From Deroplatys truncata (lineage: Eukaryota; Arthropoda; Insecta; Mantodea; Mantidae): 64,000 nucleotides of DNA. Position 1 is the stretch's first letter. Every line of letters begins with the position of its first letter. This document shows positions 1 to 64,000 of the stretch, piece by piece. The stretch is from assembly GCA_030765065.1 (NCBI GenBank), contig CM060978.1, positions 221,049,498 to 221,113,497 of the forward strand. The letters are read 5' to 3'. The notes under the pieces are model-generated. The model saw only the letters and a list, made by a program, of their open reading frames with translations, searched no databases and had not been told where the DNA came from. Made by a program: the position numbers and the translations under genes.

Positions 1-326
1 TCTGACAGCTGGAACAATGACGATTTGATTTTAAACGACACAAGTACGAAAGTAATTATTATTTATATCAAGGAATATTCTTAATAAATAAAACTTGATG
101 CTACGAGTTTCATCAGATAAATTCGTAACCTCTCGTCAGATTCCCCATGAAAAATAAAATCTATGCAATAAAATAGGGTAATAAATGATGAAATATAATT
201 ATTACACAAATATACACAATTTCGGGGTCATTTCAAAAACATATAGTGCGTGGGAAAGTATAGTAAACAAAATAAAAATTTGGATTTCACTATAATAAGC
301 TGAATTAACGAAAATAGTCAAAAAGA
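1..326. other. Unassigned AT-rich DNA
   Basis: No ORF of interest, repeat end or RNA gene is recognised here. The stretch precedes the fold-back repeat that begins with a short A-run and CTGATGTG. Confidence 0.5.
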
Positions 327-1456
327 AAATCTGATGTGTGACACTCACATGACTTTCTCTACTCTTGTAAAAACTATTTTTACAAATGCTTTTCTCCATA
401 AGCTTCATGTTAATCGAGATGTTAATCTTATTGCTAATTTTATATATGTGCAAGGGAAATAGGTAGGCTTTAAGCGATAGTCAAATATTTTAAGAGCTGG
501 TTGCTATGTGGATTATTCCATTCTCTTTGCATTACCAGGACAAAAAAAATGAATAACGAATTAGCATTTGAGAAAAAGTATAAGTATTGGAAAATTTAAG
601 GAAATAACAAGCAATATCTCGAAATGGTTCACTCAGCAAAAAAAATATATGACATAAATTGTGTATTTTAACGTGAACAACATTTTTTGTGTAGTAAAAT
701 TTTGTCTATCTCTTATGGTTTACCTGTTATGCAAAAGTCCTTCACAATGAAGAATACTTTTGGAGACATTCATAAAAATTGGAGATATACATTTTATTTG
801 TCATAACTTGGTATTTAGGTTCAGTATCTTCCAAGGATGCGACACGAAGGTTTTCAAGAAAATCCCCCCCCAATCCATCCCTCTTTACATGGAAGAGTTT
901 TCGAAAATGTTAATTTTCTCAAAAATGGTTCTAACGATTTTGATTAAAAAATAATATATGTTTAGGATATTTTATGACAAATAAAATGTATATCTTGAAT
1001 TTCCTGGGAATGTCTCCAAAAGTATTCTTTATTGTGAACGACTTTTGCATAACTGGTAAACCATAAGAGATAGACAAAATGTTACTACACAAAAAATGTA
1101 GATCGCGTTAAAATACACAATTTATGTCATATACATTTTTTCTGTTGAGTGAACCGTTTTCGAGATATTACTTGTTATTCCCTTAAATTTTCCAATGCTT
1201 ACACTTTTTCTAAAATGGGAATTCGTTATACATTTTTTTGTCCTGGTAATGCATAGAGAATGGAATACTCCACATAGCAACCAGCTCTTAAAATATTTGA
1301 CTATCGCTTAAAGCCCACCAATTCCCCTTGCATCTACAAGAAAATTAGGAATAAGATTAACATCTCGATATCTCGATTAACATAATAAGCTTTTGTAAAA
1401 ATAGTTTGTACAATAGTAGAGAAAGTCATATGAGTGTAACGCATCAGATTTTTTCT
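327..1456. repeat. Family A fold-back copy with ~475-bp inverted arms
   Basis: The left arm (about 329-804) is the 3' half of family A in reverse orientation. The right portion (about 805-1449) is family A in forward orientation, from the block reading ACTTGGTATTTAGG to the 3' end. Bases about 973-1449 are the reverse complement of about 329-804 with scattered mismatches and small indels, leaving a loop of about 170 bp. Both outer ends are the family 3' terminus (CATCAGA next to a T-run). If transcribed it would fold into a long hairpin. The short ORFs within it are not conserved as protein between copies. Confidence 0.85.
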
Positions 1457-1462
1457 GTCTAC

Positions 1463-2890
1463 TTCAGGTTAATCTGGATAAACGTTTGCAGAAATGGTTT
1501 TATTGTGCATTTCATTACAGAGTCGAGTGCACCTAACTCCCTATCGTTTGATTTCCTATAGTGCTTCTCTTTATTTAATATTGTCGGAAACCGCCTATCA
1601 TCTGTGTTCTACATCAGTCCTGTGTGCGCCAATCTCTTTTTGCTTTGAAGTCATACCCGCTATACACACGTATTAGCCTATGAACAACGGTCAGGCCCAG
1701 GTGAATGGCAAAAGGTGAGGAGTATGGAATCAGTTCACTTCAGTAGCTGGAAGGTATATTTCGCAACGATGGTCTACACCAGCTCCTAGATGGTCCGTCT
1801 CGTATTGGTTTGATGTCATATGTCTGACACTCAACTTTAACTTATGAACATAGCTCGGTTTCACACTCAGGAGCGAAAGAAAAGGTAGGGGGTAATAAAA
1901 ACAGTAAATGGAGTGCTAGAAACATGTAAGGGATTGAAGACTTGGCGTGATAGAGGCGGATTAGTATTTCCTTACCAACATAAATCGTGCATTATATGTT
2001 TGCGAATCAATGCCGTCTACTGTACATGTAAAGTGATACAAGCGGCTGAAGCCAGTCAAATCTTTAAAGAACTAGTGTCTATATGCTAACCTTTAAATGC
2101 CAAACTCTTTGCAAGAACATCACGAGAAACAAAGAAAATATTAGCTTAACATTTGAAAAAATATTTTTTACTGGAAAAGTCAAACCAATTACAGCATATT
2201 CCAGAAATAAATATATTACAAAAATATTTCACATAAGTTGTTGTTTAAAGAACTTCACACGTGTAGTATTTATTTCTTGTGGTTTACGAGTTATGTAGAC
2301 CTCATTCAGAATGAAGAGGACTTTATAGTTTATTCAGATAAAATTCAGTATATTCATTTTGCTAGTCGTGTAAACGGCTTAAATATATGACATCTTAATC
2401 AAAAAGTTAATAATTTTTAGAAAATTAAAAATAACTAAAGTTATTTGGGGTGCCGGGTTAGTTTGAAAATACTCATATTAATCTTTGAAAGATGCTGAGC
2501 TTAAATGCTAAGTTTGGTATTAATTAAAATTTTTCGTTATGCTCTTAACACACATACACACGGATTATTTTAAAAATCTGGCGTGTTGTATTAAGATATT
2601 TTCTCTACTCACCATTCTCCAAATTATTCTTACAAAAGCTTATTCTTCTAACTTTCACTCGTTTATCGCGATAAACCTTTAAAGATTCTGTATTTCTTGT
2701 AGGAAAAGCGATGGGCTTATTTTTAAAACCCGTGTCGCTATTGGAGGACTTTGAAATGCCTTGCTCTTTAGATGACTATGAGAAAAAGCCAATAATGGCA
2801 TGCCATTTTGAAAAACATTTATGTTTTACATTCTGTATGTGACTTTGTATACTCACTATTGTTTATTTTTATATAGCTTCTATAAACTAT
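1463..2890 (-). repeat. Decayed family A copies, minus orientation
   Basis: Degraded but collinear family A blocks are visible on the reverse strand. A 3'-end block lies at about 1463-1530 (TTCAGGTTAATC, TTTGCAG). The middle and 5' half lie at about 2045-2570 (AAGCGATAGTCAAA-like, then the 'TTAATCAAAA' and 'CTAAGTTTGGTATT' blocks). A second 3'-end remnant starts near 2596 (TTTTCTCTACT, then GCTTATTCTTCT). Bases about 1530-2044 interrupt the first copy and match nothing I recognise. Divergence is much higher than in the copies at 38-44 kb, so these are old. Confidence 0.55.
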
Positions 2891-2978
2891 TCTTAGAAAA
2901 GGAAATGTAGAATTAGAGGATTAAGAAATTCAGTGCCATAACCGGAATTTGAACCACGGAAATTCCGGATAAATCCAT

Positions 2979-3075
2979 GGTTCAAATCTCCTCTATGGTA
3001 ATGAATTTTTCAGTCCTCTGACTGTACCTTTCCAACGTTGTGCCACACATGGGTTGTGTGAAAAACAATTAATTA
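2979..3075 (+). mobile_element. SINE remnant, family S5 (B box and body)
   Basis: A pol III B-box-like GGTTCAAATCTC is followed by a body ending CACACATGGGTTGTGTG and a run reading AAAAACAATTAAT. The same body occurs at 56.44-56.50 kb, and the same B box plus 5' body at 56.73-56.78 kb. No good A box precedes it, so the head appears truncated or mutated. Just upstream, 2945-2990 holds a short inverted pair around GGAATTTGAACC and GGTTCAAATCTCC. Confidence 0.5.
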
Positions 3076-3136
3076 CTATATTTTTAGGAAAGCTGATTCT
3101 TAATCTACTTCATGTCAACTTAGATAACCTTTGACC

Positions 3137-3410
3137 CTCTCTGTGGTGTGGTGGTAGCGTGTCTGTCTCAAATTCTGGAGACCCCGAGTTTGAATGTCGG
3201 CTAGGATGAGTTACACGAATAAGGATTCTTCCGGGGTTTTCCCTTATCCTGAAAAGACGAATGTCGGGTAACTTTATGCTTTATGGCGAAATGATTTTCA
3301 TTTGAGCACCAATTCATGCATTTCACCCGATATATCTAACCGATTAAAGCACACTAAACTGAAAAACAAAATCTCAACAACAACAAAACAACAAAAAAGA
3401 CAACAAACAA
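3137..3410 (+). mobile_element. tRNA-derived SINE, family S3, with (CAA)n-rich tail
   Basis: The head has an A-box-like segment (GTGGTGTGGTGGTAGCG, about 3143-3159) and a weak B box (GAGTTTGAATGTC, about 3186-3198), roughly tRNA spacing apart. A body of about 150 bp follows, then a tail rich in CAA and AAC (about 3371-3410). This is the layout of a tRNA-derived SINE on the plus strand. Target duplications were not found. Only one copy lies in the window, so it rests on structure rather than on a second copy. Confidence 0.5.
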
Positions 3411-3644
3411 AAGGAAAAAGACATAACCTATACAGATATTATTTCATTACATATTTTATTGTAGGTACAAGGAGGAGAGAGGAAAACTGAATCAGTAGGT
3501 AGATGCTTAAAAGCAGGTTGTTGCATGTTGGTCTTCAAATTCCATACTATTTTCATAACATTACAAGAAAGAAGTAAATAGCGATATCACGTTAAAAAAG
3601 TGACAAAATATTGAAAGATTGAAAACAAAAATAACCAGTACCTC

Positions 3645-4365
3645 TTAAATATATTTATTCAAATTCGTTAGAGCCATTTTTGAGAATACCAAAAATATCG
3701 AATATTTTACCTGGAAAGGGTAGTTTGAGATGGGGGTTTCTCGAAAACCTTGGTGTCATATATTTTCAATAAACTGAATATAAATACCAAGATTTGTATG
3801 CATCCGCGATTTCACTTTTTAGTTAGGCCTTTCATACACACACAAAGACAAGCATAAATTGTGTATTTTAATGCGATCTACATTTTATAGTAAAATTTTG
3901 TCTATCTCTTATGCTTTACCAGTTATGCAAAAGTCGTTCATAATGAAGAATTTTTTTGGAGACATTCCCAGAAAATTCGAGATATACATTTTATTTGTCA
4001 TGAAAGTATCTTAAATATATGATATTTTAATCAAAATAGTCAGAGCCAATTTTGATAAAATTAAAATTTTCGAAAAATGTTCGATGTAAAGGGTGGGGAT
4101 ATTTTCTTGAAAACATTCGTGTCGCATCTCTGGAAGATACTGAACCAAATTTGTTTTTTATCTGACTGTTCGTTTCTGAGTTATGCTGTTCACAGACACA
4201 CAGACAGACAGGCACACAGTCACACACGCGGACATGTTTCCAAAAATACCTTTTTTGGATTCAGGAGGCCTCAAAACATGTATTTCCGGTGAAGTCTCGT
4301 TATCGAATTTTTGGGTGGAATACAATACTTCCCCTACTTACTATACGTAGTAGAGAAAGTAAAAA
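3645..4365 (-). repeat. Family A: old fragment followed by a 5'-half copy, minus orientation
   Basis: Bases about 3645-3850 are a diverged piece of the 5' half of family A on the reverse strand. Bases about 3852-4365 are a better-preserved copy running from the 'ATAAATTGTGTATTTTAA' block to the 5' terminus, ending GTAGTAGAGAAAGTAAAAA. The copy includes the ACACAGACAGACAGGCACAC simple-repeat segment typical of the family. It lacks the 3' third. Confidence 0.75.
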
Positions 4366-6730
4366 TATACATCTTGAATTTTCCGTGAATCTTCATGAAT
4401 GGGGTGATTAGATGCAAAGGGGTACAAATGAAATACCTGTTAAGGTGAGTTGAGTGTTAGCGACATTAGCTTAATGAAATTAAGTTTTTATGGTTAACTG
4501 TTAAAGGGGAAGTGTTTGTCTGTGTTGCAACCTAATGACTTAAGAAAAGCAAAATCAAAATCTTGTAGGTATGGCAGCTGATCCCTTTATCTTATAAAGA
4601 AATACCGAGTTGAAACTGATATCATAACCATATTACAGCGCTTAATAGCTTCCTATCACATTTTATCAGAAGTAACTAAAGTTTACCAAAATGTGTTTAA
4701 ATTTCAGTTCGCATATTTTCTTTTGTTTCTCTTAGCTGGTATCGGGAATTTGGAGAATGGACATGAGGTTCTCCCCGTTTACTCCACCACGTTTAATCTC
4801 ATGCGTGTTGGCTTCATTCCTCTAGTTTGCATTTTTAACGCCTCTACCGATAGCCTACATGATGGACCGGGATGTGAATTATGAATGGATTGCACGCAAC
4901 ACGGGCATGAGGACATCGTTCAATATTCATCCGTTGAGGTCGAGGGAGTATCCTGCTTGGAAACCTCAACTTGATAATTCAGTGTGGTGTGCAAAGTTTA
5001 TCATTACCTCGTAGCTGGAGCATTTGGGCGTCTCAACTGGTTCTCTTATCTAGTTAACCTTGTATCCCATTAAACTCTCAATACAAAGAATGGATACCAT
5101 CCATTTTGAACATACGTGGCGACACGGACCGGGGTGACGAGAAGGAATGAGTCAGGGGGTACCCCAGGAATGTCATTGAAAAGGGTTTTAGCCTACGGGG
5201 AGCTGGAGAACTCATGAAGGGTGACACTGATAGACTTGCAATTCTGGATTTAAGCTAATATTTACTGTTTCTAATAACTAATCTACTACATGCATACAGA
5301 GAGATAGAGATAATGTGCGCGCGCTTGACAGCTCTGGGAGATAGCTCTGGTAGGCAGCGGTAGTGTGTTCGATGAGGCACCTTGCGTTGTACCGAAGACC
5401 GTAGTAAAGTTGGAATCAACCAGAGTCCTGCTACTCACGTGATATGCAGAGACAGAGCCGTCAAAAAGCTTTAAGTTTAAATTTCCGCAGGCCATGCTGA
5501 TCCAGCGTTTCTCCCATCAGTGACGTAAGCAGTGGCAGCATAATTTGCATCAACTGGCCACGTGTCAATACATTCGCGAATATTCGGAAAACATTCCGCT
5601 TTAGTTCACGTGATCCCTGCTTACATCAGCACACGGGAAATGACTTGACAGAATTTTTAAAGCCAACTTCATCGTTTCTCTTAAACAAATTTTTTTCTGA
5701 GCATGCTAAAACTATAGTATCGCAATCTTATGAAATAGAAATATAAACGTCAGAATACAAAACCTTTCCATGATTTAAATATAATACTGAGTTAACAAAC
5801 TAAGTGCTTCTTAAGTTGATATACAAATTTACTATTTGAAGAAACATCTCAGCCCCCATCTGAATTTCCAAAACGCAGGTCTTTACCATCCAAAACAACA
5901 AATTTCACGATTGTCATCTTGTAAAATAAATCGAAGTAGTCGTCGAATACCCGAATAGCAGGACAAAACTTTCACCAAAAGAAAGTGAGGGACACAATGC
6001 AGTTAGGGAATAGGGGGTGAACGAATACGCACCTCTATGAAGATTTAGATGGGTGGATTTATGAAACAGTTCGCCCCAAAATTTGTATACGTTAAGTTTA
6101 TTTAATATCACATTCCTGCGTTCTTTGCCGCTTATTTTTGTACGTATTACTGCTAGAATTGATATTATTATTTTCAGAGAATTTCTAAAATTTAGCTGCA
6201 AGTATTACATTTTGTTTAATTTATAATACCAGCGTCATCAATAGACTGACGTAAGTGTGTGGTAATCTAAAACCTCAAGATTTTATTGAAATTTTTCACA
6301 TAATCTGACATGATGTAGTAGCAGCCTGTATTTAACCACAATCATAGTGCTTCCGTCTATTTTAACATACCAGAGACTCCCTTGTGCATAACAGAGAAGG
6401 TAGACTCAACGTGGTAAAAGCTGCGAGGGTATACATTAGATCACGTGGTGATGCCGAAAAAAATTGGTGACTTAAAGAAGGGAATTGATGAACGTTCCGT
6501 GTATATATAGCAACATTATGTGCCCATAAATGACAAAGTTATCGTAAAGGAAGCTTTTAAATTTGAATTAATTAACTATGCAGTTGTATCTCGTATCCTT
6601 TCGCGTTTAAGAATAACAATGCATAAAGGAAATACATCCTTAGATGTAAGTGGTACCACTCGCTTAGAAGTAAGGCAATGGGGACATCTTCAGATGTATA
6701 TTGCTTTCTGTAATACTTAGGTAAGTACTC
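4366..6730. other. No recognisable gene or repeat
   Basis: About 2.4 kb of AT-rich DNA. ORFs are short (95 codons or fewer), composition is unremarkable, and I see no tRNA, transposase or reverse transcriptase similarity. It could hold regulatory or diverged repeat DNA that cannot be recognised by eye. Confidence 0.45.
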
Positions 6731-7229
6731 ATAATACATAAGTAGAGGAAGAATTGCACTCCACTAAAAATTCGATATTAATATTACACTGGAAATAAAC
6801 GTTTTGGGACTCCCTAAATAAAAAAAAAAACATTTTTAGAAAAACTGTGTGTGTGTGTGAACGGCATAACTCAAAAACGAAGGATTGGTCAAATACCAAG
6901 CTTGTTATTTAACTTTAGCGGATGCGACACAAAGATCTTCAAGAAAAACCCCCAGCCCAAACTACGTTTTACATTAAACAATCTTTGTAATTTTTATTTC
7001 CCCAAAAATAGCTCTAACGGTTTTGATTAAAAGACTATATGTTTAAGATATTTGTATGGTGAATAAAACATCTACGAGGGTGATCAGAAACTAAGGTTAC
7101 AAGGCCGATATTTCTGTAGTTTCATCCGTTGTAGGGAAATTAGTAGTGGTAATTCTAATGTATGCGGTTGGCAACCGTGCGGGTTTCATCCGCCACCTAC
7201 AGCCCTAGCTGTAGGTAAACACAAGTGAC

Positions 7230-8230
7230 GACTCTTTTGGAAAACTGGTCTCGCGAAGACTTATTCGACTTCTGTTGGCGAAACATGTAACCCCGGCTGA
7301 AATTCACCGGTACTGGTAAAGGTTTACAGAGAAACTTTAATGTGTCGTCAGCATGTCGAAGAATGGTGACGAAAGTTTGCGGCCGGTAGAGAAAATGTCA
7401 TCGACGAGGATCGCAGTGGTCGACCCAGTTCGGCATCAATTTGAACACAGCTTGCGTGGAAGAGCTGATTCTCGACGACAGGAGGATTACGTTACGACAT
7501 GTGTCGTATGTCATTCGGAAGCGTTCCTCACATTGTTCACGATATTCTTCAGTAGCAGAAAGTTTGTTCCCGATGGTTTCCACGAAATCTGTCCAACCAA
7601 CTGAAGGAGAAGCGCATGGGGGCAACCTGCATTGCATCTGTTCTCCACGGAAAGGAACAGTTTTCTCTACCACATTGTCTCGGGTGACAAAACATGGATC
7701 CACCACTATATCCCCAGCAGTAAGCGGTCATACCCCTCCCTCCAAAGACAAATAAGTTTAAGGTGACGCCATCTGCAGGAAAGGTGATGGACACAGTGAG
7801 GGTTGTCATACTCGTGGAGATTTTGGAAAGAGGGCACATAGTGACCGCTGACCGATACTGCGAGATCTTGAGATGATTGCGCGAAGCAAACGACTTCTCA
7901 CCGAGGGCTTTATGTTCCTTCACGACAACGTGCAACCTCATACAGCCCAGAACCACCATGCTGTTGAAGCAGTTTCTTTGGGACTCATCGACCACCCTCC
8001 CTAGAGCATGGAGCTCACTCCAAGTGACTTTCACCTTTTTCCTCACTTGAAGTAACGCCTAGGAGACCGACGATTCGCTTCAGACGAGGAGGTGAAACAC
8101 CTTGCGACGACGTGCCTTACACTTAAGGACAGGCTTTTTACTAGAAGGGGATTTTCAAACTCATCCCATGAGGGGAAAAGTGCTAAATCGATATAGAGGC
8201 TATGTCGAACAAGCGATATCTAGAAAAAAG
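7230..8230 (+). pseudogene. mariner transposase pseudogene
   Basis: Fragments of a mariner transposase are readable in shifting frames. They are the N-terminal helix-turn-helix region (HVTPAEIHRYW), the first catalytic region (GDKTWIHHY), PSAGKVMDTV, the second catalytic region (FLHDNVQPHTAQ), and the third (LTPSDFHLFPHLK) followed by FASDEEVKHL. There is a stop where HPPY is expected (HPP*), another after FPHLK, and frameshifts upstream. The usual GDET motif is GDKT here. The gene cannot make an active enzyme. Confidence 0.8.
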
Positions 8231-8706
8231 TATCTCAACTAAAAAAATGTATATTACATAAATTGTGTATTTTAAGGTGATCTACATCTTTTGTGTTGTA
8301 AAATTTGGTCTATCTCTTATGGTTTACCAGTTATGCAAAAATCGTTCACATTGAAGAATACTTTTGGAGAATACAGAAAATTCGAGATATACATTTCATT
8401 TGTCATGAAAATATCTTAAACATATGATATTTTAGTCAAAATCGTTAGAACCATTTTAAAATTTTCGAAAAATTTCCATATGCAGGGTAATCTGGGGTGG
8501 GGGATTTTCTTGAAAACCTTCATGTCGCATCTCTGGAAGATACTGAACCTAAATACCAAGTGTGGTGTTTATTCGACTGTTCGACACACACGGACATGTT
8601 TCCAAAAATGCCTCAAAACATATATTTCCGGTGAAATCTCGGTATCGAATTTTTGGGTGGAATACAATACTTCCCCTACTTACTATACGTAGTAGAGAAA
8701 GTAAAA
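8231..8706 (-). repeat. Family A 5'-half copy inside the mariner
   Basis: Reverse-strand family A runs from a position near the GTTGAGTGAACC block to the 5' terminus (TACGTAGTAGAGAAAGTAAAA). It splits the mariner transposase 3' end from its right inverted repeat, which resumes near 8707. The copy is closer to the 38-44 kb copies than to the host copy at 6.7-9.4 kb, so the family was active both before and after the mariner arrived. It includes a shortened ACACACACGGACATG segment. Confidence 0.8.
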
Positions 8707-9406
8707 GTAATCTAATCTAAACACCCTCAGTTGGCTGTATTGGTTGTATGAAACAAAATGTACACGTTTCACTGCAGGCTTTGTAACCTTAGTTTCTGAT
8801 CCCCCCTCGTATCTTGAATTTTCTGGAAATAGCGTGTGAAATACTTCTTATTTTGATTGACTTATTATGACTGATTAGCCGTAAAACATAGAACAAATCT
8901 TACTAAACAAAAAATTGATCTCGTTAAAGTACACAATTTATGTCAAATAAATTTTAGTCTGGCATTAAAAATTAGGTGTAAATAGTAATGTAATAAAATT
9001 CCTTTTCATCGTTATTTCACATTTAAGCATATCCTACGTTTTATTATTTTATATATATTGCTATCTGTAAAATGGAATTAAGTTCCATAAATAAAGTTAA
9101 TTAATAGCTTCTTTAGAAATAATAATGAAATATGCTTTGTTATTCGTTTTGATTTTCGAATACTTATACTTTTTTGAATTGTGGCAAATGGCTATGCCTT
9201 TTGCTCGTGGACGTGCAAAGAGGACGGAATTTCAAAATCATCGCATTGCAACACCACTTCTAAAAATTTGATTATCGCTATCTATTGTATACCTATGGAG
9301 TATCTAAATGTTTAACAAAAGTTAATGTCGATTAATGAACAAGATTTTGTAAGAATAGCTGTGGAAGAACGAATGGAAAAACCATGTGAATGCAAAAATT
9401 CAGTTT

Positions 9407-11629
9407 TGTTTTAAATTAATTTTGAAATAATTATATATGTTGCAAATGGAATATTACACCGGACATAGGAATTTCCAAGCATTAAATTCATGGAAGGAAA
9501 CTTGTGGGAAAGAAAAATCATGAATTGGTACTGAATTTTAGGCGGGGATGTCGCAGGTAGCAAACCTTATAACGTCTGCTGGCTTTGCAGACGGCACTCA
9601 CCAGACCGTGTTTACCTGCCGTCAGCGTCCCTTAGCCGGTGTTGTTTATGTTCTTTGTATTGACATATAGGTTGAGTGCAGATAATTTGGAAGACAACTG
9701 TTTAAGAATTTCTATGGCTAATTATAATCAAACGTTTAATCCGAATTGTATGCAACGATCGTGTCACCTTGTTATGCGCCCCAAGTAGCTCAAAAAATGA
9801 AGGCAATGAAATGATGATAGAATTGCCAAGAAGGGATCCGTTACAGTGTAGAAGGTTATTTCCAAACTTTGGTATAAATGGCAAAATTATTATTTGCATG
9901 TACATTAAATAGCAAATTTATGATGAAGCTATGTAGTGCAAAAAACTGAATTTATAAATTTAGGTTTCTCACTGGTTATAACATTTTAGACAGGAATTGG
10001 TATATTTCAGAAACTCAACTAACTGCAGAGTGAAGAGATAGAGGTGTTCATCTGTATTAATAATGAAAATATACCTTCCCTTGATAAGATTTATACACAA
10101 ATAAATCTATAAAATATACGAGGTTGTTGAAATGAATATTACTGATATTATTAATTTAATTTTCGACTGCAGCACAATTGCTAATATGCGATATTTTCGG
10201 GACAGCGAACCAGGATGAAGCTATCATGTGGAAACTTAATAAGGTACCTTTTTAATGTAGTACATACTTGCTGACTTAACAAGCAGTAAAACCGCGCAAA
10301 GTGTCTTAAAAGCTTTGGTGTCGACGTAGGGTAAAACCCCACCATTTACTCCCGTGTACTTAAATCTCATTTAATCTAGTCTTTAACCCTCCTTTTTGGC
10401 AACTGCAGAAGGTTAAAATTTATTACGGCCGGAAACTTTAACGGCATCGAAGGGATTACTTGTCAGGACTCCCAGGAAACTATCATTATTAATGTTAATA
10501 ATGTTTTCAGTGAACTTTACATTACCAATCACTCCATCAACACTTTCACATCTTTGTGCCAAACTGCGGAAGTGCACATTTTAGTTACACGCTAGCGCAC
10601 TCATCACTGTTCACACCCACTTACGTTTATAGCGGTCAAGAAACAAACGAAGAAAACGTTCCTCATTGTGCATGCTGTGGTCACAAACTGTTTTGATCAC
10701 ATGCCTATTATCTGCGGTGGACCATGGCTTTCCCACAGCCAAGGTTAACTGGCGTTCTATATGACGTCATCGTGACGTGTATGTTTTACAATGAACAGCT
10801 GATCCTACCAATGAGTGGACATTGGAAATCCGCAAGTAGTTTTTAGGTCGCATTGTGTGACCCAATTATGTCACCGATTCTCAATAGATGTCATATACTT
10901 TCCTGGAACGGACCAGTGGCTATAGCTGCATCTGATTGCTATCAACGCTTTTAATGGGCTGATTACATCAGGCATTTTAAAGTTTTGTGATTTTAATATT
11001 TACTTTCCCTGCTTCTTAAGAACTATGAAATATTCCATCACTAACAAGATATTCTTCTGTTACACCAGTTGAAAATAACTATCATTATTTGCAGTAGTAA
11101 TTTTACACGCGCGCGCAGGCGCACACACCACACATAGACACACACTATGATGGTTAAAATAAATTCATTTCATGGATCAGGAGATCCCTACTTGAAGTGA
11201 AGTTTCGGGAGAGTTTATCTGCTCACGTTGATATATTCTTTTACCACTGCCAAACAGAATCGAGACGAATTTATCGGCTCGGGTTAACAATTTGTTTTCT
11301 CATGTGTAAATGTAGACCCCTAATGGAGCTCTAATTCTGTTGGTAACCATGATTTTGTGTGTGTGTTTGTGGGTGTTCAGTTAAAGGATTGTTTTCATCC
11401 GCGCCCTATACTGTCTGTCGACCAGCATTCCTGGCAGGAATGCATTCAACAGTTCAGTAAACAATTCTTTCTACACCACCATATACAACACAGGACTATA
11501 ATCCTTCCGGCTCGAGAACCGATTCTAATATAACGTGAAGTAGGTTTATTTTTTAAGAGTAATTGTATTATAGTTCCGTTGTTGGGGAGCCAAACTTTAT
11601 GAAATAACGGCCGCACGTATGATACAAAG
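9407..11629. other. No recognisable gene; small hairpin at 9.58 kb
   Basis: AT-rich DNA without a recognisable coding region. A perfect 7-bp stem (CGTCTGC ... GCAGACG) around a 7-base loop lies near 9578-9598. The segment 10.6-10.9 kb is somewhat more GC-balanced, but no family is recognised. Confidence 0.4.
11105..11146. repeat. Alternating CG/CA purine-pyrimidine tract
   Basis: A run of ACACGCGCGCGCAGGCGCAC-type sequence is followed by CACACCACACATAGACACACAC. Alternating purine-pyrimidine DNA of this kind is prone to Z-form. No gene is adjacent to give it a role. Confidence 0.6.
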
Positions 11630-11714
11630 TTTCCGGTGGCCTTCGCCCCAATGTTCACTTTCCGGTGGTCTTCGCCCCAACTTTACCTTTCGATGGCCTT
11701 TGCACAAACTTTAC
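11630..11714. repeat. Three-unit minisatellite, 29-bp unit
   Basis: Three consecutive units (29, 29 and 27 bp) each begin TTTCCGGTGG or TTTCGATGG, contain CTTCGCCCCAA or a variant, and end near TTTAC or TTCAC. The GC content is clearly higher than in the flanks. A partial fourth start (TTTCAACTTTG) follows. Confidence 0.8.
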
Positions 11715-13457
11715 TTTCAACTTTGTATTTTAATGTTTCTTTAAATATTATATATATTTATGTTTGACTCTGCTGCGTCAGTATTAATTTGTAGAAACAT
11801 GTTTCTCTTAACAGGGTGTGATACGGCTAAAGAATGTAGGCTTACACAAATTATAATTTTTACTTCACTCCATTTATTAATTCTTCACACGATTAAATAA
11901 CACTTCACTTATATTGAGAGCTGTGAGATCTCGCCGTATTGAACTTTTGTCTCACACTGGATACGTATGCGTCTAGCGTTCGGTTAGGAACGCTGTCTAC
12001 TAGCAACTGGCTTCTGAATTTGTACAATTTGCTCTATTTCAGTTTCTGATTGGCTGGTTCTACTCCAATAGAATACTTTTATTTAACTTAAGCTTTTTCT
12101 GGTTGTTGATTGACTATTTTATAAACTGTTTTAAAAATTACATTCTTGTTGCTCCAAGAATTACTAGTAGCATTATTAAACCTTCTAATTCATTATTGCA
12201 TCAAGGTTACCTCATTGTTAGCAGCTTTTGACCTATATTATCACAGCTCCTATATTGTTAAACTACCTAATACATTCACATAACATTATTAAACATGTAC
12301 ATAATAATATAAAAATATGCTTTAAGGCGGGTTATTATATTTTATATTATATAATTAGACTGAAATCATTTGTGTTAAAAATACTGCCTCCAATGCACGT
12401 AGTATCATTTCGCGCCTGACGTTTCGTGAGCGCGTGGTAGGGCTCTCTTGCCCCTCAACAGCTGCTCATTATTTACTTTCAGCATTTCGAGGAACTGCTA
12501 TTCTTACCTCAGTATCATCTTAATCGCGCGCTATCTTTCACTGCATCAGTACTGAGTGTTAAAGAAATACATATCCCTATACTCGTTTCAAGAATGACTG
12601 AAAAATGTTGTGAAATAAACAAACATGTTAATCGGAGTTCTCTTATAATGGCGCGACACCTAGCTCGGAATCAGAAGTGGTAATATCACTTGAGTCGTCT
12701 TCCAGGTTTATAGGCCTATCTAAAACTCGGGCAAAGCATTAAAGACACAGAAGTTGCTTCCGGTTATAATTTAATTTAATGATGTCCTAACAGTAACGAT
12801 ATCACAGCACACAAAGGAAAAGTTGTACATATTCAAAACCACTACTTTTAAGATCTTTGCCACTTCTTTGTTTTATTGCACTGGTCTGATGTGCTACACA
12901 CTGAGTCATGATCGCAATATAAACAATTGTGATTAGCACGACCGTTACTACTCTCCAGTAAACAACGCAGGAATACCGATGGCCGCATGACCATATAATA
13001 AATTGAAGCTAATTACTATTTAAGTCACGTTTAAGTGAATATAGTTTATAGTTTGAATTACAAAAAGGCGATAATACATGTAGTGGAGTCATGAACTATT
13101 TTTCTTCTCTTGAAAGGTGTGCCGGCCAGGGGCTGGTGCAACCGGAGCACTGCACCGGGGGCCTCCCTAGTCAGGGGTCCCAAATAAGGTTCCCGCCGAT
13201 ACCAATAAAGGGCTCCTGTGGAAAACGTTTTTGTGATAAAACGTTCCATAACAAATTATACGTCAAACACTAGGATACTTAACTAAGGTTATCTAATATT
13301 TGCTGGAGTTGCATGTGGGAGAATTATTAATCAAATAGATATACTGGTGGGACAGTAGTTTAGTGAGAGGGGCATTCACAGCGCGTACTTCACGTCATAA
13401 GTATGTTTATGCACTTGACAGTATGCTGAGAGACTTGCCCGACCACAATGGGCATGT
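11715..13457. other. Unassigned DNA with a GC-rich island near 13.1-13.24 kb
   Basis: Mostly AT-rich with no recognised element. About 13120-13240 is strikingly GC-rich and contains a hairpin (GGTGCA, 10-base loop, TGCACC). On the minus strand it reads open as YWYRREPYLGPLTREAPGA and onward, preceded by a splice-acceptor-like TTTTCCACAG. That could be a small exon, part of a repeat or chance; no family is recognised. Confidence 0.35.
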
Positions 13458-13675
13458 CGTCCTCCGTGGTGTAGCGGTTACAATGCTAGCGTTCAGTCCC
13501 GTGGTCGCGGGTTCATACCCGGCGAAGGGCGATAGAAGTTTTCGGGTTTAAAAATCCTTAGCATGGCTTTCTTCGGAACGGAAGTAAAGCCGGTGGGTCA
13601 GTGTCGTAGATTTTCGGCACGTAAAAGAACCTCAAGCCTGATAAATAGGCCTCTGAGAAAAATTACCACCGACAG
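13458..13675 (+). mobile_element. tRNA-derived SINE, family S1, copy 1
   Basis: A tRNA-like head has an A box (TGGTGTAGCGGTTA, about 13467-13480) and a B box (GGTTCATACCC, about 13510-13520). The body follows with blocks TTAGCATGGC, AAGTAAAGCCGG, GGCACGTAAAAGAACCTCAAG and GGCCTCTGAG. The same body occurs in reverse at 13.96-14.19 and 47.16-47.44 kb. Three dispersed copies with a pol III promoter head establish a SINE family. Its 3' end is approximate. Confidence 0.75.
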
Positions 13676-13857
13676 TTCTAGCTTCCACGCTTCTATCTTC
13701 ATATTATCCCATGTCTGATACTATATTCTGCTCCAGCTTTACAACATGTAGGGTAATTCAATCCTTGTTTATGTCTTCTACTGATGATCAACAGGAAAAG
13801 GATGCTACAAATTTTTCAGAAACATTTTCTAACGACTAATGACGACAAAATCTTATT

Positions 13858-14365
13858 TTTTTTGTCTACTTCAGGTTATCGAGATAAACATTTGCAGAAT
13901 TAGTTCTATTATACAGTTCGTTATAGGTACAGAGATTTTTTGAGTTTGTTTTATTTAAGGTCGCTCTTTAACTACTATGGTCCTTAGCGTCCCATTCTAT
14001 ATTGGACGTGAAAGATCGGTAATTTTGCTCAGAGGCCTCTTTATCAGGCTTGAGGTTCTTTTACGTGCCGTAAATCTACGACACGGGACCACCGGCTTTA
14101 CTTCCCTTCCGAAGGAAGCCATGCTAAGGATTTTTACGCCCGAAAAAATTCACCGCCCTCCGCCGGGTTTGAACCCGCGACTTTGGTAAAATTATAGGTG
14201 GGGATGCAAGAAACCGCAGCTATGCGGGACGCTCTTTCCAAACATCGCGAGTAACAACTGAATGCCGAGAGCACTTCAAGAAATAACAAACGTACAGAAA
14301 AATTCAAACCAATAACAGCTAATATCTCCTAAGTGAGATAAGTGGTATGTTGTAATGAGATCTTC
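13858..14365 (-). repeat. Old family A fragment interrupted by a SINE
   Basis: A degraded reverse-strand family A block (TTCAGGTTATCGAGATAAAC, TTTGCAG) at about 13865-13940 resembles the 1.46-1.53 kb fragment. After the S1 SINE, about 14200-14360 contains further degraded family blocks (CAAACCAATAACAG, AATATCTCC). A fresh plus-strand copy starts immediately after, at a T-run. The assignment rests on short shared blocks. Confidence 0.4.
13963..14192 (-). mobile_element. tRNA-derived SINE, family S1, copy 2 (head truncated)
   Basis: This is the reverse complement of the S1 body: CAGAGGCCTC, AGGCTTGAGGTTCTTTTACG, CGGCTTTACTTCC and GCCATGCTAAGGATTTTTAC, then the B box in reverse (GGGTTTGAACCC). 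It stops just beyond the B box, so the 5' (A-box) part of the tRNA-like head is missing. This is consistent with 5' truncation at insertion. Confidence 0.75.
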
Positions 14366-15030
14366 ATTTTTACTTTCTCTACTACGTATAGTAAGTAGGG
14401 GAAGTATTGTATTCCACCAAAAAAGTCGATACCGAGATTTCACCGGAAATACATGTTTTGAGACCCCCTGAATCCCAAAAACAGTATTTTTGGAAACATG
14501 TCCGTTGGTGTGTCTGTGTCTGCCTGTGTACAGCGTAACTCAGAAACGAACAGTCGGATAAACATCAAACTTGGAATTTAGGTTCAGTATCTTCCAGAGA
14601 TGCGACACGAAGGTTTTAAAGAAAATACCCCCACCCCAAATTACCCTTTACTTGGAACATTTTTCGAAAATTTTAATTTTCTCAAAAATGTCTCTAACAG
14701 ATTTTGATTAAAATATCGTACATTTGAGATATTTTCATGACAAATAAAATGTATATCTCGAATTTTCTGGGAATGTCTCCAAAAGTATTCTTCATTGTGA
14801 ACGACTTTTGCATAACTGGTAAACCAGAAGAGATAGATAAAATTTTACTACACAAACAATGTAAATCACGTTAAAATATACAATTTATGTCATATACATT
14901 CTTTTTGTTGACTGAACCATTTTAGAGATATTACTTGTTATTCCCTCAAACTTTCCAATACTTATACCTTTTCTCAAATGGAAATTCGTTAAATCATATG
15001 GAGAATAAGCGTCTGTAAAAATAGTATGTA

Positions 15031-16245
15031 TAGGGTCTTTCAACAAGAGTGTCCTATCTTTGAACTTATATAAAACACGGTCTGTAAATGATAGAGGATT
15101 ATTTCTTTTTTTATTTTGGAGCATAATTAATGTCATTACGTGTGGAAGAGAATATAATCTAAGTGACCGCCGCGAATTCGTTGGGTTGCGCGTATATGGT
15201 TGACACAATTTTCAATGACAAAGGAACGTAAATTAGGTCCAACTTCAAGAATAACACTCGTGATGTTATACGTAAGATCATTTACTGTCTCTGGCTTGTT
15301 GACATAAACTCGAGATTTAACATAACCCCACAAGGTGTAATCCAACGGCGTTAAATTACATGACTTCGGGGCCCAGTTAACATCACCACCACGGGAAATG
15401 ATGAAACCTCTAAACTTCTCCTTCAAAAGATCGATTGTTTCGAGAGCAGTATGAAACGTGGCACCATCTTGCTGGAACCAGATGTTTCTGAGAGCCATAC
15501 CATCCATCTTGGAAAACATATGGCACAATGATTCCACCATACCTAACTGCACACCACACAGTAATCTTTTGGGGATAAAGTGAATCTACATTGGATTATG
15601 ATTACTCCAATAGCGGCAATTTTGTTTGTTAACATAACCATCCATCCAAAAGTGGGCTTAGTCGCTGAAGATAATTTTGCGACAAAAATCCGGGTCAGAT
15701 TCCAATTGCTCCATAGCCGAGTCAGCGAATACACGGCTCAACCTATGGTCGCTGGGCTTTAGTTCTTGAGTTAACACCATTTTGTAAGCGTGTAACTTCA
15801 AGTCCAGATGCAGAATTTGCCAAGTTGTGGTCGGCAAAAGCCCCAATTCTTGCGTTCGCGAACAATTGATTTGTTTCTGTTTTCGCGTACACTCTCACGA
15901 ACGGCGCCCGTGTTTTCGTTGGAGCGCTCACGTCGATTACATACAGGCGTTCTTTGACGCTTACAGAACCACTTCTTTCAAAGTTATCAATCAAACGCCG
16001 AATCGTTCTCTCGCTGGTACGATTATGAACACCGTAATCTTCACGCAACAAACGGAAGGTTTGGGGAACAGATGATTTATTTGATCATAAATTTTCACAA
16101 TTTCTAGGCGTTACTGAATGCTGTAATGTTCCATGGCTATTTGTCAATAACAACTGTAACCACATGATAAAAATGACTGCTGTAACTTAATAACAGCGGC
16201 AGCTATCACATGTTAAAGATAGGACATTCTTGTTGACAGGCCCTT
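15031..16245 (-). mobile_element. rosa-like (DD41D) mariner element, defective, with TA duplication
   Basis: The left end is TAGGGTCTTTCAACAAGAGT and the right end is an imperfect inverted copy (AATGTCCTATC-type block, then GGCCCTT on the plus strand). TA lies outside each end (15029-15030 and 16246-16247) and matches the family A sequence it interrupts. At 1,215 bp it is a typical full-length mariner. The transposase is on the minus strand and broken. The same element type occurs at 32.38-33.68 kb in the opposite orientation. Confidence 0.85.
15136..16134 (-). pseudogene. rosa-like mariner transposase pseudogene (DD41D)
   Basis: The start is taken at an ATG followed by EHYSIQ and then a stop (TAA), near 16134. 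Helix-turn-helix text follows (REDYGVHNR, SERTIRRLIDNFERSG), then a frameshift after GSVSVKE. TTTWQILHLDLK and the first catalytic region KIIFSD are next, followed by a stop. The second catalytic D is in FQQDGATFHTAL and the third in LTPLDYTLWG. I count 41 residues between the last two, the spacing of the rosa group. The C-terminus ends GGHLDYILFHT. Several stops and frameshifts rule out activity. Confidence 0.85.
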
Positions 16246-16287
16246 TACAAGAGTAGAGAAAGTCATGTGAGTATACATAAGATTTTT

Positions 16288-17133
16288 ACTTTCTCTACTA
16301 CGTATAGTAAGTTAGGGGAAGTACTGCTGCATTCCACCCAAAAATTCAATACAGAGATTTCATCGGAAATACATGCTTTGAGGCCTCCTGAATCCAAAAA
16401 AATATTTATGGAAATATGTCCGTGTGTATGTTTGTGTGTTTGTCTGTGAACAGCATAACTCAGAAACGAACAATCCGATAAACACCAAACTTGGTATTTA
16501 GGTCCAGTATCTTCCAGAGACACGACAGAAAGGTTTTCAAGAAAATCCACCCCACTCCAGATTACCCCTTACATGAAACATTTTTCGAAAATTTTATTTT
16601 CTCAAAAATGGCTCTAACGATTTTGATTAACGTATCATATTTTAAGACATTTTTATGGCAAATAAAATGTATACCTTGAATTTACTGGGAATGTCTCCAA
16701 AAGCATTCTTCATTGTGAACGACTTTTGCATTACTGGTAAACCATAAGAGATAAACAAAATTTTACTACACAACAAATGTACATCGCGTTAAAATACACA
16801 ATTTATATTATACAATTTTTTTATGTTGAGTGAACCATTTTTTAGATATTCCTAGTTATTCCCTTAAATTTTCCAATACTTATACTTATTCTCAAATTCG
16901 TTATTCATATTTTTGTCCTGGTAATGCAAAGCGAATGGAATACTCCACATTGCAACCAGCTCTTAAAATATTTGACTATGGCTTAAAGCCTACCATATTC
17001 CCCTTGCATCTACAAGAAAATTAGCAATAAGATTTACATCTCCATTAACATGAAGCATGTGGAGAATAAGCGTTCGTAAAAATAGTTTGTACAAGAGTAG
17101 AGAAAGTCATGTGAGTGTAACATCATACTTTTT
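16288..17133 (+). repeat. Family A, near full-length copy
   Basis: This is about 846 bp from ACTTTCTCTACTACGTATAG to the 3' block AGTAGAGAAAGTCATGTGAG. The terminal GTAACACATCAGA is slightly altered (TAACATCATAC) before a T-run. All internal blocks are in order: TG-rich segment, AACTTGGTATTTAGG, GACAAATAAAATG, CACAATTTATATTA, CTATGGCTTAAAGCC. It has no coding capacity beyond short ORFs. Confidence 0.9.
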
Positions 17134-19059
17134 ATAGAAGCTAAGTCGCAAGTATACGCCTAGTCTTCTCTTCATACCGCTTACCAATAAGTATTATGAA
17201 TTTAGTATATAGAATATAGTCGTTTTTAAAGGCCCTTGAAGATAAATACAATTGTTAAGTTATAGTTCTATTGATTGTAAATGTCAGATGTAAAAGCAAG
17301 GGTTAGAGATTTCGTTTCACGATGGTTAACAACGAATGCAGTCCAACTCTAAAGTAAATGGTATCTCTATTTGCCTGCAATTCAGGGGTAGCGTCAATGA
17401 AATACCGCCGTTGCGGGTTCAGTTAACGATCCCTTGCTGCATGTCAGATAGCAAGAGGCAAATGGCGCGCTCTGTAACGAGATCAGAGTCATAACTATTC
17501 TGCGCCCTTCTCTTTCCATGTGTTCTTTCCATTTTCACCTGAAACGGGAATTTCTACACGCAGTGGTTTTGGTTATGTTTCGTGCCTCTGTCCCAAAAGA
17601 GTTGGCCAATTGGATTCCTATGTTATGAGAACATCTACGGTGTAAACTCTCACACTGAATGGCAACCCGGGTAATCACATGGGCACTTTATTTCTATTTC
17701 ACCACCTTTATACCCAATAACACCCCACGCACTGGGGCTTTCATTTTAACTGAGTTTCTGGACTACATAACATGGAAAATACAGTTGCAAAAATGGAAAC
17801 AGGAAAAAAAGGGAAGGAATGAAAGAATAAAAGCAGGCCCATTGAAAGCTTTCAGAGAGAAAGTACCTAAACACACCTGGTTCATTTAACAATTTTCTGT
17901 ATACACATGTTCTCATACGGCGAAGGCAATAAGACGTGAATTGAAGAATAGCTACATAACAGGTTAGTAATTTTAGTGTACCAAATTCTACGCTTGATTG
18001 ATGGAAATTTCAAAAGTATTGTACGAGTAAGTTTTCACATGTTTCGTTTTTGTAATTTCTGTAACCCCTTTTAAAAGTCAATATATTACGTGCGTACGAA
18101 AGATGGTAACTTGCCTTTCATGATTTCCCATCGTTGATTCCAGCACACTTCAGTTTTCATATGAACTAGTGACTCTCTTAAAGATAGTATGATGAAGGCA
18201 AGTTCGTATTCCCTTGCCTTGGCCTCTGCTTTTAAGGTCTAATACAGGCATCATCGCTATGTAGCTCTAGGGAGCCACCTTTACCTGCTCCACTCTCATT
18301 AGCGTCTGCCACAAGGAAAGCTGAGCACCAGGTCGGTTTGTAAATTCAGTGGCGTTTCCTGTAAGTGCACGGAGTAACTTTGTGACACAAATTGATTTGA
18401 AGTGTTGTAATTACATTGTTTTACAGAAGTATACTGTAATATGGTAATACATTATTTTATTATTATTATTATTATTATCATCATTATTATTATCATTAAA
18501 TAATACAATCAGCAACGTGCAATAAAAAATTCCAATTCGTATACTCAAAGCCAAAATAATTAAGTTATAAGTCTGACCAGCATAAAACAACTCAGCAATA
18601 GCAATAAATTACACTACGATAAACTATACTGTACTTACATCTACAAAAGTTGTACATTTTAGATGTGCAATAGAGCTCATATTTCTTCCCCTTGGTAGTT
18701 TTCATACTGATTCACATGGCAAGACGAATAATGGTGCTGTAAATTAAACTTTGTTTATATTGTTTAAGGTCTTATATCGAATTAAACCCTTAACATCATT
18801 ATCTTGTGCTGTAATAAAATATATTTCCTCGCAAGTAGGGTTGAACTTACTTGGTGTTGACCTACGCTTTGACGTACTACTCAACCACGATATTATGACA
18901 CTTGACCTTGCATTTGAATACACGTGTAAGCCAGCCCAGCGAAGTACAGAACTATTGTGTTCGTGTTATACTATCCTCCATGGCAAATTAAAAATACCGA
19001 TAGGACCGCCGCTGCACTGAGGGAGGGTATGAATGACGTCAACATTTTCCCCCTTTGTT
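17134..19059. other. Unassigned DNA with an (ATT)n tract
   Basis: No recognised gene. A (TTA)n/(ATT)n microsatellite occupies about 18456-18497. The 76-codon ORF at 17659-17889 shows no family I know. Confidence 0.45.
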
Positions 19060-19436
19060 CCTCTTTCAGTTGCTTCCATCACGCTTATGTACTGAGCAGG
19101 CAAGCTCCCAACCAGTGTGCTCGGTACTTGACGAAAGCAGGTTTAGCATACTAACTAAAGAACCTCCTTCTTTATACAGCAATTGTCATTCTCTACTAAC
19201 AATCCAACACCTAGTTATAAATTGCGCAATGCATGATGAAAAGAGAAGACTATGCAAAGTTCCGGACTGCATGCAGACAGCTTTAAGAAATCTCTCCAAT
19301 ATCAGAAAACCCTTTCGCTATATGCGTTTCACAAATCTGTATACAAAAGTTTATTTCTGTCAACACAATGGAACTGTTTCTGTTCGTGTAACAATATCCT
19401 ACTGTAATCATACATTAGCAACAAATTTTATGTTGT
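19060..19436 (+). pseudogene. LINE ORF2 C-terminal remnant
   Basis: A 127-codon reading frame includes LYSNCHSLLTIQHLVINC followed by AMHDEKRRLC. This resembles the C-terminal cysteine/histidine motif of non-LTR retrotransposon polyproteins (pattern C..C...L...H.L..C......R). Just upstream, HAYVLSRQAPNQC in another frame resembles the preceding conserved stretch (HGYLLSR..PP.C). No reverse transcriptase domain is attached. It is read as a short 5'-truncated LINE relic; the assignment rests on about 60 residues. Confidence 0.45.
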
Positions 19437-20043
19437 AAACCTTGTATAGTCGTGATACGACTAACTGTTCAAGCGACCTTAAGTAATTACATTAAAAAAT
19501 ACATCATAGCACATTAAGCCGGTAGTTGGTGAATAGATTTTTAGGAATGTCCGCATTATGTCCATAATAATTTTCAAACAATTCGACGCTGTCATGTTTC
19601 CATTCATAATAATGACTGTTGCTTCCATCTTGTGTTGTGATGGAAATAATAGTACAAAACGGCAGTACTTTGAGTTTATTGTACACTTCTCTATACATAT
19701 TCATTGCATATATTTTTTCTGACATAACAGTAATCAGTGAACAAAACTTTATCCCTTATTTCTAACTTACACCCCACAATACTTAGCCTAGTAAAATAAA
19801 TGTTATAGGTTTTACTAATGTTTTAATGAGGAAGGAAATGTTTCATTTGTTAGAATAGAGGAAGAACCTATAGAGATTAGCTAACAGCTCGTCATACACG
19901 CAACTGTGGGGTTAACTAAATATATGAATAAAATATGGTATTGCCAATTCTTTTGATGGAAATGACCCAGTCTTTTATTTTAAATCGAACCCATAAATGT
20001 TTTATATAGGTAAATGAATTGTATTGTATAGCCATCAGCAAGG
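19437..20043. other. No recognisable feature
   Basis: AT-rich DNA between the LINE remnant and the left inverted repeat of the next transposon. The 19504-19725 minus-strand ORF (73 codons) is not recognised. Confidence 0.45.
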
Positions 20044-20090
20044 TGTTTCAGAAATACTTTTACAAACTTCGGGTATGGGTTCCTTACACC

Positions 20091-21366
20091 TGAAGTGATA
20101 AGAACCGCGAGTACTCCGCGAGTACAAGAATAACCATAGCCAGAAGAAAAGTTAAGATTAATGCGCGAATCAAACAAAATAAGAAGGAGATAAAAGAGAA
20201 TATTAAAGATTAAGTAAAGGGGGGAATAAACATTATTATGGATGAAATAAAATAAAGTAGAAATGAAATAAAATATTATTACGGATGAAATAAAATAAAA
20301 TAGAGACACGTATAAATAGATCAGAAAGTAAAAGAACGTGAAAGGAAACAGACACAAGAAAATATGCCAGAGGGCAAAACCCTTAATAAATACAGGAAAG
20401 GCTAGCTGGAAGAACAGTTAGGTTCTATTGAAATCGCCGAGTGCTCACCGGCGTGCGAAACAAAGAAACGGATGTGCTAGTCGCTCATGCGAACAGAAAA
20501 TTAAATCAGCAATGAATAACGAGAAACAGTCGAAACGCTAACTGAGCCTAAGGGTATTGAAATGGAACCAATGGGTGAGAAAGCGCAAAGGAGCCAGATA
20601 ACCAATAAGGAAGATTAAATGTCACGTGAATAGTAAAACCAGGGAACAAAACTAGAAAAGAGGCGTGAAATAGATTTTGGTCTAGGAGCAGGAGCGCGTT
20701 TTAGACACGCGAAAGATGGAAAACTTCGTGTCAGGAAACGTTAGGAGAAGGACGTAAAAACTTCGTGTCGGGAAGAGCTATGAGTAGGAGGTAAAACTTT
20801 GTGTCGGGAAACGTTAGGAGGAGGATGTAAAACTTCGTGTCAGGAAACGTTAGGAGAAGGACGTAAAAACTTCGTGTCGGGAAACGTTAGGAGAAGGACG
20901 TAGAAACTTTGTGTCGGGAGGAGCTATGAGTAGGATGTAAAACTTTGTGTCGGGAAACGCTAGGAGGAAGACGTGATAGTTTGTGTTGGGAGGAGATAGA
21001 AAGAGGATGTTAGAATTCTATATCGGGAAAAGAGATAGGGTAGCTAGGGACGACAAAAGTCATACTATGAGTAAATGAGAAATAGAATAAATTCACGGGT
21101 AAAAGCACGGAGATTGTAACGGGGGAAAACTGATAGGAACGCGTCTTGTGTGAAGGGCCTGCAGTACGAAAGCAGTGTGGATCTTCATAATAAATGGGCC
21201 ATTGAGAGGAGTTGTGAGTATCATTCACCTCCCATCCACACAATCCCTGAGGTAAGATTCTCGTAACCCATCATCCTCTACCTGAGCAGCCGGCAATCAC
21301 CTGAAACCCTACACCAAGACCTTACCAACCAGAAAACGTTACCTTTATTTTCCAAACCCCGCTACA
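20091..21366. mobile_element. Probable solo LTR (TG...CA, 4-bp target duplication)
   Basis: The segment begins TGAAGTGATAAG and ends CCGCTACA, so it has TG...CA termini. CACC lies on both sides (20087-20090 and 21367-21370), and deleting the segment with one CACC restores the inverted repeat of the host transposon. This matches a solo LTR of a Gypsy-like element with a 4-bp duplication. No coding region is present. It is purine-rich on the plus strand and contains a minisatellite of about 37 bp. Orientation is uncertain; a TTTATT near 21344 could be a reverse-strand polyA signal. Confidence 0.65.
20724..21041. repeat. Minisatellite, ~36-38-bp unit, about nine units
   Basis: Successive units start CTTCGTGTC or CTTTGTGTC. 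They carry either GGAAACGTTAGGAG or GGAGCTATGAGTAGG, then GACGTAAAAA or GATGTAAAA. The two variants are interspersed (roughly A B A A A B A, then two degraded units), suggesting local unit exchange. The array lies inside the putative LTR. Confidence 0.85.
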
Positions 21367-21469
21367 CACCACAAGAAGGAAAAAAGTTCATATGAACATA
21401 TGTAGCAAAATCCTTTGTTTTCTCGTTAGGAGGTGTTCAACACAGTGGTACACTTATAACACAGAAAAC

Positions 21470-21760
21470 TCATAAGAAATGCTCGAAATGTCCTCCTCTT
21501 GCTTCTATGCATGCCTGTACTCGTCGAATCATGGAATGTCGCACCCTGTCAAAAACTCCGGGATGGTGTCGAATGGTTTCGCAAGCTTCCATGACACGTC
21601 GATGAAGCGTTTCTGAATCCGGGATGGCTGCTCCATAAACCAATGATTTAAGATGCCCCCAGAGGTAAAAATCCACAGGATTGAGGTCGGGAGAACGTGC
21701 AGGCCATGGAACTGGTCCTCCTCTGCCTATCCATGGGTCATGGTAGATTCATGTTCGCGA
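21470..21760 (-). pseudogene. Tc1/IS630-superfamily transposase, C-terminal fragment
   Basis: The minus strand encodes WPARSPDLNPVDFYLWG followed by HLKSLVYGAAIPDSETLHRR and a C-terminus GGHFEHFL. This is the third-acidic-residue region and tail typical of insect transposases in this superfamily. Upstream, PWIGRGGPVP is readable, then the frame is lost near 21740-21770 (REHES). The first two catalytic regions and the DNA-binding domain are absent. It lies between the inverted repeats of the 20044-22099 element, which fits. Confidence 0.8.
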
Positions 21761-22099
21761 AATGAATATCCAGCCATGGTGGAACGAAACACGTGCAGTT
21801 AACTCACTACATGTACACAATTTAAACGTTGAAGATAGACTAATGACAAATGACAAACAAGTCTCCATGGCAACACTTCGCCATCTACCGTATGTAGTAC
21901 AATGGGTCAACGCCTTCTATGAATGTATAGAGAAATGAAGTTTTGAGGTTGGACCCCGAAGGCCATTGAACTCACACTTTCATTTTGGCAGGAATAACGC
22001 GAAAATCAAGGATTATGGGACATATGTTCATATTAACTTTTTTCCTTCTTTTGGTGTGAGGAACCCATATCCGAAGTTTGTAAAAGTATTTCTGAAACA

Positions 22100-25000
22100 A
22101 CCGGTATAAACTTGATATCAAGCCTGTAGTTTTGCTGGAGTTTGTATCAGGCAAATGCGAGTAGGTTGGGTTTGTTATCGCTAGGTGCCAGAAAAGTCTT
22201 TTCTAATCCGCAGCAAACGGAGAGCACTGAATATTGGCTACCTGTGGTCTTGGCTGGCTGCCAGGATGTTTCAAATGTATTTCAGGTGAGACTCGCTTAG
22301 GGTGTTTTTTCTCTCTTTTTCTTTGTTTATAATAGTCCGTTTCTCGGTCACTAAACTTGCACCACACTTACCTATTCCCGTTGCACTTTTCAGCCTTTAG
22401 CTTAAACAATGCCTCATGTCGCTTATTATTTACACTCTGATTATGTATTTTGTTATTCGCGTTATTTTAAACCGTTTTTTCATGCCACGGAGTCTGCGAT
22501 CTAGCATAATTGCCTGGTAGCTGACTGTCAATTACTTGCTGTTTCTACGGTAACCTGTAGAGCAGGCTTGGCTTGCTAGAGAAGCCCACAAGCAAAGAAG
22601 GTTTCCGATTCAAGAGATGTTTTTCATTCTATTCTTCTGCCACTACCATAACAATTGTTACCTGAAATGACAATACAATAATAGCACTAGCGCTCATAGT
22701 TTTACGACAATTTAATTGCGGTTAACGAATGCTTCTTTTTATGATAATTATTTCGAAATAATGTTTGTTAGTCACTGTACCATTGCATTCTCTTTGTCGC
22801 TAACTGAGCCGTCAATTTTATAACTTCTCTCTGTACAGAATTCTGAAAATTGGTTCCGCAGCATACTTTTGTTCTTCTTTGTGTTTTTGGCATTAAATTA
22901 TCTACCGCTGCTTTTATAATACCAAATTTTTACTTCTATAGAGTGGCATTTTCAGTCTCTATTATTGCAGTGACAGCCTACGTGATCTCACTCACTGCAT
23001 TATTACAAATTAAAAACAAATGCACCTCCATGAAATACTATCAGTGTAGTTAATTGAAGGTGAATTACTATCAGTGTAGTACGGCCTTGATTGGCCAACT
23101 GACTAACGTACTCTACCTTGCAGCGGTTCCTCCTTGGTAGGACCCCACTACGTCGATGATGATGGATATTACGTTCCTGTAGGTCGTCTTGATGCCCATA
23201 CTCTTTTGATGTATCACGACGTTCTCATAGACTGGAATCTGATGATCGTGTATCTGTATTCTTGTGGGTGTGTGTGTTAGTATGTTGTAATTATTATTTT
23301 ATAATTGTGCCAACGCTTCTGGATTTGTGTCAGAGAGCACTTGTGTCTTGTCAGGGTTGGGTATGGAGAATCCTAAAATACTTTTGCACACGCGTATTCT
23401 GTTAACTATTTTACTTGTATTTTAGATAAATCACATGTAAATATTCACAAATCATTATTAACCTTTGCATGTTAAAATATGTATGTGGTAGACTTTAAAT
23501 ACGTAGTTTTAGCGTCTATTTACAGCCTTCCTGTTCTAAGTCTGATAAGCTTCTGTTAGCATTCCCTTCAACCGTTTTCTTAACGTACGTATTTAAATTA
23601 TAAGTATGTATCAGTGCACCTGATTGGTGCTACTATCCAATAACATGCAATAACAGTTTGTTACATATGCATATGTTTACAGACCTCCATCGTATTAATT
23701 ATGAATCCAAGGTTCGTTACATGCTGATGTAGATACTACTGCAGTTTTCGTAATTTTATATTACTGGTTATATAACCAACAATGGCCTTTCCCTCTTTTA
23801 TTATATTTTATGTTATAGCGTTGTATACTTGCTCTCTATCATGTTTACATTATGAATATATATGTTTTTAACATACTCTTAATTATTAGCAAAAATTGCA
23901 TAACACGTAAAACTTAGAACAAAAATATTAAAGAAAGAATTTATTAATGTGTTGATTCTGAGTAGCTGTGAATTAGATATCTTATTATATTAATAAGTTA
24001 TTGTATTAGTTTGTCCGTGGCAAATACTGTATGTTGCTTCAACCGGGCATGGCCTAATAGCACATTGATAGCGACTATCAGTTTAATTTTATAAAAGAAA
24101 TATATCAGTATTTCTTCAGTGTATAACTTTTCGTAATACTTTGAACCAGATAATAGAATCAAAATGTAAGGAAAAAGTTGGAAAAATTTTGTAAACTAAA
24201 CTTACCGTTGCTCCAATTTATTCATATATGCACCCTTTACTTCGGCATGTTTCATTTTATCAAATTTTGCTTTATGTAGAATGCCAATATGCAAAATCAA
24301 GTATTAAGTTTTATTTTGTTTTTTAAATATATAATTACATTTACGAGACAATTGGCGATGTGCTAAAAATACGTAACGTAATTAGGGTGTGTTCAATTTT
24401 GCACCATCGTTAATAGGTTAATGTAATAATTCGGCATAAATTAATCATGAATACTGAAATACGGGAGTATAGTATCTACCTCTTGGTTTAATCATTTCTT
24501 CCTTTAATCGGTTTATTTATCCTGAATGTTCATCTTTATATCGATCATAAGGTATACTCTGATAAGTTATATAGTATCGTTTAAGTTGAATATTTTCAAT
24601 TGGTTCAAGGTTTCATCACAAATCATTCAGCTTTCATAAATAAGCATAATACTTCCCATTCATTTCGAAACAATAATGAGGTTGATTCACAACTTACGCA
24701 GGAGGCTCCATGATGTTAACTCAGAATACTCGTATCATAGATACTCATTCAGTACATTAGAGTACAGTGGACTGACGTCACACAGTTATGCCAATGCGAT
24801 GCGCCCATGCCCGCAAGCCGCTTGCTGCCAGTTTCCCAGCATCTGACATCGCTGTTCTGGAGTAGAGCTGTCAAGGATATGCATTTTACTCGTTTGTTTC
24901 ATATAGTACATACATAATGGGATTTGCTCGTTTCTTGGGGCCCGACTCGTTGAAAAAGCAGCGACAATAATACAGAATTATGATGGACCTTTTGGTCCAT

Positions 25001-26699
25001 GTGGCCTCTCGTGCGAAATGGACATTTACTCGTTCGAGGATTAGCTTGTTCGAGAGTTCATATTATAGCGGTTTTGTCAGGCCTATTGCTTCAGCGCGTT
25101 AGGGAAAATGAACGACAATATCATAGGCCATGTTACTAAGTTTTCGGCTTATTGCCCTGGAGAAAGGAAGAGGGGGAAGAGCTGTACAAAAGAGCGAGTT
25201 CTTCATGTTTGGAGCACTGTATATATTTGTAATATATTTTAATTCATGATGATTATTATTATTATTATTATTATTATTACTGCTTCTTTTTTCTTCCATC
25301 ATTATGTTAGTATGTACTATAGTACATACTAGTGCATATATGCACATATTTACATATACATATTTAGTATTATACACACAGTGTTTCATTATAAGGGCAG
25401 TCTAAGTGGACATACCCGTTAACAAATAATCATAGGAAATAACAGCATATAAAATATTGGAAATATGATTACGAATCAATGTTAAAATATTAGGAATAAT
25501 TTAAAACGTGAATCCAACTTGTAACATAGCTGTAATTAAAACAGTCAAGCTAGCAAACGAGAGGTGAAAGTCCATTAAAACGCGTGCTAATATGCACAGG
25601 CTTCAGAAAGAGAGGACAGAGAATAGAAAGAGACAGAAACAGTGGTCCATTTTCCGGAACTCGAAGGAGTTGGTAAAATAGAAAAGGAAAACATGCACTT
25701 AAGAGAAGGACAGAGACATTGGTTTTACCGGATAAGTCAGCAGGACTTCAGAAATTTGGTACATTTTATTGTCATAGCATACCATGTAACGCTGCTCAGG
25801 AACCAATAAAAATTGTTGTATCAAATAAAGGGCGTGGATTCTGGCGTCGTGGGAAAGTAGATAAATAGGGAGGAAAACCCCGAGTTTTGACGATTCTCCC
25901 AGATACTCTCTTGGTGTCAGTTTGCGTGCTACTACCGTAGCAACCGATATTAGAATCAGTGATGTAATTAAATTGTGCAACCAGATGAAAGATGCTGCAC
26001 ATGAGGGTGGAAAGATCCTGTGACGAATTAGGTAGGTCCACAGAATAACATAAAGTGGTAGCGGGAAGGTTTAAGTTATAAGATTTAATAAGCACTTCAT
26101 AACATAAAATTGCTGGCCGCCTGAATAGAGGTAATTCTTCAATAAGTCAAGATTATAGGAAAATCAGTTATTATTTTGCCTTCACCCACAAAACCCCAGA
26201 AGTATCATCCAACTAGATAGGATAGGAATTGTTTTTTCAGCTCTTCAACTGGCAGACGGCAAGAACGTCAGGAAAACAACAGAGATCCAGGAGGAACGGA
26301 AGTCAACGTGAACTCCCGTCACAACAGGAAAAGCATGTATGGCAATAAGGCCCATGCGATTGTTGTATTCTACACGAGTAGACCGAAAGTGCTCTCAATA
26401 AAAGTACTATTATTACTACTACAACACCACCGTCGCCAACGCCCCCACCCCCGCCACCACGACCACGACCACTACCACTACTTCTACTTTTTAGGCTTTG
26501 TGTCTACGTACTTTTACGGTCAAAACTTCTTTTGCTACATTATGTTACGCAAATTTCAAAGTCATACAAGTTTTATATGGAATTTCATTAAAAAACCTCG
26601 CAGTGATGTTTATAAACATTGAGTTAGATAAACATTACAAATGATATATGATACAGTAAATTAAATAATGATTATTCATTTAAATCCGTAATTAATTTA
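22100..26699. other. Long stretch without recognisable genes
   Basis: AT-rich DNA with an (ATT)n tract at about 25250-25279 and a CCA/CCG-rich patch near 26430-26490. On the minus strand near 23.34 kb, PNPDKTQVLSDTNPEA weakly recalls a LINE reverse transcriptase (NP.KT..). The ORF at 22850-23053 is hydrophobic but unlikely to be a gene. Confidence 0.4.
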
Positions 26700-26766
<67 letters not shown>

Positions 26767-26797
26767 TGGTAGTGGTAGTGGTAGTGGTAGTGGTAGT
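26700..26797. repeat. (GTA)n / (GGTAGT)n microsatellite
   Basis: About 60 bp of pure (GTA)n is followed by (GGTAGT)n, a compound microsatellite in which the hexamer is a mutated dimer of the trinucleotide. The leucine-rich minus-strand ORF across it is an artefact of the repeat. Confidence 0.95.
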
Positions 26798-27583
26798 ATG
26801 TCGTTTCCTCGACAATATCCCGTAGCGTTACCATACATCACTTCTGCTTTTATGTTCCAACTGATAGTTATTTTTAAGAAAACATTTTCACTTGTACCGT
26901 TTGGCTTCATACCGGGATATCACATGAGCCCAGGCTGTGAATAAGGCAACATGCGGCAACAACATCACTGAAGCAAACACACTGAGCCTTCCCCTTGAGT
27001 CTGGTCATACTGAGAGTTCGAAAAGGAAATGTTACACATAATCGTTCGGTGTACCAAACGGAGTGGGATACCGAGTTCTGGTAGATATGCCCAACTCGCC
27101 CGTATACACGAACTCGTTTATTTTCGAAGGTATTAATGCTACAAATTAATGACCAAAACTTGTTCAACCCGTTCATCGTTAGCGCATCCGCTAATACTTA
27201 TTGGCCACGGCAAATTGATGTTCCGCAAAGGCGACAAAGAAAAACAGTTTTTCAAAGACAAACATTTGGCGGAAGGTTTATTATATTTGTCACATTTAAA
27301 AGCACACAAGCTTTATTCTCCCCAAAATTCCTCGATCTAGTCTAAGTCATATTCTTATTAATAATAATGAACAAATCGGGCAAATAGGTAATAAAGGCAA
27401 ATCAGGCTTCACTTTGACAGACTACACCGTTTCCTTCCCACGGTCTGCAACATTACACATTTCGTTATACTCACACGCTTATTAAATTAGTACATATATT
27501 GTGTTTAAATACACAATGGGGATTTTCGTCTTCATATAATAGTTCATTCTACTAATTATTATAAATGTTAAGAAACTAATTAT
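26798..27583. other. No recognisable feature
   Basis: Overlapping short ORFs occur on both strands at 26907-27345, but none resembles a known family. Confidence 0.4.
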
Positions 27584-28384
27584 AAAAAATCTGATGTATT
27601 ACACTCACATGACTTTCTCTACTTTTGTAAAAAACTATTTTTACAAAAGCTTATTCTCCATATGCTTCATGTTAATCGAGATGTTAATCTTATTGCTAAT
27701 TTTCTTGTAGATGCAAGGGGAATTGGTAGGCTTTAAGCGATAGTCAAATATTTTAAGAGCTGGTTGCTATGTGGAGTATTCAATTCTCTTTGCATTACTA
27801 GGACAAAAAAATGAATAACGAATTCCCATTTGATAAAAAGGATAAGTATTGGAAAATTTAAGGGAATAACAAGTGGTTCACTCAACAAAAAAAAATGTGT
27901 ATGACATATATTGTGTAATTTAACGGGATATACATTTTTGTGCAGTAAAATTTTGTCTATCTCTTATGGTTTACCAATTATGCAAAAGTCGTACACAATG
28001 AACAATACGTTTGGAGACATTCCCAGAAAATTCGAGATATAAATTTTATTTGTCAGGAAAGTATCTTAAGTATATGATATTTTAATCAAAATCGTTAGAG
28101 CCATTTTTCAGAAAATTAAAATTTTCGTAATCTAGTGTGGGGGATTTTCTTGAAAACCTTTGTGTCGCATCTCTGGAAGATATTGAACCTAAATACCAAG
28201 TTTGGTGTTTATCCGACTGTTCGTTTCTGAGTTATGCTGTTTACAGATAGACAGACACATAGGGACATGTTTCCAAACATACTTTTTTTGGATTCAGGAG
28301 GCCTCAAAACATGTATTTCAGGTGAAATCTCGGTATAGAATTTTTGAGTGGAATGAAATACTTCTCCTACTTACTATAAGTAAG
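27584..28384 (-). repeat. Family A, near full-length, minus orientation
   Basis: The plus strand starts AAAAAATCTGATGTATTACA (the family 3' end in reverse) and passes all internal blocks in reverse order. It ends CTTACTATAAGTAAG, where the usual terminal TACGTAGTAGAGAAAGT is mutated or lost. The TG/CA segment is short (ACAGATAGACAGACACATAG). Confidence 0.9.
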
Positions 28385-29827
28385 AAACTTGTTGCATTGT
28401 GAGATGCAGCCGCATGCCTGTGTCCTAACTAAGTTCTAGTGGCACTACATTGCAATTCCCACATTTATTTTCTTTCACTTTCGGCTTTCTCTTTCAGTGT
28501 ATTTGCTTTGTTTAGTATTTGTTAACGTATAGTAGCTACTCACTGTACACTGTAAACAGTTGCAGTCGTAGGGATTAGGAACTACTTAGTTTATATTCCA
28601 CCCGTTCTTTTCTTAACGTAATAACGTGCTGCGTTATCTGAATTTTTAAAGCCTCACGATGGTGTGACAATTTTCAAACAACATACTTTACTTGCTTCTA
28701 ATGTTGTTGTCTTGTCTTGTAGCTCTTTCTGTTGTCTCGTGTGCCAGCTGCTCCAGTGGTAGAGCTATGAGTACTTTCTCAAGGGTATGCGTGAGTGTAA
28801 TGTGAAGGATAACACCGGTTTAAATTGACTGAGAAATTTAATGTAATCTAATGCCGAGATAATGAAGAGAATTGCCGACTGTTTGGAAATAAAGAATGAA
28901 ACTGGACTTAGAACTGGAAACTATAACATTTGAATTATTGCTAACCTAAGCAGTATTAATTTTATAGCCTGAAATAACTGTTTCCACAATAGAAAAACTA
29001 GAAGTAAAACTTGCCGTGAGTCGCTAAAATGCATACTGGCAAAACCCCTCGCGATGGCCGCTAAATCTTTCTCACTCAATCATGTCACTGAGAGCATAAA
29101 ATAAAACACGAGTCATCGCAATTATCATGAGTGACGAATGTATGCACGAAAAGAGTGTGCATGTACGAACGAACGTTTGTCTGATTAGAATAAGCTCCGT
29201 CTACATATGACTCCTCCCATCAAGGTTATTTCATACGCAGGCCATGCTCTAAAATATTACGTATGCGCCTCTGAACTGTTGCTATGTGAGCTTGGCTAAA
29301 CTCTCAGAATTCTATTACTTTACTCTTTTTCGGAATTTCTGTCTACGTGACTTTCAAACGTACTGAATCTAAACCTAAACTACGTTCCAAGAATCTTTAT
29401 ACCTAGTTCGTACTTTACTTCAGCTGCTAAGTGACTTTTCTTAACATGACTCGCTAATTACCTTTTTCTTTTGGGACAATCTTTTCAACTCAAGTTTATT
29501 ATACTGTGCATTGATTTAATATACGGAATTATTTATTGCAATTATTTCCCTAACTTATTATTATTATTTATTTAATCCTTTACATCTTCCCATCAATAAT
29601 TACGGTATCAAATCTCAGAGTTCTGGATTGGCTATTTAAGTTTGCATACTTGCAAACAATTGCAATCTGCCAGATAAATATGTTAATTCGTTCATCAATA
29701 CTTGATATAGCAACAAAATTTTCCTCGAGCAATGTTACGTAGATAATACAGAAGAGCAGATTTTAATCCTCAGATTTTCCTTTATCTTGAAAGCCAGGTA
29801 TTAGTAACCTAGACGTTATTCCACCCA
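28385..29827. other. No recognisable feature
   Basis: AT-rich DNA with no tRNA, transposase or reverse transcriptase similarity recognised. A CCAGTGGTAGAGC motif near 28753 looks like an A box but has no partner B box. Confidence 0.4.
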
Positions 29828-30036
29828 TACTTTTTTTTGTTTTTTTGTTTTTAAGTTCCCTTGTACCCAGTTTATGCTAGTGTGTTTTACTGTTTTCATA
29901 CCGCTTATTTCCGTAACACACATACATACACAAACACACACACCACCCATGCCCGTGGCAGGACTCGAACCCGCGATTCTCAGCTTGGCGGAGCGCCGGA
30001 GCGACCACTACAGCGACCACGGCTACGAGGGCCGGC
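29828..30036 (-). mobile_element. tRNA-derived SINE, family S4, with A-rich tail
   Basis: On the minus strand a GC-rich head of about 80 bp carries an A-box-like TAGCCGTGGTCGC and a perfect B box GGTTCGAGTCC (complement of about 29961-29971). A TG-rich body follows (GGTGTGTGTGTTTGTGTATG), then a 3' tail of A-runs broken by C (complement of 29831-29853). This is the layout of a tRNA-derived SINE. The overlapping plus-strand ORFs are spurious. Only one copy lies in the window. Confidence 0.65.
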
Positions 30037-30551
30037 ATACTCGTACGCTAGCTCAACACACTCTCTTTTCCCACGCCGAGTTGATAGAGACTGATTTATA
30101 GTTATCCAGAACCATGTCTACGGTTTAAATGACCCACGGCATGGCCCCCAGAATTGCGTTTGGCCATTGTTTCTTTCTGTGATATGAAAATATTTTCATC
30201 TACATCAAACAGAGGCAGAGCTGATCAACAGAAATGACATAGGCACGTTATATTCTCCCTCCCACACAATGGCAGTTATTTGTAGACGCCAGAGGTGGCA
30301 ATCCGTCTGGGTTTTTAATTTCGCTAAAAATCACCCGGAGGTTCCATAACTTTTAAATTGATGCTGTCGGCTCGGTCACAGTTGAACAACACGGTTAATG
30401 TGGGAAGCCATCGAATGAAAGTGGCAGATGTGTTGTTGCAATGGTCAGCGTACATTCTCTAACAAAATTGACAACCCCAACCAGTAGAAACTACAGAATG
30501 ATGGACCAGAGATTCAGATCAAAATAGGTAACAGCAGTACTTTAAAAACGT
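30037..30551. other. No recognisable feature
   Basis: Unassigned DNA between the SINE and an old family A copy. Confidence 0.4.
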
Positions 30552-31210
30552 TAGTTACATTCACAACTTTCCTCAACAGATTATTCTTACAGAAGCTTAT
30601 TCTACCAGCATCTTCATGCTAATCCAATAAACATTTAAAGAAATGGTTTTATTGCACGTTTTCTTGTAGGTATAAAGGAATATGGGAATAGGTGGTATAA
30701 TGGAATACGATAAGCTTAAGCGATAGTCAAATCTTTTAAGACCAAGTCGCTTTGGGATGGCTTTGAACTGCCATTGAGAAGTTTCAACGAGAAAAAAACG
30801 AATAGCGATTTTGCGGTTGAAGTATAAAGCACCTATTTGAGAATTGAAGCCTACAATAAGGAATATCTCGCCACAAGAAGATTATTTCACAGAATTTGTG
30901 TGATTTAAACATATCTGCTTTTTTATGTAGTACGTTTATAAGTTATAAAAGATTAATTCCAAATAAAAATGACCTCACTGGTTATTCGCAGACAAATCAA
31001 CATACACATTTTACTTGTCATGCAAAACCTTAAAAACATGGCAATTTTAATCAAAATTGTTAGCCATTTTTGAGAAAACAAAACGACGAATACTTGTCCA
31101 TGTTAGAGATAGTTCGGGGTGGGCGATTTTCTTGAAAATCTTCATGTCGCATCCTTGGAGGATGTTGAACTTAAATACCAAGTTTGGTATTTAACCGAGA
31201 TTTCGTATCT
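30552..31210 (-). repeat. Old family A copy, minus orientation
   Basis: Diverged but collinear: GTTACATTCACAACTTTCC, GCTTATTCTACC, TTTCTTGTAGGTATAA, AAGCGATAGTCAAA, GGAATATCTCG, GGGCGATTTTCTTGAAAATC, AATACCAAGTTTGGTATTTA. It is more degraded than the adjoining plus-strand fragment. Confidence 0.7.
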
Positions 31211-31440
31211 ACTTTCTCTACTACGTATAGTAAGTAGGGGAAGCATTGTATTCCACCCAAAAATTCGATACCGAGATTTCACCGGAAATATATGTTTTGA
31301 GACCCCCTGAATCCAAAAAAAAACCATTTTTTGAAACATGTCCGTGTGTGTGTGTCTATCTGTGTGTCTGTGAACAGCATAACTCAGAAACGAACAGTCG
31401 GATAAACACCAAACTTGGTATTTAGGTTCAATATCTTCAC
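31211..31440 (+). repeat. Family A 5' fragment
   Basis: It starts ACTTTCTCTACTACGTATAG immediately after the old minus copy, includes the GTGTGTGTGTCTATCTGTG segment, and stops after TTTAGGTTCAATATCTTC. Together with the preceding copy it gives an inverted arrangement, but the two halves differ in age. Confidence 0.85.
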
Positions 31441-32375
31441 GGCGAATTACCGTACAAAAGGACAATAGCTCTACGCCCTGGCTGTGCGAACAATACGTTT
31501 GCTACCAGAGAGACATCGTGCCTTCGAAGACACTTATCCTGCAGCTAAAATATCTCGTCGTGGACAGTATTTTAACATAGCGCTTAAATTATTTACATTA
31601 AACAAATTATTACTCCTCTACCATTAGTAACCTAAATACAAACATATCATTAAATCATCCTTTATAAGCTACACAGGCAGTAAAAAGAAAAATAGTTGTA
31701 CATAGCATAATGTAATTTCGCTAAAAAGTAATTACTCAAATTATTAATAATTACATAGCTCGGGCTCGGCCTAGAGTTGCCGTTTCAGTTACTACTTTCT
31801 TAACTTGGGTTCGAAGGTGTATAAAACATACTTCCTGCTATTGAGGTTTGACTTCTATGTCAAAATCGTCGTTATCAGCCTGACAAAAGTAATGAGTGAT
31901 TATCGCCTCGGAAATTTGTTTCAACAATAAGCATTGTGCCAGTGTTCAGTAATATTAGCATCTGACTACGAACCACTTCACCCTATCAGAAATACACAAG
32001 CAGTATATTTGATCTAGAACACAGAAATTGCACATGGTTTGATAACGTGCAGGAGACGTGGATTAATTAGTTTATGGCCTGTTATACAAGTGCTCTCTAC
32101 TCTGCAAAACATTCTATTTTCTTATAAAATGAATATCGAAAGTGCTAAATATCTGCAGGAAATTAGTGAAAGTAATAACATATATGCAAGGACATAAATT
32201 AAACAAATATTCAGAATAAACCAAAAACATTAAGCTCAATTATAGAGATATGAGTATAATCTTCCTATATTTCAATCAGAGCTTCCAGTATGTTTTCTTT
32301 TATCGGTTTTTAAAAACTTACTAACACTTTATCACTTTTCCTTGTTCATAATTTAAGGAAATTAAGTGTTATCTA
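31441..32375. other. No recognisable feature
   Basis: AT-rich DNA up to the left end of the second rosa-like element. No coding similarity seen. Confidence 0.4.
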
Positions 32376-33677
32376 TAGGGTCTTTCAACACGAGTATCCT
32401 ATCTTTAACATGTGATAGCTGCCGTTGTTAATGAGTTACAACAGTAATTTTTTTCATGTGGTTACAGTTATTATTGACAAATAGGCAGGGAACGTTACAG
32501 TATTCAACAACTCACAGAAAATCTGTAAATTTATTATCAAAATGGATCATCTGTTCGCCAAACCTTCCGTGTATTGCGTGAAGTTTACCGTCTGCATAAT
32601 CGTCCCTGGAGAGAACGATCCGGCGTTTGATCGACAAATTTGAAAGAAGTGGTTCCGTCAGCGATCAAAGAACGCCTGTACGTAATCGACGTAAGCCCTC
32701 CAACGAAAACATAGACGCCGTTCGTGAGAGTGTAGGCGAGAACGGAAACAACTCAATTGATCGTCGAGCGCAAGAATTGGGGCTCTCGCCGACCACAACT
32801 TGGCAAATTCTGCATCTGGGCTTGAAGTATCACGCTTACAAAATTCTGTTAACACAAAAACTAAACCCCAACGACCATTGGTTGTGCCGTGTATTCGCTG
32901 ACTGGGCTATGGAGCAATTGGAAGCTGACCCGGATTTTTGTCGAAAAATTATCTTCAGCGACGAAGCTCCCTTTTGGATGGATGGTTGTGTTAACAAACA
33001 AAATTGCCGCTATTTGAGCAATCACAGTCCAATGTAGATTGAAGAACGACCACTTCATCCCCAAAAGGTTACTGTGTGCTGTGTATTTTGGTATGGTGGA
33101 ATCATTTGGTTCATATTTTTACAAGATGAAGATGGAGAAGCTGTAACAGTCAATGGAGAAAGATACCGGGCTCTTATAAGGGACCATTTTTGGCCACAAT
33201 TGGATGGTATGGATCTCAGAAACATCTGGTACCAGCAAGATGGTGCCACATGTGATACTGCTCTCGAAGCAATCGATCTTTTGAAGGAGAAGTGCAGAGG
33301 TTTCTTCATCATTTCCCATGGTGGTGAAGTTAACTAGCCCCGAAGTCATGTGATTTAACGCCGTTGGATTATTTCTTGTGGGATTATGTTAAATCTCGAG
33401 TTTATGTCAACAAGCCAGAAACAGTAAATGATCTTATGAATAACATCACGCCTGTTATTCGTGAAGTTGAACCTTATTTACGTTCTTCTGTCATTGACAA
33501 TTGGGCCAACCGTATACGCGCAACCCAACGAAGTCGCGGCGGTCACTTAACTGATGTTGTCTTCCACATGTAATGACATTAATTATGTTCCAAAATAAAA
33601 AAAAAATAAACCTCTATCACTCATAGAACGTTTTTTATGTAAGTTCAAAGATAGGACACTCTTGTTGAAAGACCCAA
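32376..33677 (+). mobile_element. rosa-like (DD41D) mariner element, second copy
   Basis: The left end is TAGGGTCTTTCAACACGAGT, and the right end is GTTGAAAGACCCAA on the plus strand, its inverted counterpart. The subterminal block CCTATCTTT is shared by both ends and by the 15.03-16.25 kb element. Length is about 1.3 kb. TA (32374-32375) precedes the left end, while the right flank reads AT, so the target duplication is decayed. The transposase is broken on the plus strand. Confidence 0.85.
32487..33573 (+). pseudogene. rosa-like mariner transposase pseudogene (DD41D)
   Basis: The start codon appears mutated (AGG where the sister copy has ATG). Readable segments include TIRRLIDKFERSGSV, SPTTTWQILHLGLKYHAY and the first catalytic region KIIFSDEAPFWMDG, then a stop (TAG) after NHSPM. 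After the stop come VTVNGERYRALI and the second catalytic region YQQDGATCDTAL, then GGEVN with a stop where W is expected, and a frameshift. LTPLDYFLWDYVKSRVY and the end GGHLTDVVFHM follow. It has fewer lesions than the 15-kb copy but is inactive. Confidence 0.85.
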
Positions 33678-34012
33678 ATGAAGCAAATACCATGCTTTAA
33701 AAAATGAAATGCTTCTGTAGACAAATGATTAACATGACCTTGGCTGACAATACATCATTGCGAATGCGTGAAAAAATCAGCCACTGTAAAACCAAGGGGT
33801 CCTATGTTTTCTACATTTAAATCGAGGTTAGCTTTAGATTAGTATGCCTGTTAGTGTATGAACTGATTCAGTTGTGATATGAACATCCACAATAAGCTGA
33901 CAACTTGACATAATATATGAAGTTTTGACGCATGCGCAATGTTGAACTTATAGCCGATTAATTCCTGCGACGTCACGCTTGTGTCAACACTGCCGATTTA
34001 AAACGCTGCTTT

Positions 34013-35400
34013 ACTTTCTCTAATATAATAATAAGTAGAGGAAGTATTGCATTTCGCCCAAAAAGTTGACACTTATGACGCAGGAAATTCTTTCAGTTTA
34101 GGCGCAATATGACGCAGCCACGCTACGTCCTCCAACAATGAAGCAATACCTGTGCCTCACGGTTGCTGCTTGTCTCCTCCTAGATGGGTCTTCTTTTGCC
34201 ACGGCTGCTCCAGCATGAAACCTTAACCACAGGGTATGCGTGGGTGTGTTTAGAGAAACACACAAACGCTGTCTTGGAACAATTTTATTCACTATTCAAA
34301 AGAATATTTTAGGTTTGCCGATCACTATTAAATGTATACATGATACTTTGTCTTTACCAAGACCGAAGAATATTAACCAAAGCTAAGCGTTCTACCCTCT
34401 AGCATGTTCGCCACCATTCTTCTCCACACGACGAGAATGTCGACCTACACTCACCAGACACTCAGGCAGACTGATCTACCCACGCTACTACAAGGAAAAC
34501 CAACGCCTCAACATCCCCTCTCTCCCCTCAAACTTAGCGTCATGATGCTTAGAGAGTGGCCTTCACCAGGCTAAGTGCAGCTGCACTCGGCTGGTACCAG
34601 GTAAAACTTGCTTCAATGGCATTTACCCTTTCTACCTGAGGCTGGTCCCTAATTAACAAAACTGTGCCTGTCTTGTCTTTCTGTCGCTTTTATAGTCAAC
34701 AATTTTCACAATTTATACATACACTGATTTTAAATATATTATTACTTATTTTATATCACTATCCATCTCAGATTATTATGATAATTATTGCCTTTATAAT
34801 TCCGGCTTCAGTTAGATTTCACCGAAAATATACATTTTGAGATCCCATGAATATAAAAGAAAATTGTAGAAAAAATCTAGAGTGAATGTGTCTGTGAACA
34901 AAAGGTCAGTTAAATATGGAACTTATGGTATTTAAGTTCAGCATCCTCCAAGGAAGCCACACGATGTTTTTCAACAAAATTCCCTCCAACGCAAATGTTC
35001 AATGATATGGCTCAAACAGTTTTCATTAAAATACCATAAAACATTTGCATGACAAATAAAATGTATATTTTGAGTTTTCTGGTAACATCTGTGAAGGCTT
35101 CTTCATTCGAAATTCCTTTGTATAATTGCTAAATCATAATAAATAAGACCATATATTAATACTAAGATATGCAGATCCCATTAAAGGACCACTTAATGGT
35201 AGATAAACATGTTAGTGACGTTAACTATTTTGAGATATCTTAGTTATTCATTACAGTTTTCCAATACTTATACGTTTTTTCAAATAGCAGGCCCCTATTA
35301 GTTTTTTCTTGGTCTTGCAAGGAACATGTCGATCCGCTTTTTAAAAATCTGACTATCGTTTAGCTGACTTCGTTGTACACACGAAGAATGTGTAAATGTG
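34013..35400 (+). repeat. Old family A copy split by an unidentified ~740-bp insertion
   Basis: Family blocks ACTTTCTCTA and AAGTAGAGGAAGTATTGCAT lie at 34013-34073. They resume at about 34812 with AGATTTCACCGAAAATATAC and continue through GACAAATAAAATGTATATTT to TCCAATACTTATACG. The inserted 34074-34811 segment is more GC-rich than its surroundings, with CT-rich stretches (CCCCTCTCTCCCC), but I cannot assign it to a family. It holds only short ORFs, and target duplications are not obvious. Confidence 0.6.
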
Positions 35401-36286
35401 TAATAAAAGCTTATTTGAATTAATAAGAAGGAGACAGAAGAATATGTTTGAAACCCACTCATCATTCACACTTCAGACTCTGTGAAGAGCAGAGAATGAC
35501 TCTAGATAAAGAATAGCTTCTTTAAACCAGTCGGGAATTGAATTCGGAACTTCTGGGCTGACAAACCTGAACACTTACCATATGAATGTTGTTGATGTTT
35601 TGCCTGAGAAAGCATTTATCAACCTCTTTCTATCTACAGGAAATGAATCTATTCGCTTTATGAACATTAATGGTAGGTTTTTGTGGGCGTCTTCTTTATG
35701 GGACAATGATCGTTTGCTACTTCTAATTATTCCACTATTTTCACTCAGATAAAGGATGACAGCAGAGTGCAGCATACTCAGTGGGAATGGTAATGCTTCA
35801 AGAAGATTGCGGAATGCATTTGTGAAAGTCGAATGATTGTTTGCACCCACTCGTTGGTTTAAATTTTAGCTGCAGCATGTGAAGGTCATATCGATTATTC
35901 CTTCGCCTTGACGTATTTGAAATGAAGAAACAAATAGTGCACAGTCACCCCAAGATGACGGCACATCTTTTTTTCTTTCTTTTTTCCCCCCAGCGATATA
36001 ATGTACTAATCTAATTGGTTTCGCCCACATATTTTACTGTGGCCAGACTTTCTGTATCACTGGCTGATAAAGAACCTTGCCACACTATGGGCCGACTGTT
36101 TACTACTCTGTCACGGCTACGATCAGATTTAATTAAACACCTATATAGAACTCTCTACTTTGTGAGAGAGGCATTTTTCTTGCCCATGGGCAAAAAGGTG
36201 TGAGATTCACTCCATCCCTTTCGTTTTGCCTTTAAAAAGTAAAATATAAGGTTGTATTAAACGTAATAAAAAAAGAAGGAATGAAG
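35401..36286. other. No recognisable feature
   Basis: Unassigned DNA. A 91-codon minus-strand ORF (35575-35850) shows no family similarity. A B-box-like GAATTGAATTC in reverse near 35533 stands alone. Confidence 0.4.
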
Positions 36287-37105
36287 AAAAATCTGATGTG
36301 TTGCACTCACATGACTTCCTCCACTCTTATACAAACTATTTTTACAAACGCTTATTCTCCATATACTTCATATTAATCGAAATGATTAATATTTGTAGAA
36401 ACTATCTTATTGTTTATTTTCTTGTAGGTGCAAGGGGAATGTGGTAGGCTTTAAGCGATAATCAACTCTTTTAAGCGGGATAACGAATTCCCATTTCAGA
36501 AGAAGTATAATTATTGGAAAATTCAAACAAATAACAAGAAATATCTCGGAAATGGGTCACTTGACAAAACAAAATGTATGACATAAATTGTGTGTTTTTA
36601 ATGAGATCAACATTTTTTGTGAAGTAAAATTTTGTCTATCTCTTACAGTTTAGCAATTATACGAAAGTCATTCAAAATGAAGAGAACTTTTGGGCACATT
36701 CCCAGAAAATTTAAGATATACATTCCATTTGCCATGTAAATATCTTAAACATATGCTATTTTAATCAAAATCATTAGAGCCATTTTTGAGAAATGAAACA
36801 TTTCGAAAAATGTTCCATGTAAAGGGTAGTCTGGCGTGTGGGGATTTTCTTTGTGTCACATCCTTGGAAGATACTAAACTAAAATACCAAGTTTGGTATT
36901 TATCCGAATTTTCGTTTTTGAGTTATGCTGTTCACAAACAGATAGACAGACGGACGGACACACAAACGGACATGTTTCCAAAAATGCTTTATTTGGATTC
37001 AGATCACCTCAAAATATGTATTTGGGGTGAAATCTCGGTATCGAATGTTTGGGTGGAATGCAATACTTCCTCTAATTATTATACGTAGTAGAGCAAGTAA
37101 AAAAA
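36287..37105 (-). repeat. Family A, near full-length, minus orientation
   Basis: The plus strand starts GAAAAATCTGATGTGTTGCA and ends TACGTAGTAGAGCAAGTAAAA. It lacks part of the CTGGTTGCTATGTGG block (jump near 36475). The 100-codon ORF at 36786-37088 (FHVKGSLACGDFL ... NTSSNYYT) is the best-preserved version of a reading frame present in several copies, but its middle is a translated ACAGACGG-type simple repeat. Confidence 0.9.
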
Positions 37106-37323
37106 TAGAAACCTTCCCAGTGTGATTGCTTACTAAGAAGCATTTGTTAGGGCATGTGAAGTGTTAAGGTAGTGACATCTGTCACAAAAGATATTAATAC
37201 TCATAGCAGGAAGTACGTTTCTCCACCGGTGGTTTTTCACAACATAAACGTTAATATTTTCTAATGTGCTGCTTTATAAAGATTGGTAGCTTTAGTGGGG
37301 GGGGAACGGATGTGGCTAAATTA

Positions 37324-38008
37324 AGAGGCGTGTTTTTAAAGTAAGTTCCGTTTTAATATTTTCCCGGTGCAGCGCTGCAGTCGCGATTTTGAGCATGCGT
37401 GATCACTTCCTCCATTTATTAGGAACCCGATGCAGCTGTGAACGATCGTTACTTTGTGTTTTCCTGTTGTTAGAGCGTTTTGAAATGTTCAAAACATCGA
37501 ACGACTTGCCCACTGTGAAGTCAGAGCACTTATTCGTTTTTTCAATGCGAGAAAGGTTACACCAGCAAACATTCATCGCCAATTGTGTGAAGTTTATAGG
37601 GAAACAATAATGAGTAATAATGCCCGCCACAAACAGCCAAACAAAATCAAGTTCTGATCGCATCATTTGGTTGGGAACAATAGGTCACCCTCCCTACAGT
37701 CCGGATTTAACACTAAACGATTTTCATTTGTTTCTTAATCTGAAGAAAGTTCTGGTGGAAAATATTTCCACGACGATGATGTTGTGAAATAAGAAGTGCA
37801 GCCTTGGCTTTCATCACAGGCGGCATCATTCTTTGATGAAGGCATACAAAAACTGATTTCCTGTTTCGATAAGTGCCTGAATAACGGCAGGGACTATATA
37901 AAGAAGTAGTGTAAGTTGTAAGGAAATGAATGACAATAAAGTATTTCGAAAATAACCATATGTAATTTTTTAAAACATTATCGGTATTTACCTTAAAAAC
38001 ACGCCTGA
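37324..38008 (+). mobile_element. mariner deletion derivative (MITE-like), copy 1
   Basis: The terminal inverted repeats are AGAGGCGTGTTTTTAAAGTA on the left and TACCTTAAAAACACGCCTGA on the right. TA lies at both flanks (37322-37323 and 38009-38010). Inside are a mariner N-terminal fragment (FFNARKVTPANIHRQL, about 37530-37590) and a C-terminal fragment (HPPYSPDLTLNDFHLFLNLK, about 37685-37745). After a frameshift, text resembling the usual C-terminus follows (SSQAASFFDEGIQK). The catalytic core between them is deleted. The copy at 45.4 kb has the same junction. Confidence 0.85.
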
Positions 38009-38184
38009 TACTCCAATCCCACTACAGCAATGATCGTTGCTGACACGAGACGAATCGCAGGTATTTACTAATCCGTACTACCGCTGTCGGTATATGTATC
38101 AGTACGCTCTGAAGTTAACAACTTAAACATTGTTGATATTTCACTTCACACATTATACAGTTAGAAAAACGTTGTTTTTAAATT

Positions 38185-38584
38185 TAAAAAATCTGATGTG
38201 TTACAGTCACATGACTTTCTCTACTCTTGTACAAACTATTTTTACAAACGCTTATTCTCCATATGCTTCATGTTAATCGAGATGTTAATCTTATTCTAAT
38301 TTTCTTGTAGATGCAAGGGCAATTGGTAGACTTTAAGCGATAGTGAAACATTTTAAGAGCTGGTTGCTATGTAGCGTATTCCATTCTCTTTGCATTACCA
38401 GGATAAAAAAAAATGAATAACAAATTCTCATTTGAGAAAAAGTATAAGCATTGGAAAATTTAAGGGAATAACAAGCAATATCTCGAAAATGGTTTACTCA
38501 ACAAAAACAAAAGAATATGACATAAACTGTATATTTTAACATGATCTACATTTTTTGTGTAGTAAAATTTTGTCTATCTCTTAT
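38185..38584 (-). repeat. Family A 3' half, minus orientation
   Basis: It runs from AAAAAATCTGATGTGTTACA to TTTTGTCTATCTCTTAT and then switches abruptly to plus-strand family sequence (TTACTTTTTCTCAAATTCG, about 38585-38611). With the plus-strand copies to its right it makes a second inverted arrangement. Confidence 0.85.
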
Positions 38585-38616
38585 CTTACTTTTTCTCAAA
38601 TTCGTTATTCATTTTT

Positions 38617-40346
38617 ACTTTCTCTACTACGTATAGTAAGTAGGGGAAGTATTGTATTCCACCCAAAATTTCGATACCGAGATTTCACCGGAAATACATG
38701 TTTTGAGACTCACTGAATCCAAAAAAAGCATTTTTGGAAACATGTCCGTGTGTGTGTCTGTGTGTGTGTCTGTCTGTGTGTCTGTGTGTCTGTGAACAGT
38801 ATAACTCAAAAACGAAGAGTCGGATAAACACCAAACTTGGTATTTAGGTTCAGTATCTTTCAGAGATGCGACACGAAGGTTTTCAAGAAAATCCCCCCAC
38901 CCCAGTCTATCCTTTACATGAAACATTTTTCGAAAATTTTAATTTTCTCAAAAACGGCTCTAACGATTTTGATTAAAATATCATATATTTAAGATATTGT
39001 CATGACAAATAAAATGTATATCTCGAATTTTTTGGGAATGTCTCCAAAAGTATTCTTCATTATGAACGACTTTTTCATAACTGGTAAACCATAAGAGATA
39101 GACAAAATTTTACTACACGAAAAATGTATTTATGTCATACACATTTCTTTTGTTGAGTGAACCCTTTGCGAGATATGGCTTGTTATTCCCTTAAATTTTC
39201 CAATACTTATACTTTTTCTCAAATTCGTTATTCATTTTTACTTTCTCTACTACGTATAGTAAGTAGGGGAAGTATTGCATTCCACCCAAAAATTCGATAC
39301 CGAGATTTCACCGGAAATACATGTTTTGAGACCTCCGGAATCCAAAAAAAGCATTTTTGGAAACATGTCCGTGTGTGTGTCTGTGTGTTTGTGTGTCTGT
39401 CTGTCTGTGTGTCTGTGAACAGCATAACTCAAAAACGAAGAGTCGGATTAACACCAAACTTGGTATTTAGCTTCAGTATCTTTCAGAGATGCGACACGAA
39501 GGTTTTCAAGAAAATCCCCCCACCCCAGACTACCCTTTTCATGGAACATTTTTCGAAAATTTTAATTTTCTCAAAAACGGCTCCAACGATTTTGATTAAA
39601 ATATCATATGTTTAAGATATTGTCATGACAAATAAAATGTATATCTCGAATTTTCTGGGAATGTCTCCAAAAGTATTCTTCATTATGAACGACTTTTTCA
39701 TAACGGGTAAACCATAAGAGATAGACAAAATTTTACTACATGAAAAATGTAGATCGCGTTAAAATACACAATTTATGTCATATACATTTCTTTTGTTGAG
39801 TGAACCGTTTGCGAGATATTGCTTGTTATTCCCTTAAATTTTCCAATACTTATACCTTTTCTCAAATTCGTCATTCATTTTTTTTATGTCCTGGACATGC
39901 AAAGAGAATGGAATGCGCCACATAGCAACCAGCGTTAAAATATTTGACTATCGCTTAAAACCTACCATATTCCCCTTGCATCTATAAGAAAATTATCAAT
40001 AAGATTGACATCTCGATATCTCCATTAACATGAAGCATATGGAGAATAAGCGTTTGTAAAAATCTTTTGTACAAGAGTAGAGAAAGTCATGTGAGTGTAA
40101 CACATCAGATTTTTTTATGTCCTGGACATGCAAAGAGAATGGAATGCGCCACATAGCAACCAGCGATAGAATATTTGACTATCGCTTAAAAGCTACCATA
40201 TTCCCCTTGCATCTACAGGAAAATTACAAAAAAAGATTGACATCTCGATATCTCGATTAATATGAAGCATATGGAGAATAGGCGTTTGTAAAAATAGATT
40301 GTACAAGAGTAGAGAAAGTCATGTGAGTGTAACACATCAGATTTTT
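38617..40346 (+). repeat. Family A outer copy, split by a nested family A copy
   Basis: The 5' part is 38617-39239, ending in the internal T-run after GTTATTCA. The 3' part resumes at 40111 with TTTTTTATGTCCTGGACATG and ends CACATCAGATTTTT at 40346. Joined, the parts total about 860 bp, the full family length, and the internal block is continuous as in other copies (TTCATTTTTTTTATGTCCTG). The copy at 39240-40110 is therefore an insertion into the outer copy's own T-run. Confidence 0.85.
39240..40110 (+). repeat. Family A inner (nested) copy, full length
   Basis: It begins ACTTTCTCTACTACGTATAG directly after TTCATTTTT and ends GTAACACATCAGA directly before T7. This gives the cleanest definition of the element ends in the window. 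Length is about 870 bp. The family's short inverted motif ACTTTCTCTACT is at the 5' terminus, and its complement AGTAGAGAAAGT lies about 22 bases inside the 3' end. No transposase is encoded, so it must be non-autonomous if mobile. Confidence 0.9.
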
Positions 40347-41207
40347 ACTTTCTCTACTACGCATAGTAAGTAGGGGAAGTATTGTATCCCACCCAAAATT
40401 TCGATACCGAGATTTCACCGGAAATACATGTTTTGAGACCCCCTGAATCCAAAAAAAGCATTTTTGGAAACATGTCCGTGTGTGTGTCTGCGTGTCTGTG
40501 TGTCTGTGAACAGCATAACTCAGAAACGAACAGTCGGATAAACACCAAACTTGGTATTTGGGTTCAGTATCTTCCAAGGATGCGACACGAAGGTTTTCAA
40601 GAAAATCCACCCACCCCAGAGTACCCTTTACATGGAAGATTTTTCGAAAATTTTAATTTTCTCAAAAATGGCTCTAACGATTTTGATTAAAATATCATAT
40701 GTTTAAGATATTTTTATGACAAATAAAATATATATCTTGAATTTCCTGGGAATGTCTCCAAACGTATTGTTTATTGTGAACGACTTTTGCATAACTGGTA
40801 AACCATAAGAGATAGACAAAATTTTACTACACAAAAAGTGTAGATCGTGGTAAAATACACAATTTATGCCATATACATTTTTTTAGTTGAGTGAACCATT
40901 TTCGAGATATTGCTTGTTATTTCCTTAAATTTTCCAACACTTATACTTTTTCTCAAATTCGTTATTCAATTTTTTATGTCCTGGATATGCAAACAGAATA
41001 GAATGCGCCAAATAGCAACCAGCGCTTAAAAGATTTGACTATCGCTTATAACCTACCATGTTCCCCTTGCATCTACAAGAAAATTAGCAATAAGATTGAC
41101 ATAACGATATCTCGATTAACATGAAGCATATGGAGAATAAACGTTTGTAAAAATAGTTCGTACAAGAGTAGCGAAAGTCATGTGAGTGTAGCACATCAGA
41201 TTTTTTT
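40347..41207 (+). repeat. Family A, full-length copy, head-to-tail with the previous one
   Basis: It starts at 40347 immediately after the CAGATTTTT of the outer copy, sharing one T-run, and ends GTAGCACATCAGATTTTTTT. All family blocks are present in order. Confidence 0.9.
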
Positions 41208-42526
41208 ACTCTGGGGGTTTCAAAACATTTCGTCATTTAAACTCCCCTTAATGTCAAAATGACTTTATTCTCCATTTTTATTATATTATACAATTAAACA
41301 TCTGGCTACAATGCGTATTTTCCATGACCTTTCGATCGTTAAGTTATATATACATTTATTACATCCATAATCATAGGTTTGTATTACAATCAAGTGTTCG
41401 TTGCTGTGCGACTCGTGAACATTAGTGCTTTGGCATTCGACTATATACAAATGGTTTATTTACTACGGTAATCTGAAGAATTTCACACTTGTTGCATAAA
41501 TAAGTATTAATATTTAAATTTTCTGTTCAATACGAATACTGAATTACAAGTTTATATCTAAACTTATAACTTCTTCTTCAGCATCATCATCATCAGTTTA
41601 TTGCGAACATTTCAAAGCAGTGAAAACAGTGGTTGACAGTGTATGTTATTATTCCATGTTTATTTTCCGCATTGTTCCACACTCTCCGTCGCCATTCATG
41701 TTTTTGAGATGTAAATGAATACTGCTGTCTCTTTTATGCAGTTATGCTAATGCTATTGTCAAACTGAGATGTTCTATTGACATTTGAGAATCAGACTTGT
41801 TTATTAAACCAGTACGCCCGTTATACTTACCGGAAAATATTTAATCCTATTGTGTGAATTTATAGCTATATAAAATAAAATATATAAAAGGTTTCACAAT
41901 GTTGCATCACACCCCTTTTATCAACACGACACTTCTGCAGTAACTGGAGGGAAATTTTATTTGTGATAGACACGACTAGTGAGGGAATAAATCTTTATTT
42001 TATCCTCAACGAAATAAGGGAAACTTGCGGAAAATGTTTTATCAAAGGTACGCTTACAAGAAATATTTTCATCTAATAAATATAGATCATCATTAATGCT
42101 GTTAGAGGCACTACAGAGGAAGCAACTGAAAATAAAGTCGCATTGTCATTCTAGAATGCCTTGCAAAGATTTTAATTGTTCTTTGTTTCAGCTATAGTTC
42201 TAGAAAGGCATTCGACTATGTTTGCTTGATGTGGGGGTTTGAGCATTTAGATAATGCGTGTTTAGTTCTTTTCATTTGACACTACATACCGTAAAGCGGA
42301 TTATTTGAAACACTTCCAAACTGTAACTGATCACAGCATTCATAATGTCTGTACAACTATTATATCAGCTCCCATGTTATAGGTGGCATGCTGAAAAGAG
42401 TAATGGAAAAATTCACTCAACTTTTCATATTCAGACTGAATTTTAATTTTTATTGTATTTTCAAGTTTTCCTAAACAATGGTGATGTTCGAAACACCAAC
42501 GATTCACATGGAAAGTCCTTATTTTT
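41208..42526. other. No recognisable feature
   Basis: AT-rich DNA between family A copies. A short ATC/TCA run lies near 41581-41598. No coding similarity recognised. Confidence 0.4.
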
Positions 42527-43432
42527 AGTTTCTCTACTACGTATAGTAAGTAGGGGAAGTATTGTATTCCACCCAAAAATTCGATACCGAGATTTCACCG
42601 GAAATACATGCTTTAAGACCCCCTGAATCCAAAAAAAGCATTTTTGGAAACATGTCCGTGTGTGTGTCTGTGTGTCTGTCTGTGTGTGTGTCTACCTGTG
42701 AACAGCATAACTCAGAAACGAACAGTCGGATAAACACCAAACTTGGTATTTAGGTTCAGTATTTTCCAAGGATGCGAAACAAAGGTTTTCAAGAAAATCC
42801 CCCCACCCCAGGTTACCCTTTATATGGAACATTTTTCGAAAATTTTAATTTTTTCAAAAATGGCTCAAACGATTTTGATTAAAGTATCATATGTTTAAGA
42901 TATTTTTATGACAAATAAAATGTATATCTTGAATTTCCTGGGAATGTCTCCAAAAGTATTCTTCATTGTGAACGACTTTTGCATAACTTGTAAACCATAA
43001 GACATAAGGAAAGTTTACTACACCAAAACTGTAGATCGCGTTAAAATAAACAATTTATGTCATATATATTTTTTTTGTTGAGTGAACCATTTTCGAGATA
43101 TTACTTGTTATTCCCTTAAATTTTTCAATACTTATTCTCTTAAATGGAAATTCGTTATTCATTTTTTGTCTTGGATATGCAAAGAGTATTAATCTGTGGG
43201 AAAGGGATAGCAACCAGCTATTAAGAGATATGTATGTGCTTAAAGGCTACTGTATTTCCAAATTGCCCTTGTAAATACATATTCCCCTTACATCTACAAG
43301 AAAACTAGCAATAAGATAAAGTCTGCAAATGTTTATCTCGATTAACATGAAGTAAATGGAGAATAAGCGTTTGTAAAAATAGTTTGTACAAGAGTAGAGA
43401 AAGTCATGTGAGTGTAATACATCAGATTTTTT
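42527..43432 (+). repeat. Family A, full-length copy with a variant internal block
   Basis: It begins AGTTTCTCTACTACGTATAG after T5 and ends GTAATACATCAGATTTTTT. At about 43165-43285 the usual CTGGTAATGCAAAGAG ... TTGACTATCGC block is replaced by GTCTTGGATATGCAAAGAGT and ATTAATCTGTGGGAAAG. The minus copy at 60.98-61.02 kb shares this variant, so it defines a subfamily. Confidence 0.9.
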
Positions 43433-43772
43433 AAATTAAAAACCAAGTGGCATACTTGAAACAATGGAACAAGTTTTAGAAAAGTATAAAATAAATATAA
43501 CACCTAATTTTCATTATCATACAGTATTTTATGCTTAATGTTACAAATAGTGCTCAGAATCATAAAAGGTATGTCGGGATAACAATCAGTGCTACCAGAT
43601 CAGTTTTAAAAATGAAAATGAAAACGTTTTAAATATCATCACTGTTTCAAGTAACACCACATATCGTAGTGCACATGTAATATTCCACCCACTTTGAAAT
43701 TATACAGAATAAGCATTACCACCCATTATTATTATAAAACAGACCTCTTTAAAGAATATTATTTACTTTTAT
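43433..43772. other. No recognisable feature
   Basis: AT-rich spacer between two plus-strand family A copies. Confidence 0.4.
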
Positions 43773-44620
43773 ACTTTCTCTACTACGTATAGTAAGTAGG
43801 GAAAGTATTGTATTCCACCCAAAAATTCGATACCGAGATTTCACCGGCAATACATGTTTTGAGACCCCCTGAATCCAAAAAAAATATTTTTGGAAACATG
43901 TCCGTATGTGTGTCTGTGTGTCTGTGAACAGCATAACTCAGAAACGAACAGCGGATAAACACCAAACTTGGCATTTAGGTTTAGTATCTTCCAGAAAACC
44001 GACACAAAGGTTTTCAAGAAAATCCCCCCACCCCAGATTACCCTTTAAATGGAACATTTTTCGAAAATTTTAATTTTCTCAAAAATGAACTATAAAGATT
44101 TGATTAAAATATCATATGTTTAAGATATTTCATGTCAAATGAAATGTATATATCATGAATTTTCCGGGAATGTCTCCAAAAGTATTATTCATTGTGAACG
44201 ACTTTTGTATAACTAGTAAATCATAAGAGATAAACAAAATTTTACTACACAAAAAATGTAGACCGCGTTAAAATACACAATTTATGTCATATACATTTTT
44301 TTTTTTGAGTGAACCGTTTTCGAGATATTGCTTGTTTTTCCCTTAAATTTTCCAATACTTATACTTTTTCTCAAATGAGAATTCGTTATTCATTTTTTAT
44401 GTCCTGAACATTCAAAGAGAATGGAATATAGCAGCCAGTTCTTAAAATATTTGACTATCGCTTAAGGTCTACCGTATTCCCCTTGCACCTACAAGAAAAT
44501 TAGCAATAAGATTAACATTAACATCTCGATTAACATGAAGCATATGGAGAATAAGCGTTTGTAAAAATAACTTGTACAAGAGTAGAGAAACTCATGTGAG
44601 TGTAACACATCAGATTTCTT
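43773..44620 (+). repeat. Family A, full-length copy
   Basis: About 848 bp, from ACTTTCTCTACTACGTATAG to GTAACACATCAGATTTCTT. The TG segment is short (TATGTGTGTCTGTGTG), consistent with it being a mutable microsatellite inside the element. Confidence 0.9.
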
Positions 44621-45404
44621 GAAGCCTAGTTCTGGTATAGTATTGCTTCTTGTAATGACAGAATTAATTTGAAACAATTTTTTTCAGGTAATGCATTCTA
44701 ATTAGAACTTCTGAATCATAATTTATGGTTATGCAGATATGACGTGATTGCTAAATATGAAATGTAGTAACAAAGACAACTTCCAGAAATAAACTGTTTC
44801 TTTTACTTTCATTGGTGCATAGTTAAAAATGTTTCCATTATCTGCTCATCAATCTTGCAATATAAATTTGCAGCAGTGTATGTACCTATACTCCGTGGGA
44901 AATATCTGTGGGGTGAAAGCTGGCCTCGAAATCTCGAGTTGTATCAATAGAATCAATGCTAGTCCGTGATTGATAGAGGAGCGTTGAATCCAAGTAGTAG
45001 CCATTGAAAGATATTCTCACAATGACTGATGACCATCTTGCTTCCCAAAGAAAAGCACAAAGAACCTCTCTCCCAGCTTAGGATGCGCTTTATGGAAAGC
45101 GTCTAGACTTTCAGAGAACGGTACCTCAGTCAGTGTAATTCATAGCCGACTCCTTAAAAAATGTGATGTGGTTTTCTTTGCTCATTTACATTAATATATC
45201 CCTTATGCATTCTATTACTTACATAAAATGTGATTCTTCTATCCACATTATTTTATTCACGATAGATATGTATCGAGACCTAAGTTTCGATTAAGCAGTA
45301 GGGTCAATGTATTAAAGTAAGATTCAAATGCCTATGTACATCATAAGTCTAGTAAAGAGCTAAGGTGAGGAAACTAATGGCGTTCCTGCTTCTGGAGAAA
45401 TTTA
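44621..45404. other. No recognisable feature
   Basis: AT-rich DNA up to the second mariner deletion derivative. No gene recognised. Confidence 0.4.
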
Positions 45405-45815
45405 AGAAGCATGTTTATAGAGTAAGTACCGTTTTAATATTTTGCCGCTGGAGTCGCGATTTTAAAATATGCGTGATCACTTTCTCCACTCATTAGGAAG
45501 CCAGAAGCAGCTGTGAGCGATCGTCACTTTGTGTTTTTCTGTTGTTAGAGCGTTTCGAAATGTTCAAAACTATCAACGATCCGCTGACTGTAGGACTGAT
45601 GAATGATATATGTTTTGAATGCAAGGTATGTTGCGCCAGAAAACATTCATCGTGAGGTTTATTGGGAAATAATAATAAATACCCAGTCAAACACAGCCAT
45701 AAAAACTCAAGATCTGGTCGCATCATTTAGTTGGGAAAAGATTCAACCACCCTCCCTACAGTCCGGATTTGACACTTTAGTGTGTTTCTTCATCTGAAGA
45801 AAGCTTAAGAAGTAT
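45405..45815 (+). mobile_element. mariner deletion derivative (MITE-like), copy 2, right end lost
   Basis: It aligns with the 37.3-kb element from its left end (AGAAGCATGTTTATAGAGTA) through TCCGTTTTAATATTTT-like sequence and the N-terminal fragment (ARYVAPENIHRE), across the same deletion junction. CACCCTCCCTACAGTCCGGA and the CTGAAGAAAGC block follow. Homology stops near 45815, so the right inverted repeat is missing. More substitutions than in copy 1. Confidence 0.75.
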
Positions 45816-46738
45816 TTAATAGCAAATTCAACGTTTGTAGTGCTGTCGTTTAGCTTTACATCTAAACTGAAATCATTAAACTACTTTAAAACAAAGGTTC
45901 ACGTTTCTTTTTTGCATTGCAAGGATAGCTAAAAGGCAAAGATATTATATAGGTGCGTTTGTTTGCATATCCCCTTGTTCTTTTTTCTCTACTCCGAATG
46001 GAATAGTTCTGAAAAGAGCAAGGAAGAAAGAACTTTTTATCAAAATTAACCATATTAACTATAATTATTAGGCTATTATTTGGGATACTGGAGTAATATA
46101 TAAAATACACATCTTGAATCCATTGCAAGATACCCAAAATCGCTTTATTTAGTGAAATTTTGCACATCAGGGAAGCCATAAATGATAAATGTAAACTAAC
46201 TATACAAAAAATTTCAGTCTAGTTAAAATATAGCAGCTCTACATAAATAAAATTTGCCTCATTAGCCACTTGCAGACTTCTTCTGTTTAACGTTTATATT
46301 TTCTAGATTTTTAAGCGGTATGTGTATACCTATAATGTTTGTGCTTGTGTATGCACATGTGTGCACTTAGTGTTAAAGAAAAATAATGTTTTTTTTCATA
46401 AGAATTCAATTATTATGCCCAGCAATAGGGGGATATACGTACTAGAAATAGATTTTCATAACAGGCTCAAATTAAACTTAAAAGACGTTTGTTTTTACGA
46501 TGACCATAATAATAATTATGATAAAGATATGTGTATCCAGACTGTAATACTTTATGTAAATATTTGCACTATGCAGATTGGACTTCATGCCACACTAAGT
46601 AGGCATGTTCTGTCTTTTTAGGATTATAGTGAAATAAAATACGTTTCCTTCATTGCAAGATACTCTATAGGTAGAGTGCTAAGTATACATTAAATTTCTT
46701 GCATTTCTGTCATTTCTTCCATGTACATGGATACATAC
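45816..46738. other. Unassigned DNA with an old family A fragment
   Basis: Bases about 46104-46260 keep family A blocks in order (ATACACATCTTGAAT, AAGCCATAAATGATAAA, ACAAAAAATTTCAG, AAATATAGCAG) but strongly diverged. The rest is not recognised. Confidence 0.4.
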
Positions 46739-46833
46739 ATATTTGGCTTTATTCCTCAGAAGAGCACCGCAGATGCAACAGTTGAAGTGAAGAATTTTGG
46801 GAAGCAGAACTAAAGAAGGGGAACATACTAATA

Positions 46834-47645
46834 ATGGTAAGTGTTGATGTTAAAGACCCGGAATTCTGCATGTGGCCCGGAATTCTTAAGAGTATGAGGA
46901 ACGCGAGATGCCCCAGGAACTTCTATAATTCATCTCGGGATTATTTGAATCAAAGAAATGCAGTTTTATCCATAAAGAGCGCTGCAGTCCAGAAAAATAA
47001 CTCAAAAGCGTGTCCACAAGGATCCTATTGCGGACCTGGATATTCGAACATCTTCTACAACACATTGTTGAATATAGGATACACCACCCACATGAAAGGA
47101 ACACCGTTTGCAGGTGATCTCTTGGTAACTGTACAAGCAGAATCAATTAGAGAAAAATAAAATTAAATAGAGTTTTATTTGTGTAGCCCTTTAACTGCTG
47201 TGGTCCTTAGCACCGTATTCTATATTGGGTGAGGAATTTTGCTCAGATGCCTCTATATCAGGCTTGAGATTCTTTTACGTGCCGTAAAGCTACGACGCTT
47301 TACTTCCCTTTCGAAAGAAGCCATGCTAAGAATTTTTACGCTCGAAAATATCCATCGCACTCCACCGGTATTGAACCCGAGACCTCGGGAACTAGAGGCT
47401 AGTATGGTAACCTCTACAACCACGAAAGACAACCTTCCATCAATTAGAGAAACTGAACGCTCCACTAATATAGAAACATGCGAAATATCAAGCAGGGCTA
47501 CAAGCAACAAAATGCGTTTCAACAAACAGAAAACTAAAGTTATACTACTGACTCAAAGAATACGCAGAAGAGATATAGAAATAGAATGTAGTTTAATTCA
47601 ATATAAAAACAGGTCAATTGCATTAAACATTCAGGAATAATCGAC
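46834..47645 (+). pseudogene. LINE reverse transcriptase palm, catalytic motif damaged
   Basis: The frame reads NFYNSSRDYLNQRNAVLS, then SKACPQGSYCGPGYSNIFYN (the PQG motif), then PFAGDLLVTVQAESIRE. The YADD/FADD-equivalent motif is FAGD, so an essential metal-binding aspartate is replaced by glycine. After the SINE, the frame resumes with TERSTNIETCEISS, then KMRFNKQKTKVILLTQR and an EIE-type strand leading to the GIIDN region. The ATG at 46834 is internal, not a real start. Confidence 0.8.
47156..47438 (-). mobile_element. tRNA-derived SINE, family S1, copy 3, with 14-bp target duplication
   Basis: The 14-bp repeat ATCAATTAGAGAAA lies at 47142-47155 and 47439-47452 and flanks the insertion exactly. 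The minus-strand head has B box GGTTCAATACC and A-box-like GTGGTTGTAGAGGTTACC, and the body matches the 13.5- and 14.1-kb copies. A short AT-rich 3' tail abuts the left duplication. Removing it restores the LINE reading frame. Confidence 0.9.
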
Positions 47646-47673
47646 AACAACATTTAGAGAGCATATTAACTAT

Positions 47674-48048
47674 TCATTCATTATCTGTTTACCCTCCTCT
47701 TATGTAGGACTTACACCCCCCAGGACTTACAAGCGGGTGCCTGGGGTCAGAGGACTGTCGAGGAGCAGACACTCATGGATCAGACAGAGCAACCAGGATG
47801 GGTGATCAGCCCGATGCCGGTATGGGATGAAGGAAGTAGATGAAACGAAATGTTGGTGAAATGGATGAAAGGAAAGGTGATGATGGAGCAGTTGGTGGAA
47901 TGAATGGCGGGGGAAACCGGAGAACCCGGAGAAAACCGGCCCAGACGCCGCTTCGTCCACCACAAATCCCACATGCAGGTCCCTGGGATTGAACCCGGGC
48001 CGCCTCGGTGGGAGGCGAGCGGTCTAACCACTCGGCCACGGCGCCGCC
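47674..48048 (-). mobile_element. tRNA-derived SINE, family S2, with 12-bp target duplication
   Basis: CATATTAACTAT lies at 47662-47673 and 48049-48060. The minus-strand head is strongly tRNA-like: GGCGCCGTGGCCGAGTGG (A box), then B box GGTTCAATCCC (complement of about 47985-47995). The body contains GGTTTTCTCCGGGTTCTCCG, and the 3' end is a TGAATGAA-type tail. The well-preserved head and near-perfect duplication suggest a recent insertion. The overlapping minus ORFs of about 81-83 codons are translations of the SINE. Confidence 0.9.
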
Positions 48049-48060
48049 CATATTAACTAT

Positions 48061-48351
48061 ATAACCGAAAAATGTAGAAAATTAATATTTTCACTCTCCA
48101 AGTTGAAACTGGGGACTCAAAAGTGGAATACTAAAAATAATATATAAGCGCAATTTTACCGTTCCTGCAATATGCTGCACCAGTGTGGTACAAAGCAATG
48201 GATAATAGGGCCAGCAGGAACAACTTTTAATCAAAGTCCAAAGACTAATCAATGTAAAAATAGCGGAGGCCTATGGCACTGTCTCTAACCAGGCATTGTG
48301 TGTAATAACATACCTATATCCCCTCACCATTAAAATATGAGTCCGTAAAGT
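48061..48351 (+). pseudogene. LINE reverse transcriptase thumb region
   Basis: After the S2 SINE, INYITEKCRKLIFSLSKL is readable. After a frameshift come LQYAAPVWYKAMDNRA and KVQRLINVKIAEAYGTVSNQ-type sequence, then ALCVITYLYPLTIKI and a stop. This is the conserved post-palm region of I/R1-like LINE polymerases and continues the ORF interrupted by the two SINEs. Confidence 0.8.
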
Positions 48352-49028
48352 ATGTTGATTGCTTAAGGCAGCAAGTAAATACCAGATATAACACTGGCAA
48401 AGATACACAAGTAAATCACTGGCTTCATCCGGCAGACTTAGTGCAAATAACCATTGGAAATGACTGCACCAATAATCAGGCAGAACAAAGGGCTCTACTA
48501 AAGTCACTAACGAATAAAACTCGTTATAAACAGCATCCATCCATCCATACACATAGCAAAGTAAAGTTGGACTCTCTTAAGAGTGTGGCAGTACACAGGT
48601 TATACGTCACTCAGTCCAACAGAAGCATTCGCGGGTAATACGTCGTGCAGTCCAACAGAATCATACAAAGGTTATACGTCGCACAGTTTAGCAGAATCTC
48701 TCGCGTCGTAAAGTTAGTTATAAATGTGAAATACGCGAATTAATAATGTGCAGCAAATAAATGATTATAGTAACATAAAAAATATAACAGTTTCAGTCGG
48801 GCGTGTATCAAGAATAATTATGTGAAATGAATAAAGTGTGACGGCAATAAAAGTGTAAAAACAAATTCTTTTATCAGTGGTATCTTTCAGTAAAAACTCC
48901 TTTCCGTTTACACACCCTGTTTAAGAGATATGCTCGACTGAGTAGTAATAATAGCTAGCCGGAGGATAAAGATCTCAAAATTCAAACTAGTATACAATAA
49001 CAGGCGCTCAGCAATAAGATAACATGAA

Positions 49029-49620
49029 GTGACCGCGACAAGAGCCCGCCAAACCACATACATCTCATTGATGAAATCAGGAGAAAAATGCCAACTGGAA
49101 TCAGAGGCAAACTGGAGGATTTCATATAATTGGATAAAACCTCACACAGGAAACCAAGGGAATGAGTTAGCTGACCAACTCACAAAGGAAGCGGCGGCAA
49201 GTACAAACATTCCCAGAATATTATAACAAGGTAATAAAAGTGCAATAGTGACGGCATTAGCAGAAGACACATTAAGGAAAATTGCAAAGTGAATAGGAAC
49301 AAAGTATTAAAGAAGCACTAAGTCCTAATTCTCCAAGATACAAGATCGTCCAAAATTAAAATTTACTATTACGTCTAACTTCAAAGCTGTGTCAAAAAAC
49401 ATGAAAGAATTCGAAACTATCTTAACCGTTTCAAAATTATCGACAACCCCATGTGCCCATGTGTTATAGAAGATAAAACTGTCTAACACATACTATTTCA
49501 ATGTCAAATATTAAATCACGAACGAGATACCATGCTAGCTGGAGAAAACTGGCCTATAAGTAAGCAGCAGTTATTAATGAAACATACAAAGAGGTTTCTT
49601 AAATTCTGCAACAAAATCTT
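49029..49620 (+). pseudogene. LINE RNase H end and C-terminal Cys/His motif
   Basis: WRISYNWIKPHTGNQGNELA and DQLTKEAAASTNIP match the end of an RNase H domain (the WI..H.G..GNE.AD pattern). Further on, FKIIDNPMCPC, then HILFQCQILNHERD, after one stop, form the C.C ... H.L..C motif seen at the end of such LINE proteins. MLAGENWPISKQQLLMKHTK and RFLKFCNKI follow. Frames shift between these blocks. Confidence 0.75.
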
Positions 49621-49879
49621 TTTGACAAACTGTAATAATATAACAGAAAGTAAATATTTTAGTCATTAAGAAAGACATTTGCTGAATGAGTATAAAAGAC
49701 GTAATATATTAGATTCATTATATCCTGTGAATATTTAAATTATTAATATTATTTAATAAATCTTGTATTGCATAAACTATACGAAACAATATTGTAGAAC
49801 TTATGTATAGCTTTATTATAAATAAATGCAGGTATGTGCGTGTAGTATTACCAATAGTAATGGAACATGCAGTAAAAAT

Positions 49880-49979
49880 TACATGCATGCATACATACAT
49901 GCTTTCATACATACATACATACATACATACATACATACATACATACATACATCCATACATACATCCATACATACATACA

Positions 49980-50011
<32 letters not shown>

Positions 50012-50017
50012 CACATA
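49880..50017. repeat. (CATA)n tetranucleotide microsatellite
   Basis: A long (CATA/TACA)n tract with CATCCATA interruptions and the end CATACATATACACATA, which abuts the first Tc1 copy. The tyrosine/methionine/cysteine- or histidine/threonine-rich ORFs here are repeat translations. Confidence 0.95.
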
Positions 50018-51230
50018 CAATACGTGATCAAAAGTATCCGGACACCTGGCTGCAAATGACGTGTAAGTTCGTGGCGCCCTCCATCAGTAATGCTGGAAGT
50101 CAATATGGTGTTGGCCTACCCTTAGCCTTGATGACAGCGTTCACTCTCGCAGGCATACTTTCAATCAGGTGCTGGGGAATGGCAGCTCATTCTTCACTGA
50201 GGAGAGGTATCCATGTAGATCGGTGAGGCCTGGCACGAAGTCGGCGTTTCAAAACATCCCAAAGGTGTTCTAGAGGATTCAAATCAGAACTCTGTGCAGG
50301 CCGTTCCATTACAGGGATGTTATTGTCGTGTAACCACTCCGCCACAGCCCGAGCAGTATGAACAGGTGCTCGATCGTGTTGAAACATGAAATCGCCATCC
50401 CTGAAGTGCTCTTCAACAGTGGGAAGCAAGAAGGTGCTTAAAATATCAATGTAGGTCTGAGCTGTGATCGTGCCACGCAAAACAACAAGGGGTGCAAACC
50501 CCCTCCAGGAAAAACACGACCACACCATCACACCACCACCTCCAAATTTCACTGTTGGCACTACACCGCTGGCAGATGACGTTCGCCATACCCACACCCT
50601 GCCATCGGAACGCCACAGTGTGTGCCGTGACTCGTCAATCCGCACAACGTTTTGCCACTGTTCAATCGTGTAATGTTGACGCTCCTTACACCAAGCGAAG
50701 CGTCGTTTGGCATTTTCCTGCGTGATGTGTGGTTTCTTATGAGCAGCCGCTCGACCATGGAACCCAAGGTTTCTCACCTCGCGTCTAACTGTCATAGTAC
50801 TTGGAGTGGATCTTGGTGCAGTTTGGAATTCCTGTGTGATGATCTGGATAGATGTCTGCCTATTACTCTTTACGACCCTCTTCAAATATCGGAGGTCTCT
50901 GTCAGTCAACAGACGAGGTCGGCCTGTACGCTTTTGTGCTGTACGTGTCCCTTCAGTTTCCACTTCACTATTGCATCACAAACAGTGGAGCTAGGGATGT
51001 TTAGGAGTGTGGAAATCTCGCGTACAGACTTGTGACACAAGTGACACCCAATCACCTGACCACGTTCAAAGTCCGTGAGTGACACGGAGCGTTTCATTCT
51101 GCTGTTTCACGATGTCTAATGACTACTGAGGTCGCGGATAATGAGTACCAGGCATTAGGTGGCAGCACAATGCACCTAAGATGAAAAACGTATGTTTGTG
51201 GGGTGTCCGGATATTTTTGATCACATAGTG
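50018..51230 (-). mobile_element. Tc1-like element, tandem copy 1
   Basis: 1,213 bp. The left end is CAATACGTGATCAAAAGTAT then CCGGACACC; the right end in reverse is CACTATGTGATCAAAAATAT then CCGGACACC. These are inverted repeats of about 28 bp. Both ends abut (CATA)n sequence. It differs from copies 2-4 at several sites (for example VVRIDES where the others have VVWIDES). Confidence 0.95.
50100..51097 (-). pseudogene. Tc1-like transposase pseudogene (DD34E), copy 1
   Basis: The N-terminal frame (SLTDFERGQVIGCHLC, then SVREISTLLNIPSSTVCDAI) is the helix-turn-helix, broken after VKWK by a frameshift. The downstream frame carries ETEGTRTAQKRTGRPRLL (with the GRPR hinge), IDESRHTLWRSDGRVWVW (first D), FMFQHDRAPVHTARAV (second D) and SSDLNPLEHLWDVL (E). 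There are 34 residues between second D and E. The frame stops after LLSEE where W is expected (TGA for TGG). Beyond the stop AAIPQHLIESMP and INDEED-free sequence continue in frame to TPY and a normal stop at 50100. Confidence 0.9.
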
Positions 51231-51274
51231 TGTACATACATACATACATGCATACACACATACATATACACATA

Positions 51275-52487
51275 CAATACGTGATCAAAAGTATCCGGAC
51301 ACCTGGCTGCAAATGACGTGTAAGTTCGTGGCGCCCTCCATCAGTAATGCTGGAAGTCAATATGGTGTTGGCCTACCTTTAGCCTTGATGACAGCGTTCA
51401 CTCTCGCAGGCATACTTTCAATCAGGTGCTGGGGAATGGCAGCTCATTCTTCACTGAGGAGAGGTATCCATGTAGATCGGTGAGGCCTGGCACGAAGTCG
51501 GCGTTCCAAAACATCCCAAAGGTGTTCTAGAGGATTCAAATCAGAACTCTGTGCAGGCCGTTCCATTACAGGGATGTTATTGTCGTGTAACCACTCCGCC
51601 ACAGCCCGAGCAGTATGAACAGGTGCTCGATCGTGTTGAAACATGAAATCGCCATCCCTGAAGTGCTCTTCAACAGTGGGAAGCAAGAAGGTGCTTAAAA
51701 TATCAATGTAGGTCTGAGCTGTGATCGTGCCACGCAAAACAACAAGGGGTGCAAACCCCCTCCAGGAAAAACACGACCACACCATCACACCACCACCTCC
51801 AAATTTCACTGTTGGCACTACACCGCTGGCAGATGACGTTCGCCATACCCACACCCTGCCATCGGAACGCCACAGTGTGTGCCGTGACTCGTCAATCCAC
51901 ACAACGTTTTGCCACTGTTCAATCGTGTAATGTTGACGCTCCTTACACCAAGCGAAGCGTCGTTTGGCATTTTCCTGCGTGATGTGTGGCTTCTTATGAG
52001 CAGCCGCTCGACCATGGAACCCAAGGTTTCTCACCTCGCGTCTAACTGTCATAGTACTTGGAGTGGATCCTGATGCAGTTTGGAATTCCTGTGTGATGAT
52101 CTGGATAGATGTCTGCCTATTACTCTTTACGACCCTCTTCAAATATCGGAGGTCTCTGTCAGTCAACAGACGAGGTCGGCCTGTACGCTTTTGTGCTGTA
52201 CGTGTCCCTTCAGTTTCCACTTCACTATCGTATCACAAACAGTGGAGCTAGGGATGTTTAGGAGTGTGGAAATCTCGCGTACAGACTTGTGACACAAGTG
52301 ACACCCAATCACCTGACCACGTTCAAAGTCCGTGAGTGACACGGAGCGTTTCATTCTGCTGTTTCACGATGTCTAATGACTACTGAGGTCGCGGATAATG
52401 AGTACCAGGCATTAGGTGGCAGCACAATGCACCTAAGATGAAAAACGTATGTTTGTGGGGTGTCCGGATATTTTTGATCACATAGTG
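51275..52487 (-). mobile_element. Tc1-like element, tandem copy 2
   Basis: 1,213 bp with the same inverted repeats and orientation as copy 1, separated from it by 44 bp of (CATA)n-type spacer. It is nearly identical to copy 3, sharing variants such as ASGSTPS and the GTGGCTTCTTATG form. Confidence 0.95.
51357..52354 (-). pseudogene. Tc1-like transposase pseudogene, copy 2
   Basis: It has the same architecture and the same two lesions as copy 1: a frameshift after VKWK and TGA after LLSEE. The catalytic D, D and E are retained (VVWIDES, QHDRAPVH, NPLEHLWDVL). Helix-turn-helix residues are intact. The remaining frame is 258 codons, short of the roughly 330-340 residues expected for a complete enzyme. 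Confidence 0.9.
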
Positions 52488-52547
52488 TGTACATACATAC
52501 ATACATACATACATACATACATACATACACACATACATATACACATA

Positions 52548-53760
52548 CAATACGTGATCAAAAGTATCCGGACACCTGGCTGCAAATGACGTGTAAGTTC
52601 GTGGCGCCCTCCATCAGTAATGCTGGAAGTCAATATGGTGTTGGCCTACCTTTAGCCTTGATGACAGCGTTCACTCTCGCAGGCATACTTTCAATCAGGT
52701 GCTGGGGAATGGCAGCTCATTCTTCACTGAGGAGAGGTATCCATGTAGATCGGTGAGGCCTGGCACGAAGTCGGCGTTCCAAAACATCCCAAAGGTGTTC
52801 TAGAGGATTCAAATCAGAACTCTGTGCAGGCCGTTCCATTACAGGGATGTTATTGTCGTGTAACCACTCCGCCACAGCCCGAGCAGTATGAACAGGTGCT
52901 CGATCGTGTTGAAACATGAAATCGCCATCCCTGAAGTGCTCTTCAACAGTGGGAAGCAAGAAGGTGCTTAAAATATCAATGTAGGTCTGAGCTGTGATCG
53001 TGCCACGCAAAACAACAAGGGGTGCAAACCCCCTCCAGGAAAAACACGACCACACCATCACACCACCACCTCCAAATTTCACTGTTGGCACTACACCGCT
53101 GGCAGATGACGTTCGCCATACCCACACCCTGCCATCGGAACGCCACAGTGTGTGCCGTGACTCGTCAATCCACACAACGTTTTGCCACTGTTCAATCGTG
53201 TAATGTTGACGCTCCTTACACCAAGCGAAGCGTCGGTTGGCATTTTCCTGCGTGATGTGTGGCTTCTTATGAGCAGCCGCTCGACCATGGAACCCAAGGT
53301 TTCTCACCTCGCGTCTAACTGTCATAGTACTTGGAGTGGATCCTGATGCAGTTTGGAATTCCTGTGTGATGATCTGGATAGATGTCTGCCTATTACTCTT
53401 TACGACCCTCTTCAAATATCGGAGGTCTCTGTCAGTCAACAGACGAGGTCGGCCTGTACGCTTTTGTGCTGTACGTGTCCCTTCAGTTTCCACTTCACTA
53501 TCGTATCACAAACAGTGGAGCTAGGGATGTTTAGGAGTGTGGAAATCTCGCGTACAGACTTGTGACACAAGTGACACCCAATCACCTGACCACGTTCAAA
53601 GTCCGTGAGTGACACGGAGCGTTTCATTCTGCTGTTTCACGATGTCTAATGACTACTGAGGTCGCGGATAATGAGTACCAGGCATTAGGTGGCAGCACAA
53701 TGCACCTAAGATGAAAAACGTATGTTTGTGGGGTGTCCGGATATTTTTGATCACATAGTG
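52548..53760 (-). mobile_element. Tc1-like element, tandem copy 3
   Basis: 1,213 bp after a 60-bp spacer that ends with the same CATACATATACACATA as the others. Only a few bases distinguish it from copy 2 (for example ANRRF for AKRRF), suggesting that this pair arose by a recent duplication. Confidence 0.95.
52630..53627 (-). pseudogene. Tc1-like transposase pseudogene, copy 3
   Basis: The same frameshift and the same premature TGA are present. The catalytic triad is retained. The ANRRF variant lies in the linker before the first catalytic aspartate and is not itself disabling. Confidence 0.9.
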
Positions 53761-53816
53761 TGTACATACATACATACATACATACATACATACATACACA
53801 CATACATATACACATA

Positions 53817-55030
53817 CAATACGTGATCAAAAGTATCCGGACACCTGGCTGCAAATGACGTGTAAGTTCGTGGCGCCCTCCATCAGTAATGCTGGAAGTC
53901 AATATGGTGTTGGCCTACCTTTAGCCTTGATGACAGCGTTCACTCTCGCAGGCATACTTTCAATCAGGTGCTGGGGAATGGCAGCTCATTCTTCACTGAG
54001 GAGAGGTATCCATGTAGATCGGTGAGGCCTGGCACGAAGTCGGCGTTCCAAAACATCCCAAAGGTGTTCTAGAGGATTCAAATCAGAACTCTGTGCAGGC
54101 CGTTCCATTACAGGGATGTTATTGTCGTGTAACCACTCCGCCACAGCCCGAGCAGTATGAACAGGTGCTCGATCGTGTTGAAACATGAAATCGCCATCCC
54201 TGAAGTGCTCTTCAACAGTGGGAAGCAAGAAGGTGCTTAAAATATCAATGTAGGTCTGAGCTGTGATCGTGCCACGCAAAACAACAAGGGGTGCAAACCC
54301 CCTCCAGGAAAAACACGACCACACCATCACACCACCACCTCCAAATTTCACTGTTGGCACTACACCGCTGGCAGATGACGTTCGCCATACCCACACCCTG
54401 CCATCGGAACGCCACAGTGTGTGCCGTGACTCGTCAATCCACACAACGTTTTGCCACTGTTCAATCGTGTAATGTTGACGCTCCTTACACCAAGCGAAGC
54501 GTCGTTTGGCATTTTCCTGCGTGATGTGTGGTTTCTTATGAGCAGCCGCTCGACCATGGAACCCAAGGTTTCTCACCTCGCGTCTAACTGTCATAGTACT
54601 TGGAGTGGATCTTGATGCAGTTTGGAATTCCTGTGTGATGATCTGGATAGATGTCTGCCTATTACTCTTTACGACCCTCTTCAAATATCGGAGGTCTCTG
54701 TCAGTCAACAGACGAGGTCGGTCTGTATGCTTTTGTGCTGTACATGTCCCTTCAGTTTCCACTTCACTATCACATCACAAACAGTGGAGCTAGGGATGTT
54801 TAGGAGTGTGGAAATCTCGCGTACAGACTTGTGACACAAGTGACACCCAATCACCTGACCACGTTCGAAGTCCGTGAGTTCCACGGACCGTCCCGTTCTG
54901 CTGTTTCACGATGTCTAATGACTACTGAGGTCGCGGATAATGAGTACCAGGCATTAGGTGGCAGCACAATGCACCTAAGATGAAAAATGTATGTTTGTGG
55001 GGGTGTCCGGATATTTTTGATCACATAGTG
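53817..55030 (-). mobile_element. Tc1-like element, tandem copy 4
   Basis: 1,214 bp, one base longer because of an extra G beside GGTGTCCGG at the right end. A 56-bp spacer separates it from copy 3. It carries its own set of variants (TCTAQKHTDRP instead of TRTAQKRTGRP) and is the most diverged near the transposase N-terminus. Confidence 0.95.
53899..54896 (-). pseudogene. Tc1-like transposase pseudogene, copy 4 (start codon lost)
   Basis: It has both shared lesions plus its own. The region corresponding to the ATG in copies 1-3 reads ACG, and the following codons are changed (GRSVELTDF instead of KRSVSLTDF). The hinge GRPR is DRPR here. The catalytic residues remain. It is the most degraded of the four. 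Confidence 0.9.
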
Positions 55031-55128
55031 TGTGTACATACATACATACATACATACATACATACATACATACATACATACATACATACATACATACATA
55101 CATACATACATACATACGTTCATGCATA
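55031..55128. repeat. (CATA)n microsatellite, right flank of the Tc1 array
   Basis: TGTGTACATACATACATA continuing for about 90 bp to ACGTTCATGCATACC. Together with the 49.88-50.02 kb tract and the three spacers it shows the array sits in one tetranucleotide tract. Confidence 0.95.
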
Positions 55129-56064
55129 CCTACCTACCCGCACGCCTGCTAAGGTTGCCTTTGGATTTGATGGTCAGGAAGTTTTAGTCAAGTTCTTGAT
55201 TTGATTCGTTTGTATTATCAGGAGAGGATGGGGATGAAGATGAACATTTAAAGATGTGCCATGGTAGGCAGGAAATCTAAAGGAATCTAATCTAACAATG
55301 CTATGGTCGTCATGATAAGCAGAAACATCTGCCATGGGAATCGAACCCCGCTAATGATAATTACAGGCATATTTTGAAATATTAGATGCCCAGTTTATTT
55401 CTCATTTGCTCATGTTTGCTCCACTTGACCTATAAGCAAGCGATTATAGACTCGTCGCCCTGCGTACAGTTAAACACATGGTGTGTATTGAAAATTGCTT
55501 ACAAAAATTGTTTCATAAAGCATGAAATCTCTAGAAACGGCAGTGCGAAGAGAAATGCTTGTGATAGTAAACATTGTTTATATTTTAGATCATTAGGTAC
55601 ACACCTAATATCTACCATCTCTTCGTATGTACATTATTTGTTTGCTGCAGTGAGAGGGGTAGTAGTAATGAATGAAATATCCAGGAGAATATGAAGAGAG
55701 ATTGCGGATTACACGTTTAATAGCACCTCCAAACAGAACTGTGGCAAGGTAATCAAATTGTCAAGAAATATCAGGCATACAGTGATCGATCAATTATGAA
55801 CACCTTCCCCAATGCACAGCAGCAAGGTCCTAATGGCCCTGTGGTACACGGCATGATGAAATTAAAGCTATATGTCATTCTGGGCGAATTTCATTAAGGT
55901 GCCCCTCGTTAGGGACTTCCCCCACAACATTTTCTAATTAGACCGCTCCGACGCACAGGTATTGTTATGGTGAACTGGTTTGTCATTTGTCTCGCTCGAG
56001 GTAGCTAACCAGTAAACCAATTACCAAACGATTTTTAACACTTGTTCTTTCCCTCTGCGCTTCT

Positions 56065-56122
<58 letters not shown>

Positions 56123-56670
56123 GGTAATAATATTGGTTGATTTTCCAACAAGTAAATAATGGACGTGTTTACATAGAGGACTATGTTGTTAGACCCAAGG
56201 GCTTTCACCATTAGGTATAAAATTTTGTTTATTCATATATTATCAGCCAAAAAAAAAACAACATAAGGAGTGCAGTTGCAAATCTAATATGCATACGATT
56301 TTCTCTGCTCATTATCAGTTATTTTGATAGATGTTTCAAGAATTATTCACACAGATATATTTTTCTTCCTATAACATTAATTATGATACATGCTTGTCCG
56401 AAACAGTTTAATTACATATTGTTTCGTCGATCATACATATTGTTTGATTCTACCTTTCCAACTTTGTCCAACACACGGCTTGTGTGAAAAAACAATTAAT
56501 CCTATTAATTGACCTAATAGTGGTTGAAACTATGAAGCCCGGGACTTAAAGTACTTACAACATTGTAAGTCGCCATTGGGGTATGTCATCTCAATACAAT
56601 TTGTGATATCCTTGTGGTTTACAGGAAAACATGCGAATTAGTTGGGGAATTTAGTTCCCTACAGCTATGT
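55129..56670. other. Unassigned DNA with (ATT)n tract and an S5 SINE tail
   Basis: A (TTA)n microsatellite spans about 56071-56122. A B-box-like GGGGTTCGATTCCC on the minus strand near 55335-55348 stands alone. Bases about 56445-56495 match the S5 SINE body seen at 3.03-3.08 kb (TTCCAAC, CAACACACGGCTTGTGTG). The 102-codon ORF at 55386-55694 shows no family. Confidence 0.45.
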
Positions 56671-56770
56671 TGCCATGGTAGCTCAGTGGTTAGAGCAACA
56701 TCACGGAGCTAGAGAGACCGGGAGATCAGTGGTTCAAATCCTGCCTATGACATTGAATTTTTCAGTTGTC
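56671..56770 (+). mobile_element. tRNA-derived SINE head, family S5
   Basis: An excellent pol III pair: A box TAGCTCAGTGG (56679-56689) and B box GGTTCAAATCC (56731-56741). It is followed by GAATTTTTCAGTTGTCTGAT, the same body as at 2.98-3.08 kb. The flanks do not form a tRNA acceptor stem (the first three pairs form, the rest fail), so it is a SINE head rather than a functional tRNA gene. Confidence 0.65.
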
Positions 56771-57235
56771 TGATTCTACTTACCTACCTAAAAATAATGC
56801 TTTTCAAAATCACTCTTATATTATTACTTTTGAAAAACTCACGATGTTGGCTTTAGACAATGTAGTGGATTATACTTTAAATGCATGTGTATAGAAGGTT
56901 GCCGTTTCAATTACTTTGTGATCTTACTAGAACTTTATTGTATGGTACCTGAATTACTTGTTGTAAATTAATTAAAAGCAGTTTGAAATGTTATACTCAC
57001 GTCTCTGAAAGAAAATAGTATGCGGCTTTAAATAAATCAACTAACAGCTCACAGGCATTAACTCATGCATTTACCTATCGCTTGCTTGATGCTATTTAGT
57101 TGTATTGTGAATTAATGCGTCGCTTTTATTAATTTTGTTCAATTTGGATGACGTTAAGAAATGTTGTTTCTGGCTTCTGTACCGGGAACTATGATATATA
57201 GGGAACATAAATGTAATAGGAAATAAGCTGAGTAT

Positions 57236-57776
57236 TGTAACATATATGTAAGATGTGAAACTAGCTAGCCGTGAGAAGAGAAACAGGCAGGTAGAAAGGG
57301 GCTTAGGGCTGGTAACACAGCCAAACAGTCACAGGCACGGAGAGAGATAGCAATAAGATGGAAAGAGAGGGAGAGAGATTTTGACACCTTGGAAATACCA
57401 AACTTGTCAAGAGTGCAGATTTGGAGGCAAATGTTTTCATAGCACGCTTAGGGGAGAACCAATAACAGAAAATATGAGAAAAGAGCTAGGCGAACTTAGC
57501 GTCCCCTAAGCGAGTATAAAAGCGCACATGTGCAGAGCTCGCGCGTCTGTTCGTTTACATCTGGTCCCGAAGAAGAGGCAACAATTCACGCCATGTTTGT
57601 GGCGATGCGTGTGAAGTTAGATATAGGAGACATAGCTAGCTTGGGGAGATAAATTGTTGAAGATAGGCCCCTTTTGAAGTGCACATAGGTTTAAAAACAC
57701 ACGGCTAGCGGCACCACAAAGCAGTATTATCACAATGCAATAAAGTAAAGTTCAAGTATCTGGAGTTTCATTTCGT
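57236..57776 (+). promoter_or_regulatory. LTR-like promoter and polyA region (tentative)
   Basis: A TATA box (TATAAAAG at about 57515) lies in a GC-richer stretch, with AATAAAG about 225 bp downstream (57739-57745). This resembles the U3-R-U5 order of an LTR. A 10-bp inverted pair, CGCTTAGGGG (about 57445-57454) and CCCCTAAGCG (57502-57511), lies just upstream of the TATA. A TG...CA frame (57236 TGTAAC to CACCACA) is possible, but no target duplication, partner LTR or coding region was found. An unrelated promoter is equally possible. Confidence 0.3.
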
Positions 57777-58784
57777 CTACCGTCACCACACCCTGGGAAA
57801 GAGTTTAGAAATAGGGCAACACACAAGTGTGCTAGGCTTGAATTCCAGGAACCAGCCATCAACAGCTCCAAGAAGGAAGGAAGACGACGCCACGAGGAGG
57901 TCCGTCGCACTTCTTAGAGGCGTTTGAAAAGATTTTCACGATTTCCGAATATATTGCCTTTTTGATGCTATGATTAACGAAGTCCCAAAAATTACCAGTT
58001 TTATACGCTATCCGTTAAGAATTAAAAGCAAATTAGCTAAAATATTTGTCTTTAGGTTTTAGAAGTATTATTAACACAATAATACAGCATTATATATTAT
58101 ACCCACATATTTAGAGAGCCCGAGCTTTCTTGGTGATAACATGGTTATCTCGAATAAGAAACGACTAAAAACCTTTCCCTACTGTTAACTAAGTACCTAT
58201 GAAAATCTATAACAGAAATCGGTAACTGCACTGAAGAATACCAGGTATAGTGGGATTCTACCTCTTGCTATGTTACTGACGCTGTTTCTAAAGGTCGTTT
58301 GACAACACAAAGAATTTGCTGAGCGTTCAGATTAAGTTGTATGGGAATCACTGGAGATATGTACTCATATACAACCCAAGATGACGCACATCTGTAGAAC
58401 TATTAAGCGATTTTGAGCGTGGGTGCACAATACGATTGCGCGAGATCGATTGGCCGCATTGAATAATTGTGACTCAGCCCTCAAGACGTATTAGTGATCC
58501 ATAATTGATAGACAAGATTGGAGACAGTGACACTAAAATAACTGTTAACTATCTGGACGAAAGAATAATTAGGATGACCTGAGGTACAGGATGGCGAATT
58601 AGTGCCGTTAAAACCACCAAATGTTCTATAGCTACTCTTGAACAATAAATAGTTGATTTTTGCTTGTAGGCCTATGCTCTGTATCCCCTGGTGTATTTAC
58701 TCTTGATGCAAAGTCATTGCCGAGAACGTCGACAGAGAAACGAATAGAAATCGATGTTACTTAGTGACGAGAGTCATTTTTATC
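57777..58784. other. No recognisable feature
   Basis: Unassigned DNA. No coding similarity recognised. Confidence 0.4.
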
Positions 58785-59600
58785 AAAAAATATCTGATGT
58801 GTTATACTCACATGACTTTCTCTACTCTTGTACAAACTATTTTTACAAACGCTTATTCTCCATATGCTTCATGTTAATCGAGATGTTAATCTTGTTGCTA
58901 ATTTTCTTGTAGATGCAAGGGGAATTGGTAGGCTTTAAGCGATAGTCAAATATTTTAAGAGCTGGTTGCTATGTGGAGCATTCCATTCTCTTTGCATTAC
59001 CAGGACAAAAAATCGAATAACGAATTTGAGAAAAATTATAAGTATGGAAAATTTAAGGGAATAACAAGCAATATTTCGAAAATGGTTCACTCAACAAAAA
59101 AAAGTGTATAAATAGTGTATTTTAACGCGATCTACATATTTTGTAGTAAAATCTTGTCTATCTCTTATGGTTTACCAGTTATGCAAAAGTCGTTCACAAT
59201 GAAGAATACTCTTGGAGACATTCCCAGTAAATTCGAGATATACATTTCATTTATCATGAAAATATCTTAAACATATGATATTTTAATCAAAATCGTTACA
59301 CCCATTTTTGAGAAAATTAAAATTTTCGAAAAATGTTCCATGTAAAGGGTAATCTGGGGTGGGGGGATTTTCTTGAAAACCTTCGTGTCGCTTCTCTGGA
59401 AGATACTGAACCTAAATACCAGGTTTGGTGTTTATCCGACTGTTCATTTCTGAGTTATGCTGTTCGCAGTCAGACACACACACGGACATGTTTCCAGAAA
59501 TGCTTTTTTTGGATTCAGGGGGCCTCAAAACATATATTTTCGGTGAAATCTCATATGGAATTTTTGGGTCGAATACAATACTTCTCCTACTTACTATACG
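58785..59600 (-). repeat. Family A, near full-length, minus orientation
   Basis: It starts AAAAAATATCTGATGTGTTA and ends TTACTATACG, where it breaks just short of the terminal TAGTAGAGAAAGT. All internal blocks are in order. The CA segment is very short (AGACACACACACGG). Confidence 0.9.
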
Positions 59601-60683
59601 TCCGTGATATTGCAGGAATAGGTCGAAATCTATCGTGTGTATGCACCCGTACTTAGGACCTGTACTTGAAATTATAGTTGGGAGCAATGAACCGCACATC
59701 CCGATCGTCTCTAGTATCCATTCAGTGGATAACTATTCCACGTATCCCCTTGGATAAAAAAGGGGACATTCGCAAAAGCACCGAACAGAAACTGACGTGT
59801 TGTCCTGACTACCGGCCAAGCGCATTTCTGGTAGCCTCCTTAAGAGCTTAAGTGTGGTTTTAAGTGTTGTTACCCATGCATGGGTTCTACTACTGTGTTG
59901 ATAGGGTTCAATGTTATGGTACTTGTAAGGACCTACGCTAAATTTTAGACTTCTAAATGATTGGCTTTTCAGGGAATTTTTCCTGAAGAATGAGTAGTTT
60001 CATGCTTAAGAGTATCAATGATATTTTCTTTTCTTTTATGAGGGCCGCCTCCACCCCCGTTGACAATCGTCTTACATTGTCATCACATGCACATGCTGTA
60101 AACAACCGTAGTGGTAAATGAGGCTTCTTGTCAGTAAAGCTTCGTTCAAAGATTGATCGGATTCCACTTGAGCACCATGGTTAGTACGCCACTGGTTGAG
60201 TGCTGGCTGGGTGACACTCATAACACAAGGTGTTCGTGCATGCAGCTGATGAGATGAATTGTTAGAAAGATAGTTGTGATTAAGACTAAGTAAAGTTTCC
60301 AGCGGGTTTCGCGAGCAGTGTATATATATAGCCTGTTGCTGGACCCAAAACTACAGCTGTAGCAACAGGCTATTAGGATAAAATTTTTCAGCAGGTGGAA
60401 TTTTGACCTCTTCATATGACTGTAAAATAAAAGAGTTCATCATTGGAATATGTGGTTTGCAGTTTAGCAGGAAATGAGTACTAATGCGGAAGCAAGCGTA
60501 AAAGGTGGATGCGAACATCAACATGATTAATATCTGGTAATAAATAATTAATTTTTGCATATGTAAAACTGTTTATTTATTTATTTAAGAGCAGATAAAA
60601 ATAACAAGCAGCAACCCTGAATTCCTGGAGCACACATAATGTTCATACCGCTGCACAATGTATCTTAAGTAGCAAAATAAGCT
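59601..60683. other. No recognisable feature
   Basis: Unassigned DNA; a CTACAGCTGTAG palindrome lies near 60351-60362. No coding similarity recognised. Confidence 0.4.
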
Positions 60684-61428
60684 AAAAAATCTGATATATT
60701 ACACTCACATGACTTTCTCTACTCATGTACAAACTATTTTTACAAAATCTTATTCTCCATATATTTCATATTAATCGAGATAAACATTTGCAGAAACGAT
60801 CTTTTGACATGCAAAGAGAATTACATTTTACACATAGCGACCAGTTCTAAAAATATTTGACTATCGCTTAAGGCGTACTATGTTCCCCTTGTTTTGTATT
60901 TGCAAGGGCAATATAGAAATACAGTAGCCTTTGAGCATAGACATATCTCTTAATAGCTGGTTGCTATGTGCAGCACCAATCTCTTTGCCACAGATTAATA
61001 CTCTTTGCATATCCAAGACAATGGTTCACTCAACAAAAAAAAATGTGTATGGCATAAATTGTGTATTTTAACGCGATCTAGATCTTTTGTATAACAAAAT
61101 TTGCCTATATCTTATGGTTTACCAGTTATGCAAAAGTCGTTCACAATGAAGAATACTTTTGGAGACATTCCCAGAGAATTCAAGATATACATTTTATTTT
61201 CATGAAAGCATCTTAAATATATGATATTTCAACCAAAATCGTTTAAGCCATTTTGGAGAAAATTAAAATTTTCGAAAAATGTTTCATGTAAACGGTAATC
61301 TGGGGTGGGGGATTTTCTTGAAAACCTTCGTGTCGCATCTCTGTAAGATACTGAACCTAAATACCAAGTTTGGTGTTTATCCGGCTGTTCGTTTCTGAGT
61401 TATGCTGTTCATACAGACACACAGACAG

Positions 61429-61459
<31 letters not shown>

Positions 61460-61476
61460 GACATGTTTCCAAAAAA
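60684..61476 (-). repeat. Family A copy with an internal inverted duplication
   Basis: Overall reverse orientation from AAAAAATCTGATATATTACA to CGGACATGTTTCCAAAAAA; it lacks the final ~150 bp of the 5' end. Between about 60808 and 60890 the orientation flips: GACATGCAAAGAGAATTACA and TTGACTATCGCTTAAGG read on the plus strand. Reverse order then resumes with GCAAGGGCAATATAG and CTGGTTGCTATGTG. The same block is thus present twice, in inverted orientation. It shares the ATTAATCTGTGG variant with the 42.5-kb copy. Confidence 0.85.
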
Positions 61477-61479
61477 GTA

Positions 61480-62520
61480 AAATAGGTAGAGCAGGCTTCT
61501 TGGATGTCATGATCAGTGCAGTATAGCTGTTCTAGGTCGCGTATAAGAAGGTTATAATGGTTTTGTCTTGTAAAAGTCTGTGGCGAGATCACGGTTCTAC
61601 ATGTAAGCACTTGGAGGGTGCAGCTTTACCTATTATGCGAATTACTCTAATTTGACTTTATGGTAATTATCGGCAGGATATCTTCAGGTGGGTGCAACAT
61701 ATGTGAATATAGGGAAAATCAGATTTTGTACAATGTTTGAAACCATTAGTAATGTTGATCAATATGTATAGCATTTTGTAACTAGGCAATGGAGCATTGT
61801 GATGCTCCAGATGTGATCTCTCCAGAACGGATCTTGATCTACTAGGACACCAAGGTAACTCACCTTGATGAACTACTGAATGTTATTTCCGAGTAAGGTA
61901 AGTGATGAAAGATTATGATTAGGATATCTGAATTGGTTACTTCAAGTGAATATAATCGCGTGGCATTTGTGGCGTCAATTTTGATTAGTCAGTTGGTAAA
62001 CCAAACTGTGCTGTTATTTGCTGTATTCTGAAGGTGGCGGTGAAGTAATTGGAGTTTTTGAAAGTACGCCATGATGGCGTTGTCGTGTGCATATAGAAAA
62101 TAGGAGGCTGTACTAAATTGTTGAATGTAATCCACCTCTGAATCTGAATGCTAAGCACCAGATCACAGAGGCACTCGAGAGTGAACTCCTGTACCCCATT
62201 TAAAATGCTGAATAGTACCGGTCCAAGCAGAATGTCCTGAGAGACACCTGCTAGTATCAGCCTAGGTGTAGAACTAGTTATTCACTAGGCTGATGAATGA
62301 GCGGTTACTTAGATAATTGGCAATGCGTTTAACTAGGAACTCCGAAAGGGTATAATACTGTAATTTTTTTGAGAACTCCGTTATATCGACGCGGTTGATA
62401 TTTTACTGTCGAGAAAAATGGCACCGGTGGTCTGTAATGTGTTCTAACGCTCTTACTAATTGCAGCTTGATGAAATAGTAGTAAGGAAGCCAAACTTCCT
62501 TAACAACAAAATAGAAGATT
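61480..62520 (-). pseudogene. Jockey-like LINE reverse transcriptase remnant
   Basis: Reading the minus strand from about 62520: LVRALEHITD, then TGAIFLDSK (the AIFLD motif), RIANYLSNRSFISLVN, AGVSQDILLGPVLFSILN (aligns with AGVPQGSVLGP), LYAHDNAIMAY, STVWFTN and LIKIDATNA. The catalytic YADD is YAHD. Near 61600-61490, VLTCRTVI and LLIRDLEQLY resemble the C-terminal part of Jockey-group polymerases. Frameshifts separate the blocks. The group assignment rests on the AGVPQGSVLGP-like and NWF..W..KIN-like motifs, and the LINE is clearly distinct from the one at 46.7-49.7 kb. Confidence 0.75.
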
Positions 62521-63932
62521 ATTCTATTGCGTTTACTACTGTGCAGTCCAAATCTCTTGACGTTTCGTGACAACTAATACGGAGTCATCTCGTGGTTGCC
62601 AAACTGCACCTCGCTTTGTCAAAACGTTACGCGTGGGTTACAAATGCCATCGAAATGTTCCCTTAAAAACTAAAAGAAAACAAGAGGAGACACAATAATG
62701 GAAACTTGATGCATACATAGAAAAATAAAAACCATACCTTTCTCAGCGTCCTTTGGTATTCAAGCGGCGCAGTTAACGGCATATCCGTTTTTGCTTCCCT
62801 ACACATACATGAAACAGTTGGTATACTTGATGAGCACGCCTCAACAATAAGTTCTTGACATTTCGTGAAGTTAACGTTTTTGAGGGTTTTTTTTCGTTGG
62901 CATACTTTTACAGAAATTATGCACACCGAAGACAACAGCCTTAACCTTACTGCTATATTCACTGGTGTTACTGAGCTTTCTAAGCAACATTTTTATGAAA
63001 GAGTTAACTTTATAAACGCTAGGATAAAGATGTAAGAACTGAGTCACTTAACTTTCCATTAAGCGCGCTGTAAAAAGTACACCAGCAGTATTTTTGCTTT
63101 GTCAATGTTTTAGCAATGCTTTAACCTTGAGCTATCGCGTCAATGGTGCAATGAATTCCATTGTTGATGCTTCCTAGAGAATGTGATGACGGTTATCTTT
63201 GCTGAGTTGGCTTATTTTTATATGGTTTTTTTTGTTGTTGTAGTGTATTACAAGTAATGGGCTGTTGAAAGTTGTAAACTTTCCTTGTTTTTCAGATGGT
63301 ATTAATCTGTGAAACAAAACCATAGATGGCGTTGTTTGTTAAAAAACGCCACGTATGGTTTCGTAGAGCTGCGTCAGAGAGCATTTAATGACGAGTTTGT
63401 AGCTGCATTAGTAAACCTCATGGGACAATCATTTCTAAATTCATTTAGGACATGCAGAATTGCACAATATTAAGTGATAATTATGTCTATGACATAAAAA
63501 TATATAAAATAACGACGACAGTAATGGATTTATTACTATTACAAACACTGTAATTAAAATTCTCTGTTTAAACATCAAGAAAGGCAACTATAAATGAATG
63601 GGGAACCATTGGCTGTAAAAATATGATTCTTTTTTTATTGGTTCAGGAAAACGTCACATTTTATCCTACCTACTTGTTGCTTTTCTGAAATATGAAATAC
63701 GTATACGCGCACATGATATTGCAATTGGAGTTTAACCAGCGACGAGGTGTACAGTCTGTATGAGGCAACGCCGCAACGCTGCTTTCGCTACTGCCGTATT
63801 AGTCACCTCAAACGTCAAGAGATTTGGACCGCATAATAGATGCGAATGATTCCCACGAGTATGACTCACGAGGATTTTACTGAGTGCATTAAAGAGTGGT
63901 AGCGAACGGTTATTCTGTTTGTTGGTGGGGTT
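62521..63932. other. Unassigned DNA with one coding-like minus-strand ORF
   Basis: The minus-strand ORF at 62663-62962 (99 codons) includes KNVNFTKCQELIVEACSSS and ends near LRK followed by GTATGG, which could be a splice donor. Its upstream part, TTTTACTTACAG-like sites aside, has no convincing acceptor. It could be an exon or a chance ORF. The rest of the stretch shows nothing recognisable. Confidence 0.3.
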
Positions 63933-64000
63933 TTTATACTCTTAAATTTTTCTACGACATACATTGAGGAAGGATTGTATTCCACCCAAAAAATCTAATG
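63933..64000 (+). repeat. Family A 5' end, cut by the window boundary
   Basis: TTTTTCTACGACATACATTG then GGATTGTATTCCACCCAAAA matches the first 65 or so bases of the family with several substitutions. It continues beyond the window. Confidence 0.65.

Follow-up and report, generated by a model that had tools for sequence, protein, structure and literature searches.

Self-nesting repeats of Deroplatys truncata are very probably HINEs related to a resident Helentron

The nested repeats at 38617–41207 of the stretch analysed here (64,000 bases of Deroplatys truncata contig CM060978.1; hereafter the window) are very probably copies of a HINE family, relatives of about 870 bases of a Helentron resident in the same genome, that spreads into T-rich sites including those of its own copies. 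HINEs are the short, dependent form of Helentrons, which are endonuclease-bearing rolling-circle transposons. The repeats have shared ends, a T-rich target to which about five T's are added, nesting in which the interrupted copy is completed beyond the insertion, and coding relatives resident in the genome. The original prediction placed them in no described superfamily; the structural plan and the T-rich target of Helentrons and HINEs match them, and coding elements with the same ends are present in the genome. Eight features by which a HINE family and its Helentron are recognised were found; the short copies have subterminal inverted repeats (subTIRs), T boundaries, no detected target duplication, the ends of a resident Helentron and 11-base subTIR identity, and the coding element has Rep motif 2, a PIF1-family helicase and a fused C-terminal AP-type endonuclease.

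Nested copies and structure of the element

The predicted self-nesting was confirmed. The copy at 39240–40110 lies inside the T-run of a second, outer copy, whose two parts (38617–39239 and 40111–40346) rejoin to 859 bases and align end to end with the inner copy; the differences are one 20-base deletion, small insertions and deletions, and base changes. The inner copy is close to the family consensus (K2P 0.022). A third copy follows head to tail from 40347, where, as claimed, the 3' end CAGA and exactly T5 precede the 5' end. The junction at 16288 likewise consists of a 3' end, T5 and a 5' end, and the solitary copies starting at 14372 and 42527 do so after T5. The outer copy is itself placed at the T-run of yet another copy, because its left flank (38587–38616) matches family positions 614–643; this fragment is the part of that further copy that was identified. 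The sharpness of the ends was borne out, and the limits of the unit were refined, as the inner copy would span 39238–40112 if a TT and a TTT at its boundaries are included. Under such a unit, the T5 at 40342–40346 would comprise the 3' TTT of the outer copy and the 5' TT of the third. The positions of these copies and their parts, with boundary T's assigned according to the fitted unit described below, are given in Table 1.

The family unit is 871 bases long and non-coding, and the non-autonomy that had been predicted is supported. The 5' subTIR ACTTTCTCTACT is set back by 2 bases from the fitted unit's 5' end and is exact in 37 of 40 genomic copies. The hairpin that it forms with its imperfect inverted copy is stable in comparison with shuffled sequences (z -3.9), and a TGTG/TCTG microsatellite lies near family positions 130–178. 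The 3' subTIR AGTAGAGAAAGT, exact in 39 of the 40 copies, lies 22 bases inside the CAGA end; the palindrome ATGTG-N7-CACAT is kept in 35 of the 40, with a folding energy no better than that of shuffles (z -0.08). The inverted motifs had been taken as a sign of a DNA transposon, which holds only in the broad sense of a rolling-circle Helentron derivative and not in that of a cut-and-paste TIR element; with its 3' copy at this distance from the end, the inverted ACTTTCTCTACT motif is no classical TIR. Each copy carries several self-targets, i.e. the internal T8, an A7 that is a T-run on the other strand, and the 3' T's.

Table 1 Positions of HINE copies and of their parts in the window
Feature	Positions	Strand	Remarks
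Fragment of further copy	38587..38616	+	Family positions 614-643; outer copy at its T-run
Outer copy, left part	38615..39237	+	Family positions 1-643 and 5' TT of fitted unit; putative T assignment
Inner complete copy	39238..40112	+	TT + ACTTTCTCTACT...CATCAGA + TTT (T's of fitted unit)
5' subTIR of inner copy	39240..39251	+	ACTTTCTCTACT, 12 bases
Inverted copy of 5' subTIR	39262..39273	+	AGTAGGGGAAGT, imperfect; forms 5' hairpin with the subTIR
TGTG/TCTG microsatellite	39370..39417	+	Approximate limits
Internal T8 run of inner copy	39877..39884	+	Frequent self-insertion site
3' subTIR	40076..40087	+	AGTAGAGAAAGT
3' palindrome	40089..40105	+	ATGTG-N7-CACAT
Outer copy, right part	40113..40344	+	Completes outer copy after the insertion
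Third copy	40345..41203	+	Head to tail
Partial copy	38191..38584	-	Family positions 475-871
Solitary copy	42525..43429	+	
Copy	43773..44617	+	5' flank without T-run
Copy joined via T5 to 3' end of another	16286..17132	+	Other copy's 3' end at about 16246-16287; own 3' CAGA changed
Copy	14370..14979	+	Positions 1-628; 3' part missing or diverged
Copy	27589..28382	-	
Copy, older	36291..37098	-	K2P 0.153
Copy	58792..59601	-	
Copy, 5' part	3853..4362	-	Positions 1-538
Copy, partial	8208..8704	-	

The family covers 13,084 of the 64,000 window bases. Exactly T5 precedes seven of the 11 5' ends recognised in the window, the others being preceded by T7, T4, T1 and T1. Some window copies lack the boundary pattern of a left TT and a right TTT. 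Chance similarity is excluded, since several window copies have alignments of more than 800 bases with E = 0, and the reversed-query control in the window gave five short matches, all of them in the internal TGTG/TCTG microsatellite; chance or microsatellite similarity was thus ruled out by the reversed-query controls. Scans of the window for Rfam families (at the gathering threshold) and for tRNAs returned no matches.

Target site and boundary T's

The predicted targeting of T-runs is evident from the 5' flanks. In a set of the 40 best genomic copies, selected for their resemblance to the element irrespective of flank, exactly five T's precede the 5' end in 26, six in 8 and seven or eight in 2, and TATT precedes it in 4. 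Across the 4.29 Gb genome, the 28-base 5' end has 141,150 exact matches, and the same pattern read backwards has none. T5 is the commonest flank of these ends, preceding 82,910 of them as a run of exactly five; exactly T4 precedes 5,249 and TATT 15,073. For comparison, about 0.5% of window positions are the end of a TTTTT.

A comparison of occupied with empty sites had been suggested; it gave a gain of about five T's, and target duplication was not found. Most of the empty sites were T-runs of the family itself. Any match at all was obtained for 17 of the 40 copies, five of these being single trivial matches at tandem joins, and, with anchors of at most 2 mismatches in a pool of overlapping loci, the lengths represent distributions rather than alleles. 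Read on the other strand, the empty A-run is T7 in 30 of 35 and 55 of 62 matches, and when occupied it reads T5-element-T7 (L009 and L021) or T6-element-T7 (L038). For the internal T-run, 44 of 47 empty matches have T8 or T7, and occupied sites read T5-element-T7 to T9 (L001, L003, L007, L032) or T7-element-T6 (L027). The gain was about six T's at L038, took no fixed number at L016 and L024, and depended on the anchor at L002. In an unrelated repeat, L017 is occupied as T5-element-T5, and one paralogous empty site (80% identity, one pairwise alignment) has T5. The host site of L073, which belongs to the family, is ...AATACTTAT / ACTTTTT... and becomes ...AATACTTATT-element-TTTTACTTTT... when occupied, so that five T's are gained, split left and right, at an insertion point without T5. 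Among the 16 copies nested collinearly in a host, 13 overlap the host by 2–6 bases and two by 0–1, and the remaining one, L030, has instead a gap of 11, located in the microsatellite. The addition of about five T's is deduced from these empty and occupied lengths together with the 13 overlapping copies.

Five added T's, with T5 as the commonest 5' flank, would also be left by a MITE of a cut-and-paste DNA transposon that duplicates a 5-base TTTTT target; DINE-1-like elements were formerly classed as MITEs, and within pure T-runs a duplication is indistinguishable from T's borne by the element. The sites of the TATT class speak against such a MITE, as the right flank begins with T's and not with TATT, both at the 4 of 4 loci among the 40 best copies and, in a second set of 12 loci, at all 11 with a 3' end found. 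So does L073, with its five T's divided between the two sides of a site lacking T5. Pure T-runs alone are uninformative on this point; a target site duplication was not found at the TATT-class sites, L017 or L073. Furthermore, the inverted repeats are not terminal, and the coding elements with the same ends carry Rep, helicase and endonuclease. We consider a TTTTT-duplicating MITE most improbable, and a TIR MITE of this kind was rejected on the subterminal position of the 3' inverted repeat, the lack of duplication at TATT-class sites and the content of the coding elements.

For the HINE family, the best-fitting mobile unit is TT-ACTTTCTCTACT...CATCAGA-TTT, a fit drawn from few decisive sites. 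The TT/TTT split depends mainly on L073 and on L067, where the right flank of the occupied site has only TTT. Within the locus pool, at least TT precedes 82 of 85 distinct 5' ends (12 pool loci having been picked for TATT), and at least three T's directly follow CAGA in 80 of 88 well-formed 3' ends (89 distinct); five of the eight well-formed ends with fewer than three T's have one changed base and then a T-run. All 40 sampled copies have a left-hand TT and a right-hand TTT, the latter being separated from CAGA by one changed base in 4. The fitted target is TTW^TTT, with T at -3 in 38, T at -2 in 40 and T or A at -1 in 36 or 4 of the 40 sites, and T at +1, +2 and +3 in 39, 39 and 35, respectively. 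The tightest head-to-tail joins have five T's, as the fitted unit predicts; no four-T join was seen among roughly 100 listed of the 6,405 joins, and three had another base in the run. That boundary T's are a variable part of the element has already been stated for Culex Helentrons in PMC4067079, where the ambiguity over which of them belong to the element is also noted.

Coding relatives and classification

The search of the genome for an autonomous partner with the same ends, which had been recommended, found two coding elements, hereafter C5 and C10 after the contigs that carry them. A Helitron_like_N profile search gave at least 152 matches (150 of 291 candidates scored), with 18 open frames of more than 2,000 codons among the matches listed; other Helitron_like_N groups exist, e.g. 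L041–L060, and ends were compared for two of the 18 long frames, namely C5 and C10. The C5 element (C5:31070000-31089999; 10,387 bases) runs from family position 1 to the 3' end of the family. It interrupts a short copy at the T-run, and that copy's two parts (positions 1–644 and 643–871) stand on either side of it. The C10 element is solitary, 10,599 bases long and has the same ends; the two are 96–98% identical. HINE positions 1–670 (90%) and the last 34 bases (94%) are shared with both, and positions 671–837 have no collinear counterpart in either. The HINE is therefore not a simple internal deletion of these two elements.

The 5' subTIR is identical in the HINE and the coding elements, and the coding 3' subTIR GTAGAGAAAGT has 11 bases identical. 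PMC4067079 sets the criterion for one family at a minimum of 11 identical subTIR bases and that for one subfamily at 80%. The subTIR identity reaches the former, and the last 60 bases, with 38 and 37 of 60 identical ungapped or 44/64 and 45/65 aligned columns, fall below the latter. Because the ends are shared at the family level while the last 60 bases differ, the coding elements are a sister subfamily of the HINE, within the same family and outside the same subfamily. The nearest source of the HINE may be another, unseen subfamily or copy group.

The C10 open frame comprises 2543 codons from stop to stop. Pfam matches in the 2457 codons scanned include PIF1 (PF05970, 4.2e-28), Helitron_like_N (2.7e-27) and DUF6570 (4.8e-16), and Exo_endo_phos_2 (PF14529) at 7.1e-6 with 26.3 bits, slightly below the Pfam cut-off of 27.4; the endonuclease region contains GDFN, DIIF and SDH in that order. 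A Herpes_teg_N match was obtained at 1.3e-5 in C10 and at 2.2e-9 in a longer N-terminal piece of C5. In the C5 piece the endonuclease gave no Pfam match and the frame is broken inside that region, and the C5 copy is therefore probably dead. The Pfam scans of the coding elements gave no match for RPA or OTU, and a PHROGs scan of the N-terminal piece returned no families. We found no literature pairing any two of Helentron, herpesvirus tegument and DUF6570; one paper, PMC12910113, was listed for Helitron, tegument, transposon and peptidase together. The Rep motif is EFQMRGSPHEH, with a serine between G and P that is described in PMC4067079 as diagnostic of Helentrons as opposed to Helitrons.

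A rolling-circle Rep and a PIF1 helicase in the coding element, with no target duplication found, are shared with canonical Helitrons (Helitron1), and a canonical Helitron was nevertheless ruled out on its ends, target and Rep motif, its probability being negligible. The ends, TTACTTT...CATCAGATTT, have neither the 5' TC nor the 3' CTRR; the target is TTW^TTT and not A^T, and subTIRs are present. In addition, the Rep motif has S and not L, and an endonuclease domain is present.

The plan described for Helentrons and HINEs comprises subTIRs, an inverted copy or palindrome by the 5' one, an optional microsatellite and a 3' palindrome; the targets are T-rich, T's stand at the boundaries, and the target is not duplicated (PMC4067079, PMC7492417). 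By the criteria for HINEs, the subTIRs measure 12–15 bases and lie 2–4 bases from the 5' end and at a greater distance from the 3' end, and each boundary has two T's or more. Like the HINEs and DINE-1-like elements as presented in PMC4067079, the present family is non-coding and has 12-base subTIRs, an inverted copy by the 5' one, a microsatellite, a candidate 3' palindrome, a T-rich target, T's at both boundaries and no duplication found. It differs from them in having its own sequence, a 3' subTIR that starts 34 bases from the CAGA end (about 38–60 in the mite families), as many as 141,150 exact 5' ends in 4.29 Gb, and boundary T's fitted as TT/TTT. The coding elements resemble the autonomous Helentrons of the same source in combining, within a single long frame, an RGSPHxH Rep, PIF1 and an AP-type endonuclease (Exo_endo_phos_2) at the C-terminus, and in having the ends of the HINE; unlike those Helentrons, they have a frame that also includes a repeat array, DUF6570 and, at the N-terminus, a Herpes_teg_N-like domain. 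Cg_HINE of the Pacific oyster, as portrayed in PMC7492417, also has a 5' subTIR, its inverted copy, a microsatellite of the GTCY/GTCK type, a 3' subTIR and a palindrome, and an oligo-T insertion site without target duplication. The oyster element has satellite-like central repeats, whereas none were seen in the 871-base unit, and its authors could relate no autonomous element to it (PMC7492417). Helitron2/FoHeli, in the account of PMC5148889, is similar in its asymmetric terminal inverted repeats, T-containing target and self-insertions, and dissimilar in its ends and in being without an endonuclease.

From what is established for this family of elements, we propose the following mechanism. 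The Rep/helicase/endonuclease protein of the Helentron would recognise the shared ends, and the HINE would make use of this protein. Rep would nick at the ends, and one strand would be copied by rolling-circle replication into a single-stranded, probably circular, intermediate. Joining into the T-rich target TTW^TTT would then add about five T's without a target duplication. The T-runs of every copy (T8, A7 on the other strand and the 3' T's) would be good targets for later copies, and since each copy thus brings its own T-runs, copies would nest in one another and join head to tail through one T-run.

A different mobiliser, be it an endonuclease-free Helitron2 type or a Helentron subfamily that was not seen, would make the two Helentrons merely sisters with similar ends. 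We think this unlikely, despite the asymmetric terminal inverted repeats of Helitron2 and its insertion at TTTT^T/C (PMC5148889), the divergence of the last 60 bases of the HINE from both coding elements, the ends having been compared for only two of the 18 long frames, and the existence of other Helitron_like_N groups. Against it, the coding elements share with the HINE 670 bases at the 5' end, both subTIRs (at least 11 bases) and the 3' end, and one of them has targeted the same T-run. Moreover, a sister Helentron subfamily as mobiliser would leave the placement of the repeats as HINEs unchanged.

Abundance, age and nesting across the genome

The HINE family is abundant. A 39-base 5' end that includes TTTT occurs 100,826 times genome-wide. 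In a random sample of 20 stretches of 2.5 kb from 15 large contigs (C13 and the small contigs lying outside the sample), nine stretches matched, and 3,882 of 50,000 bases, i.e. 7.8% (bootstrap 95% 3.4–12.7%), belong to the family or its relatives, compared with 68 bases for the reversed-query control. Alignments of the window pieces to a consensus of 40 close copies gave a K2P of 0.02–0.15 in 20 of 24 cases and of 0.24–0.29 in four; among the 40 best matches to the query, a set selected for similarity, the median K2P is 0.013. This range, together with the low median, points to a long-lasting family with recent copies.

Junctions genome-wide indicate how often the family has landed in itself. 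Exact matches number 10,747 for junctions in the family's own internal T-run, 1,398 for junctions in the A-run in opposite orientation and 6,405 for head-to-tail joins; as the patterns searched cover no more than the first 15 bases of the end, the counts are not strict fractions of 141,150. Both flanks were collinear in one family member for 16 of the 40 sampled copies by the stricter test (18 by a looser count of joint flanks), a further 13 have family sequence on one or both flanks in non-collinear arrangement, and 11 have none. Many of the head-to-tail and nested arrays could instead have arisen by rolling-circle read-through or segmental duplication and not by independent insertions. Pairs of 5' parts about 610–660 bases apart do occur among the junction matches listed, and tandem Helitrons with 3'-truncated inner copies are described. 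We give this little credence, as the outer copies in the window and at C5 are completed after the inner one, which nesting requires and truncation does not, as a single host element accounts collinearly for both flanks in 16 of the 40 sampled copies, and as insertions into the A-run occur in opposite orientation as well. With self-nesting by insertion, the excess of 16 nested copies in 40 over a genome share of about 8% may be explained by the supply of T-runs alone. Beyond this, we tentatively suggest as a possibility, and a somewhat doubtful one, that the family feeds its own spread by providing its own landing sites, in a runaway nested expansion to about 8% of the 4.3 Gb genome, with, as its driver, a Helentron in whose long protein a cysteine protease domain of herpes-tegument-like type precedes Rep, helicase and endonuclease.

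A non-coding repeat that had been thought to belong to no known superfamily is thereby placed, and its likely engine is named in the same genome. Three points are of some interest, namely the scale of the family, the way in which the boundary T's fit the unit, and the protease-like domain at the N-terminus. The 141,150 exact 28-base 5' ends offer a natural data set of great size for the study of Helentron integration. With occupied and empty sites, the ownership of the boundary T's that is left ambiguous in the account of PMC4067079 can be resolved, and it can be measured how self-targeting affects the growth of a large genome.

N-terminal part of the Helentron protein

The Helentron frame begins with a domain resembling Herpes_teg_N (herpesvirus tegument protein), a long charged-repeat array and DUF6570, which are followed by the Rep, helicase and endonuclease regions. 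PMC4067079 names OTU proteases in place of such a domain.

Coordinates of the coding features (L-numbers denote loci).
Feature	Location	Strand	Remarks
Helentron frame with N-terminal Herpes_teg_N-like domain	L062 3-3221	minus	also in the L063/L064 frame
Head-to-tail array, four units of ~1.26-1.27 kb	window 49960-55098	minus (frames)	258-aa frame per unit
Transposase-like frame	window 15136-15552	minus	
Transposase-like frame	window 32627-33037	plus	

Other transposon sequences

The four units of the head-to-tail array share ~98% identity, and the 258-aa frame that was scanned (one of four) gave Pfam matches to HTH_Tnp_Tc3_2 and DDE_3; by these domains, its predicted product matches a Tc1-type transposase. 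To our knowledge, tandem Tc1 arrays are unusual. Two further frames look, by eye, like mariner/Tc1-type transposase fragments; a Pfam search of both at a threshold of 0.001 returned zero matches. In the genome profile search, the Helitron_like_N matches at L041-L060 score higher (up to 196 bits), most have internal stops, and they seem to form a separate group.

Possible further nesting of HINE copies

Among the own-T-run junctions listed on contig C1, many are paired at a spacing of ~610-660 bases, which suggests serial nesting or 3'-truncated tandem arrays. The C5 and C10 Helentron copies both hold HINE-like pieces ~760-1450 bases from the 5' end, downstream of the 5' 670 bases that they share with the HINE. 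Two inverted pieces (family positions 739-641 and 335-70) come first and a forward one (272-539) follows; the coding element may thus have absorbed an ancient nested copy.
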